This document shows positions 1 through 63,202 of a stretch of DNA of 63,202 nucleotides, in pieces (positions within the stretch are counted from its first letter, which is position 1; every line of letters starts with the position of its first letter). The notes under the pieces are model-generated. The model did not search any database, was not told the DNA's origin, and saw nothing but the letters and a program-made list of their open reading frames with translations. Both the position numbers and the translations under genes were made by a program. This DNA is from Gracilariopsis chorda (lineage: Eukaryota; Rhodophyta; Florideophyceae; Gracilariales; Gracilariaceae). The stretch lies in assembly GCA_003194525.1 (NCBI GenBank), contig NBIV01000396.1, positions 1 to 63,202 of the forward strand, written 5' to 3'.

Positions 1-405
1 GGGGTTAACGTGTTCACTCAATCTGCACTTCTTTCCTTTGCACTCTGGTTCCCAGCTCCTTCAGCTTGTACACAACCAGAATATATGTGCGAACGTCATC
101 ACCCGCTAAAGAGTCTCCCTCAAGAGGAAAAAAGTAGCTTAGAGCCAATTCCAGTGATGACCAGGGAGAGCTCGAGCGAAGCTGTGACGAGTATGGCATT
201 CCTCGTGGCTTCGTGGAGTTGCTTCTCAGTAACTAACTTGGCTTCGTCGGTTGGAATGGTGCGACGGCTTGACCTTGAATTGTGAAACACGCTTTGGAAA
301 CAGACGTTCAGCTACACAAATAGAGCAGGATGGAACACAATCACACACAAAACTGAGCATACTGTACAAATTTAATAATTGAAACCCTTCGGTTTACTTT
401 TCTTT

Positions 406-705
406 CTAATCGACGCGACAAGGCAGAGCACATGAACAGCCTCTCTTGCTGGCCTTTCTATTGTGCTTCTTTGGTTTCCTCGCGCGTTTCGCTCTGAGCC
501 TCTCCTTGTTGCCTTCATTTCTTATGGCCAGCGGCCTTTCAGGGCTCATAGAGAGCCCCTCAAGAGCTCTAGTCACGCTGGACATCCGCAACTCCGCCCA
601 GTCTTGCGGCGTGCGTAGATCGTACCGCCGGCGCTCCGGGCTTGTGAGGCATATCCCGTTGCGACCCCGTTGAACCGAATGATCAAACGCTCCGGAATGT
701 GCATC
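406..705 (-). pseudogene. 99-aa basic protein gene, frameshifted copy (unit A)
   Basis: This is the counterpart of the intact genes at 44591-44890 and 16963-17262. It starts at an ATG on the minus strand at 705 and ends with the Lys/Arg-rich tail and a Cys-x-Cys pair near 406. One T is missing near base 650 compared with the right copy (GGTCATAT there, GGCATAT here), so the reading frame breaks after about 18 codons. The downstream half remains open in the shifted frame. I infer a recent loss of function by a single deletion, since the rest is almost identical to the intact copy. The protein family is not one I recognise. Confidence 0.6.
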
Positions 706-1516
706 GTGGGAGCCTCGGTGTGTATCGAAACTGAACAGATATGAAATATGAAGCCTTTAGATTCCCGCAGCGAAAACGGGGAAAAGGAAAAATGAGATGT
801 TCCTGGTACACTTGAGGAAGTGAAGCAAGGGCGCAGGAGTGTGTTTGGAGAAGGAGATTGTGAGACATCGGCAAGGGAACCTGGGAAGGAAAGGCTTAAG
901 TACTTTCTGAATTGTCCCACGACGCTCAAAACGAGCCCTCTCCCAATCCATAATATTGGCGTTCTAGAGTAAACACCTTGAAGCTATGCACTTGAAATGT
1001 AACTCTCCCGTTTTCAGCAACGTCTGTACTCACGTATTCCTCTTCGGGAGGAACATGTTGTTGGTTTCAATCCCTCTTTCATGATTCAAAACGCCGGAAC
1101 ACTGCGATTTACACGCGGGGGAAAGCAGTTCCAGCTAGCATACATTTCGAACTCATCAATTCACCAATCTACAAAGCATTCTCATCCACGTTCACAGTGA
1201 TTTCGATTCGAGGCATTCCCGTAACAAATTGCACGTCTTGAACGAAGAAGATGAGGTGTCGAACGGCGTATGGCTTTTCATCGATACACGTGGTGCGTTC
1301 GATGATAGCGTTGCCTCATTTGATTACTCTTCTCATGATAATGCACCAGACGGGTTGATGAATGAAGAAGGTTGCGGGATGCAACCAATCGAGAGCTGAA
1401 GTGCACCTTTCTTAGGTGACGGAGGCCTCTCCGTTCCCGATTCAAGGGCACAGAACGCCGCCAGCTGCGCATCTTTTGTTGTCGTGGAAGCCCTTCTCTA
1501 TCAACGCGCATCCACA

Positions 1517-1653
1517 CGCGCCGTGGTCCCCTCCAGTTCTATTTCAAGTGCATCCTCCTCATCGCCAGTTCGTTTTTCTCCCTTCCACCATCTCGCTATA
1601 CAATCCCATCCCGTTGCTTCAATTTGACACCAGGCCGCCTGCTAAAACTGGAG
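1517..1653 (+). promoter_or_regulatory. Conserved 5' leader of family gene A
   Basis: The core GCGCCGTGGTC...TATTTCAA (1517-1547) recurs upstream of C (18037), D (21119), E (38206) and F (45703), in every case about 110-140 bp before the start codon and followed by a pyrimidine-rich stretch. Conservation is stronger than in parts of the coding region. I infer a transcribed leader or core promoter element. Confidence 0.5.
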
Positions 1654-2460
1654 ATGAATCTTGAAGAAGGTTCTACGAACATCTGCTCCATCCCCTCTGT
1701 CACACTGCTGAGTCGCAAGCGGCCACGAGTCAACATGCCCAAAGACAATCTACGGCTCTCATCCCCCTCTATTTGGGCATCGCGAACTTCCTCGAGAAGC
1801 GCCGCATTGTCCTCCCAGCTGCCGCAAAAAGGTGGATGCGGCCGATGAGGGTATCCGTAGTCCTGCCTACCTTGCTCTCTCGTCCCAGATGCTTCTCAAT
1901 GCCTCCACACGTCACAGTTACCGGTTTTTCGCCGCATCCATGCACGACGCCAGCCTCAGTACCTGCGACGGCAAATTGTGGCATAGCAAGGGACAGACAA
2001 ACGGTTCCCGATTCGTTATCAAGTCCGCAGGCTCCGGCGTTGCACACGATACCGGCCTGTAGATCGGCTAATGATGTACCGGCACCGATGATGATGGTCC
2101 GACGCTTGCACAAAGTCCCTATGTGGATCGCACCACCTTCCCGCATCTCGGCTCCGGCAACTCACCATCGATGAGTATGCCACAGATTCCCAGTCGAGCT
2201 GTGCGAGCCACTGTGAAATATCCTGGTATTCGGCTTAAGCTCGAGGATCGTCATTCCCACATATTGCTGTTCGCCGTCAAGGCCGACGAGGCTTTTTTCT
2301 TGGTTGCGTGATGATCCCGAACATCAGTTTGCTAGCGCGTTGAACACTTCTCCAACCGCTCCTCGGACCAGCCCTCCAAACGGAATTCCTGTGCTCAGGC
2401 CATCACTCACAGCGCTCCAACCTGATCTCCAAACCCTCCGTCACTTTCAGTAGGTCCATG
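1654..2460 (+). pseudogene. Pro/Ser-rich family gene, member A (broken)
   Basis: The start ATG at 1654 sits in the family context CTGGAGATGAA shared with C and F. The first frame gives 64 residues with a basic patch SRKRPRVNMPKD, a likely nuclear localisation signal, and stops at 1848. The homology to member C continues downstream in another frame (about 1773-2174), where the line SPHPCTTP...DSLSSPQ matches C. Member F keeps this second frame open to 46579; here it stops at 2174 because of a local rearrangement near 2150-2190. Either an unrecognised intron or a frameshift joins the two frames. I favour a pseudogene, because the offset between frames differs between A/F and C. No TQT motif or SIM tail is visible. 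Confidence 0.5.
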
Positions 2461-2789
2461 TAGGTCTAGGCGTGTAAATGCACAATGACGACCAGGCTCT
2501 CAGTCCACGGGAATTTCAACGGTACGGAAACGTTACGAAGTACACACAGAATTTCCTCATGATGACTACACTTGTACTTCGTTGCCGCACCGCAACAAGC
2601 TTTCAGAGGCGATGCGGTGCTGTTGAGAGTTTGGCCCTATTAGAATATTCTAGACGATTAGACTATAATTACTCATGCACCCACGATACATCACCACGGG
2701 TAGATGGGCGTTCGTTACCAAGTATAAGGGTTTACGTTTCCGCCGCAGATCCCTGCCCCTCCTAGCATCACTTCTATACGCCGGCTTCG

Positions 2790-5630
2790 TATACTTCAGC
2801 ACACGCACCAATCTCCATTCATGTCCCAAGTCCACGAGACCACCAATGTCTCGACGAGCGCAACCCCACAACCCCTTTCCCGGCTGGACTCTTACCCAGC
2901 GCCCGTGAACAATGGGCCTCCACGGACGCCAATCTCTTCCTAGCACTGATCACCAACCTGGCTTCGCGAGCTACGCAAACTACCTGCGTGAGTGCGGATC
3001 GGTTCTTCCGCCGAACGAATGCCTCGTACTTGCTCGCCAACGCCTTGACAGATTCGACTGGGACCTTGAGAAAATCCGAAGCGTGTTGGACACATTTTCA
3101 ACCGCGGCCGTACGGATGGAATGCTAGCCACGTTCATCCAAGTTCGTTGCTCCGCTCACGTGCACAAGCGATGCAGCCACTGCAAAAACTCGACTACGCA
3201 GAAATGGGGAACCATTTCCTTGCCCCCATGTATGTCAAGTCCGCGGCATGCAACCAGATCACGCTTACTGACTTCCTTGAGCGTAAACAGTTCTTGTCCA
3301 CAAACATGATGATGATGATCCCGCTCTCCACCATGAAGATCCTCCAGCTCCCTATCATGGCACACCAATTCTGGTTGGCGAGGTGGGTATTCTCGCAAGA
3401 TGGAGAATTCGACCTCGTGCAGAGCACCTCTCGCTATCCTTAACGAGTGCTCCGGTGCACTGCTCCGGAGCCAAGCCAGCGATTCGGGGCCATGCCATCA
3501 CTGCCTTCGAGAAAGTTCACCTCATGCTCGATGTCGTCGAGAAAGAATTCAACAGCCCGGACGACTCTAGCCATTCCGAAAACGAGCCGCCAGGCTTCGC
3601 CCAGCTGATGCCACACGGCATAGATGACTGTGATCATGAAACGCTTAAGATCGCGCAATATCGTCCGTACGACTTTGTAGGGCTTACCTATGAAAAGTTT
3701 GGCAAAACAGGTAGTAACAACGTCTAGTTTTTAGTAACACAACAGTATCCAGGGACGGGGTTTCACTCGTCCGCAATAGCTCTGCCCTTCTCTCTATTGC
3801 CCCTAACAAGTGGGCAGACAAAGTACCCGCTTAAATACGCATAGTGAACCAAGGCGCAATGGAACGCACACTAGCCAAGCGATTGTACAGACAAGCGCAG
3901 TATCGAAGTACACTAACTACATTATTGGATGTACCAAGATTATCGGCGGCGGGAGCAATAACGATACTTAACTTTCACATTACCACCTATATGTTGTACT
4001 CCACCCGGAAACGGTGTCGTCTGATGAGGCGTGGCCTGGATTCCACACCCTGAAAACGGTTAAGCTGTACCGTCGTACCAATTGCAGTCTCATGTCTCAT
4101 CTAGATGAACGGCGGCTGAAGGATTCTTACATTCGGACAATGGTCCCGGTCGAGCTACCGCACTGTATTGTCTCTCATGCGGAGAACATTCGCTGTGCGA
4201 TCTCGACGGCTTACAACATCGGCTCCATCATCAACGGTCCGTCGGATCCAAGTTATGTTGCTGAGGCGGTGCGGTCTGCTCTCGAATGGATTCGTGAGTG
4301 GAACGAAGGGGGACGCTGCCGAGAAGCTTGACAAGATCTTCACTCACTACATGCCATTGCTGATCCAGACAGAGAACATCGTGTCGCAGGACGACCGAGC
4401 GCAACTCGAGGTGCAAACCCCCGTAGTGTCGATATTCATCTCAATGATCTTGCACTCTGATGACCCGGAGGATGAATGGGCTGTCCACGACCGCGCGATC
4501 TACCGTCTAAAAAGTGATGAGTTCGAACCACACCACACGCGTAGTAGCTTTCAAGAAGCTTGCTGAAGTGCTAGACGAGCCTGAGGTGGATGTCCATCTG
4601 GGAGAGTTCCGCAGAGAGTGCGCACCATGCGCTTTCTTAGTTCCAAATGACAACATGACGTACCGTCTGCCACCGGAGGCTTACGGTTTGGATGGGACAT
4701 TGCTCGGGTATGACTATACGTACACTAATGGCACCTCTGGAATTATTTTTTATCGATGATGACACTGACGGCGAAGGACGAGCCAGAGTCAAGCGCCCCC
4801 CCGTTGATTTATCGGCGGAGAACGCAGGCATTGTTGATCGAAGATGAACAAAATGGAATAGAAGAGACCGGCAGAGCTCTGGAAGTGACGTTGTCAATAA
4901 CCTCGCAGACCAGATTAATGGCGATCGGAGTAATCAGATCACATACTTGGGAGGAGAACAATACGCTCGCGACGCATGCAGCGCCAAGTCTACCGACTTG
5001 TTCAGCGCTAGACGACGACCGCTACGCAGAATGTATTGCAGTGAAGCGTATGCAGACAAATTCGATTTCCGAGTGTTCTGAACGAAAGTGGTGTTCGAAG
5101 CGCGCGTCATACGCGGCGATCTATCAAGCGTCATAGTGCATGTGCGTCTCGAAAAGATGGCATTCAAAACGCGACGGTTGATGCTGCGAAAGGCGTTTGG
5201 TTTCCGGACCACGAGACGATGGTTCTGCGTCATACAACTCGCAAACCTGGTGACTTCTACCCGGCTCTCGAGTGCTCGGCTTTCAGGATGTCTCTGTGGA
5301 GAACTTAATCATTCACGAGCATTCCCTGTCCCACTCGCACCAGTCTTCAACTGCTACTCGGCGGGTTTTGCGGCCTGGCGTCCCGCAAGGTGGATTCTAT
5401 GTGCAATCTACACCGGTATCGTCAAAGTTTCGGTGAATTCGCCAGTTAGTTTTATACCTCAAGCGCTGCGCTCGGATAGCGAGGACGCCATACAGGTGAC
5501 ATGTTCGCTGAGCCGGGAGTGGCAGGCGCAATGGGTGTGCTTGTGCCAAAATCCAGGAGAGCGGCGGTCGAGAATAGGAGGGAAGAGATTGGATTCAGAT
5601 GAAGCTACAGACTTTAGCTTTGAACTCTAG
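2790..5630 (+). pseudogene. Shattered unrecognised protein-coding gene
   Basis: Several adjacent plus-strand open stretches read like one protein broken by frameshifts. The clearest part is 3860-4760: a helical segment (HAENIRCAISTAYNIG, 4171-4218) passes into another frame at a run of five G near 4307, then into a third near 4540 (LAEVLDEPEVDVHLGEFRRE). Earlier pieces lie at 2900-3120 and 3500-3727, and later ones up to about 5600. No catalytic or binding motif is recognisable to me. The frames change at least five times, so it cannot be expressed as is. The stretch has amino-acid usage unlike the antisense frames and unlike the neighbouring Pro/Ser-rich family. It could be the relic of a transposon gene or of a host gene. 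Confidence 0.4.
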
Positions 5631-6689
5631 CCTCCTGACCAAGAGCTCAAGAGGTGGTCGAGGGAGGGGAGACATTTCTTGAACTATCCACGGAGCTTCT
5701 GCTCGTAAAACTGGAGTGCGTTCTGGGAGGTCTCCGCTGTAGGGCGCGACGATGGAAATCCCTGACCCTCGGCGGTTCTTCAAAGGGGCAGTAAAAATAC
5801 TTGCGGGCATTTCTTTAGGATGGCTTCTGATGAAAGAGGGTACGGGAGGCTAACTAGGATCTTTTCATAGTATGCAGGGATCGAAGTGCAACAAACAATC
5901 ACAAGGTCCGGAAAAATCAGAAAAGTTAGTGGAGGCGTAGATTTGCCAGAGCTACACCTTACCAGGGCTTTTGTATGTGCAACTAAACTTCACGGACTGT
6001 ACCAGTTGGCAGTTCAGTTGCTTTTCATCTGCATCCAGGCGCCTGATTAATGCTGCAGGCGGAGCACTGTGGTATATCTTGAGCACTTGTGCATACAAGT
6101 TGGAGATTCCTGAAAACATAAGTTGTGCGTGTACTCAAATACACATTCGGGGATAGCTTTGTGTATCATGAAATGTGAACTCGCACAGAAAAGACAAGTA
6201 CAAAAATAGGACCACACCACTTTTACACCATGTAATATCCATGATGGTGCGTTGTTTAGACTGATAAACACCGATGCCGTTTGTCATAGTACCATCTTTA
6301 CCAAAACACTTCATTACGGCTTAACAGTGCCAAATCTAAGTGTTCATGAAGCCTCTTTCCCTTATCATTTACGCTGAACACTCCGACAGAGAGGAAAGAG
6401 GGAAAAGCCATCGCTGGAGGAGGCGGTTGGGGCTGTTAGTGAAACGTTCCAGCTTGGGGAGAAAAAGTGAAGGAGATGGATGGATCAGGGTGGAAGAAGG
6501 GTAATGAAGATGGTACAGCAACAGAGCCAGTCGGGAAATGATAAATGTGCACTCTACACAATCAACCTCGTCCGTGCTGAAGGATGGTAGAAAACGGTGA
6601 TTTGTGCATGCACAAAAGCTATTTTGATTGATGGGAGAACGGTATGTGTATGCACATGTTGTGCATTTATGTTCTTAAGAATCTCTCAG
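5631..6689. other. Spacer, nothing recognised
   Basis: Only short open frames without protein-like composition, and no repeat that I can match elsewhere in the window. The run is A/T-rich with some TG-rich tracts near 6590-6670. Confidence 0.5.
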
Positions 6690-7443
6690 TATCTCTAACC
6701 GAACTTTAATCGCCATGTACTCCCATGGTGCCCATCTGGTGATAGCAAATTTGCTATGATTCAAGTGTATCTCTTCCACACACACTCTTCTACTCACTAC
6801 TCGGAAATTGCGTCAGATGGAAAAACTTTTTAATGCTTAAAGCAAGTTCTCTTCAAGGATTAGAAAATGCGTTTTGAGATATGCAGGTGTAGGTGTAGAC
6901 ACTCACAGCCCTATCTCTGAAGAGGCTTACGAGCTGAGTAAAGAGAAGGTGTGTGATATATATTTCTTCGTACCTGTTCTGTCAAGCTTCATCTCTATGA
7001 ATCCGATTCGGTGTAGTAGGGAGACAGAGAACCGCAAATGATAAGAATCAAATCATGGTTAGAACAGTGATATCTGGATCTATCTGTCGCTCTAGATGTG
7101 CGGCCAAGAGCTTTTCAAGCGTTACAACTATTTCTGCAATTTCCTTTCTAGCAAGACACCAAACGAAGAATCTCCTTCGGCTCAGAGAACACTCTACACT
7201 ACACCGTGGTCGCGATGGATAGCTTGCACGAGCGAAACGTTTGCGTGACATGTAGTAAGCGGCCGTTGTTGGCGCCCATTCGTGAGTCGATACCGAGTTG
7301 GGAAACAGAAGGAATGCAGTTTTTGGCTGATAGAGCGTACCAAAAGAACTTTGCACTTGCTGTCGTTATGAAACCGAACGGAAAGGAAGGGGCTGACTCG
7401 GATTATCAGCAAGTACAAGCTCGCAATCTAAAGACAAACACAA
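6690..7443. repeat. Inverted repeat, left arm (mate at 13118-13858)
   Basis: Reverse complement of 13118-13858 at roughly 90 percent identity, with small indels. The arms flank 5.67 kb. The right arm is the upstream region of family gene B, and part of it (TTGAATCATAGCAA and surroundings) is also upstream of gene G near 47410. This arm is therefore an orphan, inverted copy of a B-type upstream module. A reading frame around 7206-7320 (DSLHERN...ETE) is shared between the arms, but nearby single-base indels do not preserve it, so I do not call it a gene. Confidence 0.85.
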
Positions 7444-7713
7444 ACATATTTCCATTTGCACTTGATCCCGGATGTTGGAAAATAGTTAGCTCCGATGCCT
7501 TACAGAACCAGTCTATTGCAAAACCGTGTACAGATATGTGATGTTTAGCGCACAACGCATGTGGGGTGCTTTACAGTAGAAAAAAAAGTGGCCAAAAAAA
7601 AGGTCGGAACAACCGAACCAGTACCTTGCGGCACCGGCTCAGTTGCCCCCGACCACCCAGTGAACACCCGCGAGGGGCATTCTCTGGTAGCACAAACGGA
7701 CCAAAGCTCCGAC

Positions 7714-8313
7714 TCACACCACGCAAAGCGCAGCATGTGTCAGAACCCGGTCCCCACCGCTGTCGCACGACAGTCGGAGACGCCGTTGGAGGACGACCGA
7801 CCTGTAATGGGCCTTCATCTCCGACACACGGTCCAGATACGGCTGCATCCAGGACCGCAGCCGCTTGACGGGACGGTGGTTCAGGTCTGCGAGAGCAGGG
7901 CGCTTCGCAGACCACCGACGACTGTACGAAATGGTGCCATTTTCACACCGCCGCCGTTTCAGTGCACGCAGCTCCGGCGAGGCCGAAGCTGTGCGCTTGA
8001 TGCCAGGTGCGCGCCAGTCAAGCTCCGAATACCACAGATCATCGAGACAAAACTTGACGTCATCAAAGGGCGACTCATCCAGAGTTCCGCTTTTGATGGG
8101 CGGTTCTCGAGCGTAGCAGTCGACCTCGGCTCTGTCGGTTCCGCTCTCACTGTCGCATGGATCTTTGCGAAAAGATTTCACCCAGGACCATGTCTCTCTC
8201 TTGGGAGTGCCAAGAGAGCGAAGGCACGTCCCAGAACGACAGCGAAACGTCACATGGATCGCACCTCTCCCAAGGAGGGGCACTCGTTGGGTGAAGCGAA
8301 GGGTGGCGCACAC
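7714..8313 (-). CDS. Possible nuclear protein, unrecognised
   Basis: An open frame of about 200 codons on the minus strand with no ATG near its start, so the bounds are uncertain. Its middle is protein-like: an acidic, aromatic segment (FDDVKFCLDDLWYSELDW) is followed by basic clusters ELRALKRRRCE and HRPVKRLRSW that could be nuclear localisation signals. A long open frame on the opposite strand (7561-8451) is richer in Pro, Arg and Gly and reads like a GC-driven shadow. I prefer the minus strand but cannot exclude that neither is a gene. No homolog is visible in the window. It lies in the spacer between the arms of the 6690/13858 inverted repeat. Confidence 0.3.
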   Translation of the reverse strand: MCATLRFTQRVPLLGRGAIHVTFRCRSGTCLRSLGTPKRETWSWVKSFRKDPCDSESGTDRAEVDCYAREPPIKSGTLDESPFDDVKFCLDDLWYSELDWRAPGIKRTASASPELRALKRRRCENGTISYSRRWSAKRPALADLNHRPVKRLRSWMQPYLDRVSEMKAHYRSVVLQRRLRLSCDSGGDRVLTHAALCVV

Positions 8314-8451
8314 CAGGATCAGGTTGAGAGGAAGGCAGGTTGGAACACGAAAGCATTTTGGACACAGGAAAGCAGTTGGGGGTTTCTGTCAAAGACATAC
8401 TGGCGACGAGGGAGTCGCGAAAAGGCTGTAGAGGGTGTTGCCGTGCCTTAA

Positions 8452-11440
8452 GTAGAGATTTAGCACAGGCGCATCTCTTAATTCCAACATACCGCGAGCT
8501 AAGGACGGGAGGCGGTGCTTCTGCAAGAATGAATTAGAAGAAGTGTGGGCATACTCCATACTAACTTTGTCAAGCTGTTTGACAATTTTAGTACTCTTGA
8601 GTCAATAACTTAGATTTTCTTTTCTAAACGTAAGCTGTGTTGAAATTAAGAATGATTGCAAAGATCTCATTAAAGTGAGAGCACAGAAAGCACATACCTG
8701 CAGAGGGTTGTCGTTCGTTCAACTGTTTAAAGTGCCCGCTGTCTGCTCTTGAATAGTTAACGCAAGAAGTCGATCCCGCGCTCAGAAGGTTCCAGTGGAT
8801 GGATGCGGCCTAACGCGGGTGAATCCTTGGCCATTGAAAGCTGAGCGGAGGTGCGATGCTGTAGTTTGTTAGGGACCGTGTTGAAGGGACATCCGTTTGG
8901 CAAATGACACATTGTAGGCTATGCCCTGCGGATTTTTCGCGCCGCGTCGGACTGCCAAGGAATGCTTCTCCACACTGGGAGATTTGAAAATGTTCATTGT
9001 GTGGCCAGTAAGATTATAAGTTATCAGATGTAGGAGTGCAAGTACGAACGCATGGTTCACTGAGTAGGTCATAATGTGGAAACATTGAGAAGCAGTGGCC
9101 TGTATATGGATGACGATATACATCTGGCTAGCGATACGTTCACCCTTGTAGGGCTATGGGCATAGAAAGAGCGCTTAAAGACGGTACGAGTGGGAAGGCG
9201 ATTAAAGATGTAGGTGAAAGAGGAGCAAGTGTGTCAAATGAGATAGTTTACTGAAGGACAAAGAAGAAATGCGTGTTCTATTGAGGAAGATTGCGATAGG
9301 TTGAGGAATGAAGGTTTAGTGCGAGCACTACATGATGTTTGACTGCTCCTACATGCAGTGCTTGTGCTTTCTGTGGCACTGCCTGGTCCACCACTTATTT
9401 GAAGCAAGCGGAAGCAGCGGCTGGATACAACAAATAAGTCGGAGAATTGTCGGGGGATGTTGGTACGAGAAAGTTTGCGCGTCTCTACACAAATCAAGAT
9501 TAATAAGGCGTAGGCTACGAGATCCTTACGAAAGAGACACAGTCGAATATCGCCAACTTGAAGGAGAACCCAAGTTTTGAATGTCAACTGCCCTCTTTGC
9601 AGGTAAGTTTGTGCCTACGTGGCGTATCCAATACAAAGAATGGAGAGACGGCGTTGAAGGTAGTCATTCAGAATACGTTCAAATGAAATTGGTCTCGAAA
9701 GACGTGACACGCCATGCAAAGATTGAGGTACGGACAAGGGTATGAGGATTCTTTCGTTTGTGATCAAAGATGGGTATCGATCTGCAGACAGTGCTTGGCC
9801 TCATAGGAGAAGAGCGTGGCACGCACCCATCCAAAAAGAACGCACCAAATCGAATGATTTGGCTTAGAATAGCGCGTAACTCACTCGGTCACGCTTATCG
9901 ATCCTGAAACGAATAAGAAACGATTTAGACGCAGATTCACCTCTCATTCGTTTTGAGGCTGGAGAAGATCGGCGACAACGGGTTACAGCGAATGGTTGAA
10001 TCGCAGATGGAATTTTATTGGAGCGCAGAGCGGGAGCAGGACTTTGATAGAACTGCGGTGAATCATAACACTTTGAGTTAATGATGGCTTCAGTCGGTCA
10101 GTACAAATTTGAATCGTGGGTGGCAATAACTTCTGAGCCGCTGCGCTATTCCGCGAATTTCTACATAATCCTCAAACATGAATATCGTCTTCGGCTGGCT
10201 TCAACAAAGCAGAAGGATAGTGTTATGGCCGATCGCGTTCCACGTCTTCATTTTGTTCCCCACCCACCCACTCCATTATTTACTTCTAGACTGAATCAAA
10301 GTACTTGTTCTACCGCACTGGAAGTGATACCCGACGAGCTACTGTCGCGCTGAGAAGAATACAATGCAGAACGATGCGCTCCCGACCGCGAAAGAACGCA
10401 TCTGCTCAGACGCAGATGTTTCCGAAACTGATAAAACATCATCGGTTCTGTTTTACACTGTATCTTCTGGCTGACGTTAAGCGGAATAAAAGTTAGGTAG
10501 CTTAGTTTGAAGTTAGCCAAACGAGGATCCTGCTCTGACAGATTCATGGGCTCAGCGAGCTTGGCATCATGCCAAGTCTGCAGAAATCGGTCACTGTAGC
10601 ACAGGTTTCTATGGTAGATATACTCCTTGGGCTGCAAACTTTTCTGAGAGTGTGATATGGGAGAGTTGGATTATGTCTGGTGTTTGTCTTAATGTCGTGT
10701 TGAAGTAAAAATGCGAAACTATTATGCTAGGGAGAGACAAGACGTGGTATGAAAATAAACAGAAGGTACGCCATCGATTAAACATAATCTGGCTCGGTAA
10801 ACCGAACTGCAGACACATCTTGATCAAGCTTGTGTCTTGACTAGTACGGTAACCATTCACCTCCAGTTCACTGTTTGGTCGAGACAAAGAGAGCTTTCCC
10901 ATCCCTTCAGTTGCAGCGCATATGGTTGAGTGTTTTTAACCATGACTGTGATGTTAGTGCAAAGCACTCATAATGATAGAGCAGTGTGTACAGCAGACAC
11001 AAACAGTCGATATGGACGCGGATAAACGACGCATACTTGGTGAGCATGTGTTATATTCTGGACAGCCATCGAAGAGGATTTGGGATATGTTTTCAAATAA
11101 ACTCCGGCACTCTGGAGTTTCAGAAGCTGAGAACGTGAAACAGAGTAACTTGTACTTTATTTCCGAGAATTGGAGACACTAGTGCGAGGCATGCGAAGCG
11201 CTGGGAAGCACACGGGTCATAGATGGGTACGCTAGCAAATGCAGAACCTTCTTGCCCCTACGATGCCGATACAAATCACCCAGAGTCCAACCGCCATATC
11301 GAACTAAACAGCACTACAATCAATCGTTCATATTCTGCAGAGAGTTGCGATTAAAGTGGAACTTCAGATCAATTACAAGCCATCTACACAGAAGACCTAT
11401 AAGGTATGGAAACAACTGACCATAGTTGTCGCACGATGCT
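8452..11440. other. Spacer, no supported gene
   Basis: All open frames here are short and lack recognisable motifs. The longest, on the minus strand at 9234-9587 and on the plus strand at 10973-11182, have no copy elsewhere in the window. I see no terminal repeats or tandem arrays. Confidence 0.45.
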
Positions 11441-12470
11441 GTTCATGCGGCTACGGTGTCTTGCAGTGAACGCATGAAGATTGCGTTTCCAACGCCTAAC
11501 ATCATTGTTGTGTACTGTTGTATTTGACTATCCTCTACAGTCAGCTCATCCGTAGCCATCCACCCACCGTCAAGTGGTCACAACCCCATGACGATGTGGG
11601 AGCAACGACCAAATGATAACTCATTTGATCGCGTCCGTGAAGTGAGGTTGGATACCATACGGTTTTTACAACCCACCCGCCGATGCCGGATGTGCACCAC
11701 GAAGCAGGGCCCGTTTTACAACTTCGTCCAGAAGGAAAGTGTTTTTACAACCAGGTTCCCACACCTGGACCGGGAAGTTTTACAACCAACCTCAAAACCA
11801 TTCATCGCACCCCAGAGAGGACTGTGTGGGAAATGCGTTGGGGCTGTCGTGAAGAGAGCGCAGAGGAGATAGAAATGGTTAGCTAAGAAGAAAAGGATAC
11901 TGGAACAGAAATGGTGAGATAGACAAACGCTGAACTTACGAATGATGGTGGATGGCGTCAAGTTATGGTATTTGGATCGAGCGAGTACCCAATAGACTGC
12001 GGAGCTTACGAGGGCTGCAGCGGCATCCCCTAGCCTCAGCCTCCTTGGATACTGCTCTGGGGCGATCAGATAAAAATAAGCAAAGCTAGGAAATCCACTG
12101 TTAGGACCCCTCCAGAGTTCATTAGACCCCTATACTATACCGTGTAACTTGTGAGAAGTGTAGACGAACGAGAGAAATGAGTGGATTGGTCAGTGTTGCA
12201 AAATGCATCTGGAGAAAAGACAACAGTGAAAACTCGAGTATCAAACACTGGAGCGGAAGCGGAGAATGTTGTGGTTGTGATGGTGTATGGAAAGCTGTAT
12301 AGGGCACTGGGGTGGTAAGGTTGAGAATGAGACTGGGGACGTTGCGACCGACGAAGATGTTGGACAGGGGGTATTTATAGGGAATGAGACCGTCTTATCA
12401 TGAACGAACATATGGGCGAGAGTCAAATGCATTGTGTCTATAATTGCAGGGAACGAGTTATGATCATCAC
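11441..12470. repeat. Inverted duplication, left arm (mate at 41698-42725)
   Basis: The reverse complement of this 1.03-kb block is found at 41698-42725 with about 90 percent identity. Both arms have a TATA-like box reading away on the strand of the right arm, and four copies of TTGTAAAA (here as TTTTACAA near 11664, 11714, 11746 and 11787). The open frames in the block are not kept in phase by the differences between arms, so I treat it as non-coding or as a transcription unit of unknown kind. No target duplication was found. Confidence 0.85.
12366..12380 (-). promoter_or_regulatory. TATA-like box in inverted duplication
   Basis: On the minus strand this reads CCCTATAAATACCCCC. The same box is kept in the mate at 41784-41798. 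Transcription would run towards 11441, over the TTGTAAAA motifs. Confidence 0.4.
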
Positions 12471-13117
12471 GAAATCTTACTCTCCTGAGGAATGTTGTTC
12501 CCTGATGATCGAGGAGAATCTCCATTTTCAAATGCGAGGTGCCACGGCCCGGAGTCAGGCCCGTTATAATTCATGTTCCAAGGCATGATTTCCAAATTCT
12601 GTGTCATCAAATAAGTTGCAGGCACAGGCTATTCCCCACGGGGGCTTGCATGGACATTTACCGAGTTGTCTTAAATTTACAAGACAGGAAGTAGCGCAAA
12701 TGTAGAAGTGGTTACCGGCCGAATGCACATATTTGTTTCTAACTACTCTCCTTGATCTAATTAGATAATCAGCCTCCAATTTCGACTATTTCGACAATAC
12801 ACGCCATGTTTGAAGTACAAGGATAGAAAGGTCCTCGGTTTTGCAGAAAGTTTACGTTTTGCTCTTCTTTTGTGTCTTTTCTATACATTTGAAATAACCT
12901 CATTGGCAGAATTATGGAGCTGGCGGTGCGGAAATGGAACGCTGCGTTGTACAGAAGCATATCAAAAGGCTGGAAAGTTGTATCAGCACTGAACAGGCGA
13001 AGTACGTAGATGTGAAGGGGAGTTGTGGCAAATGCCACGGCACATAGATCTGAAATAAACTACAGCAAATGAGGCGAGACTAAGTGGAACTTCGACAGGT
13101 AACCCTTGACTTCGGAT
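12471..13117. other. Spacer, nothing recognised
   Basis: Short open frames only, with no recognisable motif and no match elsewhere in the window. Confidence 0.4.
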
Positions 13118-13858
13118 TGTGTTTGTCTTTAGATTGCGAGCTTGTACTTGCTGATAATCCGAGTCAGCCCCCTTCTTTCCGTTCGGTTTCATAACTGCAG
13201 CAAGTGCAAAGCTTCTTTTGGTACACTCTATCGGCAAAAGCTGCATTCTTTCTGTTTCCCAACTCGGTATCGACTCACGAATAGGCGCCAACAACGGCCG
13301 CTTACTACATGTCACGTACACGTTTCGCTCGTGCAAGCTATCCATCGCGACCACGGTGTAGTGTAGAGTATTCTCTGAGCCGAAGGGGTTCTTCGCTTGG
13401 TGTCTTGCTAGAAAGGAAGTTACAGAAATAGTTGTAACGCTTGAAAAGCTTTGGCCGCACATCTAGAGCGACAGATAGATCCAGATATCACTGTTCTAAC
13501 CATGATTTGATTTTTATCATTTGCGGTTCTCTGCCTCCCTACTACACCGAATCGGATTCATGGAGATACAGCTTGACTGGAACAGGTGCCGTAAAAATAT
13601 AGATCACACACCTTCTCTTATTCAGCTCGTAAGCTTTTTAGAGATAGGGCTATGAGTGTCTAGCATGTACATCTGCATATCTGAAAAACTCAGTTTTACT
13701 CCTTGAAGAGAACTTGCTTTTAAATTCTCAGTCTGACGCAATTTCCGAGTGTGAGTAGAAGAGTGTGTGTGGAAGAGGTACACTTGAATCATAGCAATAT
13801 TGCTATCACCAGATGGGCACCATGGGAGTACATGGCGATTAAAGTTCGGTTAGAGATA
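13118..13858. repeat. Inverted repeat, right arm, upstream of gene B
   Basis: Mate of 6690-7443. A minus-strand open frame starts with ATG at 13462 and runs beyond the arm to 12983 (159 codons). The orphan copy at 7100-7440 has several single-base indels in it, so coding is not supported by the comparison. Its right part (about 13700-13858) is also conserved upstream of gene G (47334-47500), in the same orientation relative to the gene. Confidence 0.8.
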
Positions 13859-13924
13859 TTTTGTAAGCACAAGTGCTCTAGATATACCACAATGCTCTAC
13901 CTTGCAGCATTGATCATAGCGCCT

Positions 13925-14229
13925 TGATGCAGATGGGGAGTAACTTACTTCAGCCAATCATGCATTGCCGCGCAGCGTATCTTATCGACCGTAGCTATTA
14001 GCCAAGGGGGTGTCGCAATGGGATAGGTGTTCCACAAAGCAAATTCCCATTGGAACCAGCTTCATCCCCACGCGGATGAGCATGCACAGCGGGCTTTCCA
14101 GCCTTACTTCAGGCTCGTCCGTCTTCAAGCTCACCTGTCGAAATGACTTGCTTTCTCCATCACTGTCGTGCAGTACTGCTTCAAGCTTTTTCTTTACCGT
14201 AAGCCTGCGTGACGTCACAGTAATTCGCG
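13925..14229 (+). promoter_or_regulatory. Conserved 5' region of family gene B
   Basis: Contains the upstream block GATGCAG-ATGGGGAGTAAC...CCAATCA...GCCGCGCAGCG (13925-13977), shared with D (20941), E (38029) and G (47553). A leader block ending in TACTTCA follows near 14105. A palindromic TGACGTCA site (14210-14217), a CREB/ATF-type core, lies 12 bp before the ATG and is kept in G (47831-47838). Confidence 0.55.
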
Positions 14230-14892
14230 ATGAAGTGCGGAAAACACCGCAGCCGGGACGAGTGCACTTCCTCCGAATCATTTCTCAACCACAAGAGAAC
14301 CCGCCCAAATCCTCCCTCTCAACATGAATCCGTCTTTTGGGCCTCAACGCGCCGTCTAGAAAACTTGACGAACGCCATCCCGGCATCCCCCGCCTCTTAC
14401 ACCGTGGACGCAGACAGTCTGGGTCGTGGTGTTCATCTCCGGTCCCCTCCTCCCACACCCTCGCCTAGGCCAAAGCGCCCCTTTCGTTGTGTCAAGCACC
14501 ATGGCTTCCTGGACGGGATTTGCAACGACGCGAGACAGGCGTCGAATAGAGTGGCGCAAGTCGACTATGGATCATATTGCCATGAAACTGCTTCACTCTC
14601 ATGCATTGCGTCGCCTAGATCTTCGAGACCTGCCCCGTATGTGTACAGGACTCCGTCGCCGGGACCTGTCCCGCTGGTTTCTGATAACTCGCCAAGCTTT
14701 CAAACCAGAGCGGACTCGCCACCGAGACAGCCCGTTCTCAGCAGCATCGCGGTTTGTGAGTCACCCGAACCATCCAAAGCAGCTATAACTCTGGAATACG
14801 CTGGTGCTCATGGTACAATGCCATTTACCGCCACATGCAACTCACAATGTGTTCTTTCCGCACTCCTTCTGGCCCCGCACCACCGCAGATGA
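14230..14892 (+). CDS. Pro/Ser-rich family protein, member B
   Basis: A 220-aa open frame starting at the ATG in GCGATGAAGTGCGG, the same start as gene G. The N-terminus is basic and Cys/Ser-rich (MKCGKHRSRDEC, then HKRTRPNPP). It is followed by the family motifs YTVDADSLGRG, RSPPPTP, RPFRCVKHHGFL and YRTPSPGP. Proline-directed Ser/Thr sites are abundant, so a disordered, phosphorylated protein is likely; nuclear location is inferred only from the basic patch. Compared with G, one base is lost near 14880, so B ends in HHRR and skips the conserved tail ADETISESL, which remains readable in the next frame. B is about 75 percent identical to G. The family has no relative that I recognise. Confidence 0.6.
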   Translation: MKCGKHRSRDECTSSESFLNHKRTRPNPPSQHESVFWASTRRLENLTNAIPASPASYTVDADSLGRGVHLRSPPPTPSPRPKRPFRCVKHHGFLDGICNDARQASNRVAQVDYGSYCHETASLSCIASPRSSRPAPYVYRTPSPGPVPLVSDNSPSFQTRADSPPRQPVLSSIAVCESPEPSKAAITLEYAGAHGTMPFTATCNSQCVLSALLLAPHHRR

Positions 14893-15560
14893 GACCATCA
14901 GCGAATCGCTGCTGAGCCTCGGTTGCAGGTCACGCTACCGTATCCCGGAAGGCAGTGAAGTGTGAGCGAACACCTTCAGCCATCGACCGCAAGGGACATC
15001 GAGCGTACTATGGTTTGATCAATGTTCAGTTTTGGCAGTGTTTCGACCATCACATTCTATCACTGATGAGCCGTGCGTTCCCAAGGCTTAGTGCTGGAAA
15101 GGTTCTCAGAGAACAACACATCGTGCTGAGTCTTTCCCAGGTGCTTAATATTTTCTTCTGCACCAGTGCATGGCAAAGGTGTCCTGCACACCTCTGTAAA
15201 AGCTTGCCAGAAGGTGAAACAGAAAAAGAAACAGGCCCAAGGAGCAGCTTTTCAGCGCTGCTGGGAGCGATGAAAGCTAGCGACGTTTAACCGTCTTTGC
15301 CAGTTTGAAATATTCTTCCTCATGCGGCCTTCAGCACATGTAGCATTTGTAGGGACTGCCGCCGTGTGCCCGAAATCCGAACCACACTGGAAAAAAGGAA
15401 TGACAGTCTGCACTGTTGTTGAACGTGCTTGGTCGTGTTCAAAAAACAATGAACGTGCCAAGCGCGACGCCTTAAAAACTTTAATCGGTGTTTCAGTTCT
15501 TGAAATCTGTTCGAATTCAACCCTTGCGCAGCAGCTGTACCCCACTTTGTGGCGTCTGCT
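14893..15560. repeat. 3' flank of gene B, duplicated after gene G
   Basis: The sequence from the B stop to about 15200 matches the end of the G coding region and its 3' side (48530-48790). The block 15235-15400, with TTTTCAGCGCTGCTGGGAGCGATGAAAGCTA in short form, matches 49715-49860. The B and G units thus share about 1.9 kb, with an extra segment of about 0.9 kb in the G unit. Confidence 0.65.
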
Positions 15561-15599
15561 TGAATCTATCAGTAAACATCACATCCACAACCGCCAGTA

Positions 15600-16900
15600 A
15601 TAAGCGCAAAGCCTTTGTTTTAATCCGTAAGGTCTTTGATAATTCATTCGAGAAACACGACATTTGGAATTGAAACAGCCGTCACCCATTTTGCATTCTC
15701 TGATTAGACCAAAGAGAAAAAGATTAGAGAACAGAAGTTGAGAACAAGTTCTGAAGTTATTTTCAGCTATTTCTGCTACAGAAGAGTGGGTGGAAGTCGA
15801 ACAAGACGGGCGGGAGGAGAATTGCCCGTGCCTGCAGCTCAATGGAAGATAAGTAATTGGAGTCGGAACCCCTGGAAGACGAAGTGGTGAGATCGAAAGC
15901 AGGCATCTGACTATCAAGAACCTTAGGAACTGGACCACTGGACCGCTGGACCCATGATCTTAGAATCCGTAGACCAATAACAATAAAAACTGTTCTTGGT
16001 ACTCATTTCAAGAAGGAATACAGATAAAACTTGGTGAAAGTTCCTTCTGGTTACATGTTGGGGGTTTTCTGGACACAAAGACTTGAAATTGAGCATGGGA
16101 AGCACCTGTTTAGTCTTGTTGAAGAACAGTTCGTGTCATATCAACAACGTGCTCTTATCCTATTGAAGCACTCAGCACGCTAAGATTCCACTGAAACAGA
16201 TGATCTTCACGAATTTGATCTTCGTTGCTTCATATACGCTGCCTTTTCTCATTATATCTAGTCGAGAATATCAAGAAGCTTTCTTTTGACAACGTGCAAA
16301 TCCATTCAGGGTCCAGACTGCATGAACAGTTCATGGTTCACATGTATCATGATATGGGAGCTAATATTCAACTGCGCATTCACATTTACTTTGAAAAGTA
16401 TTCTTCAAGAAGACAGAACAGTCAACCAACGTGGAGTGAACTCCTAGGTTCAATGGGCGAAGTCCGGGTCAAACGTTCTTCATTAACCTCAATGTATGTA
16501 AAGGGTTACATGCTTTGCTGAAACAGTAGGAAGACCCTGTCTCTGCTTGACCCGGTCTCTGCTTCAAGCTTGTAAGCTGTCAGAAAGGGTTCCAAGTAAC
16601 TAAAATGTAAACATACACGTTAAATAACTCTATCGTGTACAATAAGAACTAAATTGAGCGCTGTGCTGCTCGAGAAAGTGTGAAACTAACGCTTCACCAT
16701 CATATCACCTTCAGCATTCGTCTTATTTTGTTTATCTTATTTTATTTATTTATTTATTTTTGGTATCGTGGAGTTCTTTGTCAAGCACGCTCGCCACTCG
16801 GCGGAATGGATACGAGGGGTCTGCAAGAGACTTCGAAGCAAACCCTGAAACGGACCTGCACTAAGCAGACGCAATCGGATCGATAGCACTCAGGAACGAA
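15600..16900. other. Spacer with short TTTA tract
   Basis: No protein-like frame is seen. A (TTTA)n microsatellite lies at about 16735-16759. A mildly pyrimidine-rich run precedes it. Confidence 0.5.
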
Positions 16901-16962
16901 ATAGAAATCCATACAAGTTTATTTGGCTCGCGAATATGCACAACAACGATGGCTTATTCTTT

Positions 16963-17262
16963 CTAATTCTCTCTGCAAGGCAGAGCACATGAACAGCCTC
17001 GCTTGCTAGCCTTCTTTTTGTGCTTCTTTGGTTTCCTTGCGCGTTTTGCCTTGCGCCTTTCCTTGATGCCTTCATTTCTTATGCCCAGCGGCCTTCCACG
17101 GCTCACAGAGAGCCCTTGAAGAGCCCTAGTCACGCTGGACATCCGAAACTCGGCCCAGTCTTGCGGCGTGCGCAGATCGTACCGCCGGCGCTCCGGGGTG
17201 GTGAGGCCATATCCTGTTGCGACTCCGTTGAACCGAACGACCAAACGCTCCGGAACGCGCAT
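16963..17262 (-). CDS. 99-aa basic protein, divergent partner of gene C
   Basis: Encodes 99 aa from an ATG at 17262, exactly the length of the copy at 44591-44890. The shared frame has no indels over 300 bp, although about 15 percent of bases differ and the flanks carry indels, which supports real coding. The N-terminal half has the conserved lines RFNGVATGY and YDLRTPQDWAE. The C-terminal third is strongly basic (AKRARKPKKHKKKASKRG) and ends in a Cys-x-Cys...Cys group. The basic tail suggests nucleic acid binding or nuclear or nucleolar targeting; this is inference. It is transcribed away from family gene C about 0.9 kb away. I do not recognise the family. Confidence 0.55.
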   Translation of the reverse strand: MRVPERLVVRFNGVATGYGLTTPERRRYDLRTPQDWAEFRMSSVTRALQGLSVSRGRPLGIRNEGIKERRKAKRARKPKKHKKKASKRGCSCALPCREN

Positions 17263-18036
17263 TGTGCGAGCCTCGGTGTACCGATAGTAACGGAAGATGA
17301 AACCTCAAAATTCAGGCAACGAAAACAGAAAGATGGGTTGTCCTTTTCTACCCTAGGCAAGGGAACCGGGAAAGTGTTTGGAGGGTGAAAGGACGGAGTT
17401 TGAAGAACGAAAAGAAAGAATTAAGTGCTCTCCGAACCGGCCCACTTCCTGCAGAACGCATCTCTCCCGAATCCATAACATCAAGGTCGTAGTGCAGGCA
17501 CTAGTGAGCTTCCCCACTCGAAATGCAACTCTCCCGTTTCCACCAAAACCTGTCCGTGCAGGTTTCTATGCAAGAGAGAGGTGTTCTTGTTATGAATCCG
17601 TCCTCACAATTCATTCAACTGGAGAATGTGATGCACCAAAGACGAAGGTGGTTTCAAACAGCATACATTCCGCACGCATCAGTTCAGTAATCATCAGAGC
17701 ACTCTCACCTGCGTTCACGGTGACGTGGCTTCGACATGTTTCCACGCTAAAGTGCTAGCTGTGGATGTAGAAAATGAGGCGCCGAGCGGTATATGGGTTT
17801 TCGTGGGTAGACATGGTGAGTATGCTGGATACATTCCCACATTTGTTAGCTACCCCCATAATGACGCACGAAACGGATTAATGAGAGGAGAGGACGCACA
17901 ATGCAACCGTCCGACAGCTGCAAATCTCTGCCCGCAACTGACAGACGCTTCTCCTCCCCCGATTCTGCAGCGCGGAAAGCCGCCAGCTGTCCTCTCTCGC
18001 CGCCATGGAAGTTCCTCTCCTTCACCGTGCATCAAC

Positions 18037-18173
18037 GCGCCCCGTGATCTCCTCCAACTCTATTTCAACCGCTTCTTCCGCACTGCGAATTGCCTTTTGC
18101 TCTTCGACCATCGCGCTGCACCGTCACATTCCATCCCCACAGCTCAAGCCAGCGCCAACAGACAAATCTGGAG
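18037..18173 (+). promoter_or_regulatory. Conserved 5' leader of family gene C
   Basis: Contains GCGCCCCGTGATCTCC...TATTTCAA, the family leader element, followed by a pyrimidine-rich stretch up to the ATG context TCTGGAGATGAA. Confidence 0.45.
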
Positions 18174-19224
18174 ATGAATCCCCGGCAGCGTTCTAAAAAG
18201 TGCGCTTCCAGCCCCTCCGTCACACTCCCGAGAAGCAAGCGGCCACGCGTCAACGCCCTTAAGGACGACGTACCGCTCTCGCATCTCTCTATTCGGGCAT
18301 CGCGACTTTTGTCGAGTCGCGTGGCATTCTCTTCCCGGCCGCAGAACAAATTGGACGCTACCCACACGGGTGCCTGCAGCCCTCCCCGCCTCACACTCTC
18401 CCAAAACGCATAACCGCAACCGGCTGTCGTCGCCACATCTATGCACGACGCCATGTTCTGCACAAGCGACGGGTAATTGTGACACGGGAAGTTGCCAAAC
18501 GGTCACTGATTCATTGCCAAGTCCGCAGGTTTGGGCATTTTACCCGATACCGGCCACTGGATCGGCAGACGAAGCAGCCAAAGCTGATGATGCCGGTGCA
18601 ACACCACCCACCGTATCCCGCTCTGGGTCGCACCGCCTTCTCGCGTCTCATCTATCACCGCCCACCGATGCGGATGCCAGCGTTGCCCCGTCGAATCCTC
18701 CTGGCGAGCTGCCGTACAATATCCCACCAAGCCGCGTCAGCTCGGGGAACTCCATCCGCCCACGCCATCATCCGCCGTCGAGTTCAAGGAGAGTTTCCCT
18801 TGGTGGCCCCCTGACGCCGGCGAGCAACCACTTCGCGTCTGCGTTCACTTGTAAAACCGCTCCTTGTACCAGCTCATCACAGGAAACATTGGGACACGCT
18901 ACCGCCTGCACACCGCGTCTATCTCCTAGTGTGCGTTCTCGCGACCCTCGGCGAATGGATGCAGGCACTCAAACATGTCCCTTGGATTACCCGGAGAGTA
19001 GTACGCAGTTGCTCACTGACCTTTACAACAATCGCAATGTCATCGGTAAGCTTTCGGCGGGGAGTGCGATAGAGGCAATTGATCTGGGTAGCGGAGAAGA
19101 TGACAAACGCGTCGAAACCGTTCTTGAAGTGGTGGATAAAAAGCTGGAAGTTGGCGAAGATGATGAAAACGTCGAGAGTCTTCTTGAAGCGGTGGATGAT
19201 AAGGTAGAAGTCGTTGACTTGTGA
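18174..19224 (+). pseudogene. Pro/Ser-rich family gene, member C (split frame)
   Basis: The ATG at 18174 opens a 79-aa frame with the basic patch RSKRPRVNALKDD, ending at 18413. The family homology then continues one frame on, up to 19224. The second part holds the motif RMDAGTQTCPLDYP (TQT at 18967-18975) and an acidic tail with SIM-like cores AIDLGSGEDD and VEVVDL. The final TGA replaces the TGT of member E in the same place (DLC-TDSE in E). The bases after the stop still encode an acidic TDSEDE line, so the last SIM has been cut by a nonsense change. The frame break could be an intron, but no clear consensus splice pair is seen. I favour a damaged gene with a long, still readable C-terminal part. 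Confidence 0.5.
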
Positions 19225-20935
19225 ACGGATTCGGAAGACGAACGCTCTGAAAAGCTGTGCACGTTTTGACCCAGCAACACAGCTGCAGGTGGGCGTTCAT
19301 GAGTTTGCGTAACTTTAGTCGCGATAGATTCGGCACGGAATAGGGTTTTGTTTGAGATTGGGCGTTGAAAATGCTTGGACTGATAGAGATAAGCAATACT
19401 TCAGCTGCATGATTGTCTTCCGCCGACGACTTCCACCGTATCCACTTCATTGACTCACGGCGCCCTCACACATCAGATACCTGGTGCTTTGGGAAACCCC
19501 CTCACAAGCAGCAGCTCCGCTAAGCCCTCGCGTACTCAACACAATGCCAAACCGTAGAACCTGCGGGGGATTGAATGTTGAGCAACCACGTCTTTCAACT
19601 CCCAATCCGAAGCCGCACATCAGAAGCTCAGCAAGTCTCGTCCAAGCAGCACAAAACGTGCACATCCCCGAGGCACCGCTTGTCATTGACACAGAATTCA
19701 CATTAATCGTTACATTCAGTCGCAATCACCAAGGATCAACAGCCCGTACATCTCGTGCGCCCTTTTCTCAACCTGAACCCTTAACATGGATTTTGGGAAC
19801 TAACGCGTAATCAAATGTAGCTTCCAACGGACAGTATTGTATCCAGCCGTGCGGTTGAGGTCTTCGGCAAATCAAAACGCTCTCCCGCAGCACATGATGT
19901 GCGACGCATCCCCACAAACAGATTACGCGAGGTGCTCAAGATGCTTTCGGCGTTGGACCAAAAGACCGGTTTGAGCTACGCAAAGCTGTGCGAGATAATG
20001 AGAATGCGTTGGCCCACCGTTGGGAGTTGGGGAAGTAGTACCGCTGCTCGAATGTTCTAGAGACCTAACGATTGCATGCTTACGAGGACGTAGAGAGGTG
20101 GTGATGGACACAGCAACTGCACGGGACGAACGCTGCTGTGACTGAAGAAGGGCATGTCAAGGTTTGCCGAGGGATGTGGGAGATCAGCACAACAGCCCAC
20201 GAGTTACACTTCTTCCAGCGCTTTAACGATATGAAATGAAGAGAGATTCTGGCAGTACTGCACCTACAAAAGGTAGACTTTATGTGGGCTGAATGCGCGA
20301 ACAGGTCGTGGAAGGCTACAGCACAGGTGTAACTCGAAAAACATCAATGTTGTAGGATACCAAGTGACGTGGTGCATTTGCGTCGAGGTATGTGACGAAC
20401 CGAGGTCCGTATGGGTACTCTTCCGCACCCTTTCCGCTGCGTCTACGCTACTTTGAATTTTTGATCTCCGCACTGGAATTGCGACGTCCGAGCATTGGAC
20501 TGTAGTACTTCATATCGGTCTCATTTGCACAGTTGTTTAGTGATCGCACAACTCTCTTGATTTGGCGTTCATCGCGCCCCAGCAATCAAAGAAATTTCAA
20601 CAGTTGCATGCACTCAGTTATTCGCAGTAAGCTAGTAACCAGTAAGCTTGATAAGACCAGAGGGGTTGCTGAATGTACCTTTCCTTCACTGAACACCATC
20701 TGTGAATTCAAGAATCTCCATTCTGTCCCCTTCACTTAATAGATTGATCCTTCGAGATAGCCCTCCAATCCCCAGATAAGCGGTACAGAAACTCTTTCCA
20801 GCAAAAAGAGAGGCATGCACCGTTAAGATGCGCTCGCTTGGAGGTCAGTCAAGAGGATATTTAGAATACAATGAACTTGACCTCCATGACAAGAATTCCT
20901 TTCACAGCAGTATCAGCTCCGCCAGTACGCACTGA
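19225..20935. other. Spacer, no supported gene
   Basis: A plus-strand frame at 19484-19810 is open but has no recognised motif or copy. The rest has only short frames and no repeat that I can match. Confidence 0.45.
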
Positions 20936-20940
20936 CAACT

Positions 20941-21254
20941 TATGCAGATGAAGAGCATCGCATTCGAGCCTATCAAGCAAAGCCACGCAGCACATATCAC
21001 TGACAGCCGCCACTGCGCTCCTAAATACGGAATGAGAGCTGCATCGAGATGCGTTTCCACCTTCACAACGGAACCGCCTCTCTCGGATGCATCGCAGCGC
21101 TGACGGGACGCTCGGCATGCGCCGTGGTCGCTCCACCTGTACTTCAAACGCGCTTCTGCGATTGGATAGCACTCTTTCCTTCGTCTCGTCGCGCTTCTTG
21201 AATCCGACTTCCTCGTGTACCTTGAGACAGAGCAACAGCCAAGTTCAACTCGAG
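20941..21254 (+). promoter_or_regulatory. Conserved 5' region of family gene D
   Basis: The upstream block TGCAGATGAAGAGCA...CCACGCAGC (20941-20980) and the leader block GCGCCGTGGTCGCTCC...TACTTCAA (21119-21148) both match other family members. The frame of gene D is open upstream to 21087, but the homologous ATG is at 21255, so this part is taken as leader. Confidence 0.55.
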
Positions 21255-22313
21255 ATGACTTGTGAAAACCGCCGCAACAAGCGTGAACGCGCCGCATCCT
21301 CCGTCGATTTCAACTCCCGCAAGCTGCGCCGCCTCGATTTTGATGCCCACGAACAGGCGTCTTCGTTCCCCTCTATCCCACCAACAGATGCGCCCGTCTC
21401 TTTCGTGCCGGAAAAATCCCCACGGGCCTACACTGTGGACGCAGATGATATTCTGCGTATGTTCTATTATCGCTCCCCCCCTCCCTCACCACCAGCGGTA
21501 CCAATGCGCCCCTCCCGTCTGGTCAAGCCGGAAGGGTTTCTCGGGGCGATAACAAACCCAGGATTCATGAGCAACCGCGAGAGGGCTCCCCTCAGTTCTG
21601 GTTTGTATCGCGACTCCGCCCCACGCTCAACCGGTTCTCGTCAGTGCTCCCCGGCGCGTCCCGAATACATGGCGTATCGTCTTGACGCCTACAGGACGCC
21701 GTCGCCGGCTCCCGCTCCGGTGGCCTTTGACATGTCGCCTAGTGACTGTCAACCCACTGGCTCTTCTTCAAGTTCGCAGGTCTGTTCACCCTACAGAATA
21801 ACGGCCTGCGAACACCCAACGGAAGGCGCTAGAGCCCCGAGCTCACTTTCATTGGAGCCGCCAAGCAATGCCCAGCTGCTGCCTCCACCGTCTCCCCTCC
21901 CGATGCCTATCACTGAAGGCAGCGTGGAGGACACATCGCCCACCACCGCTATCCGAGTCGCTAACGTCTCGACGCGTGCGCCAACCGTGGACCGCGCCAA
22001 CCTCGCTCCACGTGAGCGGCCTCGGAAGAAGGCAAGAATCGATGCTGGTATTCAACCTTGCGAATTTGATTTTCCTTCAGAAGCCGCTATTTCAGCACGT
22101 ATCGAGCGCTACGAGTCGTCTTCGCAGTGCAGTGAGAACATCGCGAAAGAACGGTCACCGAGTCCGCCCCCTCGACGGATGCGACAACCACGCAGCACCC
22201 CACAAGTCGCACCCTCGCAGACTCCGGGACGTACCGACTCTATCGGCAATGATGATGGGAGGAATGCTGAGCATTATCATCATGTGAACGGTGCTGTGCA
22301 AAAAGAAGGGTAA
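21255..22313 (+). CDS. Pro/Ser-rich family protein, member D
   Basis: A 352-aa frame. The start ATG lies in CTCGAGATGAC, identical in context to gene E. Order of motifs: basic N-terminus (RRNKRERAASS, SRKLRRLDFD); YTVDADDILR (21429-21458); RSPPPSPP; RPSRLVKPEGFLGAI; YRTPSPAPAP; a second basic patch RPRKKARIDAGIQPCEFDF, whose DAGIQ aligns with DAGTQT of C and DMGTQT of E; then a Ser/Pro/Arg-rich tail. It is the most complete YTVDAD-type member. The stop is TAA inside GGGTAAGTGG, which is also a good 5' splice donor. The same frame continues after the stop with VVVVVGSCAETKD, reminiscent of the SIM tail of E. Whether the stop is real or intronic is open. Confidence 0.65.
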   Translation: MTCENRRNKRERAASSVDFNSRKLRRLDFDAHEQASSFPSIPPTDAPVSFVPEKSPRAYTVDADDILRMFYYRSPPPSPPAVPMRPSRLVKPEGFLGAITNPGFMSNRERAPLSSGLYRDSAPRSTGSRQCSPARPEYMAYRLDAYRTPSPAPAPVAFDMSPSDCQPTGSSSSSQVCSPYRITACEHPTEGARAPSSLSLEPPSNAQLLPPPSPLPMPITEGSVEDTSPTTAIRVANVSTRAPTVDRANLAPRERPRKKARIDAGIQPCEFDFPSEAAISARIERYESSSQCSENIAKERSPSPPPRRMRQPRSTPQVAPSQTPGRTDSIGNDDGRNAEHYHHVNGAVQKEG

Positions 22314-22734
22314 GTGGTGGTTGTCGTTGGCTCCTGCGCTGAAACCAAGGACAAGCGCAAAGATGGGGCCAATGAGAGTGTGGAAACCGAGCTTGAAGCG
22401 GCGAAACGGTGCATAGATTGAGACGATTAGATCGTTGGGACCTTTCCAACGTTTTAGGCTGGAGAAACAGGGTACTTGTGGAAGCCGGTAGAGGGGTGCG
22501 AAGACTAGCACTGTAAAGGGCCATTTCGAGTCGTTCAAGTCGCCATTGCATTAGACCAATTCGTAAGGTTGTACGTTTTTGATTGTTTGTGAAAAGATAG
22601 GAGGTGGGGGTTAAGGCATAGGTGTTTGTTTCTTGTCTGAGTGTGATCAGAGCTGTTAGCTTTAAAGCGGCTAACTTTTGAGAACTGAATTGCATGCCCC
22701 CGTGTGGTCAACAAGGTGTATCTGAAGGCTGTGC

Positions 22735-22945
22735 TGTAAGAGAGGAGAGAGGATAGCAATTGAAGTTCACGTTTACTCACTGCAACGATGAAGCTTACTG
22801 CTTCCGTCGTTTGCTATGAGACTCTTGCCTTTTGTAGGCATGTCTCCGACCGTTCATATGTTTGAATCAAATTCAAACATATGAATTGAAATAAGCGGTC
22901 GTCGCTAACAGTAGTCTAAAAGGAGGAGCTTAATACTATATTACA
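22735..22945 (-). repeat. Gypsy-1 3' LTR
   Basis: 211 bp, with TG...CA ends. It contains a perfect 15-bp palindrome with a 3-nt spacer (22853-22885, arms TTCATATGTTTGAAT), also kept in the other LTR. Confidence 0.95.
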
Positions 22946-22960
22946 TTCACCCCCTTTTTG
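22946..22960 (-). promoter_or_regulatory. Gypsy-1 polypurine tract
   Basis: The minus strand reads CAAAAAGGGGGTGAA directly before the 3' LTR, the expected primer for plus-strand synthesis. Confidence 0.75.
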
Positions 22961-22988
22961 AATCAGACGTCCTCGTCGATTCTTCAAA

Positions 22989-25900
22989 TTAACGTATGCG
23001 ATCCTTGCAGTTACTCAAGTCGCTTTTTGGCATCCAGATAGCATCTTCTTGTGCATCATTTTCAAAGTGTACCAAGTAGTATATCTTTCTACGCGATTTC
23101 TTCTTACCAAGGATTGCTTTCACTTCCTGTTCGATATTTCCATCAGCATCGATTACTACCGACAATGTAGTATTATCATTCTCAGGCCTCACGTACTTCT
23201 TCAGTTTGGATACGTGAAATAAATTGTGCGCACGATTCATTGTTGGCGGGAGCTCAACTTTGTACGTCACAGGACCCATGACTTCGGTGATGGCGAGAGG
23301 ACAAACAAATTTTGGTCTCCACTTCTTCGGAAGGTCTGCACGAGATAACAGCCCAGAACCAGCAAGATTCAACATGACTAATTCTCCCACTTCAAACGAT
23401 ATATGTCTTCTTTTCTTGTTGGTGTAGTATACCTGTTGTGCTTGTGCCACAGCGAGGTTGTCACGAGCAATTGTTTGAAACATTTTTCGTCTTTCAAGCA
23501 TATTAACTGCAGCTTGATAATTTGAAACAGTTCTGATTTCCTTCGACAGTTGCGATTGTGGCACATGGCCGAGATCCACTTCGAACTGAGTAAGCCCTGT
23601 GCTTTTGTGCTTCGTAGAATTGAATTCGAACTCTAACTCGCTCAGAATCAAGTCCCAATCCTTAGGCTTGTTCTGAATAACATGGCGTAGCATTTGGCTA
23701 AGTGTCCGAATTGTGATCTCACTCTGTCCGTCAGTCTGAGGGTGTCCCTTTGTTGCCATGTTCTTCTCGATGTTCAGCATGTCTGTGATTCCTTCAAAAT
23801 ACTTCGATGTGAACAGCGGATCTCTATCCAAGATGTTCCTATCCGGCATTCCGTGCTTGGAAAACACATGATCGAACAAAATCTGGACGACATCGCCAGA
23901 TGTAATACGCTTAGTCGTGGGAATGAAAAGACTACGCTTCGAAAGTTTGTCCACGATGACAAACACAGAGTCATTTCCTTTCGCGGAGGTTGGAACTTCA
24001 GTTAAGAAATCCATTGTTAACACTTTCCAACATTGCTCAGGAACCTTATGTGGCTGCAACATGCCTTTTTCTTTAGCTCGTTCTTCCTTGTTATGCTGAC
24101 ACGGAAGACAAGATCGCATATAATTCACAACATCCTTGTACATACCTTTCCAGTAGAACAACCTGGCACATTGGTAAAACGTTTTCTCGATTCCAAAGTG
24201 AGGACAATTATGTACTTCAGCAATGGCTCGTCTCCGTAGATCTTCGGCTTGCGGGACGTAGAGTCTCTGTGTGCCTCCCGCTGTCCAGAAAAGTTTCTCG
24301 TCCTCAAACGTATAATTACTTACATACATCTGGACTTTCTTGGAGTGTTGCGTTCCTTTGTCCAAGAGACATGCTCTAAGCTCCTTTGACCATCTGTCAT
24401 GAGCGTAAGCTTCTTGAATTCTTTGAACTAGAGTTGGGTCCTTCAGTTGTAATGAGTTCAACAGAGCTGGACTTTCCAAGATCCTGCTTAAGGCGTCGGC
24501 AGCGCCATTCATTGAGCCCGATAGGTGTTCAACTGTGAAATTGTAGCTCTGTAGTTCATCAATCCAACGCATCTGTCTTCCATTCAGCTTCGTTTTTGAC
24601 TGTAGATACTTGATCGGTTCATGATCTGTTCGTAGAACAAAAGGTCTGTCACGGAGATATACTGCCCAGGTTCGTAGTGCAATCATTACTGCCAAGAGTT
24701 CCTGGTCTCCTGTGTCCCATCTTGTTTCCGTATCCGTCAATCTGTGCGATAGATATGTGACTGGATGACCATTTTGCTCCAAAGTTGCTCCTACGGCAAA
24801 CTTAGAGGCATCTGTTGTTAGAACAAATGGTTCTGTTGATGACGGGTGTTTGAGAAGTGGCGCATTCGTAAGCTTCTGCTTTGCTTCGTCGAACGCACTC
24901 TGCTCACTCTCAGTCCATCTGAAATCTTTTCGTCGAACCAAATTAGTCAAGGGTAACACAATGCCTGAGTAATTCTTCATGAATCGTCTGTAGAAGTTAG
25001 CTAGGCCTAAGAACCTTTGCACTTCTTTGACAGTGTGTGGTGTTGGCCAATCCTGAACGGCTTTCACCAGTCTTTGCTGCGTTCTAATTCCCTTAGAACT
25101 GAAGTTGAAACCCAAGTACTGGACTTCCTCAAGTCCAAAAGCACACTTGCTTGGTCGAAGGTACAGCTTGTGCTTTCGTAGTATCTCGAATACACGTTTC
25201 AGGTGTTGTCGGTGTTGTTCCATAGACTTGCTGTAGATCAAGATGTTATCAAGGTATAGTACCATACATTCACCTAGAAGGTCCTGGAACAAACTGGCTA
25301 GTAGACGCGAGAATGCTGCTGGAGCGTTCGTCAATCCAAAGCATAAGACTCGCCACCCGAAAGAACCAAACCGTGTTCTTATCGCAGTCTTGTGGCAGTC
25401 TTCCTCTTTCAATCGCATCTGGTGATATCCCCAAATCAGGTCGAGCTGTGAAAAAATATTTGCGCCAGCTACCTGATCAATTGTCTCGTCTATCAGCGGG
25501 ATCGGGCTGGAATCGGGTATCGTGATCTTGTTTAAAGCCCTGTAGTCGCATACCATGCGTAAATCGCCGTTCTTCTTTTTTACAAAGAATACTGGAGCGC
25601 CAAATGGTGAGGAAGATGGTCGGAGCAACCCTTTATCAAGGTACTTCTGTAGTTGTACCTTAAGTTCTCTCAGCTCCTTCGGGGACAATCGGATTACTGG
25701 TCTTACTGGAGGAGGCTCTCCGGGCTTGAGATTGATTTCGAACTCCATCCCGCGGGTTGGGGGTAGCTCTTCTGGCAAGTCGTCGCGAAAAATGTCATTA
25801 TACTCGGTAAGAATGTCTCTGAATTCTTCCGTGGTATCCACTTTCTCTAAGTGGGATGGCACATTTTCAGTAATTCGTGCCATATACAACTCACAGTTGC

Positions 25901-26480
25901 CCTTCTTTAGTACCCGTGCTAGTTTCTTAAATGACATTCGCTTCAACGTGTTCGTGTTGCCGGAGTTTTTTATCACCCTTGGAACGACCCTGACTCTGGA
26001 GCCATCTAGTCGCGTCAATAGTAGCTCGTTACTAGACCAATTGATTTCCAGATTCCGCTTTTTCAACCATGACCGCCCAAGAATGATGATTGGTATACTC
26101 TCTTCAATTCCCATGTCGATTAGAAAAGCATTTTCGGTAGATAAAAATCCTCTTATGTTTAAAACTGCCGTAGTCTTACCAGCAACCGGTTTCAATGTCT
26201 TATCTCCGAGTTCAACATCAACACCTTCTGTGTTCTCGACATCAAGACCAAACTGTTTGGCTGTCTTCAATGCCATAAAATTATGAGAAGCAAACGAATC
26301 AACCACCACTCGAACAGGATGTCCGGCAAAACTTGCGTCGTACATCCAGTTATCCTCCTCTGCCACGTTCAAGGCAGAGAGGCGAGGCATCTCACTGATG
26401 TCTCGAGGAGCCGCACCACTGTGCGGCAATACTATTTTTTCTGGTTCGTCTTGTTTTGACCTTTCCCATCTCCGCGACAA
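22989..26480 (-). CDS. pol: Gypsy-1 Pol polyprotein (PR-RT-RH-INT-chromodomain)
   Basis: One uninterrupted frame of 1163 codons without an ATG near its start, so it must be made by frameshifting from gag. The protease region near residue 60 reads VVVDSFASHNF, where the D-S/T-G triplet has Phe for Gly (codon at 26292-26294). The RT has the usual blocks, but the catalytic Y-x-D-D box reads YLDNILIY (Asn codon 25245-25247). RNase H begins FVLTTDASKFAVGA. The integrase zinc finger (HNCPHFG...SCLPCQ) and catalytic core are present, with TMDF, DRDPLFTS and DGQSE supplying Asp, Asp and Glu. The C-terminus is a chromodomain (YYLVHFENDAQEDAIWMPKSDL). Two catalytic sites are altered while the frame stays open, so this copy probably cannot move by itself. 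Confidence 0.9.
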   Translation of the reverse strand: MSRRWERSKQDEPEKIVLPHSGAAPRDISEMPRLSALNVAEEDNWMYDASFAGHPVRVVVDSFASHNFMALKTAKQFGLDVENTEGVDVELGDKTLKPVAGKTTAVLNIRGFLSTENAFLIDMGIEESIPIIILGRSWLKKRNLEINWSSNELLLTRLDGSRVRVVPRVIKNSGNTNTLKRMSFKKLARVLKKGNCELYMARITENVPSHLEKVDTTEEFRDILTEYNDIFRDDLPEELPPTRGMEFEINLKPGEPPPVRPVIRLSPKELRELKVQLQKYLDKGLLRPSSSPFGAPVFFVKKKNGDLRMVCDYRALNKITIPDSSPIPLIDETIDQVAGANIFSQLDLIWGYHQMRLKEEDCHKTAIRTRFGSFGWRVLCFGLTNAPAAFSRLLASLFQDLLGECMVLYLDNILIYSKSMEQHRQHLKRVFEILRKHKLYLRPSKCAFGLEEVQYLGFNFSSKGIRTQQRLVKAVQDWPTPHTVKEVQRFLGLANFYRRFMKNYSGIVLPLTNLVRRKDFRWTESEQSAFDEAKQKLTNAPLLKHPSSTEPFVLTTDASKFAVGATLEQNGHPVTYLSHRLTDTETRWDTGDQELLAVMIALRTWAVYLRDRPFVLRTDHEPIKYLQSKTKLNGRQMRWIDELQSYNFTVEHLSGSMNGAADALSRILESPALLNSLQLKDPTLVQRIQEAYAHDRWSKELRACLLDKGTQHSKKVQMYVSNYTFEDEKLFWTAGGTQRLYVPQAEDLRRRAIAEVHNCPHFGIEKTFYQCARLFYWKGMYKDVVNYMRSCLPCQHNKEERAKEKGMLQPHKVPEQCWKVLTMDFLTEVPTSAKGNDSVFVIVDKLSKRSLFIPTTKRITSGDVVQILFDHVFSKHGMPDRNILDRDPLFTSKYFEGITDMLNIEKNMATKGHPQTDGQSEITIRTLSQMLRHVIQNKPKDWDLILSELEFEFNSTKHKSTGLTQFEVDLGHVPQSQLSKEIRTVSNYQAAVNMLERRKMFQTIARDNLAVAQAQQVYYTNKKRRHISFEVGELVMLNLAGSGLLSRADLPKKWRPKFVCPLAITEVMGPVTYKVELPPTMNRAHNLFHVSKLKKYVRPENDNTTLSVVIDADGNIEQEVKAILGKKKSRRKIYYLVHFENDAQEDAIWMPKSDLSNCKDRIR

Positions 26481-26700
26481 GGATGGTCAAGGTCACTCCA
26501 ACCCTTTCGACCACAAGTTAAACATCTGTCGTTCTTTCTGTAAAGGGTTCGTTCTCCATTCTTGGCTGGACCCCAACTCACATGGGTATTGTCCTTCCAA
26601 GCAGGTTTAGAATCTTTCCTCTGTTCTAAACTCTTGTTGTTTCCTCTCTTAAAGTTCTTATTCTCGTACCCCTTGGTCTCTTCCTTCTAAGTCTTTTGGA
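26425..26700 (-). other. Gypsy-1 gag/pol junction: stop codon, zinc knuckle, -1 shift site
   Basis: After an in-frame TAG (near 26687) the gag frame stays open for about 80 more codons and encodes a Cys-x2-Cys...His-x2-Cys zinc-knuckle-like group (RCLTCGRKGW...HPCR, 26475-26523). It ends at a TAG immediately after a run of six A (minus strand, about 26430). The pol frame lies at -1 and overlaps this region. The A run next to the stop is the best candidate slip site. The upstream TAG is either a mutation or a readthrough stop. Confidence 0.6.
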
Positions 26701-27442
26701 ATTCTCCACTTAACTTCATTGAGAGTTCCAAAGTTCTAGCGTAGTCGTAAGAAATATGAATGCTGGGACGACCTGTGCGATCAATGGGTTGAGAATCTGG
26801 AAAGCGTTCGGCAAACTTTCCCTTGTAAGAATTGGGTAAACTGTTGAAAAAGTAGATATATGCTTCATTCGTTGGAGTACCACACAATGAAACCAAGTCT
26901 TCAAAAGTTGCTACATGCTCGTTGAGGTCGTTGAATTCTTTCAACTTGATGTCCATCAATTGTACACGAGCGGCTGCTTTCTCGTTTGTCGGTACAAATT
27001 CGTGAATCATCTCGCGCTTCAGCTCTTCTAGTGTCTGAGGTTTCTGATTTTCGCATTCCAAGCGAAGCATCCACGAGGCCGCACGATCTTGCAAATGACA
27101 TTCGGCCAAAGCTATCATTTTAGCTTCAGAGTAGTTGCATAACGTTCCATACTTCTCAATTGAGTAGAAAAAGCTTTTCACTCGTTCGGACTTGCGGTCT
27201 GCGGTAGTTCCTTTGAAAATCGGAACCGGTGGCGCCTTGAAAGCACTTGCTCCAACGTTAGCTTGGCCTCCAGATATATTCTGCCCGCTGTTCAGCTGAG
27301 TCTGAAGAGTGTGAATGAGATTCGCCTGCTGCTGAACTGTATTTTGCAGTACAGTCAGCTGCTGCTGAAACTGTGAAACGTCAGCTGGTTCCACATTTTG
27401 TTCAAGGGTTGCACCCCTGCGATTGCGTGTAACTGAGCCCAT
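26687..27442 (-). CDS. gag: Gypsy-1 Gag (capsid part)
   Basis: 251 codons from the ATG at 27442 (MGSVTRNRRGATL). The N-terminal Gln-rich segment (QFQQQLTVLQNTVQQQANLI) looks like a coiled coil. The centre (FFYSIEKYGTLCNYSEAKMI...WMLRLE) follows the retrotransposon capsid pattern with conserved aromatic and Trp residues. The frame closes at a TAG before the zinc-knuckle region. Gag assembles the particle that packages element RNA in the cytoplasm. The open frame also extends upstream through the PBS to the LTR edge, which is unlikely to be translated. Confidence 0.85.
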   Translation of the reverse strand: MGSVTRNRRGATLEQNVEPADVSQFQQQLTVLQNTVQQQANLIHTLQTQLNSGQNISGGQANVGASAFKAPPVPIFKGTTADRKSERVKSFFYSIEKYGTLCNYSEAKMIALAECHLQDRAASWMLRLECENQKPQTLEELKREMIHEFVPTNEKAAARVQLMDIKLKEFNDLNEHVATFEDLVSLCGTPTNEAYIYFFNSLPNSYKGKFAERFPDSQPIDRTGRPSIHISYDYARTLELSMKLSGEFQKT

Positions 27443-27467
27443 GTTCTTAAAAACGATTCTGAGATCG

Positions 27468-27480
27468 TTAGATGCTACCA
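27468..27480 (-). promoter_or_regulatory. Gypsy-1 primer binding site
   Basis: The minus strand reads TGGTAGCATCTAA two bases inside the 5' LTR. The TGG start is as expected for pairing with a tRNA CCA end. The tRNA itself is not identified. Confidence 0.65.
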
Positions 27481-27482
27481 AA

Positions 27483-27693
27483 TGTAAGAGAGGAGAGAGG
27501 ATAGCAATTGAAGTTCACGTTTATTCACTGCAACGATGAAGCTTACTGCTTCCGTCGTTTGCTATGAGACTCTTGCCTTTTGTAGGCATGTCTCCGACCG
27601 TTCATATGTTTGAATCACATTCAAACATATGAACTGAAATAAGCGGTCGTCGCTAACAGTAGTCTAAAAGGAGTAGCTTAATACTACATTACA
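27483..27693 (-). repeat. Gypsy-1 5' LTR
   Basis: 211 bp, same length as the mate at 22735-22945 and differing at about five sites. The palindrome is at 27601-27633. Confidence 0.95.
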
Positions 27694-27698
27694 TGTGC

Positions 27699-29286
27699 TG
27701 TGTACATGGCCACATGCGTTTTCTGCTATGTAAACATCTCTTGCTATATTCCATGCCCAACAAGCCGTGCGCAAACTCTGAGAACACGGTGTGATCCTTT
27801 TATCGCGCGAGACAAAGTGTGCACTGTACGTTCCCACTGTTTCAATTCTACCACTCCTGGAAGATATCAGGGCGGTGTTGAGCAATAACATCACTTACCA
27901 GCGTACTTGAACCGCAGATGGGATGATTGGCAGTGTGTTGACAAACACGCAATTTTCGCTCGCCTGTCCCCAAGACTGCACCTTTCTGTATCCTCCATCT
28001 ACACGAGGTTCATCAAACCACCCGCCCCGCCCCGACTTTCTTTCTCAGAGTGCTTTTCTGCACAGAATGCTACAAGTGGGTAGAGGAACCCAGTCGAGTG
28101 CTTTAGTTAGTCCTGAGTAATGTTTCAGGCACATACAGATTGTCCAAGCACTTCTGATGTGAGACGTCGACAGAAGCTTGTGTTTCGAGAAGTTACTAAT
28201 TTTCCTAGCGAAAAGAAATAAGAACACACCGACATAACCGCAGAAACGCCCAGAATTGGGGTTGGGACAGCGGACCTATGCATGCAGGCAACAACATCGC
28301 ACGAGGAGAAGCAGTTGACGATAGGATTTGAATAGCCATATACATGATTGTTGTTGTTGATTCTTGAGACGCATCGTACTTTGGAAATGTATCAATAATT
28401 CCACAAATCCAGCATCCAACAATGCGTTGCACTTCTTCATTACAAGCCTTCACAACTCCTGCACGTGCACGCCACGCACACTCCAAAACTAACGCCGCTG
28501 AGCATGGACTCTTTTTGTGCAATCTTCCCCGATGTGTAATACTCGTCGTTCTGATTAGAATGCCTATTTCTTTCTCACCCACTTTCGTGGTCGTGCACAT
28601 TTGCAGTTGAGAACTTTCACCTTCGTCTTAGTTACGAAGCCTATTTTCCATCGCGAGACCGAAGTGGACCTACGCGGTCTGAATTCAATTGAAGAGTGGG
28701 GGGCCTTAGCAACGCCCGGTTTGTCCGGGCAATCATGCGGGCACACTGACTTTCACACACCCATCCGCAAATTACCTCTACTGCTAACTCTAGCAGAGCC
28801 ATCGACGAAGAAGTTGGATGTAAAATACTAGGTCACAAGCACTAGCATTCGAACTGCCGTAGAAAGCTTGCGAACGTGAGCAAAGTGTTAAAGTGAAGCG
28901 TCATGGGAGAAACGAGCTTACCCCACTCAGAGAAGGAAATGAAGCTAAGGTTTTGTTAGCAAGGGGATCAGCTGGGCCCGAAGGGCCGAGCCATGCTTTA
29001 TTGTGGTCACTTTCCCAATACTTGGGCTACTCTTGGTTATCCATGCAGTCCGCTAGGGTATTGCTAACGCATATTTTCAGATTACTAACATGGTAGCCTG
29101 TTAGCGCCCCAAGGATAAAGGGTTACCACAAGAACCTTTTTCGGATACTCCATGGTAGCCTTCAGCAGAAGGCTACTACTCAACGGTAAGCGTTGCGGTT
29201 GCACTTCTCCTTCACTCCCCTGTCATCTCGCCCAAAATACTATGATCAATAGAGCGGCGTATCAGATTCATCTGCGAGCGTTATGC
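27699..29286. other. Spacer between gypsy-1 and the MULE
   Basis: No gene is supported. A 6-bp stem GCCCGG...CCGGGC lies at about 28716-28732. Confidence 0.45.
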
Positions 29287-29296
29287 GTATGTGACG
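29287..29296. repeat. MULE target-site duplication, left
   Basis: GTATGTGACG, repeated exactly at 37178-37187. A length of 8-11 bp is typical of Mutator-like elements. Confidence 0.9.
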
Positions 29297-29670
29297 GGCT
29301 TTTGCTGAATCTACATAATGTAAGAAATGTAGATTTTCCACCAATCAGTGCACCGAGTTCAGCCTCAGCTGTAAGCAGAGGTCCACTTCCTGGGCTCACC
29401 AGGGCCTGTTTTATATGCACGAATCGGAGTGCAGAGTTCAGCCCGCCACGGCGCCCATGTAGATATGTACCCATTCATCATGCGCCAAGTCAACCAGTAG
29501 AGCTTAGCACCCAATCAGCTCTGTGTCCTGCGGCACGTGCAAAGCACGTGCCGCACCGCATTCAAACCAGCGCTAAGCGTTCAGGCACCGATTAGCGCGC
29601 CCAAAAGCGCGCGATAATTGGTGCCTGAACGCTTCAAAGCCATTGCTCGCCCACCCCATCAGCGCTACCC
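29297..29670 (+). repeat. MULE left terminal inverted repeat
   Basis: 374 bp, beginning GGCTTTTGCTGAATC. It holds three internal hairpins: arms AATCTACAT/ATGTAGATT near the tip, GCGGCACGTGC-AAA-GCACGTGCCGC (29530-29554), and an approximately 26-bp near-perfect stem starting AAGCGTTCAGGCACC (29575-29634). A TATA-like TTTATATG lies at about 29411. Confidence 0.95.
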
Positions 29671-30972
29671 TGCCGCCTTTGTCTCCCATGCATTCAATTC
29701 TATGGGCTCCACCCTCTTGCCACCCCGCCGTTTTTGTCTCCAATGCATTCAATTCCATCCGCTCCACCCTCTTCTCCCCTGTGGTTTCTTCTCTGCGTCC
29801 TCCCCACTTTGCGCTCCGTCCTGCTTGGCGCGCTCATTCACATGCTTGCTGACATTAAGCGACTCTGCTCAAAAATTGACGCCCCCGCGCTTCCCTTCGT
29901 CTAAACCTACTCTCTGCCCGTTCGCGACCCAGCTCAACTGACCGCAGCAAGCAACTCCGAGCTCGCCGCAACCGCCATCGTCTTACCCTGCGACGCAGTT
30001 CTTTCCACTCATCACAACCATTCCACAGCAGCCCCTCCTTTGCAGATGCACCTTGCGTCACCTCTATAATTCAACCCGCACCACCAAAAGCCTTAACCCA
30101 CAGTGCTCTCTCAGTTGCGTTCGGCAATGATCTTACCCCTGTCCCCCTCCACCCTCTTTTAGGCCTTTAACAATGATGTTCACCCGACCCAGCCCACAAG
30201 TCCCCACCCGCCCCGCATTGCACGTCACTCGCACCGCAATTCCGACCGCCCTTCAGCGTCCTCAGTAGCCGAACATTCGACCACCTCCACCCTCCATTGT
30301 CAGCGAGCAAACGGCTTACCGCATCCTCCTTTGCCCAGTTATCTCTCTGGCACTCCCTCTGCTGGAATCCCTCAATTTTTTAACCTCCTCCCTCCTTCGA
30401 GTTCCTCGTCCCCAATACTGTTTCTATCGCTCTCGAGATCTGTGGCCTACGCGTTCCCGCCCCTTTTCTCGAATGAGGTACGCATCATCGCCTTTACCGC
30501 TTTTACTGCTCCCGCGATCCGTCTGTCTCGAACGTAGCTGTACTCGTCGCTGCGTTCCTCGATCACTGCTATACCGCATCCCCTGCACCGCCGCCGACAT
30601 TCGTGATTATGCCCGCCGTCTAACAATACTTCTTGCTTAGCTCTACCGCACGGTTGGATCTACCGCTTGCCTTCATTACATACGCGTGCAGCTCGCTTCT
30701 ACAGCTCGCGAGTATTGCAAAATCAACGTGAAACCCTGTCTTTCCCGCAGATGTTGTCCTTACGTACTGAGCATTTTGCGCTTTGAATTCCAAGCCCTAA
30801 TATATGCCTGCGTCTACAATAACCACGTATCTTGGTGTAGGGAAGTTCTCTTTTTGAAAGTTTGTGTGATTTTACGGGTTTGATTCTTGGCTCTCCGCCG
30901 TTGTCGCTTGATTGGCATTCTGAATTTTGAATGTCACTTCGCTCTATGGTGTGGACCAAAAATGGTTGAAAG
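29671..30972. other. MULE 3' subterminal region, C-rich
   Basis: The plus strand is strongly C/T-rich with no protein-like frame. A direct repeat of about 52 bp is present twice in tandem (about 29673-29778; each copy has TTTGTCTCC...ATGCATTCAATTC...GCTCCACCCTCTT). It lies downstream of the transposase gene. Confidence 0.6.
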
Positions 30973-33588
30973 TCATTGGTCAATTGCGCCATTCACATCG
31001 TCTCTAGAAATCACAGTTGAGGCTCCATGGTCCTCCTTGGAAACGTTACTCTGTGACGATATCTGGGATCCACGGAGATGCGGCTGCTCTGACCGTCGAG
31101 GACGTTTTCTCTTCACAACTTCCATGCATCCTCTTTTGCGCTTTTCGTTGCGCGTTAGACCCATGTTTGGGTTTTGAATGGTATAAAAAATTCCATCGTT
31201 ATCCTCTTTCTGGCCCGATAAGATCTTTTTGAACTCAGAGTTCACTTGGACATGGTTTGTAGGAGGAATTGGGGCTCGGCCTTTCGCCAGAGCTTGGATT
31301 GAACTCTCTAACAGGATCTTAATGCTGCGAAGTGCGGTTGGTCCAAGGTCCGTTGCTAAACGATGCATCTTATCAAACATTGCCCGGCCATCAGACCAAG
31401 ACAAGTACGTCTTTACCTCCTCATGGATCTGCGAATTGATGTTGCCCCAGTACATATCCTCATCCTCCGTTGTGGCCCCTTCGCTTCTGGAATCTGATTG
31501 TTTGGACTGTGCATGTTCTCTTCCGATCTTCCGCCTGATACTTGATAGATGGGTCTTTGTGGTTTCGTCGTCGTTTTGTTTCCAGTACGAGTCAAACAGA
31601 GTCTCCAGATGCACTCGGCTGCCAAGGACATTGTGTAACTGCGGCTTCTGGTAAAGAAGCTCTGGGTACGTGACAGCACACCTAACTATGTGTCGACATG
31701 GAAAGCCGGCCACGGCATGTTGACCACAGGTGCATGCTCCCACAAGGACTTCATCGCAATTGTATGTCCGCTTGGGAAAGTTCGTGAGAAATACTTCGTA
31801 GATCGGTGCTGGGGCTCGTATTGTCTCCAAATTATCATGACCGGATTGTAATGTTCCTAACCATTTTAAGGAGAATACCACTACTGTGCCTAGGACACAG
31901 TCATCATCAAATCTGGTATCAGGCCACCTTGCACCAGTCATTGGCTCAATAGTTGCGTCCAATACGACGCAATTCCTACTTGGATTGACGCTGAGGTCTA
32001 CGAATTTGTGCAAGGAGTAAGCAGTGTACTCGGTGATGAGCTTATCGAGCACTGCTCGCGGTATCGGCAGCTGGCAGGTTGTGATCTTCCGGTTGGTCAG
32101 GCTCTGGGGCTTCAACACTTTTGTTCTCGAAGCTAATCGATTATTGCGGCTTTTTTTGGTTAGGCGAAGCATCTCGCTGGGTATCTTCCACAGCGGTACT
32201 TTGCGTTGCAAAATATTTCTGCGGTATGAAGAGTTTGAGCATTCGGTGTAACCTGTCCCCTGGAAGAGAAAACGAAATGGAACGAGTCGGTTGCGATAGT
32301 ACGCAACGATCATTTCAGCATTCCTGTGATATAAAAACCTAAACCATTGTGGCGGCTCTTGTTGAAACTGATAAAAGTACTTTCTTTCGAAATCATTCCG
32401 CCTGGAAATGAATTTTCTTTCTGTCCTTGTTTGCCTCATGATGAAGAGGTCCCTCGACATTTCTTCCGAAATTCCTTTACGCCCGATCTTTGAGCACCAG
32501 CTCCCACAATTACGAAGTTGATTTTGGTTAAGGTGCCACTCGTCAAGGGCAATGTATGACGTCGGAAAAACCTTCTTAGTGGCGTTTATGCACGGCGTAC
32601 TCTGGTCCATGGCGATCATTGCAGGCGAAACTTGAATAACAGAACGAAACTGCGATAGTATTCTCACAAAGCTTTCTTCGGTTTCAGTGGATATAAAGGC
32701 CATAAAGAAAGTCAGCACACAGCCATCGTTTGCTCTGCCATTAATGGTCAGTAGCGGAAGTCCAAATCTATTGGATATGGCTTTACAATCGATACTTATA
32801 CCGGGAACAAATCCGTATCGTGCGTAGTCATCCATCCACTCTCTATACGTCCACGCCGCTGAATCCATTCTGCCTTCCTCGCCAACCGTGAGAAATACCC
32901 GATTCTGAGAATCTTCGTCTCTGATAGCAATCAGTTCCTTACAAAGTCTCATGCACTCTTCCTGGAGTGGGTAATTGACCCCCTCTGCATATGATATCGT
33001 GTTTCGTAAACTCTTTGTGTCGATTGAGACCTTGTACTTTGCCTCCAAAAGTCGGATGATGTGTGTGAAAGGTATATAAAGCTCATTTTTCATCTCCAAC
33101 GCTTCTTTCTGAAGCTTTGGTTGTAGCCTGTCCATGGTCAGCTCAGGGTTCGGCTCGTGATTGTGAGACCAGTTCCGCATTCTGCATCTATACCCCTTCA
33201 AAGTGCTATCGCCGTCCTCCATACCCGAAAGCGTATTGACGGTTTTTAAGATGAAAGAGAAAGCACATCCCCGCATTTTGCACTCTACGAATGCACTTTT
33301 AAGTACCCAGTCACCATCAGTATTGTCCGCACTTGCAGTAGCTGCTGGGATGTGCTTATGATATGACGAGTCACGAATGCGGAACTGGTACCCAAAGCAA
33401 TTACCAATAAACTGAATTTCTTTTAGAGCTGTGTTGCCTGAGGCGTTCTCTTCCAAGCCTGAGACGAATGAGCTTAGTGCTCTCTTGAATAGAGCTTCAC
33501 CTTCCTCCATGCGCCTTATCTCAATTGATGAATTGTCTGAGCTCTCTGTTTCACATTTTTTCTCTCCTGTTGATTCTGCTGTAGTCAT
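30973..33588 (-). CDS. MULE transposase
   Basis: 871 aa from an ATG at 33588. The N-terminal third has a Cys/His module of the FLYWCH or WRKY-GCM1 type (CKMRGC at residues 103-108, HNHEPNP from 142), likely to bind the terminal repeats. The catalytic core follows: Asp in GISIDCKAI (about 267), Asp in IAMDQSTPC (about 328), and the MULE signature EWHLNQNQ (about 350). A SWIM zinc finger (CTCGQHAVAGFPCRH) lies near residue 645. Basic clusters at the C-terminus (KRKRGCMEVVKRKRPRR) look like nuclear signals. It cuts and pastes the element. The frame is intact and all key residues that I can place are present, so it may be active. It lies 120 bp downstream of the protease gene. Confidence 0.93.
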   Translation of the reverse strand: MTTAESTGEKKCETESSDNSSIEIRRMEEGEALFKRALSSFVSGLEENASGNTALKEIQFIGNCFGYQFRIRDSSYHKHIPAATASADNTDGDWVLKSAFVECKMRGCAFSFILKTVNTLSGMEDGDSTLKGYRCRMRNWSHNHEPNPELTMDRLQPKLQKEALEMKNELYIPFTHIIRLLEAKYKVSIDTKSLRNTISYAEGVNYPLQEECMRLCKELIAIRDEDSQNRVFLTVGEEGRMDSAAWTYREWMDDYARYGFVPGISIDCKAISNRFGLPLLTINGRANDGCVLTFFMAFISTETEESFVRILSQFRSVIQVSPAMIAMDQSTPCINATKKVFPTSYIALDEWHLNQNQLRNCGSWCSKIGRKGISEEMSRDLFIMRQTRTERKFISRRNDFERKYFYQFQQEPPQWFRFLYHRNAEMIVAYYRNRLVPFRFLFQGTGYTECSNSSYRRNILQRKVPLWKIPSEMLRLTKKSRNNRLASRTKVLKPQSLTNRKITTCQLPIPRAVLDKLITEYTAYSLHKFVDLSVNPSRNCVVLDATIEPMTGARWPDTRFDDDCVLGTVVVFSLKWLGTLQSGHDNLETIRAPAPIYEVFLTNFPKRTYNCDEVLVGACTCGQHAVAGFPCRHIVRCAVTYPELLYQKPQLHNVLGSRVHLETLFDSYWKQNDDETTKTHLSSIRRKIGREHAQSKQSDSRSEGATTEDEDMYWGNINSQIHEEVKTYLSWSDGRAMFDKMHRLATDLGPTALRSIKILLESSIQALAKGRAPIPPTNHVQVNSEFKKILSGQKEDNDGIFYTIQNPNMGLTRNEKRKRGCMEVVKRKRPRRSEQPHLRGSQISSQSNVSKEDHGASTVISRDDVNGAIDQ

Positions 33589-33708
33589 CTGGTCGAGAAA
33601 TTCACGCTGAGAGTCACAACTTTCAACACCGTGAAAAAGTTTGTACGGCGGTGGCTGCTCATCTTCAAGAAGTGTGTTTATAAGCAGTGACGCGTCTTCA
33701 ACTCCTCC

Positions 33709-36024
33709 TTAATCTGAGCTGTCTGAATCCGCAGAGGGTTCACCTTGCTTTCGCAAGCCAGAATGTTGCTCAGTTTTTTCGTCAAGAACAAAGGGGAGGC
33801 TAAGTTCAACTTCTCTCTGATCTGAGCATGCATCTGAGCTGTCCACTGTACCCAAACCAGTTCTTCCACTTTCCAAGATTGTGTTATGCACAGAACCTAC
33901 CTTCTTGATTGGAATTGGACATGTATCTGTGACAACCTCCCCAACTTCTGAAGTTGTTCTCTCCTCAGCCAAAATTTTAGGAGCAATAATCCGGACTCCT
34001 ACATCCTCAGCGTATTTCGAAGTACTCATCGCATTCGTACATCCCTTTCCGCTCTGAGCAGTTGTACACCCTACGTCCTCTACACCATTCGAGACATTTG
34101 CTGACATCACGCCCACACAAGGAGCCGGCCTCTTGTAAAATGGAACCAGAGTCGCTTCGAATACATCCCAGGGAATGGTCGTGTCTTGGAATACCTTCCT
34201 TGCAGTCCATTCTTTAAGCCTCCCTTGCATAGAAGTTATAGCAGATTGATATCTTGCTAGGCACACGTCGTTCTGAACCGGGTTCAGCTCATGTGTATGT
34301 GGAGAGTTCCTGGAAACCTGCCACATCATGGAAGAACGCCTAAGGTTGGCGGAAATCACGGTTCTGCAGGAATGAGGTGGCTTATATCGAATACAACGAA
34401 GCCTTGCACTGATCAGAGTACTTCGTTGAACATGTTTTCTACAGATCGGTCTGAATCGATGTACTCCAAACAACTCGCCTGCTTTTGAAAGCTCGTAAAC
34501 AAAGTAAGGAAGATCTTGGGTTTCCTTAGGGTCTGTCACACCTGTCGAGGTTTGTATTCCGTGGTCTTTGTCATCCACGTTCGAGACGTTCACTTGGCTC
34601 CTGCTCTTTGTGCCCCATGGCGTAACGCGACACCCATTACCTTCCCCCCTACTCGCTCCAGCTGCTGTCGTAACCATCTTTTCATGGTTGGCCACTACTG
34701 CTTGCAGTAACCCATTAATAAGTTCCGCAACGGAGAGTGAGCTATCCTTGAACCTGATTTTTCTAGGCCTATGGTGAACAAATGGGGAGTCATTGGAACC
34801 ATTAGAGTACCAAGTCTTCTCAGCGTTACGAATCGCTTCAATTCTCTGCCAACGATCTTCAGCTCTCGTTGCTTTCTTTCTTTTCTCCCCATCCCCCATC
34901 TCTTCCGTTCCCATTTCAGTTGCCTTGAACTCATCCATTACAAGTTCCCTTGTACTCAAAACCTCCCCTTGCTCTTCAAAATTATCGTCCTTCTTTTCCC
35001 CGCTAACATTGCCGTCCGAAACGTATTTCGCTGCACTCCTCGATACGTTCTCCATCGCTTCATCTCTCCTGCGTAACCACTGTTTGCGTTGCTTATGCTG
35101 AAATACTGAAACTTCCGCTTCCGTCACTCCGACATCACCTTTCTCCTCATATGCGTAGATGATGTTCATCAGCCGACATCTCGCCGACGCCCATTTGTAC
35201 TTATCGGTAAGTGCACTGTCATAGCCGGAAGCGAAGGTTTCCTGCGGTAGATAACCAGTATCGGAAGCAAATGTACTGCATGCAGCCAGAACATAAGCCC
35301 CACAGCTGTAAGAATCGGGCTGCTTTTCGAATTTAAGATCATCAAGAAGATAGTTCTTCTTAGATGCAGTCCACTGCACTCTCTTACGAGGAAAAGCATA
35401 GTCAAACGCCGCTTTGAAAAACTCAAGAACGTATCCGGGGCATTTCCATCCAATGCTATCACCAAACCTTACAACTCGCGATTCAACTCTCTGCAAAGAG
35501 TTTGGAAATCGATGAGCAAAGATCATACCCCAGTGCTTGTTGTCGAAGTTCAGTGGAACTACAACCGTTGTAATGTCCGCATTACCTTCAAACAGACGCC
35601 TTTGAAAAGGCTCGACGAATGTATCGAGATGTACCTTCTTGTATGAAGGCCTCTTCTTTTCAGCATAGAACGACTGCGACATACCAATAAGATATGCTCC
35701 GGTGACACAGCTGCAGAATACTACTCCTTCCTTCGGTCGCATATCCGTTATTCCTGAAGTAATGAGCACGTCACACATTAGTTTCTCCGGATAGCAGTTC
35801 TTCACGAAGATATTAGAGCTGCCTTGGTTTCGGTCGTTGATAAACAGTTCGGCAAGATGTTTTCGAGCTGCCGTTACACAATTTGACATCTGCGAGGTCT
35901 CAAAGATAGGCCCCGTAAATGCTTCTAGATCCCGAAGAAAGTTGTCAATCTCCTTCCTTTCAGAAAGAGTGAGAAGCTTATAACTTGGACGATCATCCCC
36001 ATTATCTTTCGATGGAGCCCTCAT
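33709..36024 (-). CDS. Ulp1-type (C48) cysteine protease-like protein of the MULE
   Basis: 771 aa from the ATG at 36024; the frame is open slightly upstream. The first third is a Ulp1/C48-like peptidase fold: NFDNKHWGMIF supplies His (about residue 164), VRFGDSIGW supplies Asp (about 189), and EKQPDSYSCGAYVLAA supplies the oxyanion Gln (about 235) and catalytic Cys (about 241). Members of this clan process SUMO or similar ubiquitin-like proteins. The middle is charged and probably disordered. Near residues 540-590 there is a second Cys/His group (CIRYKPPHSC...HTHELNP) resembling the transposase DNA-binding module. It is the first gene in the element. Its role in transposition is unknown; deSUMOylation of silencing factors or of the transposase is speculation. 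Confidence 0.9.
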   Translation of the reverse strand: MRAPSKDNGDDRPSYKLLTLSERKEIDNFLRDLEAFTGPIFETSQMSNCVTAARKHLAELFINDRNQGSSNIFVKNCYPEKLMCDVLITSGITDMRPKEGVVFCSCVTGAYLIGMSQSFYAEKKRPSYKKVHLDTFVEPFQRRLFEGNADITTVVVPLNFDNKHWGMIFAHRFPNSLQRVESRVVRFGDSIGWKCPGYVLEFFKAAFDYAFPRKRVQWTASKKNYLLDDLKFEKQPDSYSCGAYVLAACSTFASDTGYLPQETFASGYDSALTDKYKWASARCRLMNIIYAYEEKGDVGVTEAEVSVFQHKQRKQWLRRRDEAMENVSRSAAKYVSDGNVSGEKKDDNFEEQGEVLSTRELVMDEFKATEMGTEEMGDGEKRKKATRAEDRWQRIEAIRNAEKTWYSNGSNDSPFVHHRPRKIRFKDSSLSVAELINGLLQAVVANHEKMVTTAAGASRGEGNGCRVTPWGTKSRSQVNVSNVDDKDHGIQTSTGVTDPKETQDLPYFVYELSKAGELFGVHRFRPICRKHVQRSTLISARLRCIRYKPPHSCRTVISANLRRSSMMWQVSRNSPHTHELNPVQNDVCLARYQSAITSMQGRLKEWTARKVFQDTTIPWDVFEATLVPFYKRPAPCVGVMSANVSNGVEDVGCTTAQSGKGCTNAMSTSKYAEDVGVRIIAPKILAEERTTSEVGEVVTDTCPIPIKKVGSVHNTILESGRTGLGTVDSSDACSDQREVELSLPFVLDEKTEQHSGLRKQGEPSADSDSSD

Positions 36025-36803
36025 CGATAGAAATCGAAACAAACCGCGTAAAAGTAAACCTTCTAAAGAAAATAAACCTGTTTAACACACAAAATCTACC
36101 ATAGCCGTACCATCACGAGATCACGCTAGAGCATTTGCAGATGGTCAATGGTAATCGCGCGACAGAAGGAAGCAAAGAAGAGAAAGACTTCGGTAAGTTG
36201 TCGGAATCGGATACCATATAAAGTTCGGAGAGTAGAAGATAAGTGGCACCGAACGTGCAATGAACTTGCCTCCTGCGTGCAATGGACGCGTAACCGTTAG
36301 CCGATGCGATGGAAGGGTGGCAGGAGCTGATTGGGGATATGAAATAAGCGATAGAAGCGAGGATGAGTAGCGCGGCCGGGTAAAGCCGACCATAAAATAA
36401 TGCGAGAATGTGAACTTACGTCGAGAGAAAGTAATTGCGGCGGCAAGAAGAAGCAATAAAGTTGATTCAGTATAGCAATGATCGAGAAACGCAGCGTTAA
36501 ATAGAGATACGTTCAAGACAGGCGAATCGCGGAAGCGGTAAAAGCAATGATGCGTACCTCAATCGAGAAAAAGTGCAAAAACGAGTAGAGCACAAATCAA
36601 GAGAGCGGTACAAAAAGTACTGGAGATGAGTTTGGATCGCAATGCTAGAAAGGTGGCGAAGAGGTGTGATTTGTTTAGGATAGGACGGCCAGGGAAAGGG
36701 CAAGGAAATCATTTGGCATACGGTGGAGGAGGGAAACGGCGACGAAACGTGATCTAGTTGGGATAAGACAACAGGGGAGAGACTGGGCGGGCACAAGAAT
36801 GAT
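36025..36803. other. MULE 5' subterminal region
   Basis: Non-coding by eye, purine-rich on the plus strand. It lies between the right terminal repeat and the protease gene and should hold its promoter. Confidence 0.55.
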
Positions 36804-37177
36804 GGGTAGCGCTGATGGGGTGGGCGAGCAATGGCTTTGAAGCGTTCAGGCACCAATTATCGCGCGCTTTTGGGCGCGCTAATCGGTGCCTGAACGCTTA
36901 GCGCTTGTTTGAATGCGGTGCGGCACGTGCTTTGCACGTGCCGCAGGACACAGAGCTGATTGGGTGCTAAGCTCTACTGGTTGACTTGGCGCATGATGAA
37001 TGGGTACATATCTACATGGGCGCCGTGGCGGGCTGAACTCTGCACTCCGATTCGTGCATATAAAACAGGCCCTGGTGAGCCCAGGAAGTGGACCTCTGCT
37101 TACAGCTGAGGCTGAACTCGGTGCACTGATTGGTGGAAAATCTACATTTCTTACATTATGTAGATTCAGCAAAAGCC
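36804..37177 (-). repeat. MULE right terminal inverted repeat
   Basis: 374 bp, the same three hairpins as the left end, with one substitution relative to it. Confidence 0.95.
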
Positions 37178-37187
37178 GTATGTGACG
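37178..37187. repeat. MULE target-site duplication, right
   Basis: GTATGTGACG, identical to 29287-29296. Confidence 0.9.
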
Positions 37188-38028
37188 AGCCTTACAACTG
37201 TCACCAGTGTCCACACGACACGCACACGATTAACGACGACGGTGCCCTTGAAATAGAGTCACCTTCCTGAGTAAAACAGTCCTCCATGAGGGAGGCATGC
37301 TTTCAGCGTCACAGCGTAAAACAGGGTCAGAGCTGTTGGGGCTCTTTAAACCACCTTGCACTTGTATAGCAGCTGCGCGTTCGCACGGTTAGAAAGTGGT
37401 GCTTCTGTGGCTCACATCAGTGGAATGACATGACCTGTCTGCTCTACTAACAGACCAGCCTAAAGCCAATCGAGGTCGTGCCACTGCGCCTGACAAACAC
37501 CAGGTCAACTTCCCCGCTGATATCTGTAGGTCACTCCACCGTGGTCCACAGGAGTGCAATAAGATCGGAGGGGTCACGCGGCATGAAGCCGTTGCTGTGG
37601 AGATGAAACAATGATCTAGCTAGGTCTAGTGTCCATCACTCAAGTTACGCAAGTGCAGCAGTGGAGGAAATACATCAGTGGATGTTTGTCACTGGTTGCT
37701 AATGATGATATTGCGCCTCTCCCTGGAATCCAGTGATCTCTCTCGGCAATAACCAGGGCACCATGGGGTCTTGCTTAGAATCTCTTCCTGCATTTGATGA
37801 CATCGATATCATCTACTTGTATTCTTCGGTAAACGTATCTTTCCGGCTCCTTCACATCTATTCATCGCTTCGTGATGAATATATATATGCCCCCCCGGAC
37901 CAGAGAGGAGCGTCGTACCAGTATGAGGCAAGCGCCGTCACAGAGATCCTAGGCAGACTCCATTGCAAACAGGTACCCACAACCAGTCATAACACTCCCT
38001 GATAAAGCAGCAAGAAAAGCTGACTGTT
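37188..38028. other. Spacer, nothing recognised
   Basis: Short open frames only, no matching repeats. Confidence 0.45.
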
Positions 38029-38342
38029 GCAAATGAAGAGCACGTCTTTCGATCCAATCGACAACTGCCACGCAGCGCAACACATCGACAGCCGTCACGC
38101 AGCTCCATATTATCAAGTGCAGAACGCCGTTCGGTACTCGTCGTCTTTCGTCGTACAGCCCTCTCTCCCAGATATACATCGCGTAGGGACCGGCAGTGTG
38201 ACATGTGCCGTGGTCTCCAAAGCAGTACTTCAGGCACGGCTTCCGCGCAGCGGACCGCCTTCTTCTCTTCCACCTCTTCTCATTCAACTTCGTCAACCTT
38301 CTCTTCATCTTGAGCCATTGAGACCTGCAACAAATACTCGAG
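38029..38342 (+). promoter_or_regulatory. Conserved 5' region of family gene E
   Basis: Has the upstream block AAATGAAGAGCA...CCAATCG...GCCACGCAGCGCAAC (38029-38083) and the leader block GTGCCGTGGTCTCC...GTACTTCA (38206-38233). It ends in the start context CTCGAGATGAC that it shares with D. Confidence 0.55.
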
Positions 38343-39104
38343 ATGACCATGCGCAAACGAACCAACAACAAGCGGGAATGCACATCCCCCACCAACTCTC
38401 CGGCCTGCAAGTGTGCCCGTGTTGAGAGCTGTGCAGAAGAAGTGCCGCAAACTAATGCAGCCGCCCCCAACTTCGATGTCGCTCCACGCACTCCAGTGCA
38501 ACAAATTATGGCGACCCGTCTCCGTCTCCCGCCGTCTGCTACTGGTGGGAAAGGCGGTTCGTCTTCATCGTCGATCCCCGTCGTCCGGCCGCTTTGCTTC
38601 ATTCCGGCAAGCGAGCATACGACGAAGATTGGAAAACCCCACCCGCATCAACCCATATCAAGTCTGCCGAGGTTTTCCATTGGTGACTCCTTGGCGAACG
38701 GGAGCATCGCTCGCTCGCCCACTCCCGTCACTACTTCCCAGCGGGAGTCCGTCCGCGCCGCACCAAGCCCAACTCGATGTATCGGTGCGAACGGGAGGGG
38801 GCGAGTCGACATGGGGACACAAACTTTCGCTACGGATTATGAGAGCGAATATGGGCAGCCGCAGTCTGACGGTTACGACAATCCTGGCGAAAACGGGAAT
38901 GTGACTGCCGTGGAGGTTGTTGATTTATGTGCAGATGAGGGCGAGAAGCATTCCGGGATTGCCACGGAGGTTATAGATTTATGTCAGGATGAGGGTGAGA
39001 CGCATTCCGCGACTGTTGGCGGAATAGTGCGAAATGTTATAGACGTCGTAAACTTGTGTACGGATTCGGAAGCGGAGGACAGTGACCGGTGGTTGATGTT
39101 ATGA
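38343..39104 (+). CDS. Family member E: TQT motif and tandem SIM-like repeats
   Basis: 253 aa. The N-terminus is basic (MRKRTNNKREC), followed by a Ser/Pro-rich, probably disordered middle without the YTVDAD motif. Near residue 157 is RVDMGTQTFATDYESEY (TQT at 38817-38825), a short motif like those bound by the dimeric hub LC8. The C-terminal third carries three SUMO-interacting-motif-like units: VEVVDLCADEGE, TEVIDLCQDEGE (these two in a 60-bp tandem duplication, about 38908-39027) and IDVVNLCTDSEAED at the end. A hydrophobic V/I-x-D/N-L core followed by acidic residues is the classic SIM pattern. I infer a nuclear SUMO-binding scaffold, expressed from its own conserved leader. Frame and motifs are intact. 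Confidence 0.65.
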   Translation: MTMRKRTNNKRECTSPTNSPACKCARVESCAEEVPQTNAAAPNFDVAPRTPVQQIMATRLRLPPSATGGKGGSSSSSIPVVRPLCFIPASEHTTKIGKPHPHQPISSLPRFSIGDSLANGSIARSPTPVTTSQRESVRAAPSPTRCIGANGRGRVDMGTQTFATDYESEYGQPQSDGYDNPGENGNVTAVEVVDLCADEGEKHSGIATEVIDLCQDEGETHSATVGGIVRNVIDVVNLCTDSEAEDSDRWLML

Positions 39105-39208
39105 GGTCGACAATCTCAATGATGAGGTGCAAAGTCGGTTTGCAGGTTGGAACAATGAGTTGGTTCGAGGGTTGATTGCTCTTGAGACGAGTTCAGTGTG
39201 TACAGATA

Positions 39209-39895
39209 ATGAGCTGTCGGCGAAAGTGTACCATAAAGCTTTCTTCATTTCGAAGTTATTCGCATGTTTGTTTCGTCCACAAGTCTTCTGCTGAGCATCC
39301 CCACGATACCAGCTGGGTTCTCGTAAAGGCCCTGCTCCCCACATTACGACTCGCAAAGCGGAAGCCGCTGGTTAGTGTTCCTGATTCGGAGTTGGTCTCC
39401 TTTCAAGACGCGACCAGTCCATTCTTGTTCCCCTCAGCTGAGGAGAGCGAAGACGGAATAGCGCGTGACCGAATGTGTTTACCAGGAAGGGACTTGAGTG
39501 CTGCTCAGATCGCGCCATGGCACAGAGGAGCAGACTCATGTGTATGGCATATGGGTCGAAACCGGAAATCCAAAGAGCAAACTGTAGGCGGAAGAGGCGT
39601 GTGGGAAATTGAGCACATGACGATGGAAGATCAAAAGAGGGATAGGCTCGGGACACAAGCTGTGCGTGAAGATCTGGTGATGGCAGTTGGGCGTGTTCTC
39701 GGCAGGGATGTGAGGGAGGTGCAGCTTGTAGAAAGCGAGAGTGATAGAAAGGTGTTGGGCTGTGTCACCGTGTCCACGTTTTGTGAAGAAAAAGCAGCAA
39801 AAAACAAAAAGCAGCAAAAGACATGCAGCACCGGGGATTCCAGACCGATCCCTCATGTCAGTACTAGCCCGGCCCAACGCGACTTAGCTTCGTAG
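39209..39895 (+). CDS. Hypothetical protein downstream of E
   Basis: An open frame of 228 codons from the first ATG at 39209, about 100 bp after gene E. The segment EDLVMAVGRVLGRDVREVQL is protein-like, and the C-terminus has a Lys/Gln-rich run (KAAKNKKQQK). No known domain is seen and no second copy exists in the window, so coding is uncertain. Confidence 0.3.
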   Translation: MSCRRKCTIKLSSFRSYSHVCFVHKSSAEHPHDTSWVLVKALLPTLRLAKRKPLVSVPDSELVSFQDATSPFLFPSAEESEDGIARDRMCLPGRDLSAAQIAPWHRGADSCVWHMGRNRKSKEQTVGGRGVWEIEHMTMEDQKRDRLGTQAVREDLVMAVGRVLGRDVREVQLVESESDRKVLGCVTVSTFCEEKAAKNKKQQKTCSTGDSRPIPHVSTSPAQRDLAS

Positions 39896-41697
39896 TGCGG
39901 GATGTAATTTATGGTTTACTTTAGAGAGCACCTGATGTCCCCATACAGGGCGCGTAGGCGACTCTGCAGAGTCTAGTCAACATTCAAGCACAAAGTATTC
40001 GTTCGGCCTCCTAGCTAGCTTACAACCCTTCAACGGAGATGTTTCCCAAGATCGAAGCTGCTGCTGCCATTTTCAGAGAGCGTTAGTCGTTGTTTTGTCT
40101 CATGACCTATGGTTCATTCATGTCTTATTGCAAGAAATATGTGTGTAAGCCTTTGAATCAATCTGCAGAAGTTTTTGAATAGCATGCTCAGTTTCATCAC
40201 GATCTTTCAACGACCAACTTCTCTTTTGCATGTTTTCTCGAAGCATCCAATATGCTGAGTGCGGGATGGGGTACGGCGTTTGTCGTCGTGGTGTGGCCGC
40301 ATGTGGCAGTGTGCCGGCTATCAGAGGATTTTTATAGCTCAGTGTAGATAATCTACCAGTGCGTACATGTTCATGGACAACACCTATTATCTACAGATGC
40401 GTACATGTTCTTGTACAAGACCAGAAACCGCTTGCAACTGTTGTAGAGGCTCTGATGAATGGGCTGTGACCACTTCATTCCCATCGTCCCATGAAAAAGT
40501 GCTTCGTGTCATTGTCTAGCGAGTCAGCTACCTTAAACAGCATTTGACTGCCATTACATTACTTTAAACAACTGCTTGAACATTAAACAAAAACACGCAC
40601 CACAGCATCGCTGACACAATGGACCCCCTCTGACCATTTGTCTCCGATATACCTCTCTCATTCCTCGTGAACCTTTTCGCGGTACAGCGCTGCGATTACA
40701 GCGGCGCATCATCAATCATGGTCTATAGCCAGATCAGTTTGCGTATGTGCAGCCATCAGCTCATCGAAACCGGCGCATGTACCACGCCGCACGGTTTTTT
40801 ACTGCCTTGTGAAGTCTCTATGGGGCTTCTTGCGCGCACCGCTGTTCGTCTTCAAGCCGCAGTTCCAACACTAAGCATGATGTTCGGGGGAAGCGAGGAA
40901 GCGGTGCCCAACTATTTTCCCCCGGTGACCCTGCTTGATGAACGTTTGTGCCAACGTTGAATTCATGGTGCACAACCACAGATTGGGCACGGTTTCATTC
41001 AAGACCGAAAGGTAAATCAAGATGAGTTCGGTGCTTTACCTTCTTCTGTGTTTGCGAAATACTTTCCTCATTTGCTAAACAGGACACCTGTAGTCCGTCT
41101 TTTGGTGAGCTTTTTCATTCCGCGACGCTATCAGACGCCTTGAGCGAAGCGATTTCGCTCCAAGGTCTGCAGCGGAACCCCGGTATTTCGAGACTCGACG
41201 CAAATGGCATCAAACTACAAGCCCAGAGGGTTATCTGCCGATGTGCTACGGGAAGAACCGGTTCCCACTAGATAAGAACAGTGCCAGCGGTGTAAATAGC
41301 ACAAAATCCTACCAGCGCGTGACAACCATGGCAAGAAGGTAGAGGACGTTTGGATCATTTCCGGCTGAACAGAGCTGCGGACAATCACTCTGTTTTCAGT
41401 CTCGTCGAGGAAATTGTGGCGACTGTCCGCCATGATTGATGTACCATCTGCATTCTCTCCGCCTCGTGCCGTGCCAGTCTTCACGCACTTCCTAGTCAAG
41501 TCCGGTTTGACGGAAGAAATTGTCCAACGTCACATGACACGTACATCAGTACTCGTGCGGTTTGACTCACAATGCATTCATGTATGTGCCTCTTTCGGCT
41601 GTCGAACCGCAACTCGTACAACGTATCAAGGCAATTATCACCGCCAGTCTACAAACGGACGGCAAACAACCTCTCCTTTAGGCGTGCATATCTACAC
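39896..41697. other. Spacer with one short direct repeat
   Basis: No supported gene. At about 40345-40425 a unit TCTAC-AG-TGCGTACATGTTC is present twice, about 45 bp apart, each copy with a small palindrome. Confidence 0.4.
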
Positions 41698-42725
41698 CGT
41701 CATCATAACTCGTTCCCTGCACTTACAAAGAAAGTGCATTTGACTCTCTCTCATCTGTTCGTTCACGATAAGCCGAGCTCGTTCCCTATAAATACCCCCT
41801 GCCCAACATCTTCATCGGTCGCCTCGTCTCCAGTCTCATCCTCAACCTTACCACCCCAGTGCCCCATACAGCTTTCCATATATCACCACAACCACAACAT
41901 TATCCGCTTCCGCTCTAGTGTTTGATACTCGAGTTCTCACTGTTACCTTTTCTCCAGATGCATTTTGCAACTCTGACCAATCCACTCATTTTCTCTCGTT
42001 CGTCTACACTTCTCACAAGTTACACGGTATAGTATAGGGGTCTAATGAACTTTGGAGGGTCCTAACAGTGGATTTCCTAGCTTTGCTTATTTTTATCTGA
42101 TCGCCCCAGAGCAGTATCCAAGGAGGCTGAGGCTAGGGGATGCCGCTGCAGCCCTCGTAAGCTCCGCAGTCTATTGGGTACTCGCTCGATCCAAATACCA
42201 TAACTTGACGCCATCCACCATCATTCGTAAGTTCAGCGTTTGTCTATCTCACCATTTCTGTTCCAATATCCTTCTCTTCTTAGCTAACCATTTCTATCTC
42301 CTCTGCGCTCTCTTCACGACAGCCCAACGCATTTCCCACACAGTCCTCTCTGGGGTGCGATGAATGGTTTTGAGGTTGGTTGTAAAACTGCCCGGTCCAG
42401 GTGTGGGAACCTGGTTGTAAAAACACTTTCCTTCTGGACGAAGTTGTAAAACGGGCCCTGCTTCGTGGTGCACATCCGGCATCGGCGGGTGGGTTGTAAA
42501 ACCGTATGGTGTCCAACCTCACTTCACGGGACGCGGTCAAATGAGTTATCATTTGGTCGTTGCTCCCACATCGTCATGGGGTTGTGGCCACTTGACGGTG
42601 GGTGGATGGCTACAGGTCCGCTGAATGTAGACAATAGTCAAATACAACAGTACACAACAATCATGATAGGCGTGGTAAAAGCATTCTTCATGCGTTTCAC
42701 TGCAAGACACCGCAGCTGCATGAAC
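41698..42725. repeat. Inverted duplication, right arm (mate at 11441-12470)
   Basis: 1.03 kb, reverse complement of the left arm. It has a TATA-like box CCCTATAAATACC at 41784-41796 and four TTGTAAAA motifs at about 42380, 42414, 42444 and 42494. The third and fourth are separated by a conserved GC-rich stretch. A 6-bp stem CCAGGT...ACCTGG lies between the first two. Confidence 0.85.
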
Positions 42726-44181
42726 GGGGTCATATCTTATCACTTGTCTTTCTGCTACACATCTACATTTGTTAACAAGGGAACAACCGAATGGTGCCTT
42801 TTCTTCTTCCTTTTCTCCGTTACTAATCGGTGCCAAGAACGCCCATTGAGAAGCTGAGAAAGTAGTTTCTTTTTCAACGACCATCGTCCCGAATAAAAAT
42901 CGATAACAATACCCGCGAGTGCCTATTTCGCACCCTGATGCTTCTATCCCTTCCTTTCCGAAAGTAGAAAGCTCCTTTCTGCGTGAAGCACTTTGCTCGA
43001 GCAGCAAAGCAGAAAAAAGTCTTAAGTCTCCCATTTCTCGTTAGAGGTACACTCTTAGAGCCCGCATGTTTTGTACGAATGTTGTTACTGAGCGGATCGT
43101 AGCAACGTGCCTGGTATAAAATCGCGAGCAAGGGTACTTTTGCTTCATTTGCCTTGATGAGTGTCTATGTGAACTCAGGGAGTTCCATAGGTACACTCTC
43201 GTGTTCCACCACTTACATATCCTTGTTCTCGCATCAATTATTCACTGACCACGGCCAACTCGCTGCTGACTGTGGAGATGAAGCTCACATTTAGCGAAAC
43301 ATTCTACCTGTTCGTGTCGCTCCACGTTTTCTACGGTACCAAGAAGCTTTAGTAGGATGACGTTCTATTCTGCTGCAAGATTGCACTTCCAAGTAAGTGT
43401 GATATGTCCAATGGGCACAGTTCTGACAAAAAAGTGCCCGAAGGTATTGCCCAGTAGATTTTGCGGCAGAGCAGATCGACAACTTCCGCTCCACCTGTTT
43501 TACGCGTTATCAAAACAGACCGGGCGCAACTGATTCAGGTTTTGTGAACATGACAGAGGTAGGTTTGGGATAGAACGCACATTTCACCTCTAGTTTGCCT
43601 TCTACGTGCCGCCAGGGTGACCTGGGACGCGCACAGGTCAAATGGAGCTGCAGGAAAAGCGTTACCGTAGGTTGCATGAGCATGAGGAGGTCGTATTCCC
43701 GTGAGCGGAGAAATATCCGAGCTCAAACGCCTCCCGCACTTCGATTTGCTCCATTGAATGCTCACATGCGCCAAAGTACAACGACTGTATACAATTGGCT
43801 GCACCTTATTTGTTGTTGATGTGCTGTGCTGCTTACCTTCTGCCCTTCTTCTGTCTCTCCTTCCTCTGTACCAAAGGTACACGTAAAGCTTATCTGAATT
43901 ACGCTTTCCAGGATATGAGCTTCAATGGCTTGTTCCTACACTTTGTCCTACTATAGAATAATTTTACAAACTGATACGGTCTGCATTTATTGGTAAGTCT
44001 CAGGAAAACCTATACATTTGTGCTGCCTTGCGCTTCAAACACGACATTTCTAGATTTAGAAACATTCACTGACTGTGTAATTAGATCAGAGCAGTGGAGG
44101 CATGTAAGCTCTATAAACTTGAAATTGAACGAAGAACAAAGCCACTTGGGGGTTATTGATGAACGGATCATTTAATGTCAA
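42726..44181. other. Spacer, no supported gene
   Basis: Open frames at 42874-43131 and 43535-43882 (minus) lack motifs and copies. Nothing else recognised. Confidence 0.4.
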
Positions 44182-44590
44182 GGGGGTTGACGTGTTCACT
44201 CAATCTGCACTTCTTTCCTTTGCACTCTGGTTCCCAGCTCCTTCAGCTTGTACACAACCAGAATATATGTGCGAACGTCATCACCCGCTAAAGAGTCTCC
44301 CTCAAGAGGAAAAAAGTAGCTTAGAGCCAATTCCAGTGATGACCAGGGAGAGCTCGAGCGAAGTTGTGACGAGTATGGCAGTATTCCTCGTGGCTTCGTG
44401 GAGTTGCTTCTCAGTAACTAACTTGGCTTCGTCGGTTGGAATGGTGCGACGGCTTGACCTTGAATTGTGAAACACGCTTTGGAAACAGACGTTCAGCTAC
44501 ACAAATAGTGCAGGATGGAACACAATCACACACAAAACTGAGCATACTGTACAAATTTAATAATTGAAACCCTTCGGTTTACCTTTCTTT

Positions 44591-44890
44591 CTAATCGACG
44601 CGACAAGGCAGAGCACATGAACAGCCTCTCTTGCTGGCCTTTCTATTGTGCTTCTTTGGTTTCCTCGCGCGTTTCGCTCTGAGCCTCTCCTTGTTGCCTT
44701 CATTTCTTATGGCCAGCGGCCTTTCAGGGCTCATAGAGAGCCCCTCAAGAACTCTAGTCACGCTGGACATCCGCAACTCCGCCCAGTCTTGCGGCGTTCG
44801 TAGATCGTACCGCTGGCGCTCCGGGCTTGTGAGGTCATATCCCGTTGCGACCCCGTTGAACCGAATGATCAAACGCTCCGGAATGTGCAT
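44591..44890 (-). CDS. 99-aa basic protein, divergent partner of gene F
   Basis: ATG at 44890, 99 aa, same length and no indels compared with the copy at 16963-17262; about 80 percent of residues are identical. Conserved lines are RFNGVATGY, YDLRTPQDWAE, RMSSVTR and the basic tail KRARKPKKHNRKASKRG, ending in CSCALPC. The open frame continues upstream to 45136, but that part is not kept in unit C and may be leader or intron; a pyrimidine-rich stretch ending CAG lies about 40 bp before the ATG on the minus strand. It is transcribed away from family gene F, about 0.95 kb apart. Function unknown; a nucleic-acid-binding or nucleolar role is suggested by the tail only. Confidence 0.6.
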   Translation of the reverse strand: MHIPERLIIRFNGVATGYDLTSPERQRYDLRTPQDWAELRMSSVTRVLEGLSMSPERPLAIRNEGNKERLRAKRARKPKKHNRKASKRGCSCALPCRVD

Positions 44891-45702
44891 CGTGGGAGCC
44901 TCGGTGTGTATCGAAACTGAACAGATATGAAATATGAAGCCTTTAGATTCCGGCAGCGAAAACGGGAAAAAGGAAAATTGAGATGGTCCTGGTACACTTG
45001 AGGAAGTGAAGCAAGGCGCAGGAGTGTGTGTGGAGAAGAAGATTGTGAGACATCGGCAAGGGAACCTGGGAAGGAAAGGCTTAAGTACTTTCTGAATTGT
45101 CCCACGACGCTCAAAACGAGCCCTCTCCCAATCCATAATATTGGCGTTCTAGAGTAAACACCTTGAAGCTATGCACTTGAAATGTAACTCTCCCGTTTTC
45201 AGCAACGTCTGTACTCACGTATTCCTCTTCGGGAGGAACATGTTGTTGGTTTCAATCCCTCTTTCATGATTCAAAACGCCGGAACACTGCGATTTACACG
45301 CGGGGAAAGCAGTTCCAGCTAGCATACATTTCGAACTCATCAATTCACCAATCTACAAAGCATTCTCATCCACGTTCACAGTGATTTCGATTCGAGGCAT
45401 TCCCGTAACAAATTGCACGTCTTGAACGAAGAAGATGAGGTGTCGAACGGCGTATGGCTTTTCATCGATACACGTGGTGCGTTCGATGATAGCGTTGCCT
45501 CATTTGATTACTCTTCTCATGATAATGCACCAGACGGGTTGATGAATGAAGAAGGTTGCGGGATGCAACCAATCGAGAGCTGAAGTGCACCTTTCTTAGT
45601 TGACGGAGGCCTCTCCGTTCCCGATTCAAGGGCACAGAACGCCGCCAGCTGCGCATCTTTTGTCGTCGTGGAAGCCCTTCTCTATCAACGCGCATCCACA
45701 CG

Positions 45703-45836
45703 CGCCGTGGTCCCCTCCAGTTCTATTTCAAGTGCATCCTCCTCATCGCCAGTTCGTTTTTCTCCTTCCACCATCTCGCTATACAATCCCATCCCGTTGC
45801 TTCAATTTGACACCAGGCCGCCTGCTAAAACTGGAG
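45703..45836 (+). promoter_or_regulatory. Conserved 5' leader of family gene F
   Basis: Same leader element as in unit A (GCGCCGTGGTCCCC...TATTTCAA), followed by pyrimidine-rich sequence and the ATG context CTGGAGATGAA. Confidence 0.5.
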
Positions 45837-46579
45837 ATGAATCTTGAAGAAGGTTCTACTAACATCTGCTCCATCCCCTCTGTCACACTGCTGAGTCGCA
45901 AGCGGCCACGAGTCAACATGCCCAAAGACAATCTACGGTTCTCATCCCCCTCTATTTGGGCATCGCGAACTTCCTCGAGAAGCGCCGCATTGTCCTCCCA
46001 GCTGCCGCAAAAAGGTGGATGCGGCCGATGAGGGTATCGGTAGTCCTGCCTACCTTGCTCTCTCGTCCCAGATGCTTCTCAATGCCTCCACACGTCACAG
46101 TTACCAGTTTTTCGCCGCATCCATGCACGACGCCAGCCTCAGTACCTGCGACGGCAAATTGTGGCATAACAAGGGACAGACAAACGGTTCCCGATTCGTT
46201 ATCAAGTCTGCAAGCTCCGGCGTTGCACACGACACCGGCCTGTGGATCGGCTAATGAGGGACCGGCACCGATGATGCTGGTCGGACGCTTGCAGAACTTT
46301 CCTATCTGGATCGCGCCACCTTTCCGCATCTCGGCAAAGATTCCATGTCGAGCTGTGCGAGCCACTGTGAAATATCCCGGTATTGGGCTTAAGCACGAGG
46401 ATCGTTATTCCCGCATATCGCTGTTGGCCGTCAAAATCGACGAGGCTTTTTCTTGGTTGCGTGATGACCCCGAACATCAGTTTGCTAGCGGGGTTGAACA
46501 CTTCTCCAACCGCTCCTCGGACCAGCCCTCCAAAGGGAATTCCTTTGCTCTATCCATCACTCCCAGCGCCCCAACCTGA
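45837..46579 (+). pseudogene. Pro/Ser-rich family gene, member F (split frame)
   Basis: The ATG at 45837 gives 64 codons with the patch SRKRPRVNMPKD, ending at 46031. A second open frame at 45956-46579 carries the line aligning with member C (SPHPCTTPASVP...DSLSSLQ) and extends further than in A. The last part (SWLRDDPEHQFASGVEHFSN) looks protein-like and is unique to A and F. As in A, an intron or a frameshift would be needed to join both parts. No TQT motif or SIM is seen. Confidence 0.45.
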
Positions 46580-46616
46580 TCTCCAAACCCTCCGTCACTT
46601 TCAGTAGGTCCATGTA

Positions 46617-47333
46617 CTGTTAGTCCCGACTGAATATGGAGCTCAAGGGCAGTTCTTAATTTACCACAGTGGTGAATCTCCGTGGAGCGTTGTCTCCGCT
46701 TGGGAGATCCCATTAGTTACGCGATGCACGCTCAGAAGCACGCGGAAAATAACCTGTTTTGGGAACTCTGTGCATGACCCGAAGTCTTACATGAGTTCCA
46801 CAAGTGTCTTTGTACACGTACACTATTCGAAACAACCCCCGTTACAAAAAAAGGAAAATTACATTGCAAGCAAACATACAGTTCCAAGGCACGCATTTGC
46901 ATCAATCCATGGAATGAATTGGAACATGTTCGAGGGTCGTCCTGAACTATCAGTTGGTAGAAAGACTTCGCAGTTCTTCAAATCTATGCCTTCAATGCTG
47001 ATTTTGCCTGACTCTCTTGGTTGCTTCCCACACTTTGATCCCTGCATTTTATGCAAGATCCTAGTCAACGCCGCGATTGCCTAATGGTAGTCCATTCTCT
47101 GTTCGACAGTGGGCTGTCAGTACGTCGCCTTTCCAATTAGCATACGACACTCACGCTGTCCAACTGCAGACAGAAGAATCAGCAAAAGAAGCTCTCGATG
47201 TACTTGGTTGTGGGCTGACAATGCTCCTTTTCACCGTTCGTAGGAATTGCTCTCAGTTGCCACGGTAAAGAAGTTGGGATTTGGTTCAGAATATTTTTTG
47301 GCCTTGGCAGCAAATTTTTAAAGAGAGCTGTAC
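46617..47333. other. Spacer between units F and G
   Basis: No supported gene. A tRNA-like patch at about 47069-47110 was considered and rejected. Confidence 0.4.
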
Positions 47334-47850
47334 TCCTTGAAGAGAACTTGCTTTAAAAAGTTCCGTCTGACACAATTCCGGTGTGTGTGTGCGTGCGGAA
47401 GAGATTCACTTGAATCATAGCAATGCTGCTATCACTAGATGGGCATTATGGGGGTATATGCCGAGTAAAGTTCACTTATAGATACTTTGTAAGCACAAAT
47501 GCTCAACATGGACCACAGTGCTCCGCCCTACAACATTGATCAGGGCGCCCTGATGCAGATGAAGAGCAACTCATATGAGCCAATCACGCATTGCCACGCA
47601 GCGTAACTTACCGACAGTAGCTACTTCCAAAGGGATTGTTGCAGAGAGACAGGGGATCCACATAGAAAATTCCCATTGGAACCACATTCATCCCAACGCG
47701 TACGAACAGTGGGTCATCCACAGCGGGCTTTCCAGCATTACTTCAACCTCGTCTGTCTTCAAGCTCATCTGCCTTCAAACTCGTCGTCGTGCGGTACAGC
47801 TTCAAGCTTCTTCTTTAACTTCAGCCGGCGTGACGTCACAGTGATTTGCG
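47334..47850 (+). promoter_or_regulatory. Conserved 5' region of family gene G
   Basis: 47334-47500 matches the region before gene B and the orphan arm at 6690-6890. The block GATGCAGATGAAGAGCAACT...GCCACGCAGCGTAAC (47553-47609) is the family upstream element. TGACGTCA at 47831-47838 sits 12 bp before the ATG, as in B. Confidence 0.55.
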
Positions 47851-48726
47851 ATGAAGTGTGGAAAACGCCACAGCCGGGACGAGTGCTCTTCCTCAGAATC
47901 ATTTCTCAGCCACAAGAAGACCTGCCCAAATCCTCCCTCTCACCATGAATCCGTTGTTTGCTCCCCAACGCGTCGCCGAGAAAATTCGGCGAACATCGTG
48001 CCCGGATCCCCCGCACCATACACCGTGGACGCAGACAGTCTGAATCGTGGTGTTCATTTCCCGTCACCTCCTCCCACACCCCCGCTAAGGCCAAGGCGCC
48101 CCTTTCGTCTTGTCAAGCACCAAGGCTTCCTGGGCGGGATTTGCAACGAAGCGGAACAGGCGTCGAATGGAGTGGCGCAAATCGACTATGGATCATATTG
48201 CCATGAGGCTGCGCCACTCTCATGCATTGTATCGCCTAGATCTTCTCGACCTGCACCGTATGTGTACAGGACTCCGTCACCAGGACCTGCCCCGCTGGTT
48301 TTTGATAAATCGCCAAGTGACTTCCAAACCAGAGCGGACTCGCCACCGAGGCAGCCCGTCTCTGTTCTCTACAGCATAGCGGTTTATGAGTCACCCGAAC
48401 CATCCAAAGCAGATACAACTTCGCAGTACGCTGGTGCTCATGGTACTATTCTACCCGCCGGGACATGCGCTTCACAATGCGATCTTCCAGCACCTCATTT
48501 ACCCCAGCACACAGCAGATGAAAACATCAGTGAATCGCTGATGAGCCTTGGTTGCAGGTCAGGCTATCGTATCCTGCAATGCAGTGAAGTTCCAGCGAAT
48601 GCCTTGAGCTATCAAGAGCAAGGGGCATCCCGCGTACTTGGGTTTGATCAGTGTTGTGTCTTGGCAGTGTTTCGACCTAGTTTGTCACATTCCGGCGCTG
48701 ACGAGTCGTGCGTTCCCGAGGCGTAG
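47851..48726 (+). CDS. Pro/Ser-rich family protein, member G
   Basis: 291 aa from an ATG in the context TTTGCGATGAAGTG, shared with B. Motifs in order: MKCGKRHSRDEC, HKKTCPNPP, YTVDADSLNRG, PSPPPTPP, RPFRLVKHQGFLGGI, YRTPSPGPAP, SPSDFQ and ESPEPSK. The tail ADENISESLMSLGCRSGYRI is conserved in sequence in B but lies out of frame there. Substitutions between B and G are many, but the frame is kept for more than 600 bp, which supports coding. The protein is rich in Ser-Pro and Thr-Pro sites and probably unstructured. There is no TQT motif and no SIM tail, unlike C and E, so the family seems to have two C-terminal types. Confidence 0.65.
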   Translation: MKCGKRHSRDECSSSESFLSHKKTCPNPPSHHESVVCSPTRRRENSANIVPGSPAPYTVDADSLNRGVHFPSPPPTPPLRPRRPFRLVKHQGFLGGICNEAEQASNGVAQIDYGSYCHEAAPLSCIVSPRSSRPAPYVYRTPSPGPAPLVFDKSPSDFQTRADSPPRQPVSVLYSIAVYESPEPSKADTTSQYAGAHGTILPAGTCASQCDLPAPHLPQHTADENISESLMSLGCRSGYRILQCSEVPANALSYQEQGASRVLGFDQCCVLAVFRPSLSHSGADESCVPEA

Positions 48727-48769
48727 AGTTGGAGGGGCTCTCAGAGAACAGCGCATCGTGTTTCGAGTC

Positions 48770-50050
48770 TTCCCCATGTACTTGAATGTCAGCGGCCTTG
48801 CATCACGGCCCGAATGGATACAGGCATGGAACAATGTATACATGGTCAAACAGTGGACAGCAATGTACTGGGTGTAGAACATTACCTGCCTTTTCAACAT
48901 GGGAATAAGAGAGCCAACCTGGCAGAAAAACGGCACGCAAGATAGCCATCGTATATCCCAACTGTCTTTGCAGCGTATTAAAGTGGGTGCAACGACTCAT
49001 GTGATAAATTTGTTAGTAATGCTGCTAAACAACGCGGTGATAACGATAGTTTGCAAGTGATGCAGAGGTCCATGAATTTGGTAACAGAGCTGAAGAGCAT
49101 AATCATGCTTACGATGACGTACCTGCAATCGATTGCAAGTGGTGAGTCGATTCGTGGGTTTTGAAAGATGAAGATGGAGAAACGTTAATTAATTTCGACT
49201 GATGAAGAGGGAAACGTGTCACCTAATCTTTTCTCGCAGTGCGTACGAAATCTCTGGACCCTTGGTGACCAGGTGTAGCAATCCCTTCAACGCAAGCCCA
49301 AGAATCGCATATATGCCTACCTTGCTTCATCCAAGAAAATTCGGTGTTTAGCGTCGGCGTGTGCTTTCTAGGACGAGTTGTTCAGAAGATGGGTGGCCAT
49401 GAAATGGTGCATAGGATAGTTGCAAGAGCTCTGTGGAACACTTGGTCATGAAACGAGGAATGAAAATGCTGAGGAAGACAGGTGACGATAAAAGCATTTG
49501 AACACCTTTTCTCGATTCCCCAGTGACGTCTGTGTCTGCCAAGCTGACTGACTCAAGAGTTAATCTACCTTATTCTGGCATTTTGTCTCAAGCAGTACAA
49601 ACTCCCTCGAGACTTCGGCCAAATTTTCTTCCGCAGCACTAGATTGCAAAGCTGTCTTGTAAATTTTTGTATAAAGGGTATCAGGTGGAAAAGAAAGAAG
49701 TAGGTCCAAGGAACGGGTTTTCAGCGCTGCTGGGAGCGATGAAAGCTAAAGACGTTAAACAGCCCCCGCCATTTGGAAAGTGTATCCTTCACAACTTGTA
49801 ACATTTTTCGTTGTGGCCGCTGTGTAACCGAAACCTGTCCAACACTGCACGAAAAGAACGACCATGGCTTCACACGCATCATGCTCAACACCTCCACGGT
49901 CATTCAACGTGATTGAACGAATTCAACAATAGTGGAGACTTAAACCGATACGTTCATAAGCCTACAACCGGGTTTTAATTCTTGAAAATGTTCAAAACGT
50001 TCACAAAGATGTTTTGACGCCGTTCGAATTTGAAGACGACATTCCGGTAG
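48770..50050. other. Spacer after gene G with duplicated block
   Basis: The block 49706-49860 matches 15230-15400 after gene B. The 0.9 kb in between (about 48800-49700) is absent from the B unit and has no recognised content. Confidence 0.5.
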
Positions 50051-50355
50051 CAATATGTCAAACACCATTACAGTAGAATATCAGTATATAAGTCGTGAAA
50101 CGACGAAGACGAAGTAAAGTCACGAGCCAGTGCCTCTCACTCACAGGTTATGGGCAAACGCTAGCTGCGCAACATTACCCTCCCCCCCCAAACCCCACCA
50201 CAGAGCCCACAACATCCCGTCAAGCCAGGCGCCTAGGCAGCGAACTCTGCCAAAACCCTTACATGCAAACCCTATACACCAACGCTATATTCAACCTCAA
50301 CGACACCCAAGTATCCAAAGACAACACCCAACACCGACTCATATCCATCAGAGCC

Positions 50356-50694
50356 ATGGCACCGGACAAAAAACCAAAACTACCCGACCATGACACTGCC
50401 AACTACGCTCTGTGGCACTTAGCTTTTAAAGCATATGCAACCATAATCAATACCCTCCCACATCTCAACCAAAACCAACCCATTCCCAGTGACCCCCAAG
50501 CCCAAAAATTCTTCCACAACCGACAACATCGCCTCCTCGCAGCCTTACTCGGAAGTGTACCTATTGAAAATCTTGAACTACTGCCCGTCCCGGGAGAAGA
50601 ACAAGACAAAGCCGATGGGAGCAAACTACAAACCGGTTACTGGAGTAAGGCGCTTACTGGAACGAAGAAGAACTACACTATGACGAAGAAATAA
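50356..50694 (+). CDS. Retroelement Gag-like fragment
   Basis: An open frame of 112 codons from the ATG at 50356; the frame is open upstream to 50095 and has a TATA-like TATATAAG near 50089. The line LPDHDTANYALWHLAFKAY resembles the start of copia-type Gag proteins (substrate-like N-Y-x-x-W-x-x-x-F-x-A-Y). It stops at 50694 without a zinc knuckle. Codon composition is A/C-rich, unlike its neighbours. The next recognisable sequence is a gypsy RNase H relic, so this seems to be a truncated element. Identification rests on a single motif. Confidence 0.35.
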   Translation: MAPDKKPKLPDHDTANYALWHLAFKAYATIINTLPHLNQNQPIPSDPQAQKFFHNRQHRLLAALLGSVPIENLELLPVPGEEQDKADGSKLQTGYWSKALTGTKKNYTMTKK

Positions 50695-50749
50695 TGCCTA
50701 GTGATTGTATGGAGCATGCTGATGCTCCTTCTTTATCTATATGGAACAA

Positions 50750-51010
50750 ACTTTAACCTGCCCACCGATCATGATACCTGAAGGTGGATGTTGGTCCTCG
50801 CGGACGCTTCCAGACGATTAGCCAGATGGAGGTTAAGACTATCGGAGTTGGAGTAAGAGGTACAATACCACTCGGGTGTGAAGCCCAATGTGGCCGATGC
50901 CATGTCACGCTTAAATACCAATGGGTTAGAAAAGGCATCAGTGGAGGACGATATCTCTTGCTCCATTATACAATTGGTTAAGAGCGGACAAGAAGAAAAA
51001 ACAGAAGAGG
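50750..51010 (+). pseudogene. Fossil gypsy RNase H/connection fragment
   Basis: In the plus strand the frame with TDHDT (from 50763) continues as RWMLVLADASRRLARWRLRL and then VQYHSGVKPNVADAMSRL, the typical end of a Ty3/gypsy RNase H domain. Two in-frame stops interrupt it. It is a third, older gypsy lineage in this window, in plus orientation. Confidence 0.7.
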
Positions 51011-51605
51011 GTACATTTTGAATGACGAGAAGTATTTCTGCTATATTAGTGTCGCAGATGATACTAAAAATGAATTATTTGCAGTGAAAGAGTAGTATTA
51101 TTCCCCCATTAATAATATGAAATTATTGCAAGAGCAAGCAGCCGATAGGAATTAAAAGTCATTACCAAACTTTTTTAGAGAGAAGGATACGCAGTTGGGG
51201 GTGGATGTGGTTTGTAAAGTCGTCATTTCAATTGCCGGGAGAATATTTAATCTAAGGACACTGTAGAAAGCACAAATGCTCGGAGTCCGCCCTCGTTCTC
51301 TCTTGGCCCTCTCCTTTCTTTACGTCGCGCATCTCTGCTCCTCTTATATCATATGCACGCGCCCTTTCTTTCATCGCATAAACGTCTTCTGTCTGACCTT
51401 TCACGTTGTCAGCTATCGCGTCGTGCTATGATCAATTCGGATCTGCGCTCATGTTCAATTACAACGTCTTCTGTCAATTAGACACGTGCACAACTTATCA
51501 CACTCCCCTCAGTTGGCCAAATCCGAGGTCAACTTTCACTTTGGATGAAGCAGTTATAAACGATGGCTGTCTTTGCCTTACTGAAACCTTATAGTCGCGT
51601 CTATG
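51011..51605. other. 3' flank of the copia fragment
   Basis: Possibly the 3' end of the copia element, including its LTR, but I could not find LTR borders. The plus strand is T/C-rich at 51280-51400. Confidence 0.3.
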
Positions 51606-53500
51606 TTACACCCAGCTCTTACTCTCAACTATCTTCTCTGGCTCGTAATCATCTTTCCATATTCCGTTGCAGCATATGTGATCGATCCTCCTTTGGATCT
51701 CATAATTTCGTTTTGTCAGACCATCCGCAAGGTTTCGACTGCCTTGAGTCCACATCAACTTGTCTAATTCCCCGCATTCAAAGCTGTTTCGAATGCGTTG
51801 CACTGTAGGTCTTAGACGATATTCACGACCTTCGTGCAAAGTAGTAATAGTGTCCCATAGCGCTTTTGAGTCCACCACTATTTCGTGCGTTATTGAACAA
51901 TCGTTGAAAATTGACGTGAGGGCTTTCTTCAAGTAGTATCCCCTGTCATCAGCGAATGCGCATGCTAGGACTTCAGCACCGTATGCTGAATATGATATAC
52001 GTTTCTGTTTGTGACTGGATCAGTCGATGGTATGAAAGAAAGTCTTGTTTGCGGTGCATATCTTCAGACCTTGTAAAATCCCGGACTGTCCGTATTCTAT
52101 GTCCTATCCGGCATGTGACGCATCTGAAAATGTTACAATTGATACGCCATGTGCACCTGAAGGGTTCAGAAAGCGAAGAACTGGATTCATGCGTAGTAGT
52201 TCTGAGACCGATATGTTGGCTTCGATAAGGTCTTGCACTTTCAAGTTCGCGATTCGTTGCTGCATCAATGAGGCGATCAGGGATGCTTGGGGCATTATAG
52301 CATTACCAAGGTATAGTAATGTTCCTGCAAGAGATCTAAACATGTTCTTCTCGCTTTCTGTCACTATGGAGTGTACTTCTTTCCTTCTCTTTCTCTCAAG
52401 ATGTATAAGCTTCAGTCTTTTCATGTACCTGTGCATTGACATCGTTATTGTTCCTAGCCTGTCTTGTTCTATCTCAAACCCGCTGAATAATATTTTCCCA
52501 TCGATTACTGTCTTTCCGATCACGAATCTCTGCCCTATGTTCGTGATGAATTGCTTCGAATCTTCGATGTTACCAGAAATGAGAAAATCGTCGGTGAGTT
52601 TGGCGATAATGAGTATAATCTTGCCCTCCCTACGTTTAACGTATAATTGCCCAATGCCTAGTACGCGTTCGAGGCCGCCATGTGTTAGCATCCAGTGCTC
52701 TACGACCTTCATCCATTGTCTTCCTGCCTCAACGATGCCGTAAGGTAGCTTAATAAGCTTCCATAATATCCCTCGTCCTCCGTTCCATTCTCTCGGTGGA
52801 CGAACAAATATATCTCTCCTGATTGGGCCGCTCTGAAGGTAGGCCCCCGTGATATCAATCGCTGCGAGTCGAAAGCCCAAGAACGTTGTGAGTGAGAGAA
52901 GAAGTCGAACGATGTCTAGCTGCACATTGGCCGAATCTTTACGGATCTCGTCCTTTTCCTTGTCCCGGTTGCCGTGTGGTACTATCCTCGCCTTCATCAT
53001 GCGCTGGCCGTCTTCGTCCGTCTTCACTTTGTATACGACATGAGATGTAATTACGTTTGCGTTCTTTTCTACCTCACTTTCTGGTATTGGTGTGTAAGCA
53101 TTTGCCCAGTTGTTGTAGTGTTCTTTTTCGAATGCATCGTCGAGAACCCAGGGTGGTGCGAATGACAGGTCGTTCCTGTTGAGTTGTTTAGTTGCAACAT
53201 GTTCGAATATGTTTGTCAATACTCTCTTTTTTTCGGAGCTCAACTCGTTTTCTGTTGGTACTTTCTGTTCTGTTCTTCTTTTAGCGTGTATGCCAATATC
53301 CCGGTGCTCAGACTCATCTTCGGTCCTTCGTGATGATATCAAATGAGTGTTCACCGGAAGCACTTCGTGTTCTTGGTCGGTCTCCGAGATCTCTTCTCTC
53401 CCCCCTGCTTTCGGTGATTCATTGTTGTATCCGAGGGCGTCTTCCAATGTGTCTTGCATCAGTTCGGCTGCCAGAGAATTCTCTGGTACTAGTCGAATGT
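51606..53500 (-). pseudogene. Ty1/copia pol (RT and RNase H), truncated by gypsy-2
   Basis: On the minus strand the frame from 53500 to about 52104 encodes a copia RT: DITGAYLQSGPIRRDIFVRP, then KLPYGIVEAGRQW and the catalytic line KLTDDFLISG (Thr-Asp-Asp). The RNase H part at 51606-51932 has VVDSKALWDTITTLHEGREY and LADGLTKRN, typical of copia. Stop codons lie between them, including a TGA in place of Trp in HTIDxSSHKQKR (near 52018). The coding stops abruptly at 53500, where the gypsy-2 LTR begins, so the integrase half should lie beyond the right window edge. Confidence 0.88.
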
Positions 53501-54307
53501 TGTGGTGCAATGCCCCAAAGGGGAAAAACACCGAAAGACGTCCGGGATCTTCCTCTCACGAGGTGAACCCAGTTGGGTAGAGCCCTCCCAGAGGTGTCAC
53601 GGCGAAGCCGGTTTGTAAGACCAGGGACACCTGTCGCGACTCGCGCAGGGAGGTGAAGGCGAAGAATCGGTATCCGCGTGAGCGGGGCGTGATCCTCAGT
53701 AGAGGTATGTTTCCACGTAAGTGGGGGTGTGTGAGCGGATGCGCACACGAGGGCCGCGGATAGCGGGAGGTGCTACCCTAAAAAGGGGAAAGAGGAAGGA
53801 CGAGTGGGTCGCGAGAGCGACGAGTAGATACGGCAATGCCGGTGGACAGGACTCCCTATACAGGGCGAAACACCAATATGATTGGAACAATTAGTACTCC
53901 CAATGATGGGTCTCCTTTAGATGTGCAAGGGGGGTGAACTTCCGTACTCTACGGTGCTTCCCTCCAAGGAGGAGTTGAGAACACGCGGAGGCGGTAAAGC
54001 TCAGAGCCAATTCCCCAGGTTGGGGTCCCTTGTTGGGGAAGGTTTACTGGTGCGACGGCAGTGCGCCGTCGCACTAAGTACTAGCTTCCCAGAAATGGGT
54101 GTGAAAATAATAAATAAAATTAACTAAAATACTCCACATTCCGTGGCAACATCCACTACTGTGGCCAACCGCCAATTGACCCAAAACCGTGTCCCACGTG
54201 TCCATACCCACCATTGTGGGGCGTAGTTCATATACACACTACACAACCGATAATATCGGGAAAGCGTTCAAGTACCCAGAATCCCTCCCTGAGGGCGTTG
54301 CACTTCA
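53501..54307 (-). repeat. Gypsy-2 3' LTR
   Basis: About 807 bp. It starts TGTGGTGCAA and ends TTGCACTTCA, which are inverted near-matches (8 of 10). The start recurs at 63157. The right border is inferred from the CA end plus the adjacent C-run (PPT on the minus strand). Palindromes such as CCCCAAAGGGG and CCTCTCACGAGG occur throughout, so the palindrome pattern is not limited to codons. Confidence 0.8.
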
Positions 54308-54320
54308 TATCCCCCCCCTA
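54308..54320 (-). promoter_or_regulatory. Gypsy-2 polypurine tract
   Basis: The minus strand reads TAGGGGGGGGATA next to the inferred LTR end. Confidence 0.65.
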
Positions 54321-54363
54321 AGACGGGAAAACGACCGCGGACGCGGAGGATTCCCAGACGAAA

Positions 54364-55113
54364 ATGGGTGATAAAAGCGCGTGCGCCGTCTCCGGTTCTC
54401 CGGTAAATCCCTCTGCACCAGAGTCAATACCTCCTGCTACTGCAGCTGTCATTTCCTCGCCTCGCCTTCGCGCTTCCTCGTCACCGAGCGTACTCCGACA
54501 AACAACATCAACGACCCTCGAAGAGGGAGAAATGAACAACGACAACAACATCAACAACCACAGCCAACCTCCGAGGTCTCTCGGGCGATACACCACCGGT
54601 TTCCGGTCGGTTCCCCTGCCTCAGGGCGATCAACCTCCGGTACAACCGGGAAATACGGCTGCTGAAGCCGACCATCCCTTCGCATTACCACCTTCGGTGG
54701 GATCCTCCGAGGAGGCGCGCGAGCTTCGCGATACGCCCCGGCATGTGCCGGAAGACCACCCGGTGGGGTACGTCGATTCCGACGACTACTACCGCGCATA
54801 CGGCGGGGATGACCCAATGGTCGATAACGAACCGGAAGAACCCGGGGAGATGGACGTAGAGGAAACCGGCGCTAGCGCGGAAGCTTTCCCAGAGGGGGCA
54901 TCTCCGGCCGAGCCGGCTGCTGACCCTTCGGCGGCAAGTGCCGGACCTTCTATCCCCAGCGGGGTGACGGCGAATGAAAACGAAATCATCGCACGTTTCC
55001 TCCGGGGTGCCGGTCTTAGCGCTGCCGAGGTATCGGGGGATGTCACCACCATGGCGGACGCGTTGGCCTACCGCCTCGCTGGTGGTTACGCCCCGGACGA
55101 TGGGGGTGAGTGA
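54364..55113 (+). CDS. Gypsy-2 antisense ORF, acidic protein
   Basis: 249 aa from the ATG at 54364, 56 bp inside the 3' LTR and on the strand opposite to gag-pol. The N-terminus is Ser/Pro-rich, the centre acidic (DNEPEEPGEMDVEETGASAE), and the C-terminus may form helices (NENEIIARFLRGAG...DALAYRLAGGY). A poly(A) signal AATAAA lies at 55201-55206, 88 bp after the stop, and the LTR supplies an A/T-rich region (54104-54126) upstream. It does not overlap the chromodomain frame. Antisense or extra ORFs in this position are known from some plant gypsy elements with unknown function. No domain recognised. Confidence 0.55.
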   Translation: MGDKSACAVSGSPVNPSAPESIPPATAAVISSPRLRASSSPSVLRQTTSTTLEEGEMNNDNNINNHSQPPRSLGRYTTGFRSVPLPQGDQPPVQPGNTAAEADHPFALPPSVGSSEEARELRDTPRHVPEDHPVGYVDSDDYYRAYGGDDPMVDNEPEEPGEMDVEETGASAEAFPEGASPAEPAADPSAASAGPSIPSGVTANENEIIARFLRGAGLSAAEVSGDVTTMADALAYRLAGGYAPDDGGE

Positions 55114-55200
55114 AACCTCTGGTCCAGTTTCCTGGTTCCTCTTTCCCTGGCTATGCCAGTTAGTGTAGTGTAGTATTGTGGGGAGCTAGCTGCTCCCTTG

Positions 55201-55206
55201 AATAAA
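55201..55206 (+). terminator. Poly(A) signal after antisense ORF
   Basis: AATAAA on the plus strand, 88 bp downstream of the antisense stop codon. It supports transcription of that strand. Confidence 0.4.
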
Positions 55207-55304
55207 CTTTCCCGTTTAGAACGGTGCTTCTCGGTTGAGTTCCCCGTCTTCGACGGACCTTGTCTTGTTATCCTTTCCTTTCGCTCTCCGCTCGCGCGGC
55301 AACG

Positions 55305-55720
55305 TTACCCAACTTGGGCATTTACCAGCGTGGCTGGAGCTGCAGTTCCCGTTTGACGGTGGTATCGCACGACCTGCGACCGTGGGAGGTGTTCCATTGG
55401 CTCCCACGTATCCCCACTGGGGTCGTACCCGTACCAGCGGACGCGGTATTGTAGAATACCATCCTGGTCCCAGGTGTGTCCGACAAGTCGGTCTACTACG
55501 AACTCTCGTTCGTAGACCTGCCGGCCGTGCCGGGTGGTGGTTGTAATCCCTGGCGAGGGTTGCCCGCGGTGCGGTATAATGTCCCTTAGCAGGGTGTTCG
55601 GCGATAACTCCGACGTTGCCGTGCGCTGTCCTAGTGGCCGCTGCTCATGCGGGAAAATATCCCTCAAGAGGGTGTGTGGTGCCACGGTTTTCACCGGCAA
55701 GTCGTTCCCCAGAGGGGTGT
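55305..55720 (-). pseudogene. Gypsy-2 chromodomain, out of frame with integrase
   Basis: The minus strand encodes YEREFVVDRLVGHTWDQDG followed by LQYRVRWYGYDPSGDTWEP and LPRSQVV, a clear chromodomain, the module that chromoviral integrases use to target marked chromatin. The frame differs from the integrase frame that ends at 55691; the switch falls in a palindrome-rich stretch (55690-55720). The aromatic residues expected for methyl-lysine binding are mostly present. Confidence 0.8.
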
Positions 55721-57895
55721 CGTTGTTTCCGTCTTCACGGTAGGCCGGGCGAACCGCCAGTCGGCGGGGGACTTGGGTTCCGCCTTCGCGGTTGAGCGCA
55801 CGAACCGCGAGTTTGCGGGAAGATGACCGCTCCTGCGGGATCGGCATTTCCACAATCCCCTGGGGGTCCCGTGCGACACGGTGATTGGGTGGCAAACCGC
55901 CTCCCTGCCAGGCGCACGAGCGCTCTGCACCATACGTTCCGGCGATGCCGTGGTGTCCCCGGCTACTGACGGGTTGCCTGGGGCTAACTCCGGTACACCG
56001 GTATTTTGGTCAAAATTCCCCTCTGGGGGGTTCCGGGCAGGTGCCGATGACACCCTTTTCAGGGGAATTGCCGCTGAGCGCAGTGCACCATCTCCGTGAG
56101 GAGGAGCAGCGTCCGGTACGACCGGTTTCGAGCGTGCGATGGCGCGCGTTATTCCCGAGTTCCTCGGTTCTTCGCCACAGCGATGCGGGGGTTGGCGCAA
56201 ATTATTCCCCGTAGCGGGGGCTTTGATTCCGTCAACGACGGGAGGCGTTTCCGGTGCTTGCGAGCCAGGGCTTAAAGCTTCGACTGCAGCTTGGCCGCCT
56301 TTTTCCCCAAGAGGGGTGTGGGTATTCCCCTGTGAGGCCGGCGTATCTGGGCGCCCCTTCTCCGCAGGGCGCGGGTCTGATCGACCTGATTGAACCGCTT
56401 CCGCGGGGACTTCCGCCAACGGCGGCTTCGAGGCATCGGGCGATTGCCTTTCCGCTGCTGCGGTATTGGAGTGAGGCTTCTCGTTTTCCCGGGACAAACG
56501 GTGTATTTGCCGCTTTTGCAGGGCCTGTGCGTCTGGTTCCTGTTGCACAGCACTGCCCGGGAACGGGGGATTAGTGTCGCGTGACATACTCCGTGCTCCA
56601 CGGTCAGTGTTCCGTATGTTACGGTGTGTTTCCCTTTGCGACGGTGATATCGTTCCTCGAAAACGAGTGTTCTCCTCCCCCTCCTTAGACGGAGCGGCGG
56701 GATAAGGGATAACATTCCCCGCCTGGCGGGTATAGATGCGCGCCAGTGGGGCAGACGTGGTAGGGGCGGGCGCTGAGGGGCCCGAATTACCCGGCTGAGC
56801 CGGTGAGTCCGACAGAGTCGGTAGGTCTGAGAGTCCCCGGCTGGGGTGTGGTAGTACCGTAGGTCTAGTACTCCCGGATTGTTCCGGTGTAGCGGAGTCC
56901 GTAGAAACGGGGTTGCCTGGATCCAGGACTACCTCTGACGAGGGAGGAGGGGCGAGGACAACACGATCACGGGAAATCCGTTCGTGCGTGTCCCCCATCT
57001 CTACCACGACAGTGTCGGTGTTAACAGAGATCACCTTGAAGGGTCCATCCGCCACAGGCGAGAGTTTGTGACGCTTCTCCCGTTCCGGGTTGTAGTATTC
57101 CTTCCTGATGAAGACGTAGTTATTTGCCCGAATCGGGGATGGTTTTCCTCGCACGCGAGCGTCAAAATCGCGCTTGTAAGCGGCTTGGGCCCGTGCCATA
57201 GACTTCCGCGCAGCGGGGACCAGCTTGGAAAGCCATCGCTTCCATTGCTGCCGGTAGATACCCACAGATGGGAAATTGTCCAAGGTAGCTTGGGGTTCCA
57301 GCGCCACAGGCGGGGGTGTTCTAGATAGAACTAACTCGAATGGCGAAACTCCGGTAGTCCGGTGTACCTGCGTATTGTACGCGTAGGTTACCGCATCAGC
57401 GTAGAGATCCCAATTCGTTGGGTGGTCAGCGACGTAGGAACGTAACGCCGCGAGTAACGTCCGGTTAAACCGTTCAACTTGCCCATTACACTGGGGGTGG
57501 TAGGTAGTCGTGAACAAGTTCTTGACATCCAGGATGCGACAAACATCCTGGAAGAACTTGCTCACGAACTGCTTCCCGTTGTCAGAGAGCACCTCTACAG
57601 GGGGACCGTAGACAAAAATCCAGTGCGTCACCAGAGCCTGGGCCACCGTGAGAGCGGTTATCCTCCGAAGAGGGACAGTCCGTACCAGCTTAGAAAAGCG
57701 GTCGGTAATGACAAGTAGAAACTTGTTTCCAAGTTTCGTGGTGAGTAATGGTCCGAGAATATCGATCGCGATAAACTCGAGCGGCGCCCTTGCGGGGAAT
57801 AGTTTCATCTTCTTCGCATTTTTGCGGAGTTTGACGCGATTCTTCGCGCATTCGCTACAAAACCGCACAGTTGCGTAGCAATCCACCGCCATTGC
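55691..57895 (-). CDS. Gypsy-2 integrase core and long linker
   Basis: An open frame of about 735 codons. It starts in the integrase zinc finger (DCYATVRFCSECAKNR) and has the catalytic core with AIDILGP, LSDNGKQF and NGQVERFNR supplying Asp, Asp and Glu. A GPY-like C-terminal module (RHKLSPVADGPFKVISV) follows. The remaining 400 residues are Pro/Ser/Arg-rich and unstructured, unusually long for a chromovirus. The first half of the zinc finger is in another frame (see 57890-59820), so one small indel near 57890 breaks the protein. Palindromes lie every 20-30 bp, including a 22-bp-paired hairpin at 57510-57565. Confidence 0.85.
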   Translation of the reverse strand, partial: AMAVDCYATVRFCSECAKNRVKLRKNAKKMKLFPARAPLEFIAIDILGPLLTTKLGNKFLLVITDRFSKLVRTVPLRRITALTVAQALVTHWIFVYGPPVEVLSDNGKQFVSKFFQDVCRILDVKNLFTTTYHPQCNGQVERFNRTLLAALRSYVADHPTNWDLYADAVTYAYNTQVHRTTGVSPFELVLSRTPPPVALEPQATLDNFPSVGIYRQQWKRWLSKLVPAARKSMARAQAAYKRDFDARVRGKPSPIRANNYVFIRKEYYNPEREKRHKLSPVADGPFKVISVNTDTVVVEMGDTHERISRDRVVLAPPPSSEVVLDPGNPVSTDSATPEQSGSTRPTVLPHPSRGLSDLPTLSDSPAQPGNSGPSAPAPTTSAPLARIYTRQAGNVIPYPAAPSKEGEENTRFRGTISPSQRETHRNIRNTDRGARSMSRDTNPPFPGSAVQQEPDAQALQKRQIHRLSRENEKPHSNTAAAERQSPDASKPPLAEVPAEAVQSGRSDPRPAEKGRPDTPASQGNTHTPLGEKGGQAAVEALSPGSQAPETPPVVDGIKAPATGNNLRQPPHRCGEEPRNSGITRAIARSKPVVPDAAPPHGDGALRSAAIPLKRVSSAPARNPPEGNFDQNTGVPELAPGNPSVAGDTTASPERMVQSARAPGREAVCHPITVSHGTPRGLWKCRSRRSGHLPANSRFVRSTAKAEPKSPADWRFARPTVKTETTTPLWGTTCR

Positions 57896-59820
57896 GGGCA
57901 ATAGAAATCCCTTCGCAGGGTTAGGTAGAGTTTCCTCCCACCTGGGTGACCTCCAATGGGGGCGTAGTGTGATAGATGTAACACCCGCGATTGCAGGGAA
58001 TGTGGTACCACAATCTGTGGGCGGGCTTCGACCTTTCTTACGAGGTAGCCTTTGTCGTTTACCCCGAAAGGGAGATCTTCACCACCGTTGATACGGGCAC
58101 GAATTCTCGTACAGAATGGGTCGCCGAATTGTTCTCGGATCATTTCTTCCGGTGATACCGGTACAAAGTATCCCGGTAACGGGTTCTCAGATTTATCTCG
58201 CGATGCGAGTAGTTCGTCAAAATCAGCATCCTCGTCCCAGGTTTCTGGCCTAGCCTCGACGGCATGTTCCGGATCATCCGGGTCTATAGCCATGAAGCAT
58301 GGGACTTCATCATCCTCCGTTGGGAGTGCTTCCCCACTTGTGGGTAACCGCGATAAAGCGTCGGCCTGAGTGTTCTGCGCACCCTTTTTATAAATGACTT
58401 GAAAGTCATATTCCGCGAGGCGGAGTCTCCAGCGCATGAGGCGTCCCGACGGGTCGGAGATATTCATCAACCACCTCAATGAGGAATGATCCGTGTACAC
58501 GGTGAAGTGAATTCCCATAAGGTAGGGGCGCAGAGTGGTCATCGCCCATACGACGGCGAGGCACTCTTTCTCCGATACGGAGTAGTTCCGCTCATGAACA
58601 TTGAGCGAACGTGACCAATAACCAATTGGATGTCGTTCCCCCTCGGGGGTGGTTTGAAAAAGAGCACACCCGACTTGGTAGTCGCTCGAGTCCGTATCTA
58701 CGGAGTATGGCAGCCCAAGTTTTGGGAGATGTAGGATTGGTGCTGATGTGACAGCCTCCTTTAAGGAGTTAAAAGCTTCCGATTGCTCGGGCGTAAATGT
58801 TCCCAGTTTTGGGGGGTTCCCCTTTCGCAACAACGCGTTCAGGGGCGCTGCAGTATCCGAAAAGTTCGGGATAAACCGTCGATAGACGTTGACCAGCCCC
58901 AGAAAGGAGCGCAGTTCCGTTTGAGTACGGGGTTCTTTCGCCTCAACGAGGGATTTGACTCGAGCTTTCTCGATCGCTAACCGTCCAGGACGGATATTGT
59001 GACCCAGATACTTCACAGTATCTGTGAAAAACTCGCATTTCCTCAACTTGAGGGTAATTCCCGCATCGCGGAGTACGGTCAGCACGTCTCGGACGTGAGT
59101 GAGATGGTCGTCCAACGAGTTGGAGAAGATGATAATATCATCAAGGTAGACCAGACAACTCCGCCACTTAAAGCGGTTGAGTAGAATATCTACTGCACGC
59201 TGAAAGGTGGCGGGGGCGTTGGTTAACCCAAATGGCATCCGCTTGAAGCGGTACGTTCCTGCATGGCAGGTGAATGCGGTTTTGTCGCGATCCTCCTGTC
59301 TGACAGGTACTTGCCAATATCCCCAATTGGCATCAAGGGCCGTGAACACGGTGGCGTCTCCAAGGGAGTCAATGCACTCGTCCATACGAGGGATGGGGTA
59401 CGTGTCCCTAACAGTCACGGCATTGAGCCGGCGGTAGTCGACACAGAACCTCCAGGTTCCGTCAGCCTTTAAAGCCAGTACAACTGGGGATGCCCACGGC
59501 GATTGAGCGGGCTCAATCACACCTGCGCGGAGCATCTTGTCCACCTGGGACTGCTCCTCTTCCCGAGCTTTCGGACCTGCCCTGTAAGGGGGTTGTGCAA
59601 CCGGTCGCGCACCGGGGATTAAATCGATCCGGTGTTCCGTTGCATCAATCTCGCCAAGCGAGCCATCCCACACTGTGGTGAATTCCCGTAACATAGTACG
59701 GAGTTTGTCGCGGTGCGACTCTGGCACGTGGCTGAAGTCCAGCGCTTCAAGTGCTTTTTCCGGATCAATCCGGTCATTGCTCGATGGAGCATTGTCCTGT
59801 GGAACAGGTGTGGTTCGCAA
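57890..59820 (-). CDS. pol: Gypsy-2 reverse transcriptase and RNase H
   Basis: An open frame of more than 640 codons. RT blocks: WASPVVLALKADGTWRFCVDY, then DANWGYWQVPV, PFGLTNAPATFQ and the intact catalytic box VYLDDIIIF. RNase H begins YSVDTDSSDYQVGCALFQ and contains VYTDHSSL; the connection ends ADALSRL. It runs into the integrase zinc finger (HYAPIGGHPGG...FYCPQ) and then loses frame near 57890, at a palindrome CCGC-CATT-GCGG. The frame has no ATG at its start and follows the protease frame with a shift near 59840. The RT core seems catalytically competent. Confidence 0.88.
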
Positions 59821-60689
59821 TTCCGAGTTACTCGGTATGTTCGACGCTGAAGTAGCGGTTTCCTCCCCTCCTTAGACTTGACGTCTTCGGACGGCGGGGT
59901 GAACTCCTCAGAAGAGGTGGTAACTCCGAGTACATCGGCGGCTGTCATCTTCGTTGGCAGCATTCCCATAGGATGGGGGGTTACACTCCCAATTACTTGG
60001 TGTTTGACCAGATACTGGGGGTGTTTGCCAAGGTTGGCAACCAATATCCGGAAAGGAACATCCGGGGAAATGGAGACAATTCCATTAGCCAGCGCCAGCT
60101 GGATTTCTCGTACAACGAGGCGAGGGGTTGTATAACCCGAAGACCGTGTTGACGGGAATTTACCTGTACCCAGACTTGGACTCAGCCGGTATAGAAACCG
60201 AGGCAGCGACGCGGAGCTTGGTGGACTCGCGGGACGCGGGCGGTGGTTCCTGCGCAGCAGGAGCGGAACTTGTTTCCGAGAGGACCGCTTTAGCGGGCGG
60301 CGAACAATCGGAACCGACGATCCGTCGTCAAGTTCTACACGCCTGAGGCGGGGCCTGATTGCGTCGACAAATCTGTCGCAGTAATCACATCCCAGTATGA
60401 CTGGTGCTGCCAGTGAACGGCAAACGATGAAGTCCAACTTCACCACAGATGTACCAAGTCTCACGACGAGGTCCACTGTGCCCACCGTTTGTAACGGATT
60501 GTTGTTCGCATCCGAAATGTCGGGGACCGCGTCAGAGCGGATACGCGACCGCACAAGCGGGGGTAACAATGATTCCACGACAAAGTTGGGGCCTGCACCT
60601 GCATCCAGGACGGTGAGAAACCTCACCATAAACTGGGGGTCAAGGCCAAGGTCGGCATAGACCTTATAATTGCGCTTGGCCAAGACCAA
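59820..60689 (-). CDS. Gypsy-2 aspartic protease
   Basis: In this frame the line FLTVLDAGAGPNFV holds the active-site loop, with Asp-Ala-Gly in place of Asp-Thr/Ser-Gly. After about 60 residues VILGCDYCDRF gives the conserved Ile-Leu-Gly segment. The following 180 residues are linker towards RT and include a folded-looking line (RILVANLGKHPQYLVKHQVI). The protease processes the polyprotein. The Ala substitution is seen in some active retroviral-type proteases, so function is possible. Confidence 0.75.
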
Positions 60690-60876
60690 GACTCTACCGG
60701 GAATCCGGGATTTTTACTCCGTATCCACGGGCGACGCAACACACCGAGGTGCGCAGAGTCCGCGTCAGCGGTGTCTTTCCTCGAGAGGACTTTCACCGGG
60801 GAGCGAGGCGAGGACGCCTCGGGCGCCAACAGCCTCGTTTTTGAGGACGCCTCTCCCAAAGGGGAGACTCCCTCAG

Positions 60877-63051
60877 TTAGTTTTCCGCCTTCGGCGGTGG
60901 GTTGGTTTCCTCGACAACGAGTGCTTCATCCCGTTGACGGGGGTTTCTATCCGCATAAGCGGGGGTTGCAACGGATGGTTGCGTGATCTCCCGAATCGGG
61001 GTGTATGAAGCTTGCCGCGCACGCGGGGTCTGTGGTAGGGCGTGAGAAAAGTCCGTTTTAGCACGGAGGTAGGAAGCCGTCGGGACGGAACGTTTCTCCT
61101 CTGGAGTGAGGGCCTCATAATTTGCCACCACCTTGGCCATATCCTTCAGTGAACAAATACACTGAGGAGAGGTATGGCCATGGGCGTAGCACAGGTGGCA
61201 AATGAGAGCCAGCACCGCGACACGCGGATTATTATTCCGAGTATCGGAGAAGCGAACCGCAGGGCGGGTGTCAGTCCATCCAGGCCGTTGATAACGGGAT
61301 TGACCGTTTGAAAACGGGAGTCGTTGGGGTTGAACCGACTGTTACCACCGTATAGAACGGGATCTTCTGTTCCCGTATCATGGGTCATCTCCGTCGTTGA
61401 CGGTAACTCACTGGTGGGTATCGACACACCATCCCCTGCGCTAAATGCACGGTATCAAATCCCTGTCCAGGGTTCCCATCCGCGGTGAGCGGGAGAGAGG
61501 AAGCTTCGCTTTCCAGCAACAACGCCTTGGCGGATTTAGACCGATTGTTCGGAGTTCTTGCACGAAGTGCATCCCCTTCCGCTCGAGCGTGTTGGACCAG
61601 CTCGAGGTAGGTGATCCTTCGCTTGTCCTCCCGATAACGGGTAACTAAACTCCGGATTGCCGGGTCAAGACCATCAATGAACATGGTACTGCGCTCCCCA
61701 GCGGGGTATACGTTACCACATCTGTGGAAAGCCTTGTTAAGGCGCACCGAGTAATCGGTCTCGGTCTCTCCAGCACGCTGGCGTGTATCTCGCAAAGCGA
61801 GGATAGCCTGCTGAATAGCGGTGTTGGTGGCGTAGGAGCGCAGAAGATACTGCACAGCCTCCGGCCAGCAAGTAACTCCTCCCTCGGAGGCGCGAGAAGA
61901 TCCTCTGACAGAGGTGTATTGGTCCTCGGCCACTCCCGTAAGAAATACGGTAAAGCCAAATAGGCTTGTCCCTCATTCATACCGAGGATATCGGCCTCCG
62001 CTACAAAGCGGGATAGGAAATCCAGTACTAGGACTGGGTCCTCTCCAGTAAAATAACTGGTTGCGGAGCGAGAGCTGCATTCGCTTAATGCATTCTCGCA
62101 CCTTTCCCGTACCACGGGCGTACGTCCAAGTGACGAATCTTCAAGCCGGTAGTACCGGTATGATAAAAGCTTCCGGTAATCCGGGTTTGTCGGTTTCAAT
62201 TCCCGGAGACCGGGGTGTCTTCTCCCCTTCTGGCGGGTTCGGACCACACCTTCAGTGGCCGATGACCGCTTTCGAGCGGGAGGAGTAGCCTCGCTTCTCG
62301 TCCTCCGAGTCGGAGTCCGAGAGCTCGAGCTAACCGAATGGTTTCGGGGTGAGTCCGACGATGTCGAAGGAATCGGAGTCCGAATATTTTCGGTGATGTT
62401 TCCGTCGGTGACGGCGTTTCTTCTTCCCAGCAAGCTGGTCGTTGTGCGATGCCTCGTTTACCGGATCACCCGGGGATGGTTTGTCCATGAGGCACGAACT
62501 GCTCCAGCGTCTCCAGGCGGGCACCAATCCGATCAAATCGGGCTTCAACTCCTTCGATGAAGGCGGCGGGTTGTCCCAAACTCTCCAACACGGAGTTGAC
62601 GTCAGACCGTAAAATACGGAAGCTCCTCGGCGACCTCCTTTTACGGGGGTTGCCGAGACCACCTCTTGGAGGGATTTTAGTTCCCCTACAAGGGTGTCAT
62701 GGGCGGTCCACAGAGCGCGGACCTGGGATTCCAGGGAAGTCCCTGGGGGGTGTTATCGCCCGTTCCACGGGGGCTTGAAGCCGCGACAGCGGGAGCAGGC
62801 CGGGGTGCCTGGGGCACTGCGGCAACAGCCGGAGTCGATGCTGCATTCCCCTGCGGGGGTGATAACGAGGGCAAAAGGAGGTTCCGGGGTTCCCGGTCGG
62901 GGGTATCATTCCGCGATGAAGCGGCGCCAGCACGGCTGGAACTTGTCCGTATAGGGATACGGGGTACGAACCGAACTTCGGAAGTGTCCGCGTTGTCGCG
63001 GGAGCGACTACGCGTAACCACTGGCTCCGCGTCGGAGGGATTTCTCGACAT
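60877..63051 (-). pseudogene. gag: Gypsy-2 gag, broken into several frames
   Basis: It starts at the ATG at 63051 (MSRNPSDAEPVVTRSRSRDN). Pieces in order: a coiled-coil-like segment in another frame (ARFDRIGARLETLEQF, about 62505-62552); a Ser/Arg-rich segment and the start of the capsid (VLDFLSRFVAEADIL, 61965-62040); the capsid centre in a further frame (WPEAVQYLLRSYATNTAIQQ, YREDKRRITYLELVQHA); and a canonical CCHC zinc knuckle CHLCYAHGHTSPQC near 61160-61200. At least four frame changes separate them, too many for programmed shifting, so this gag is dead unless the sequence has errors. Confidence 0.75.
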
Positions 63052-63140
63052 GAGAAAATACCGTTACGACGGGAAACGATCACGGAACTTCCGGTGAATG
63101 AAAACAAACCTCGTAAGAGGGAAAACAAAAACCGATTCTA

Positions 63141-63153
63141 GGTCGGGAGACCA
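63141..63153 (-). promoter_or_regulatory. Gypsy-2 primer binding site
   Basis: The minus strand reads TGGTCTCCCGACC three bases inside the 5' LTR. The TGG start fits a tRNA 3' CCA end. Confidence 0.7.
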
Positions 63154-63156
63154 CTT

Positions 63157-63202
63157 TGTGGTGCAATGCCCCAAAGGGGAAAAACACCGAAAGACGTCCG
63201 GG
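63157..63202 (-). repeat. Gypsy-2 5' LTR, first 46 bp (cut by window)
   Basis: Identical to the start of the LTR at 53501-53546. The rest lies beyond the window. Confidence 0.9.

Follow-up and report, generated by a model that had tools for sequence, protein, structure and literature searches.

The window analysed is a stretch of 63,202 nucleotides of the red alga Gracilariopsis chorda (contig NBIV01000396.1), and positions 53501–63202 hold an LTR retrotransposon of the Ty3/Gypsy type with a chromodomain, identified by its LTRs and by gag, reverse transcriptase (RT), RNase H, integrase and chromodomain sequences. The element lies on the minus strand, as do all features below unless stated otherwise; its 3′ end is complete, its 5′ LTR is cut by the contig end and hairpins occur throughout. 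The 3′ LTR (807 nt, TG...CA; 53501–54307) was delimited from other copies, and the last bases of the 5′ LTR at the contig end (63157–63202) were recognized by a 47-nt direct repeat. A sequence beginning TGG, 3 nt past the LTR (63141–63153), is by convention presumably the primer binding site, and we take the stretch adjoining the 3′ LTR (54308–54319) to be the polypurine tract. Part of gag (61388–61972) matched PF03732 (Retrotrans_gag, E = 4.8 × 10−6), and a Gag zinc knuckle of the pattern CX2CX4HX4C was located at 61159–61200; more than one frame holds gag-like pieces in this copy. The pol region comprises a protease-like part (60003–60713; no match in the Pfam search) with an LDAGAGPN motif that we assume to be the aspartic protease site, the reverse transcriptase with RNase H and the start of the integrase (57805–59820, domain matches), the integrase core (PF00665; 55692–57901) and a C-terminal chromodomain (PF00385, E = 8.2 × 10−11; 55305–55895).

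An antisense open reading frame (ORF) between pol and the 3′ LTR (54364–55113, plus strand) is real—comparison with other copies identified it as a 249-amino-acid remnant of a conserved gene of about 609 amino acids. Other copies have approximately 1.1 kb of mid-gene sequence that is missing here; two further sampled loci (L079 and L082) also lack the middle, and all three copies have kept their hairpins. The antisense protein matched no Pfam family above the cut-off.

The original prediction that this element is rich in short palindromes was confirmed, and the excess is stronger than claimed. Across 53501–63202 we counted 238 stems of at least 5 bp (75.3, s.d. 8.8, in dinucleotide shuffles) and 57 stems of at least 6 bp with loops of 0–8 nt (20.2, s.d. 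4.3), neither count being reached in any of 100 shuffles. The ten stems that had been listed for 58981–59332, within the RT region, were all re-located at their coordinates, and an eleventh, overlapping stem lies beside them at 59012–59028 (11 against 0.63 in shuffles, reached in 0 of 300). The excess also survives control for the encoded protein: the RT ORF contains 44 stems of at least 5 bp with loops of 1–4 nt, compared with 7.7 when synonymous codons are permuted (44 reached in 0 of 300 permutations) and 9.9 when codon junctions are partly kept (0 of 60). Together, the dinucleotide shuffles and synonymous permutations rule out base composition, codon bias and chance as causes. Gypsy-1 and the copia fragment had been described as normal, which holds for stems of at least 5 bp (38 against 34.9 in shuffles for gypsy-1, 7 against 8.8 for the copia fragment); the host sequence at 1–22900 has 174 against 172, and 28000–52000 has 192 against 179. 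Neither of the outcomes named beforehand as refuting the observation was therefore seen. Stems of at least 6 bp are somewhat above shuffles in the remaining window as well (ratios of 1.4–1.9), so 5-bp stems with loops of 1–4 nt are the best discriminator.

Loops of 1–7 nt had been reported and are present, but the excess is confined almost wholly to loops of 1–4 nt. We delineated 258 non-overlapping hairpin units covering 34% of the bases of the element (mean in shuffles, 44 units). Their mean spacing over 9.7 kb is approximately 38 nt, wider than the predicted 20–30 bp, although a preferred centre-to-centre distance near 20 nt does exist (92 pairs at 16–23 nt against 62 expected, and 8 against 29 at 12–15 nt). 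Hairpins with CC...GG ends rise from 0–3 per kb before position 53 kb to 11–23 per kb in the nine full bins within the element, their onset coinciding with its edge. As predicted, LTR, gag, pol and antisense gene all carry units. Hairpin density is 10–16 per 500 nt across 19 full bins; this evenness is not significant by itself, being equalled by 6% of random placements in 500-nt bins, 15% in 300-nt bins and 27% in 1,000-nt bins.

The unit is a hairpin of 4–5 Watson–Crick pairs with a loop of 3–4 nt, mostly 12–13 nt in total, with 5′-CC...GG-3′ at its base and often followed by A on the genomic-RNA strand. In the window family it takes the form (A/C)-CC-NNN-loop3-NNN-GG-A, or has a 4-nt loop and one pair fewer, the flanking letters being preferences rather than rules. 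CC...GG hairpins of 11–14 nt number 189 (12.1 expected, reached by 0 of 200 shuffles), of which 20 lie in the LTR at 53501–54307 (0.9 expected). Among non-overlapping hairpins with stems of at least 5 bp, 80 have a total length of 13 nt (7.6 expected), and 13-nt CC...GG sequences with all three inner pairs Watson–Crick number 72 against 1.7 when the window element, L003 and L064 are pooled. Hairpin size is limited, outside gag and pol too: in the LTR and 3′ region (53501–55300) there are 30 stems of 5 bp (5.8 expected), 4 of 6 bp (1.7) and 1 of at least 7 bp. The sequences themselves vary widely. A single repeated motif or an inserted hairpin unit is ruled out, as 186 of the 189 CC...GG hairpins are distinct; 41 of the 64 possible CCNNN arms are present among 101. 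The fixed letters sit at the stem base and the loops are varied (34 kinds among 69 triloops, 57 among 70 tetraloops), G-poor and without clear motif, including an apical-loop recognition motif of the MS2 kind. Stems with one inner G·U or other mismatch range from near chance to about fourfold above it; G·U is tolerated no better than A·C, giving no preference in either strand direction, which argues against a model of stability alone. Such a lack of extra tolerance for G·U is unusual under RNA-level selection. No known RNA family reached its gathering score in 53400–63202. At the level of sequence, the genomic RNA carries many degenerate stem-loops of one type along its length.

The flanks of the hairpins distinguish the two strands. 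On the genomic-RNA strand a 3′ A outnumbers a 5′ T by 99 to 26 (P = 1.6 × 10−11), in the same direction in the LTR (12:3), gag (27:7), RT (15:6) and integrase (31:2). Inside the antisense gene the asymmetry runs against the coding strand (7:2 in the window, 16:8 in the C926 copy, and 11:1 and 13:1 in two related copies of a second family). It follows the genomic-RNA strand, antisense gene included; family 2 (12:16) and one flank of L088 (3:3) lack the rule. Sites for a dimer binding double-stranded DNA would suit the distance from CC to GG, about one helical turn, and yet the inner bases, not expected to be read by such a dimer, are complementary while varying from site to site (186 of 189 distinct), and the flank asymmetry is tied to one strand; we consider this reading very improbable.

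Folding of 120-nt windows showed the window element to be more stable than shuffles (mean z = −1.38, with 0.59 of 80 windows below −1; −38.5 against −33.9 kcal mol−1; host, −0.03), but revealed no strand preference (−1.38 sense, −1.25 antisense), and families 4 and 3 fold barely beyond shuffles (mean z = −0.33 and −0.24; gypsy-1, −0.30). A structured genomic RNA, one of the causes originally suggested, is the best fit given the 5-bp limit of most stems, the like treatment of G·U and A·C and the flank asymmetry, not as general stability but as a hairpin of restricted size whose base letters are set. The folding of the window element and the shortness of its stems could also reflect protection, with hairpins that guard the RNA against nucleases or small-RNA targeting but are too short for sensors of double-stranded RNA. 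We regard this as unlikely: families 4 and 3 bear hairpins with hardly any gain in stability, the sampled Gypsy elements beyond the clade have none, and CC...GG ends, family-specific letters and intolerance of G·U are left unexplained. The related suggestion of small-RNA silencing fares poorly, since it predicts that the remaining Gypsy elements of the host share the trait, and four of them (gypsy-1 and L070–L072) lack it.

Among the elements sampled, the hairpin trait is a property of one Gypsy clade. After the unit had been defined by inspection of the window element, we applied the definition to other loci and found it at 6–19 times expectation (10–52 units per locus of 1.9–4.5 kb) in L003, L006, L055, L060, L063, L064 and L088. 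All sampled families of the clade in the G. chorda genome bear hairpins, with base letters specific to each: CC in the window family (W), CC and CT in family 2, TC/CC/AC after A in family 3, and CT/TC/CC/CG in family 4. The Agarophyton chilense elements behind P0001 and P0014 also group within the clade. Four G. chorda Gypsy elements that belong elsewhere (gypsy-1 and L070–L072) lack the trait, as do nine of ten random genome pieces, the tenth being a copy. Four related contigs were found among prokaryote genome records: L051 is hairpin-rich in another dialect (no CC rule, odd loops), L049 is weak, and L050 and L052 show the trait weakly or not at all. We found no relatives in virus contigs, and the open-licence literature yielded no account of such hairpins from any red alga or LTR retrotransposon.

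The set of hairpins changes from family to family; of 44 in W, only 4–6 remain paired in families 2 and 3. In the proposed search for paired changes, where both sides of a stem changed between families, 166 of 345 pairs were Watson–Crick (123.6 with re-dealt partners; reciprocal comparisons that are not independent). At every codon position, stem sites and the remaining sites diverge equally fast. On the time scale of private and shared variants, recent changes show neither selection for hairpins nor their mutational making. The 80 variants found in two or more copies destroyed 17 hairpins (17.3 at random), so stems are not avoided; reverting 90 sites derived only in W destroyed 26 (21.3, s.d. 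4.4), no clear excess of gain, and reverting those derived in L064 destroyed 9 (11.4). Raw singletons of the window family seemed enriched in stems (45 of 125, against a site fraction of 0.25), an excess that disappeared once base and CpG were matched.

These data bear on hairpin-templated mutation, also suggested originally, in which the reverse transcriptase of the element would write hairpins by template switching (quasi-palindrome mutation) during cDNA synthesis; no function would be needed and dialects would reflect differences between enzymes. Such a process would account for perfect Watson–Crick stems in huge excess over one-mismatch stems, for a strand asymmetry (given a single direction of polymerization) and for hairpin turnover between families, and template switching is described as making perfect stems (PMC8794818). 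The predicted palindrome-completing mutations showed no excess: 353 private substitutions in 51 copies created 24 hairpins (20.0, s.d. 4.3, at random) and destroyed 69 (82.1, s.d. 8.3), and none of 35 private multi-base clusters was an inverted copy of neighbouring sequence. These counts have limited power against a rare process in the reverse-transcription phase, because many private changes probably arose after insertion. In one of five groups, family 4, private substitutions created 8 hairpins against 3.0. The narrow size of the hairpins (4–5-bp stems outside gag and pol too) and their CC...GG ends would be unexpected, and the asymmetry ascribed to the mechanism in rRNA stems, G–C over C–G, is the opposite of that seen here (PMC8794818). 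We consider templated mutation rather unlikely.

We tentatively favour, at somewhat less than an even chance, the reading that the hairpins are a repeated cis-acting signal on the genomic RNA, read by a protein of the element, probably Gag. An RNA-binding protein encoded by the element, most likely Gag with its zinc knuckle, would bind many hairpins along the RNA and thereby promote the packaging of RNA from its own element, or assembly with it. An RNA richer in units of the matching dialect would be copied at a higher rate, and units would thus accumulate wherever codons permit. Selection would act on the density of units and not on individual hairpins, which would account for the turnover between families. 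The reader might instead be the product of the antisense gene, as all nine sampled loci with a complete or partial copy of this gene (L083, L084, L087 and L088–L093, from two families) are hairpin-rich (z = 7.8–10.4), or the hairpins might act on reverse transcriptase itself (pausing, strand transfer or recombination), as pol segments look recombined between subfamilies. We think either quite improbable: the antisense protein has no domain assignment, and the window copy and the two others that lack the middle of the gene retain their hairpins.

A further and somewhat less probable reading is that the clade marks its genomic RNA as 'self' by a distributed code of hundreds of size-fixed small hairpins, in a dialect particular to each family. 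Dialect and a reader encoded by the element would co-evolve, and each family would then package or process its own RNA but leave aside RNA of its relatives or of the host. How a retroelement or RNA virus tells its own RNA from that of the host is an open question, and the usual answer is one local packaging site. An RNA saturated with one unit, with letters that differ between families, offers a natural series for testing recognition of self RNA. Were the cause mutational, the element would instead provide a striking example of protein genes into which a polymerase has written hairpins; under either cause, a second code governs about one-third of the bases in this protein-coding element.

Several known systems share parts of this picture. 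Plant Retand elements, also of the Gypsy type, have an antisense ORF placed, as here, after pol and before the 3′ LTR (PMC11963269), but are described as a non-chromovirus lineage, from which its chromodomain sets the red-algal element apart; most Retand elements are described as carrying the TRP28 domain (PMC11963269), and the red-algal antisense protein matched no Pfam family above the cut-off. Cyanobacterial HIP1 palindromes are likewise dispersed at very high frequency, but HIP1 is described as one fixed octamer (PMC4390886), whereas nearly all red-algal hairpins differ in sequence. Mitochondrial genes of Nematomorpha contain perfect inverted repeats inside conserved protein genes, reported at up to 284 bp (PMC6649704), compared with stems of mostly 4–5 bp in a nuclear mobile element here. 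Hairpins made by template switching, as characterized in PMC8794818, are similarly perfect and free of G·U; the red-algal element differs in its narrow size, its opposite base asymmetry and the lack of an inverted-copy footprint in recent changes. Genome-scale ordered RNA structure (GORS) is marked by folding beyond composition that pervades an RNA genome, an excess seen in the window element but hardly in two unit-bearing families (3 and 4); the red-algal trait is a fixed, perfect 12–13-nt unit with set ends rather than a folding energy. In the dispersed packaging signals of single-stranded RNA viruses (MS2 and others), for which the coat protein is proposed as a cooperative reader, many small stem-loops of one type are likewise spread across the genome (PMC6281560). 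Unlike the signals described there, the red-algal hairpins have a unit about every 38 nt, motif-free loops and fixed letters at the stem base, avoid G·U, come in family dialects and ride on an LTR retrotransposon whose reader is a candidate only.

The hairpin-rich Gypsy element W (53501–63202, − strand) contains many more short stems than its controls. All ten stems originally read in 58981–59332 are present, letter for letter, and 53501–63202 as a whole holds 238 stems of ≥5 bp (75.3 expected, s.d. 8.8) and 57 of ≥6 bp (20.2 expected, s.d. 4.3) with loops of 0–8 nt (100 dinucleotide shuffles). The original observation withstood both of the refuting conditions set for it. The excess persisted when the protein was held constant (44 stems in the RT ORF of W versus a mean of 7.7 under synonymous codon permutation, with none of 300 permutations reaching 44), and comparison sequences lacked it: gypsy-1 had 7 stems versus 7.8 under the same permutation, and 5-bp stems in host DNA, gypsy-1 and the copia fragment were near chance in dinucleotide shuffles. 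Other large stretches of the window have stems of ≥6 bp at 1.4–1.9 times their shuffles, a small effect that leaves the result for W intact. Elsewhere in the window, three ORFs (14230–14892, 21087–22313 and 47851–48726, +) have a stretch in common (YTVDAD..., SPPPTP...) and probably represent a repeated protein family, and two large adjacent ORFs (30973–33588 and 33709–36042, −) seem to be a transposase of the MULE type and a partner protein carrying a protease-like region.

Nearly all excess stems in W have loops of 1–4 nt (maximum at 3 nt), and the excess falls on stems of 4–6 bp, with a few longer stems also exceeding chance. Stem closure over loops of 1 or 2 nt is physically impossible; with the inner pair opened, such W stems are 4–5-bp hairpins with loops of 3–4 nt, like the rest. 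In the non-overlapping set with ≥5-bp stems, a total length of 13 nt occurs 80 times (7.6 expected) and lengths of 11, 12 and 14 nt 21–29 times (5–8 expected). Most stems have CC at the 5′ base and GG at the 3′ base, with variable inner pairs and loops. Counted with a stem of ≥4 bp and a total of 11–14 nt, CC...GG hairpins number 189 in W (12.1 expected; 186 distinct sequences) and 20 in its LTR alone (0.9 expected). This definition was made on W after inspection; at loci independent of it (L003, L006, L055, L060, L063, L064 and L088), CC...GG hairpins reached 6–19 times expectation. Among 13-nt CC...GG sequences pooled from W, L003 and L064, every inner pair was Watson–Crick in 72 (1.7 expected), with one G·U in 8 (2.1), one A·C in 7 (2.2) and another single mismatch in 27 (10.3).

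The per-kilobase track of CC...GG hairpins over the window jumps at the edge of W, within which 258 non-overlapping units (44 expected) cover 34% of bases. Each of the 19 full 500-nt bins holds 10–16 units (6% of random placements are as even), and the preferred centre-to-centre spacing is 16–23 nt. The 3′ region of another copy (C619), including a segment absent from W, has 6–12 CC...GG hairpins per 400-nt bin in all eight full bins.

W encodes a gag domain, zinc knuckle, RT, RNase H, integrase and chromodomain; its 3′ LTR occupies 53501–54307 and its 5′ LTR is cut off at the contig end. Its gag and pol are spread over several frames; in other copies, open frames around RT reach 1,887 aa. Between pol and the 3′ LTR, this chromodomain Gypsy clade has a conserved antisense gene, of which the window copy retains a 249-aa remnant (54364–55113, +) after losing about 60%, with about 1.1 kb deleted. 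The full-size protein (about 609–613 aa; at least 125 matches scored) is found in many other copies, including L085:59–1897 (−), C619 and C926. Relatives at 39–59% identity include another G. chorda family and Gracilaria domingensis (Gracilariaceae); no Pfam family matched the protein above cut-off. All nine sampled loci with a whole or partial antisense gene were hairpin-rich.

The flanks of CC...GG hairpins are asymmetric, with A after the hairpin in 99 cases versus T before it in 26. In the LTR, gag, RT and INT, this 3′ A excess follows the genomic-RNA (pol-sense) strand, and it does so in the antisense gene too, although that gene is coded on the opposite strand (3′ A to 5′ T, 7:2 in the window copy, p = 0.09; 16:8 in the C926 copy, p = 0.08; 11:1 and 13:1 in two related copies of a second family). 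For that second family, L090 and L091 show the gene running against pol, their chromodomain being encoded on the opposite strand; for L088 and L089 this orientation is assumed from kinship. Local coding direction therefore does not explain the excess, nor does a strand-symmetric DNA process. The 3′ A rule was absent from family 2 (12:16) and from one 1.5-kb flank of L088 (3:3).

The genome is identified as Gracilariopsis chorda by protein BWQ96_03215 (P0122), whose residues 1–491 match contig C30 at 100%. W is abundant in this genome, with at least 131 RT matches at 97–100% identity (4,242 first-look candidates). Among 20 further RT loci drawn from the Pfam match list, 17 belonged to the clade (RT 70–84% amino-acid identity to W) and all 17 were hairpin-rich (z = 3.6–6.7), with base letters varying between families; the other three (L070–L072, 35–40% identity) were not hairpin-rich. 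Nine of ten random 3-kb genome pieces had z = −1.4 to 2.4 (the highest being L041), and the tenth (L043, z = 10.8) proved to be a W-family copy. CC...GG hairpins in those nine pieces and L070–L072 numbered 16 versus 15.0 expected. Across L009–L038, two subfamilies with nearly identical RT differ by ~23% in the integrase part, the final ~1 kb of the 3.9-kb loci, as would follow recombination between lineages of the element.

Elements from outside this genome were sampled in four contigs (L049–L052) that are filed under bacterial MAGs and carry eukaryote-type Gypsy pol, likely as contamination. L051 (under a Robiginitomaculum MAG) had 48 stems versus 13.6 expected, but most of its loops were odd and the CC rule did not hold; the signal was weak in L049 (RT part, z = 1.7) and weak or absent in L050 and L052. 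The RT tree unites W and families 2, 3 and 4 with two Agarophyton chilense proteins in a single clade (98/100), within which W, family 4 and those two proteins group with modest support. Outside that clade, but inside the wider group, fall L051, whose row is short, and another A. chilense protein (P0045). Separately, L049:6292–7947 (under a Moorena MAG) contains nine dispersed 19-nt palindromes near a related Gypsy pol, centred on GGCGCC-N3-GGCGCC or close variants, with 8-bp stems and a 3-nt loop.

Only 4–6 of 44 W hairpins keep their pairs in families 2 and 3 (64–65% nucleotide identity). Paired changes were seen in stem arms: pairs changed on both sides were Watson–Crick in 166 of 345 cases, taken from overlapping comparisons (123.6 when partners were re-dealt), and stems diverged like other sites at each codon position. 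Individual hairpins are thus mostly lost and others appear, with a degree of compensation. A mutational origin in reverse transcription, by palindrome-completing changes, seems unlikely: 353 private substitutions (51 copies, five groups; random controls matched for base and CpG) created 24 hairpins versus 20.0 (s.d. 4.3) and destroyed 69 versus 82.1 (s.d. 8.3), and none of 35 private multi-base clusters was an inverted copy of its neighbour (control, 0.22). Results varied by group, with family 4 creating 8 versus 3.0. Variants common to at least two copies (n = 80) destroyed 17 (17.3 expected) and created 6 (4.6), and sites derived solely in W or solely in L064 gave no clear signal. From these variant and cluster counts, present-day mutation wears the hairpins down, and their build-up must have had another cause. 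Selection is not directly visible in the variant data, and a rare process during reverse transcription may be involved.

Protective folding appears quite improbable as the role of the hairpins. Together, hairpin size, the set letters at the stem base, the dialects that these letters form between families and the strand tentatively suggest a signal on the genomic RNA that would be recognized by a reader, with Gag as the natural candidate. A protein of the element is a likelier reader than a host protein, since such hairpins are missing from the host's other Gypsy elements.
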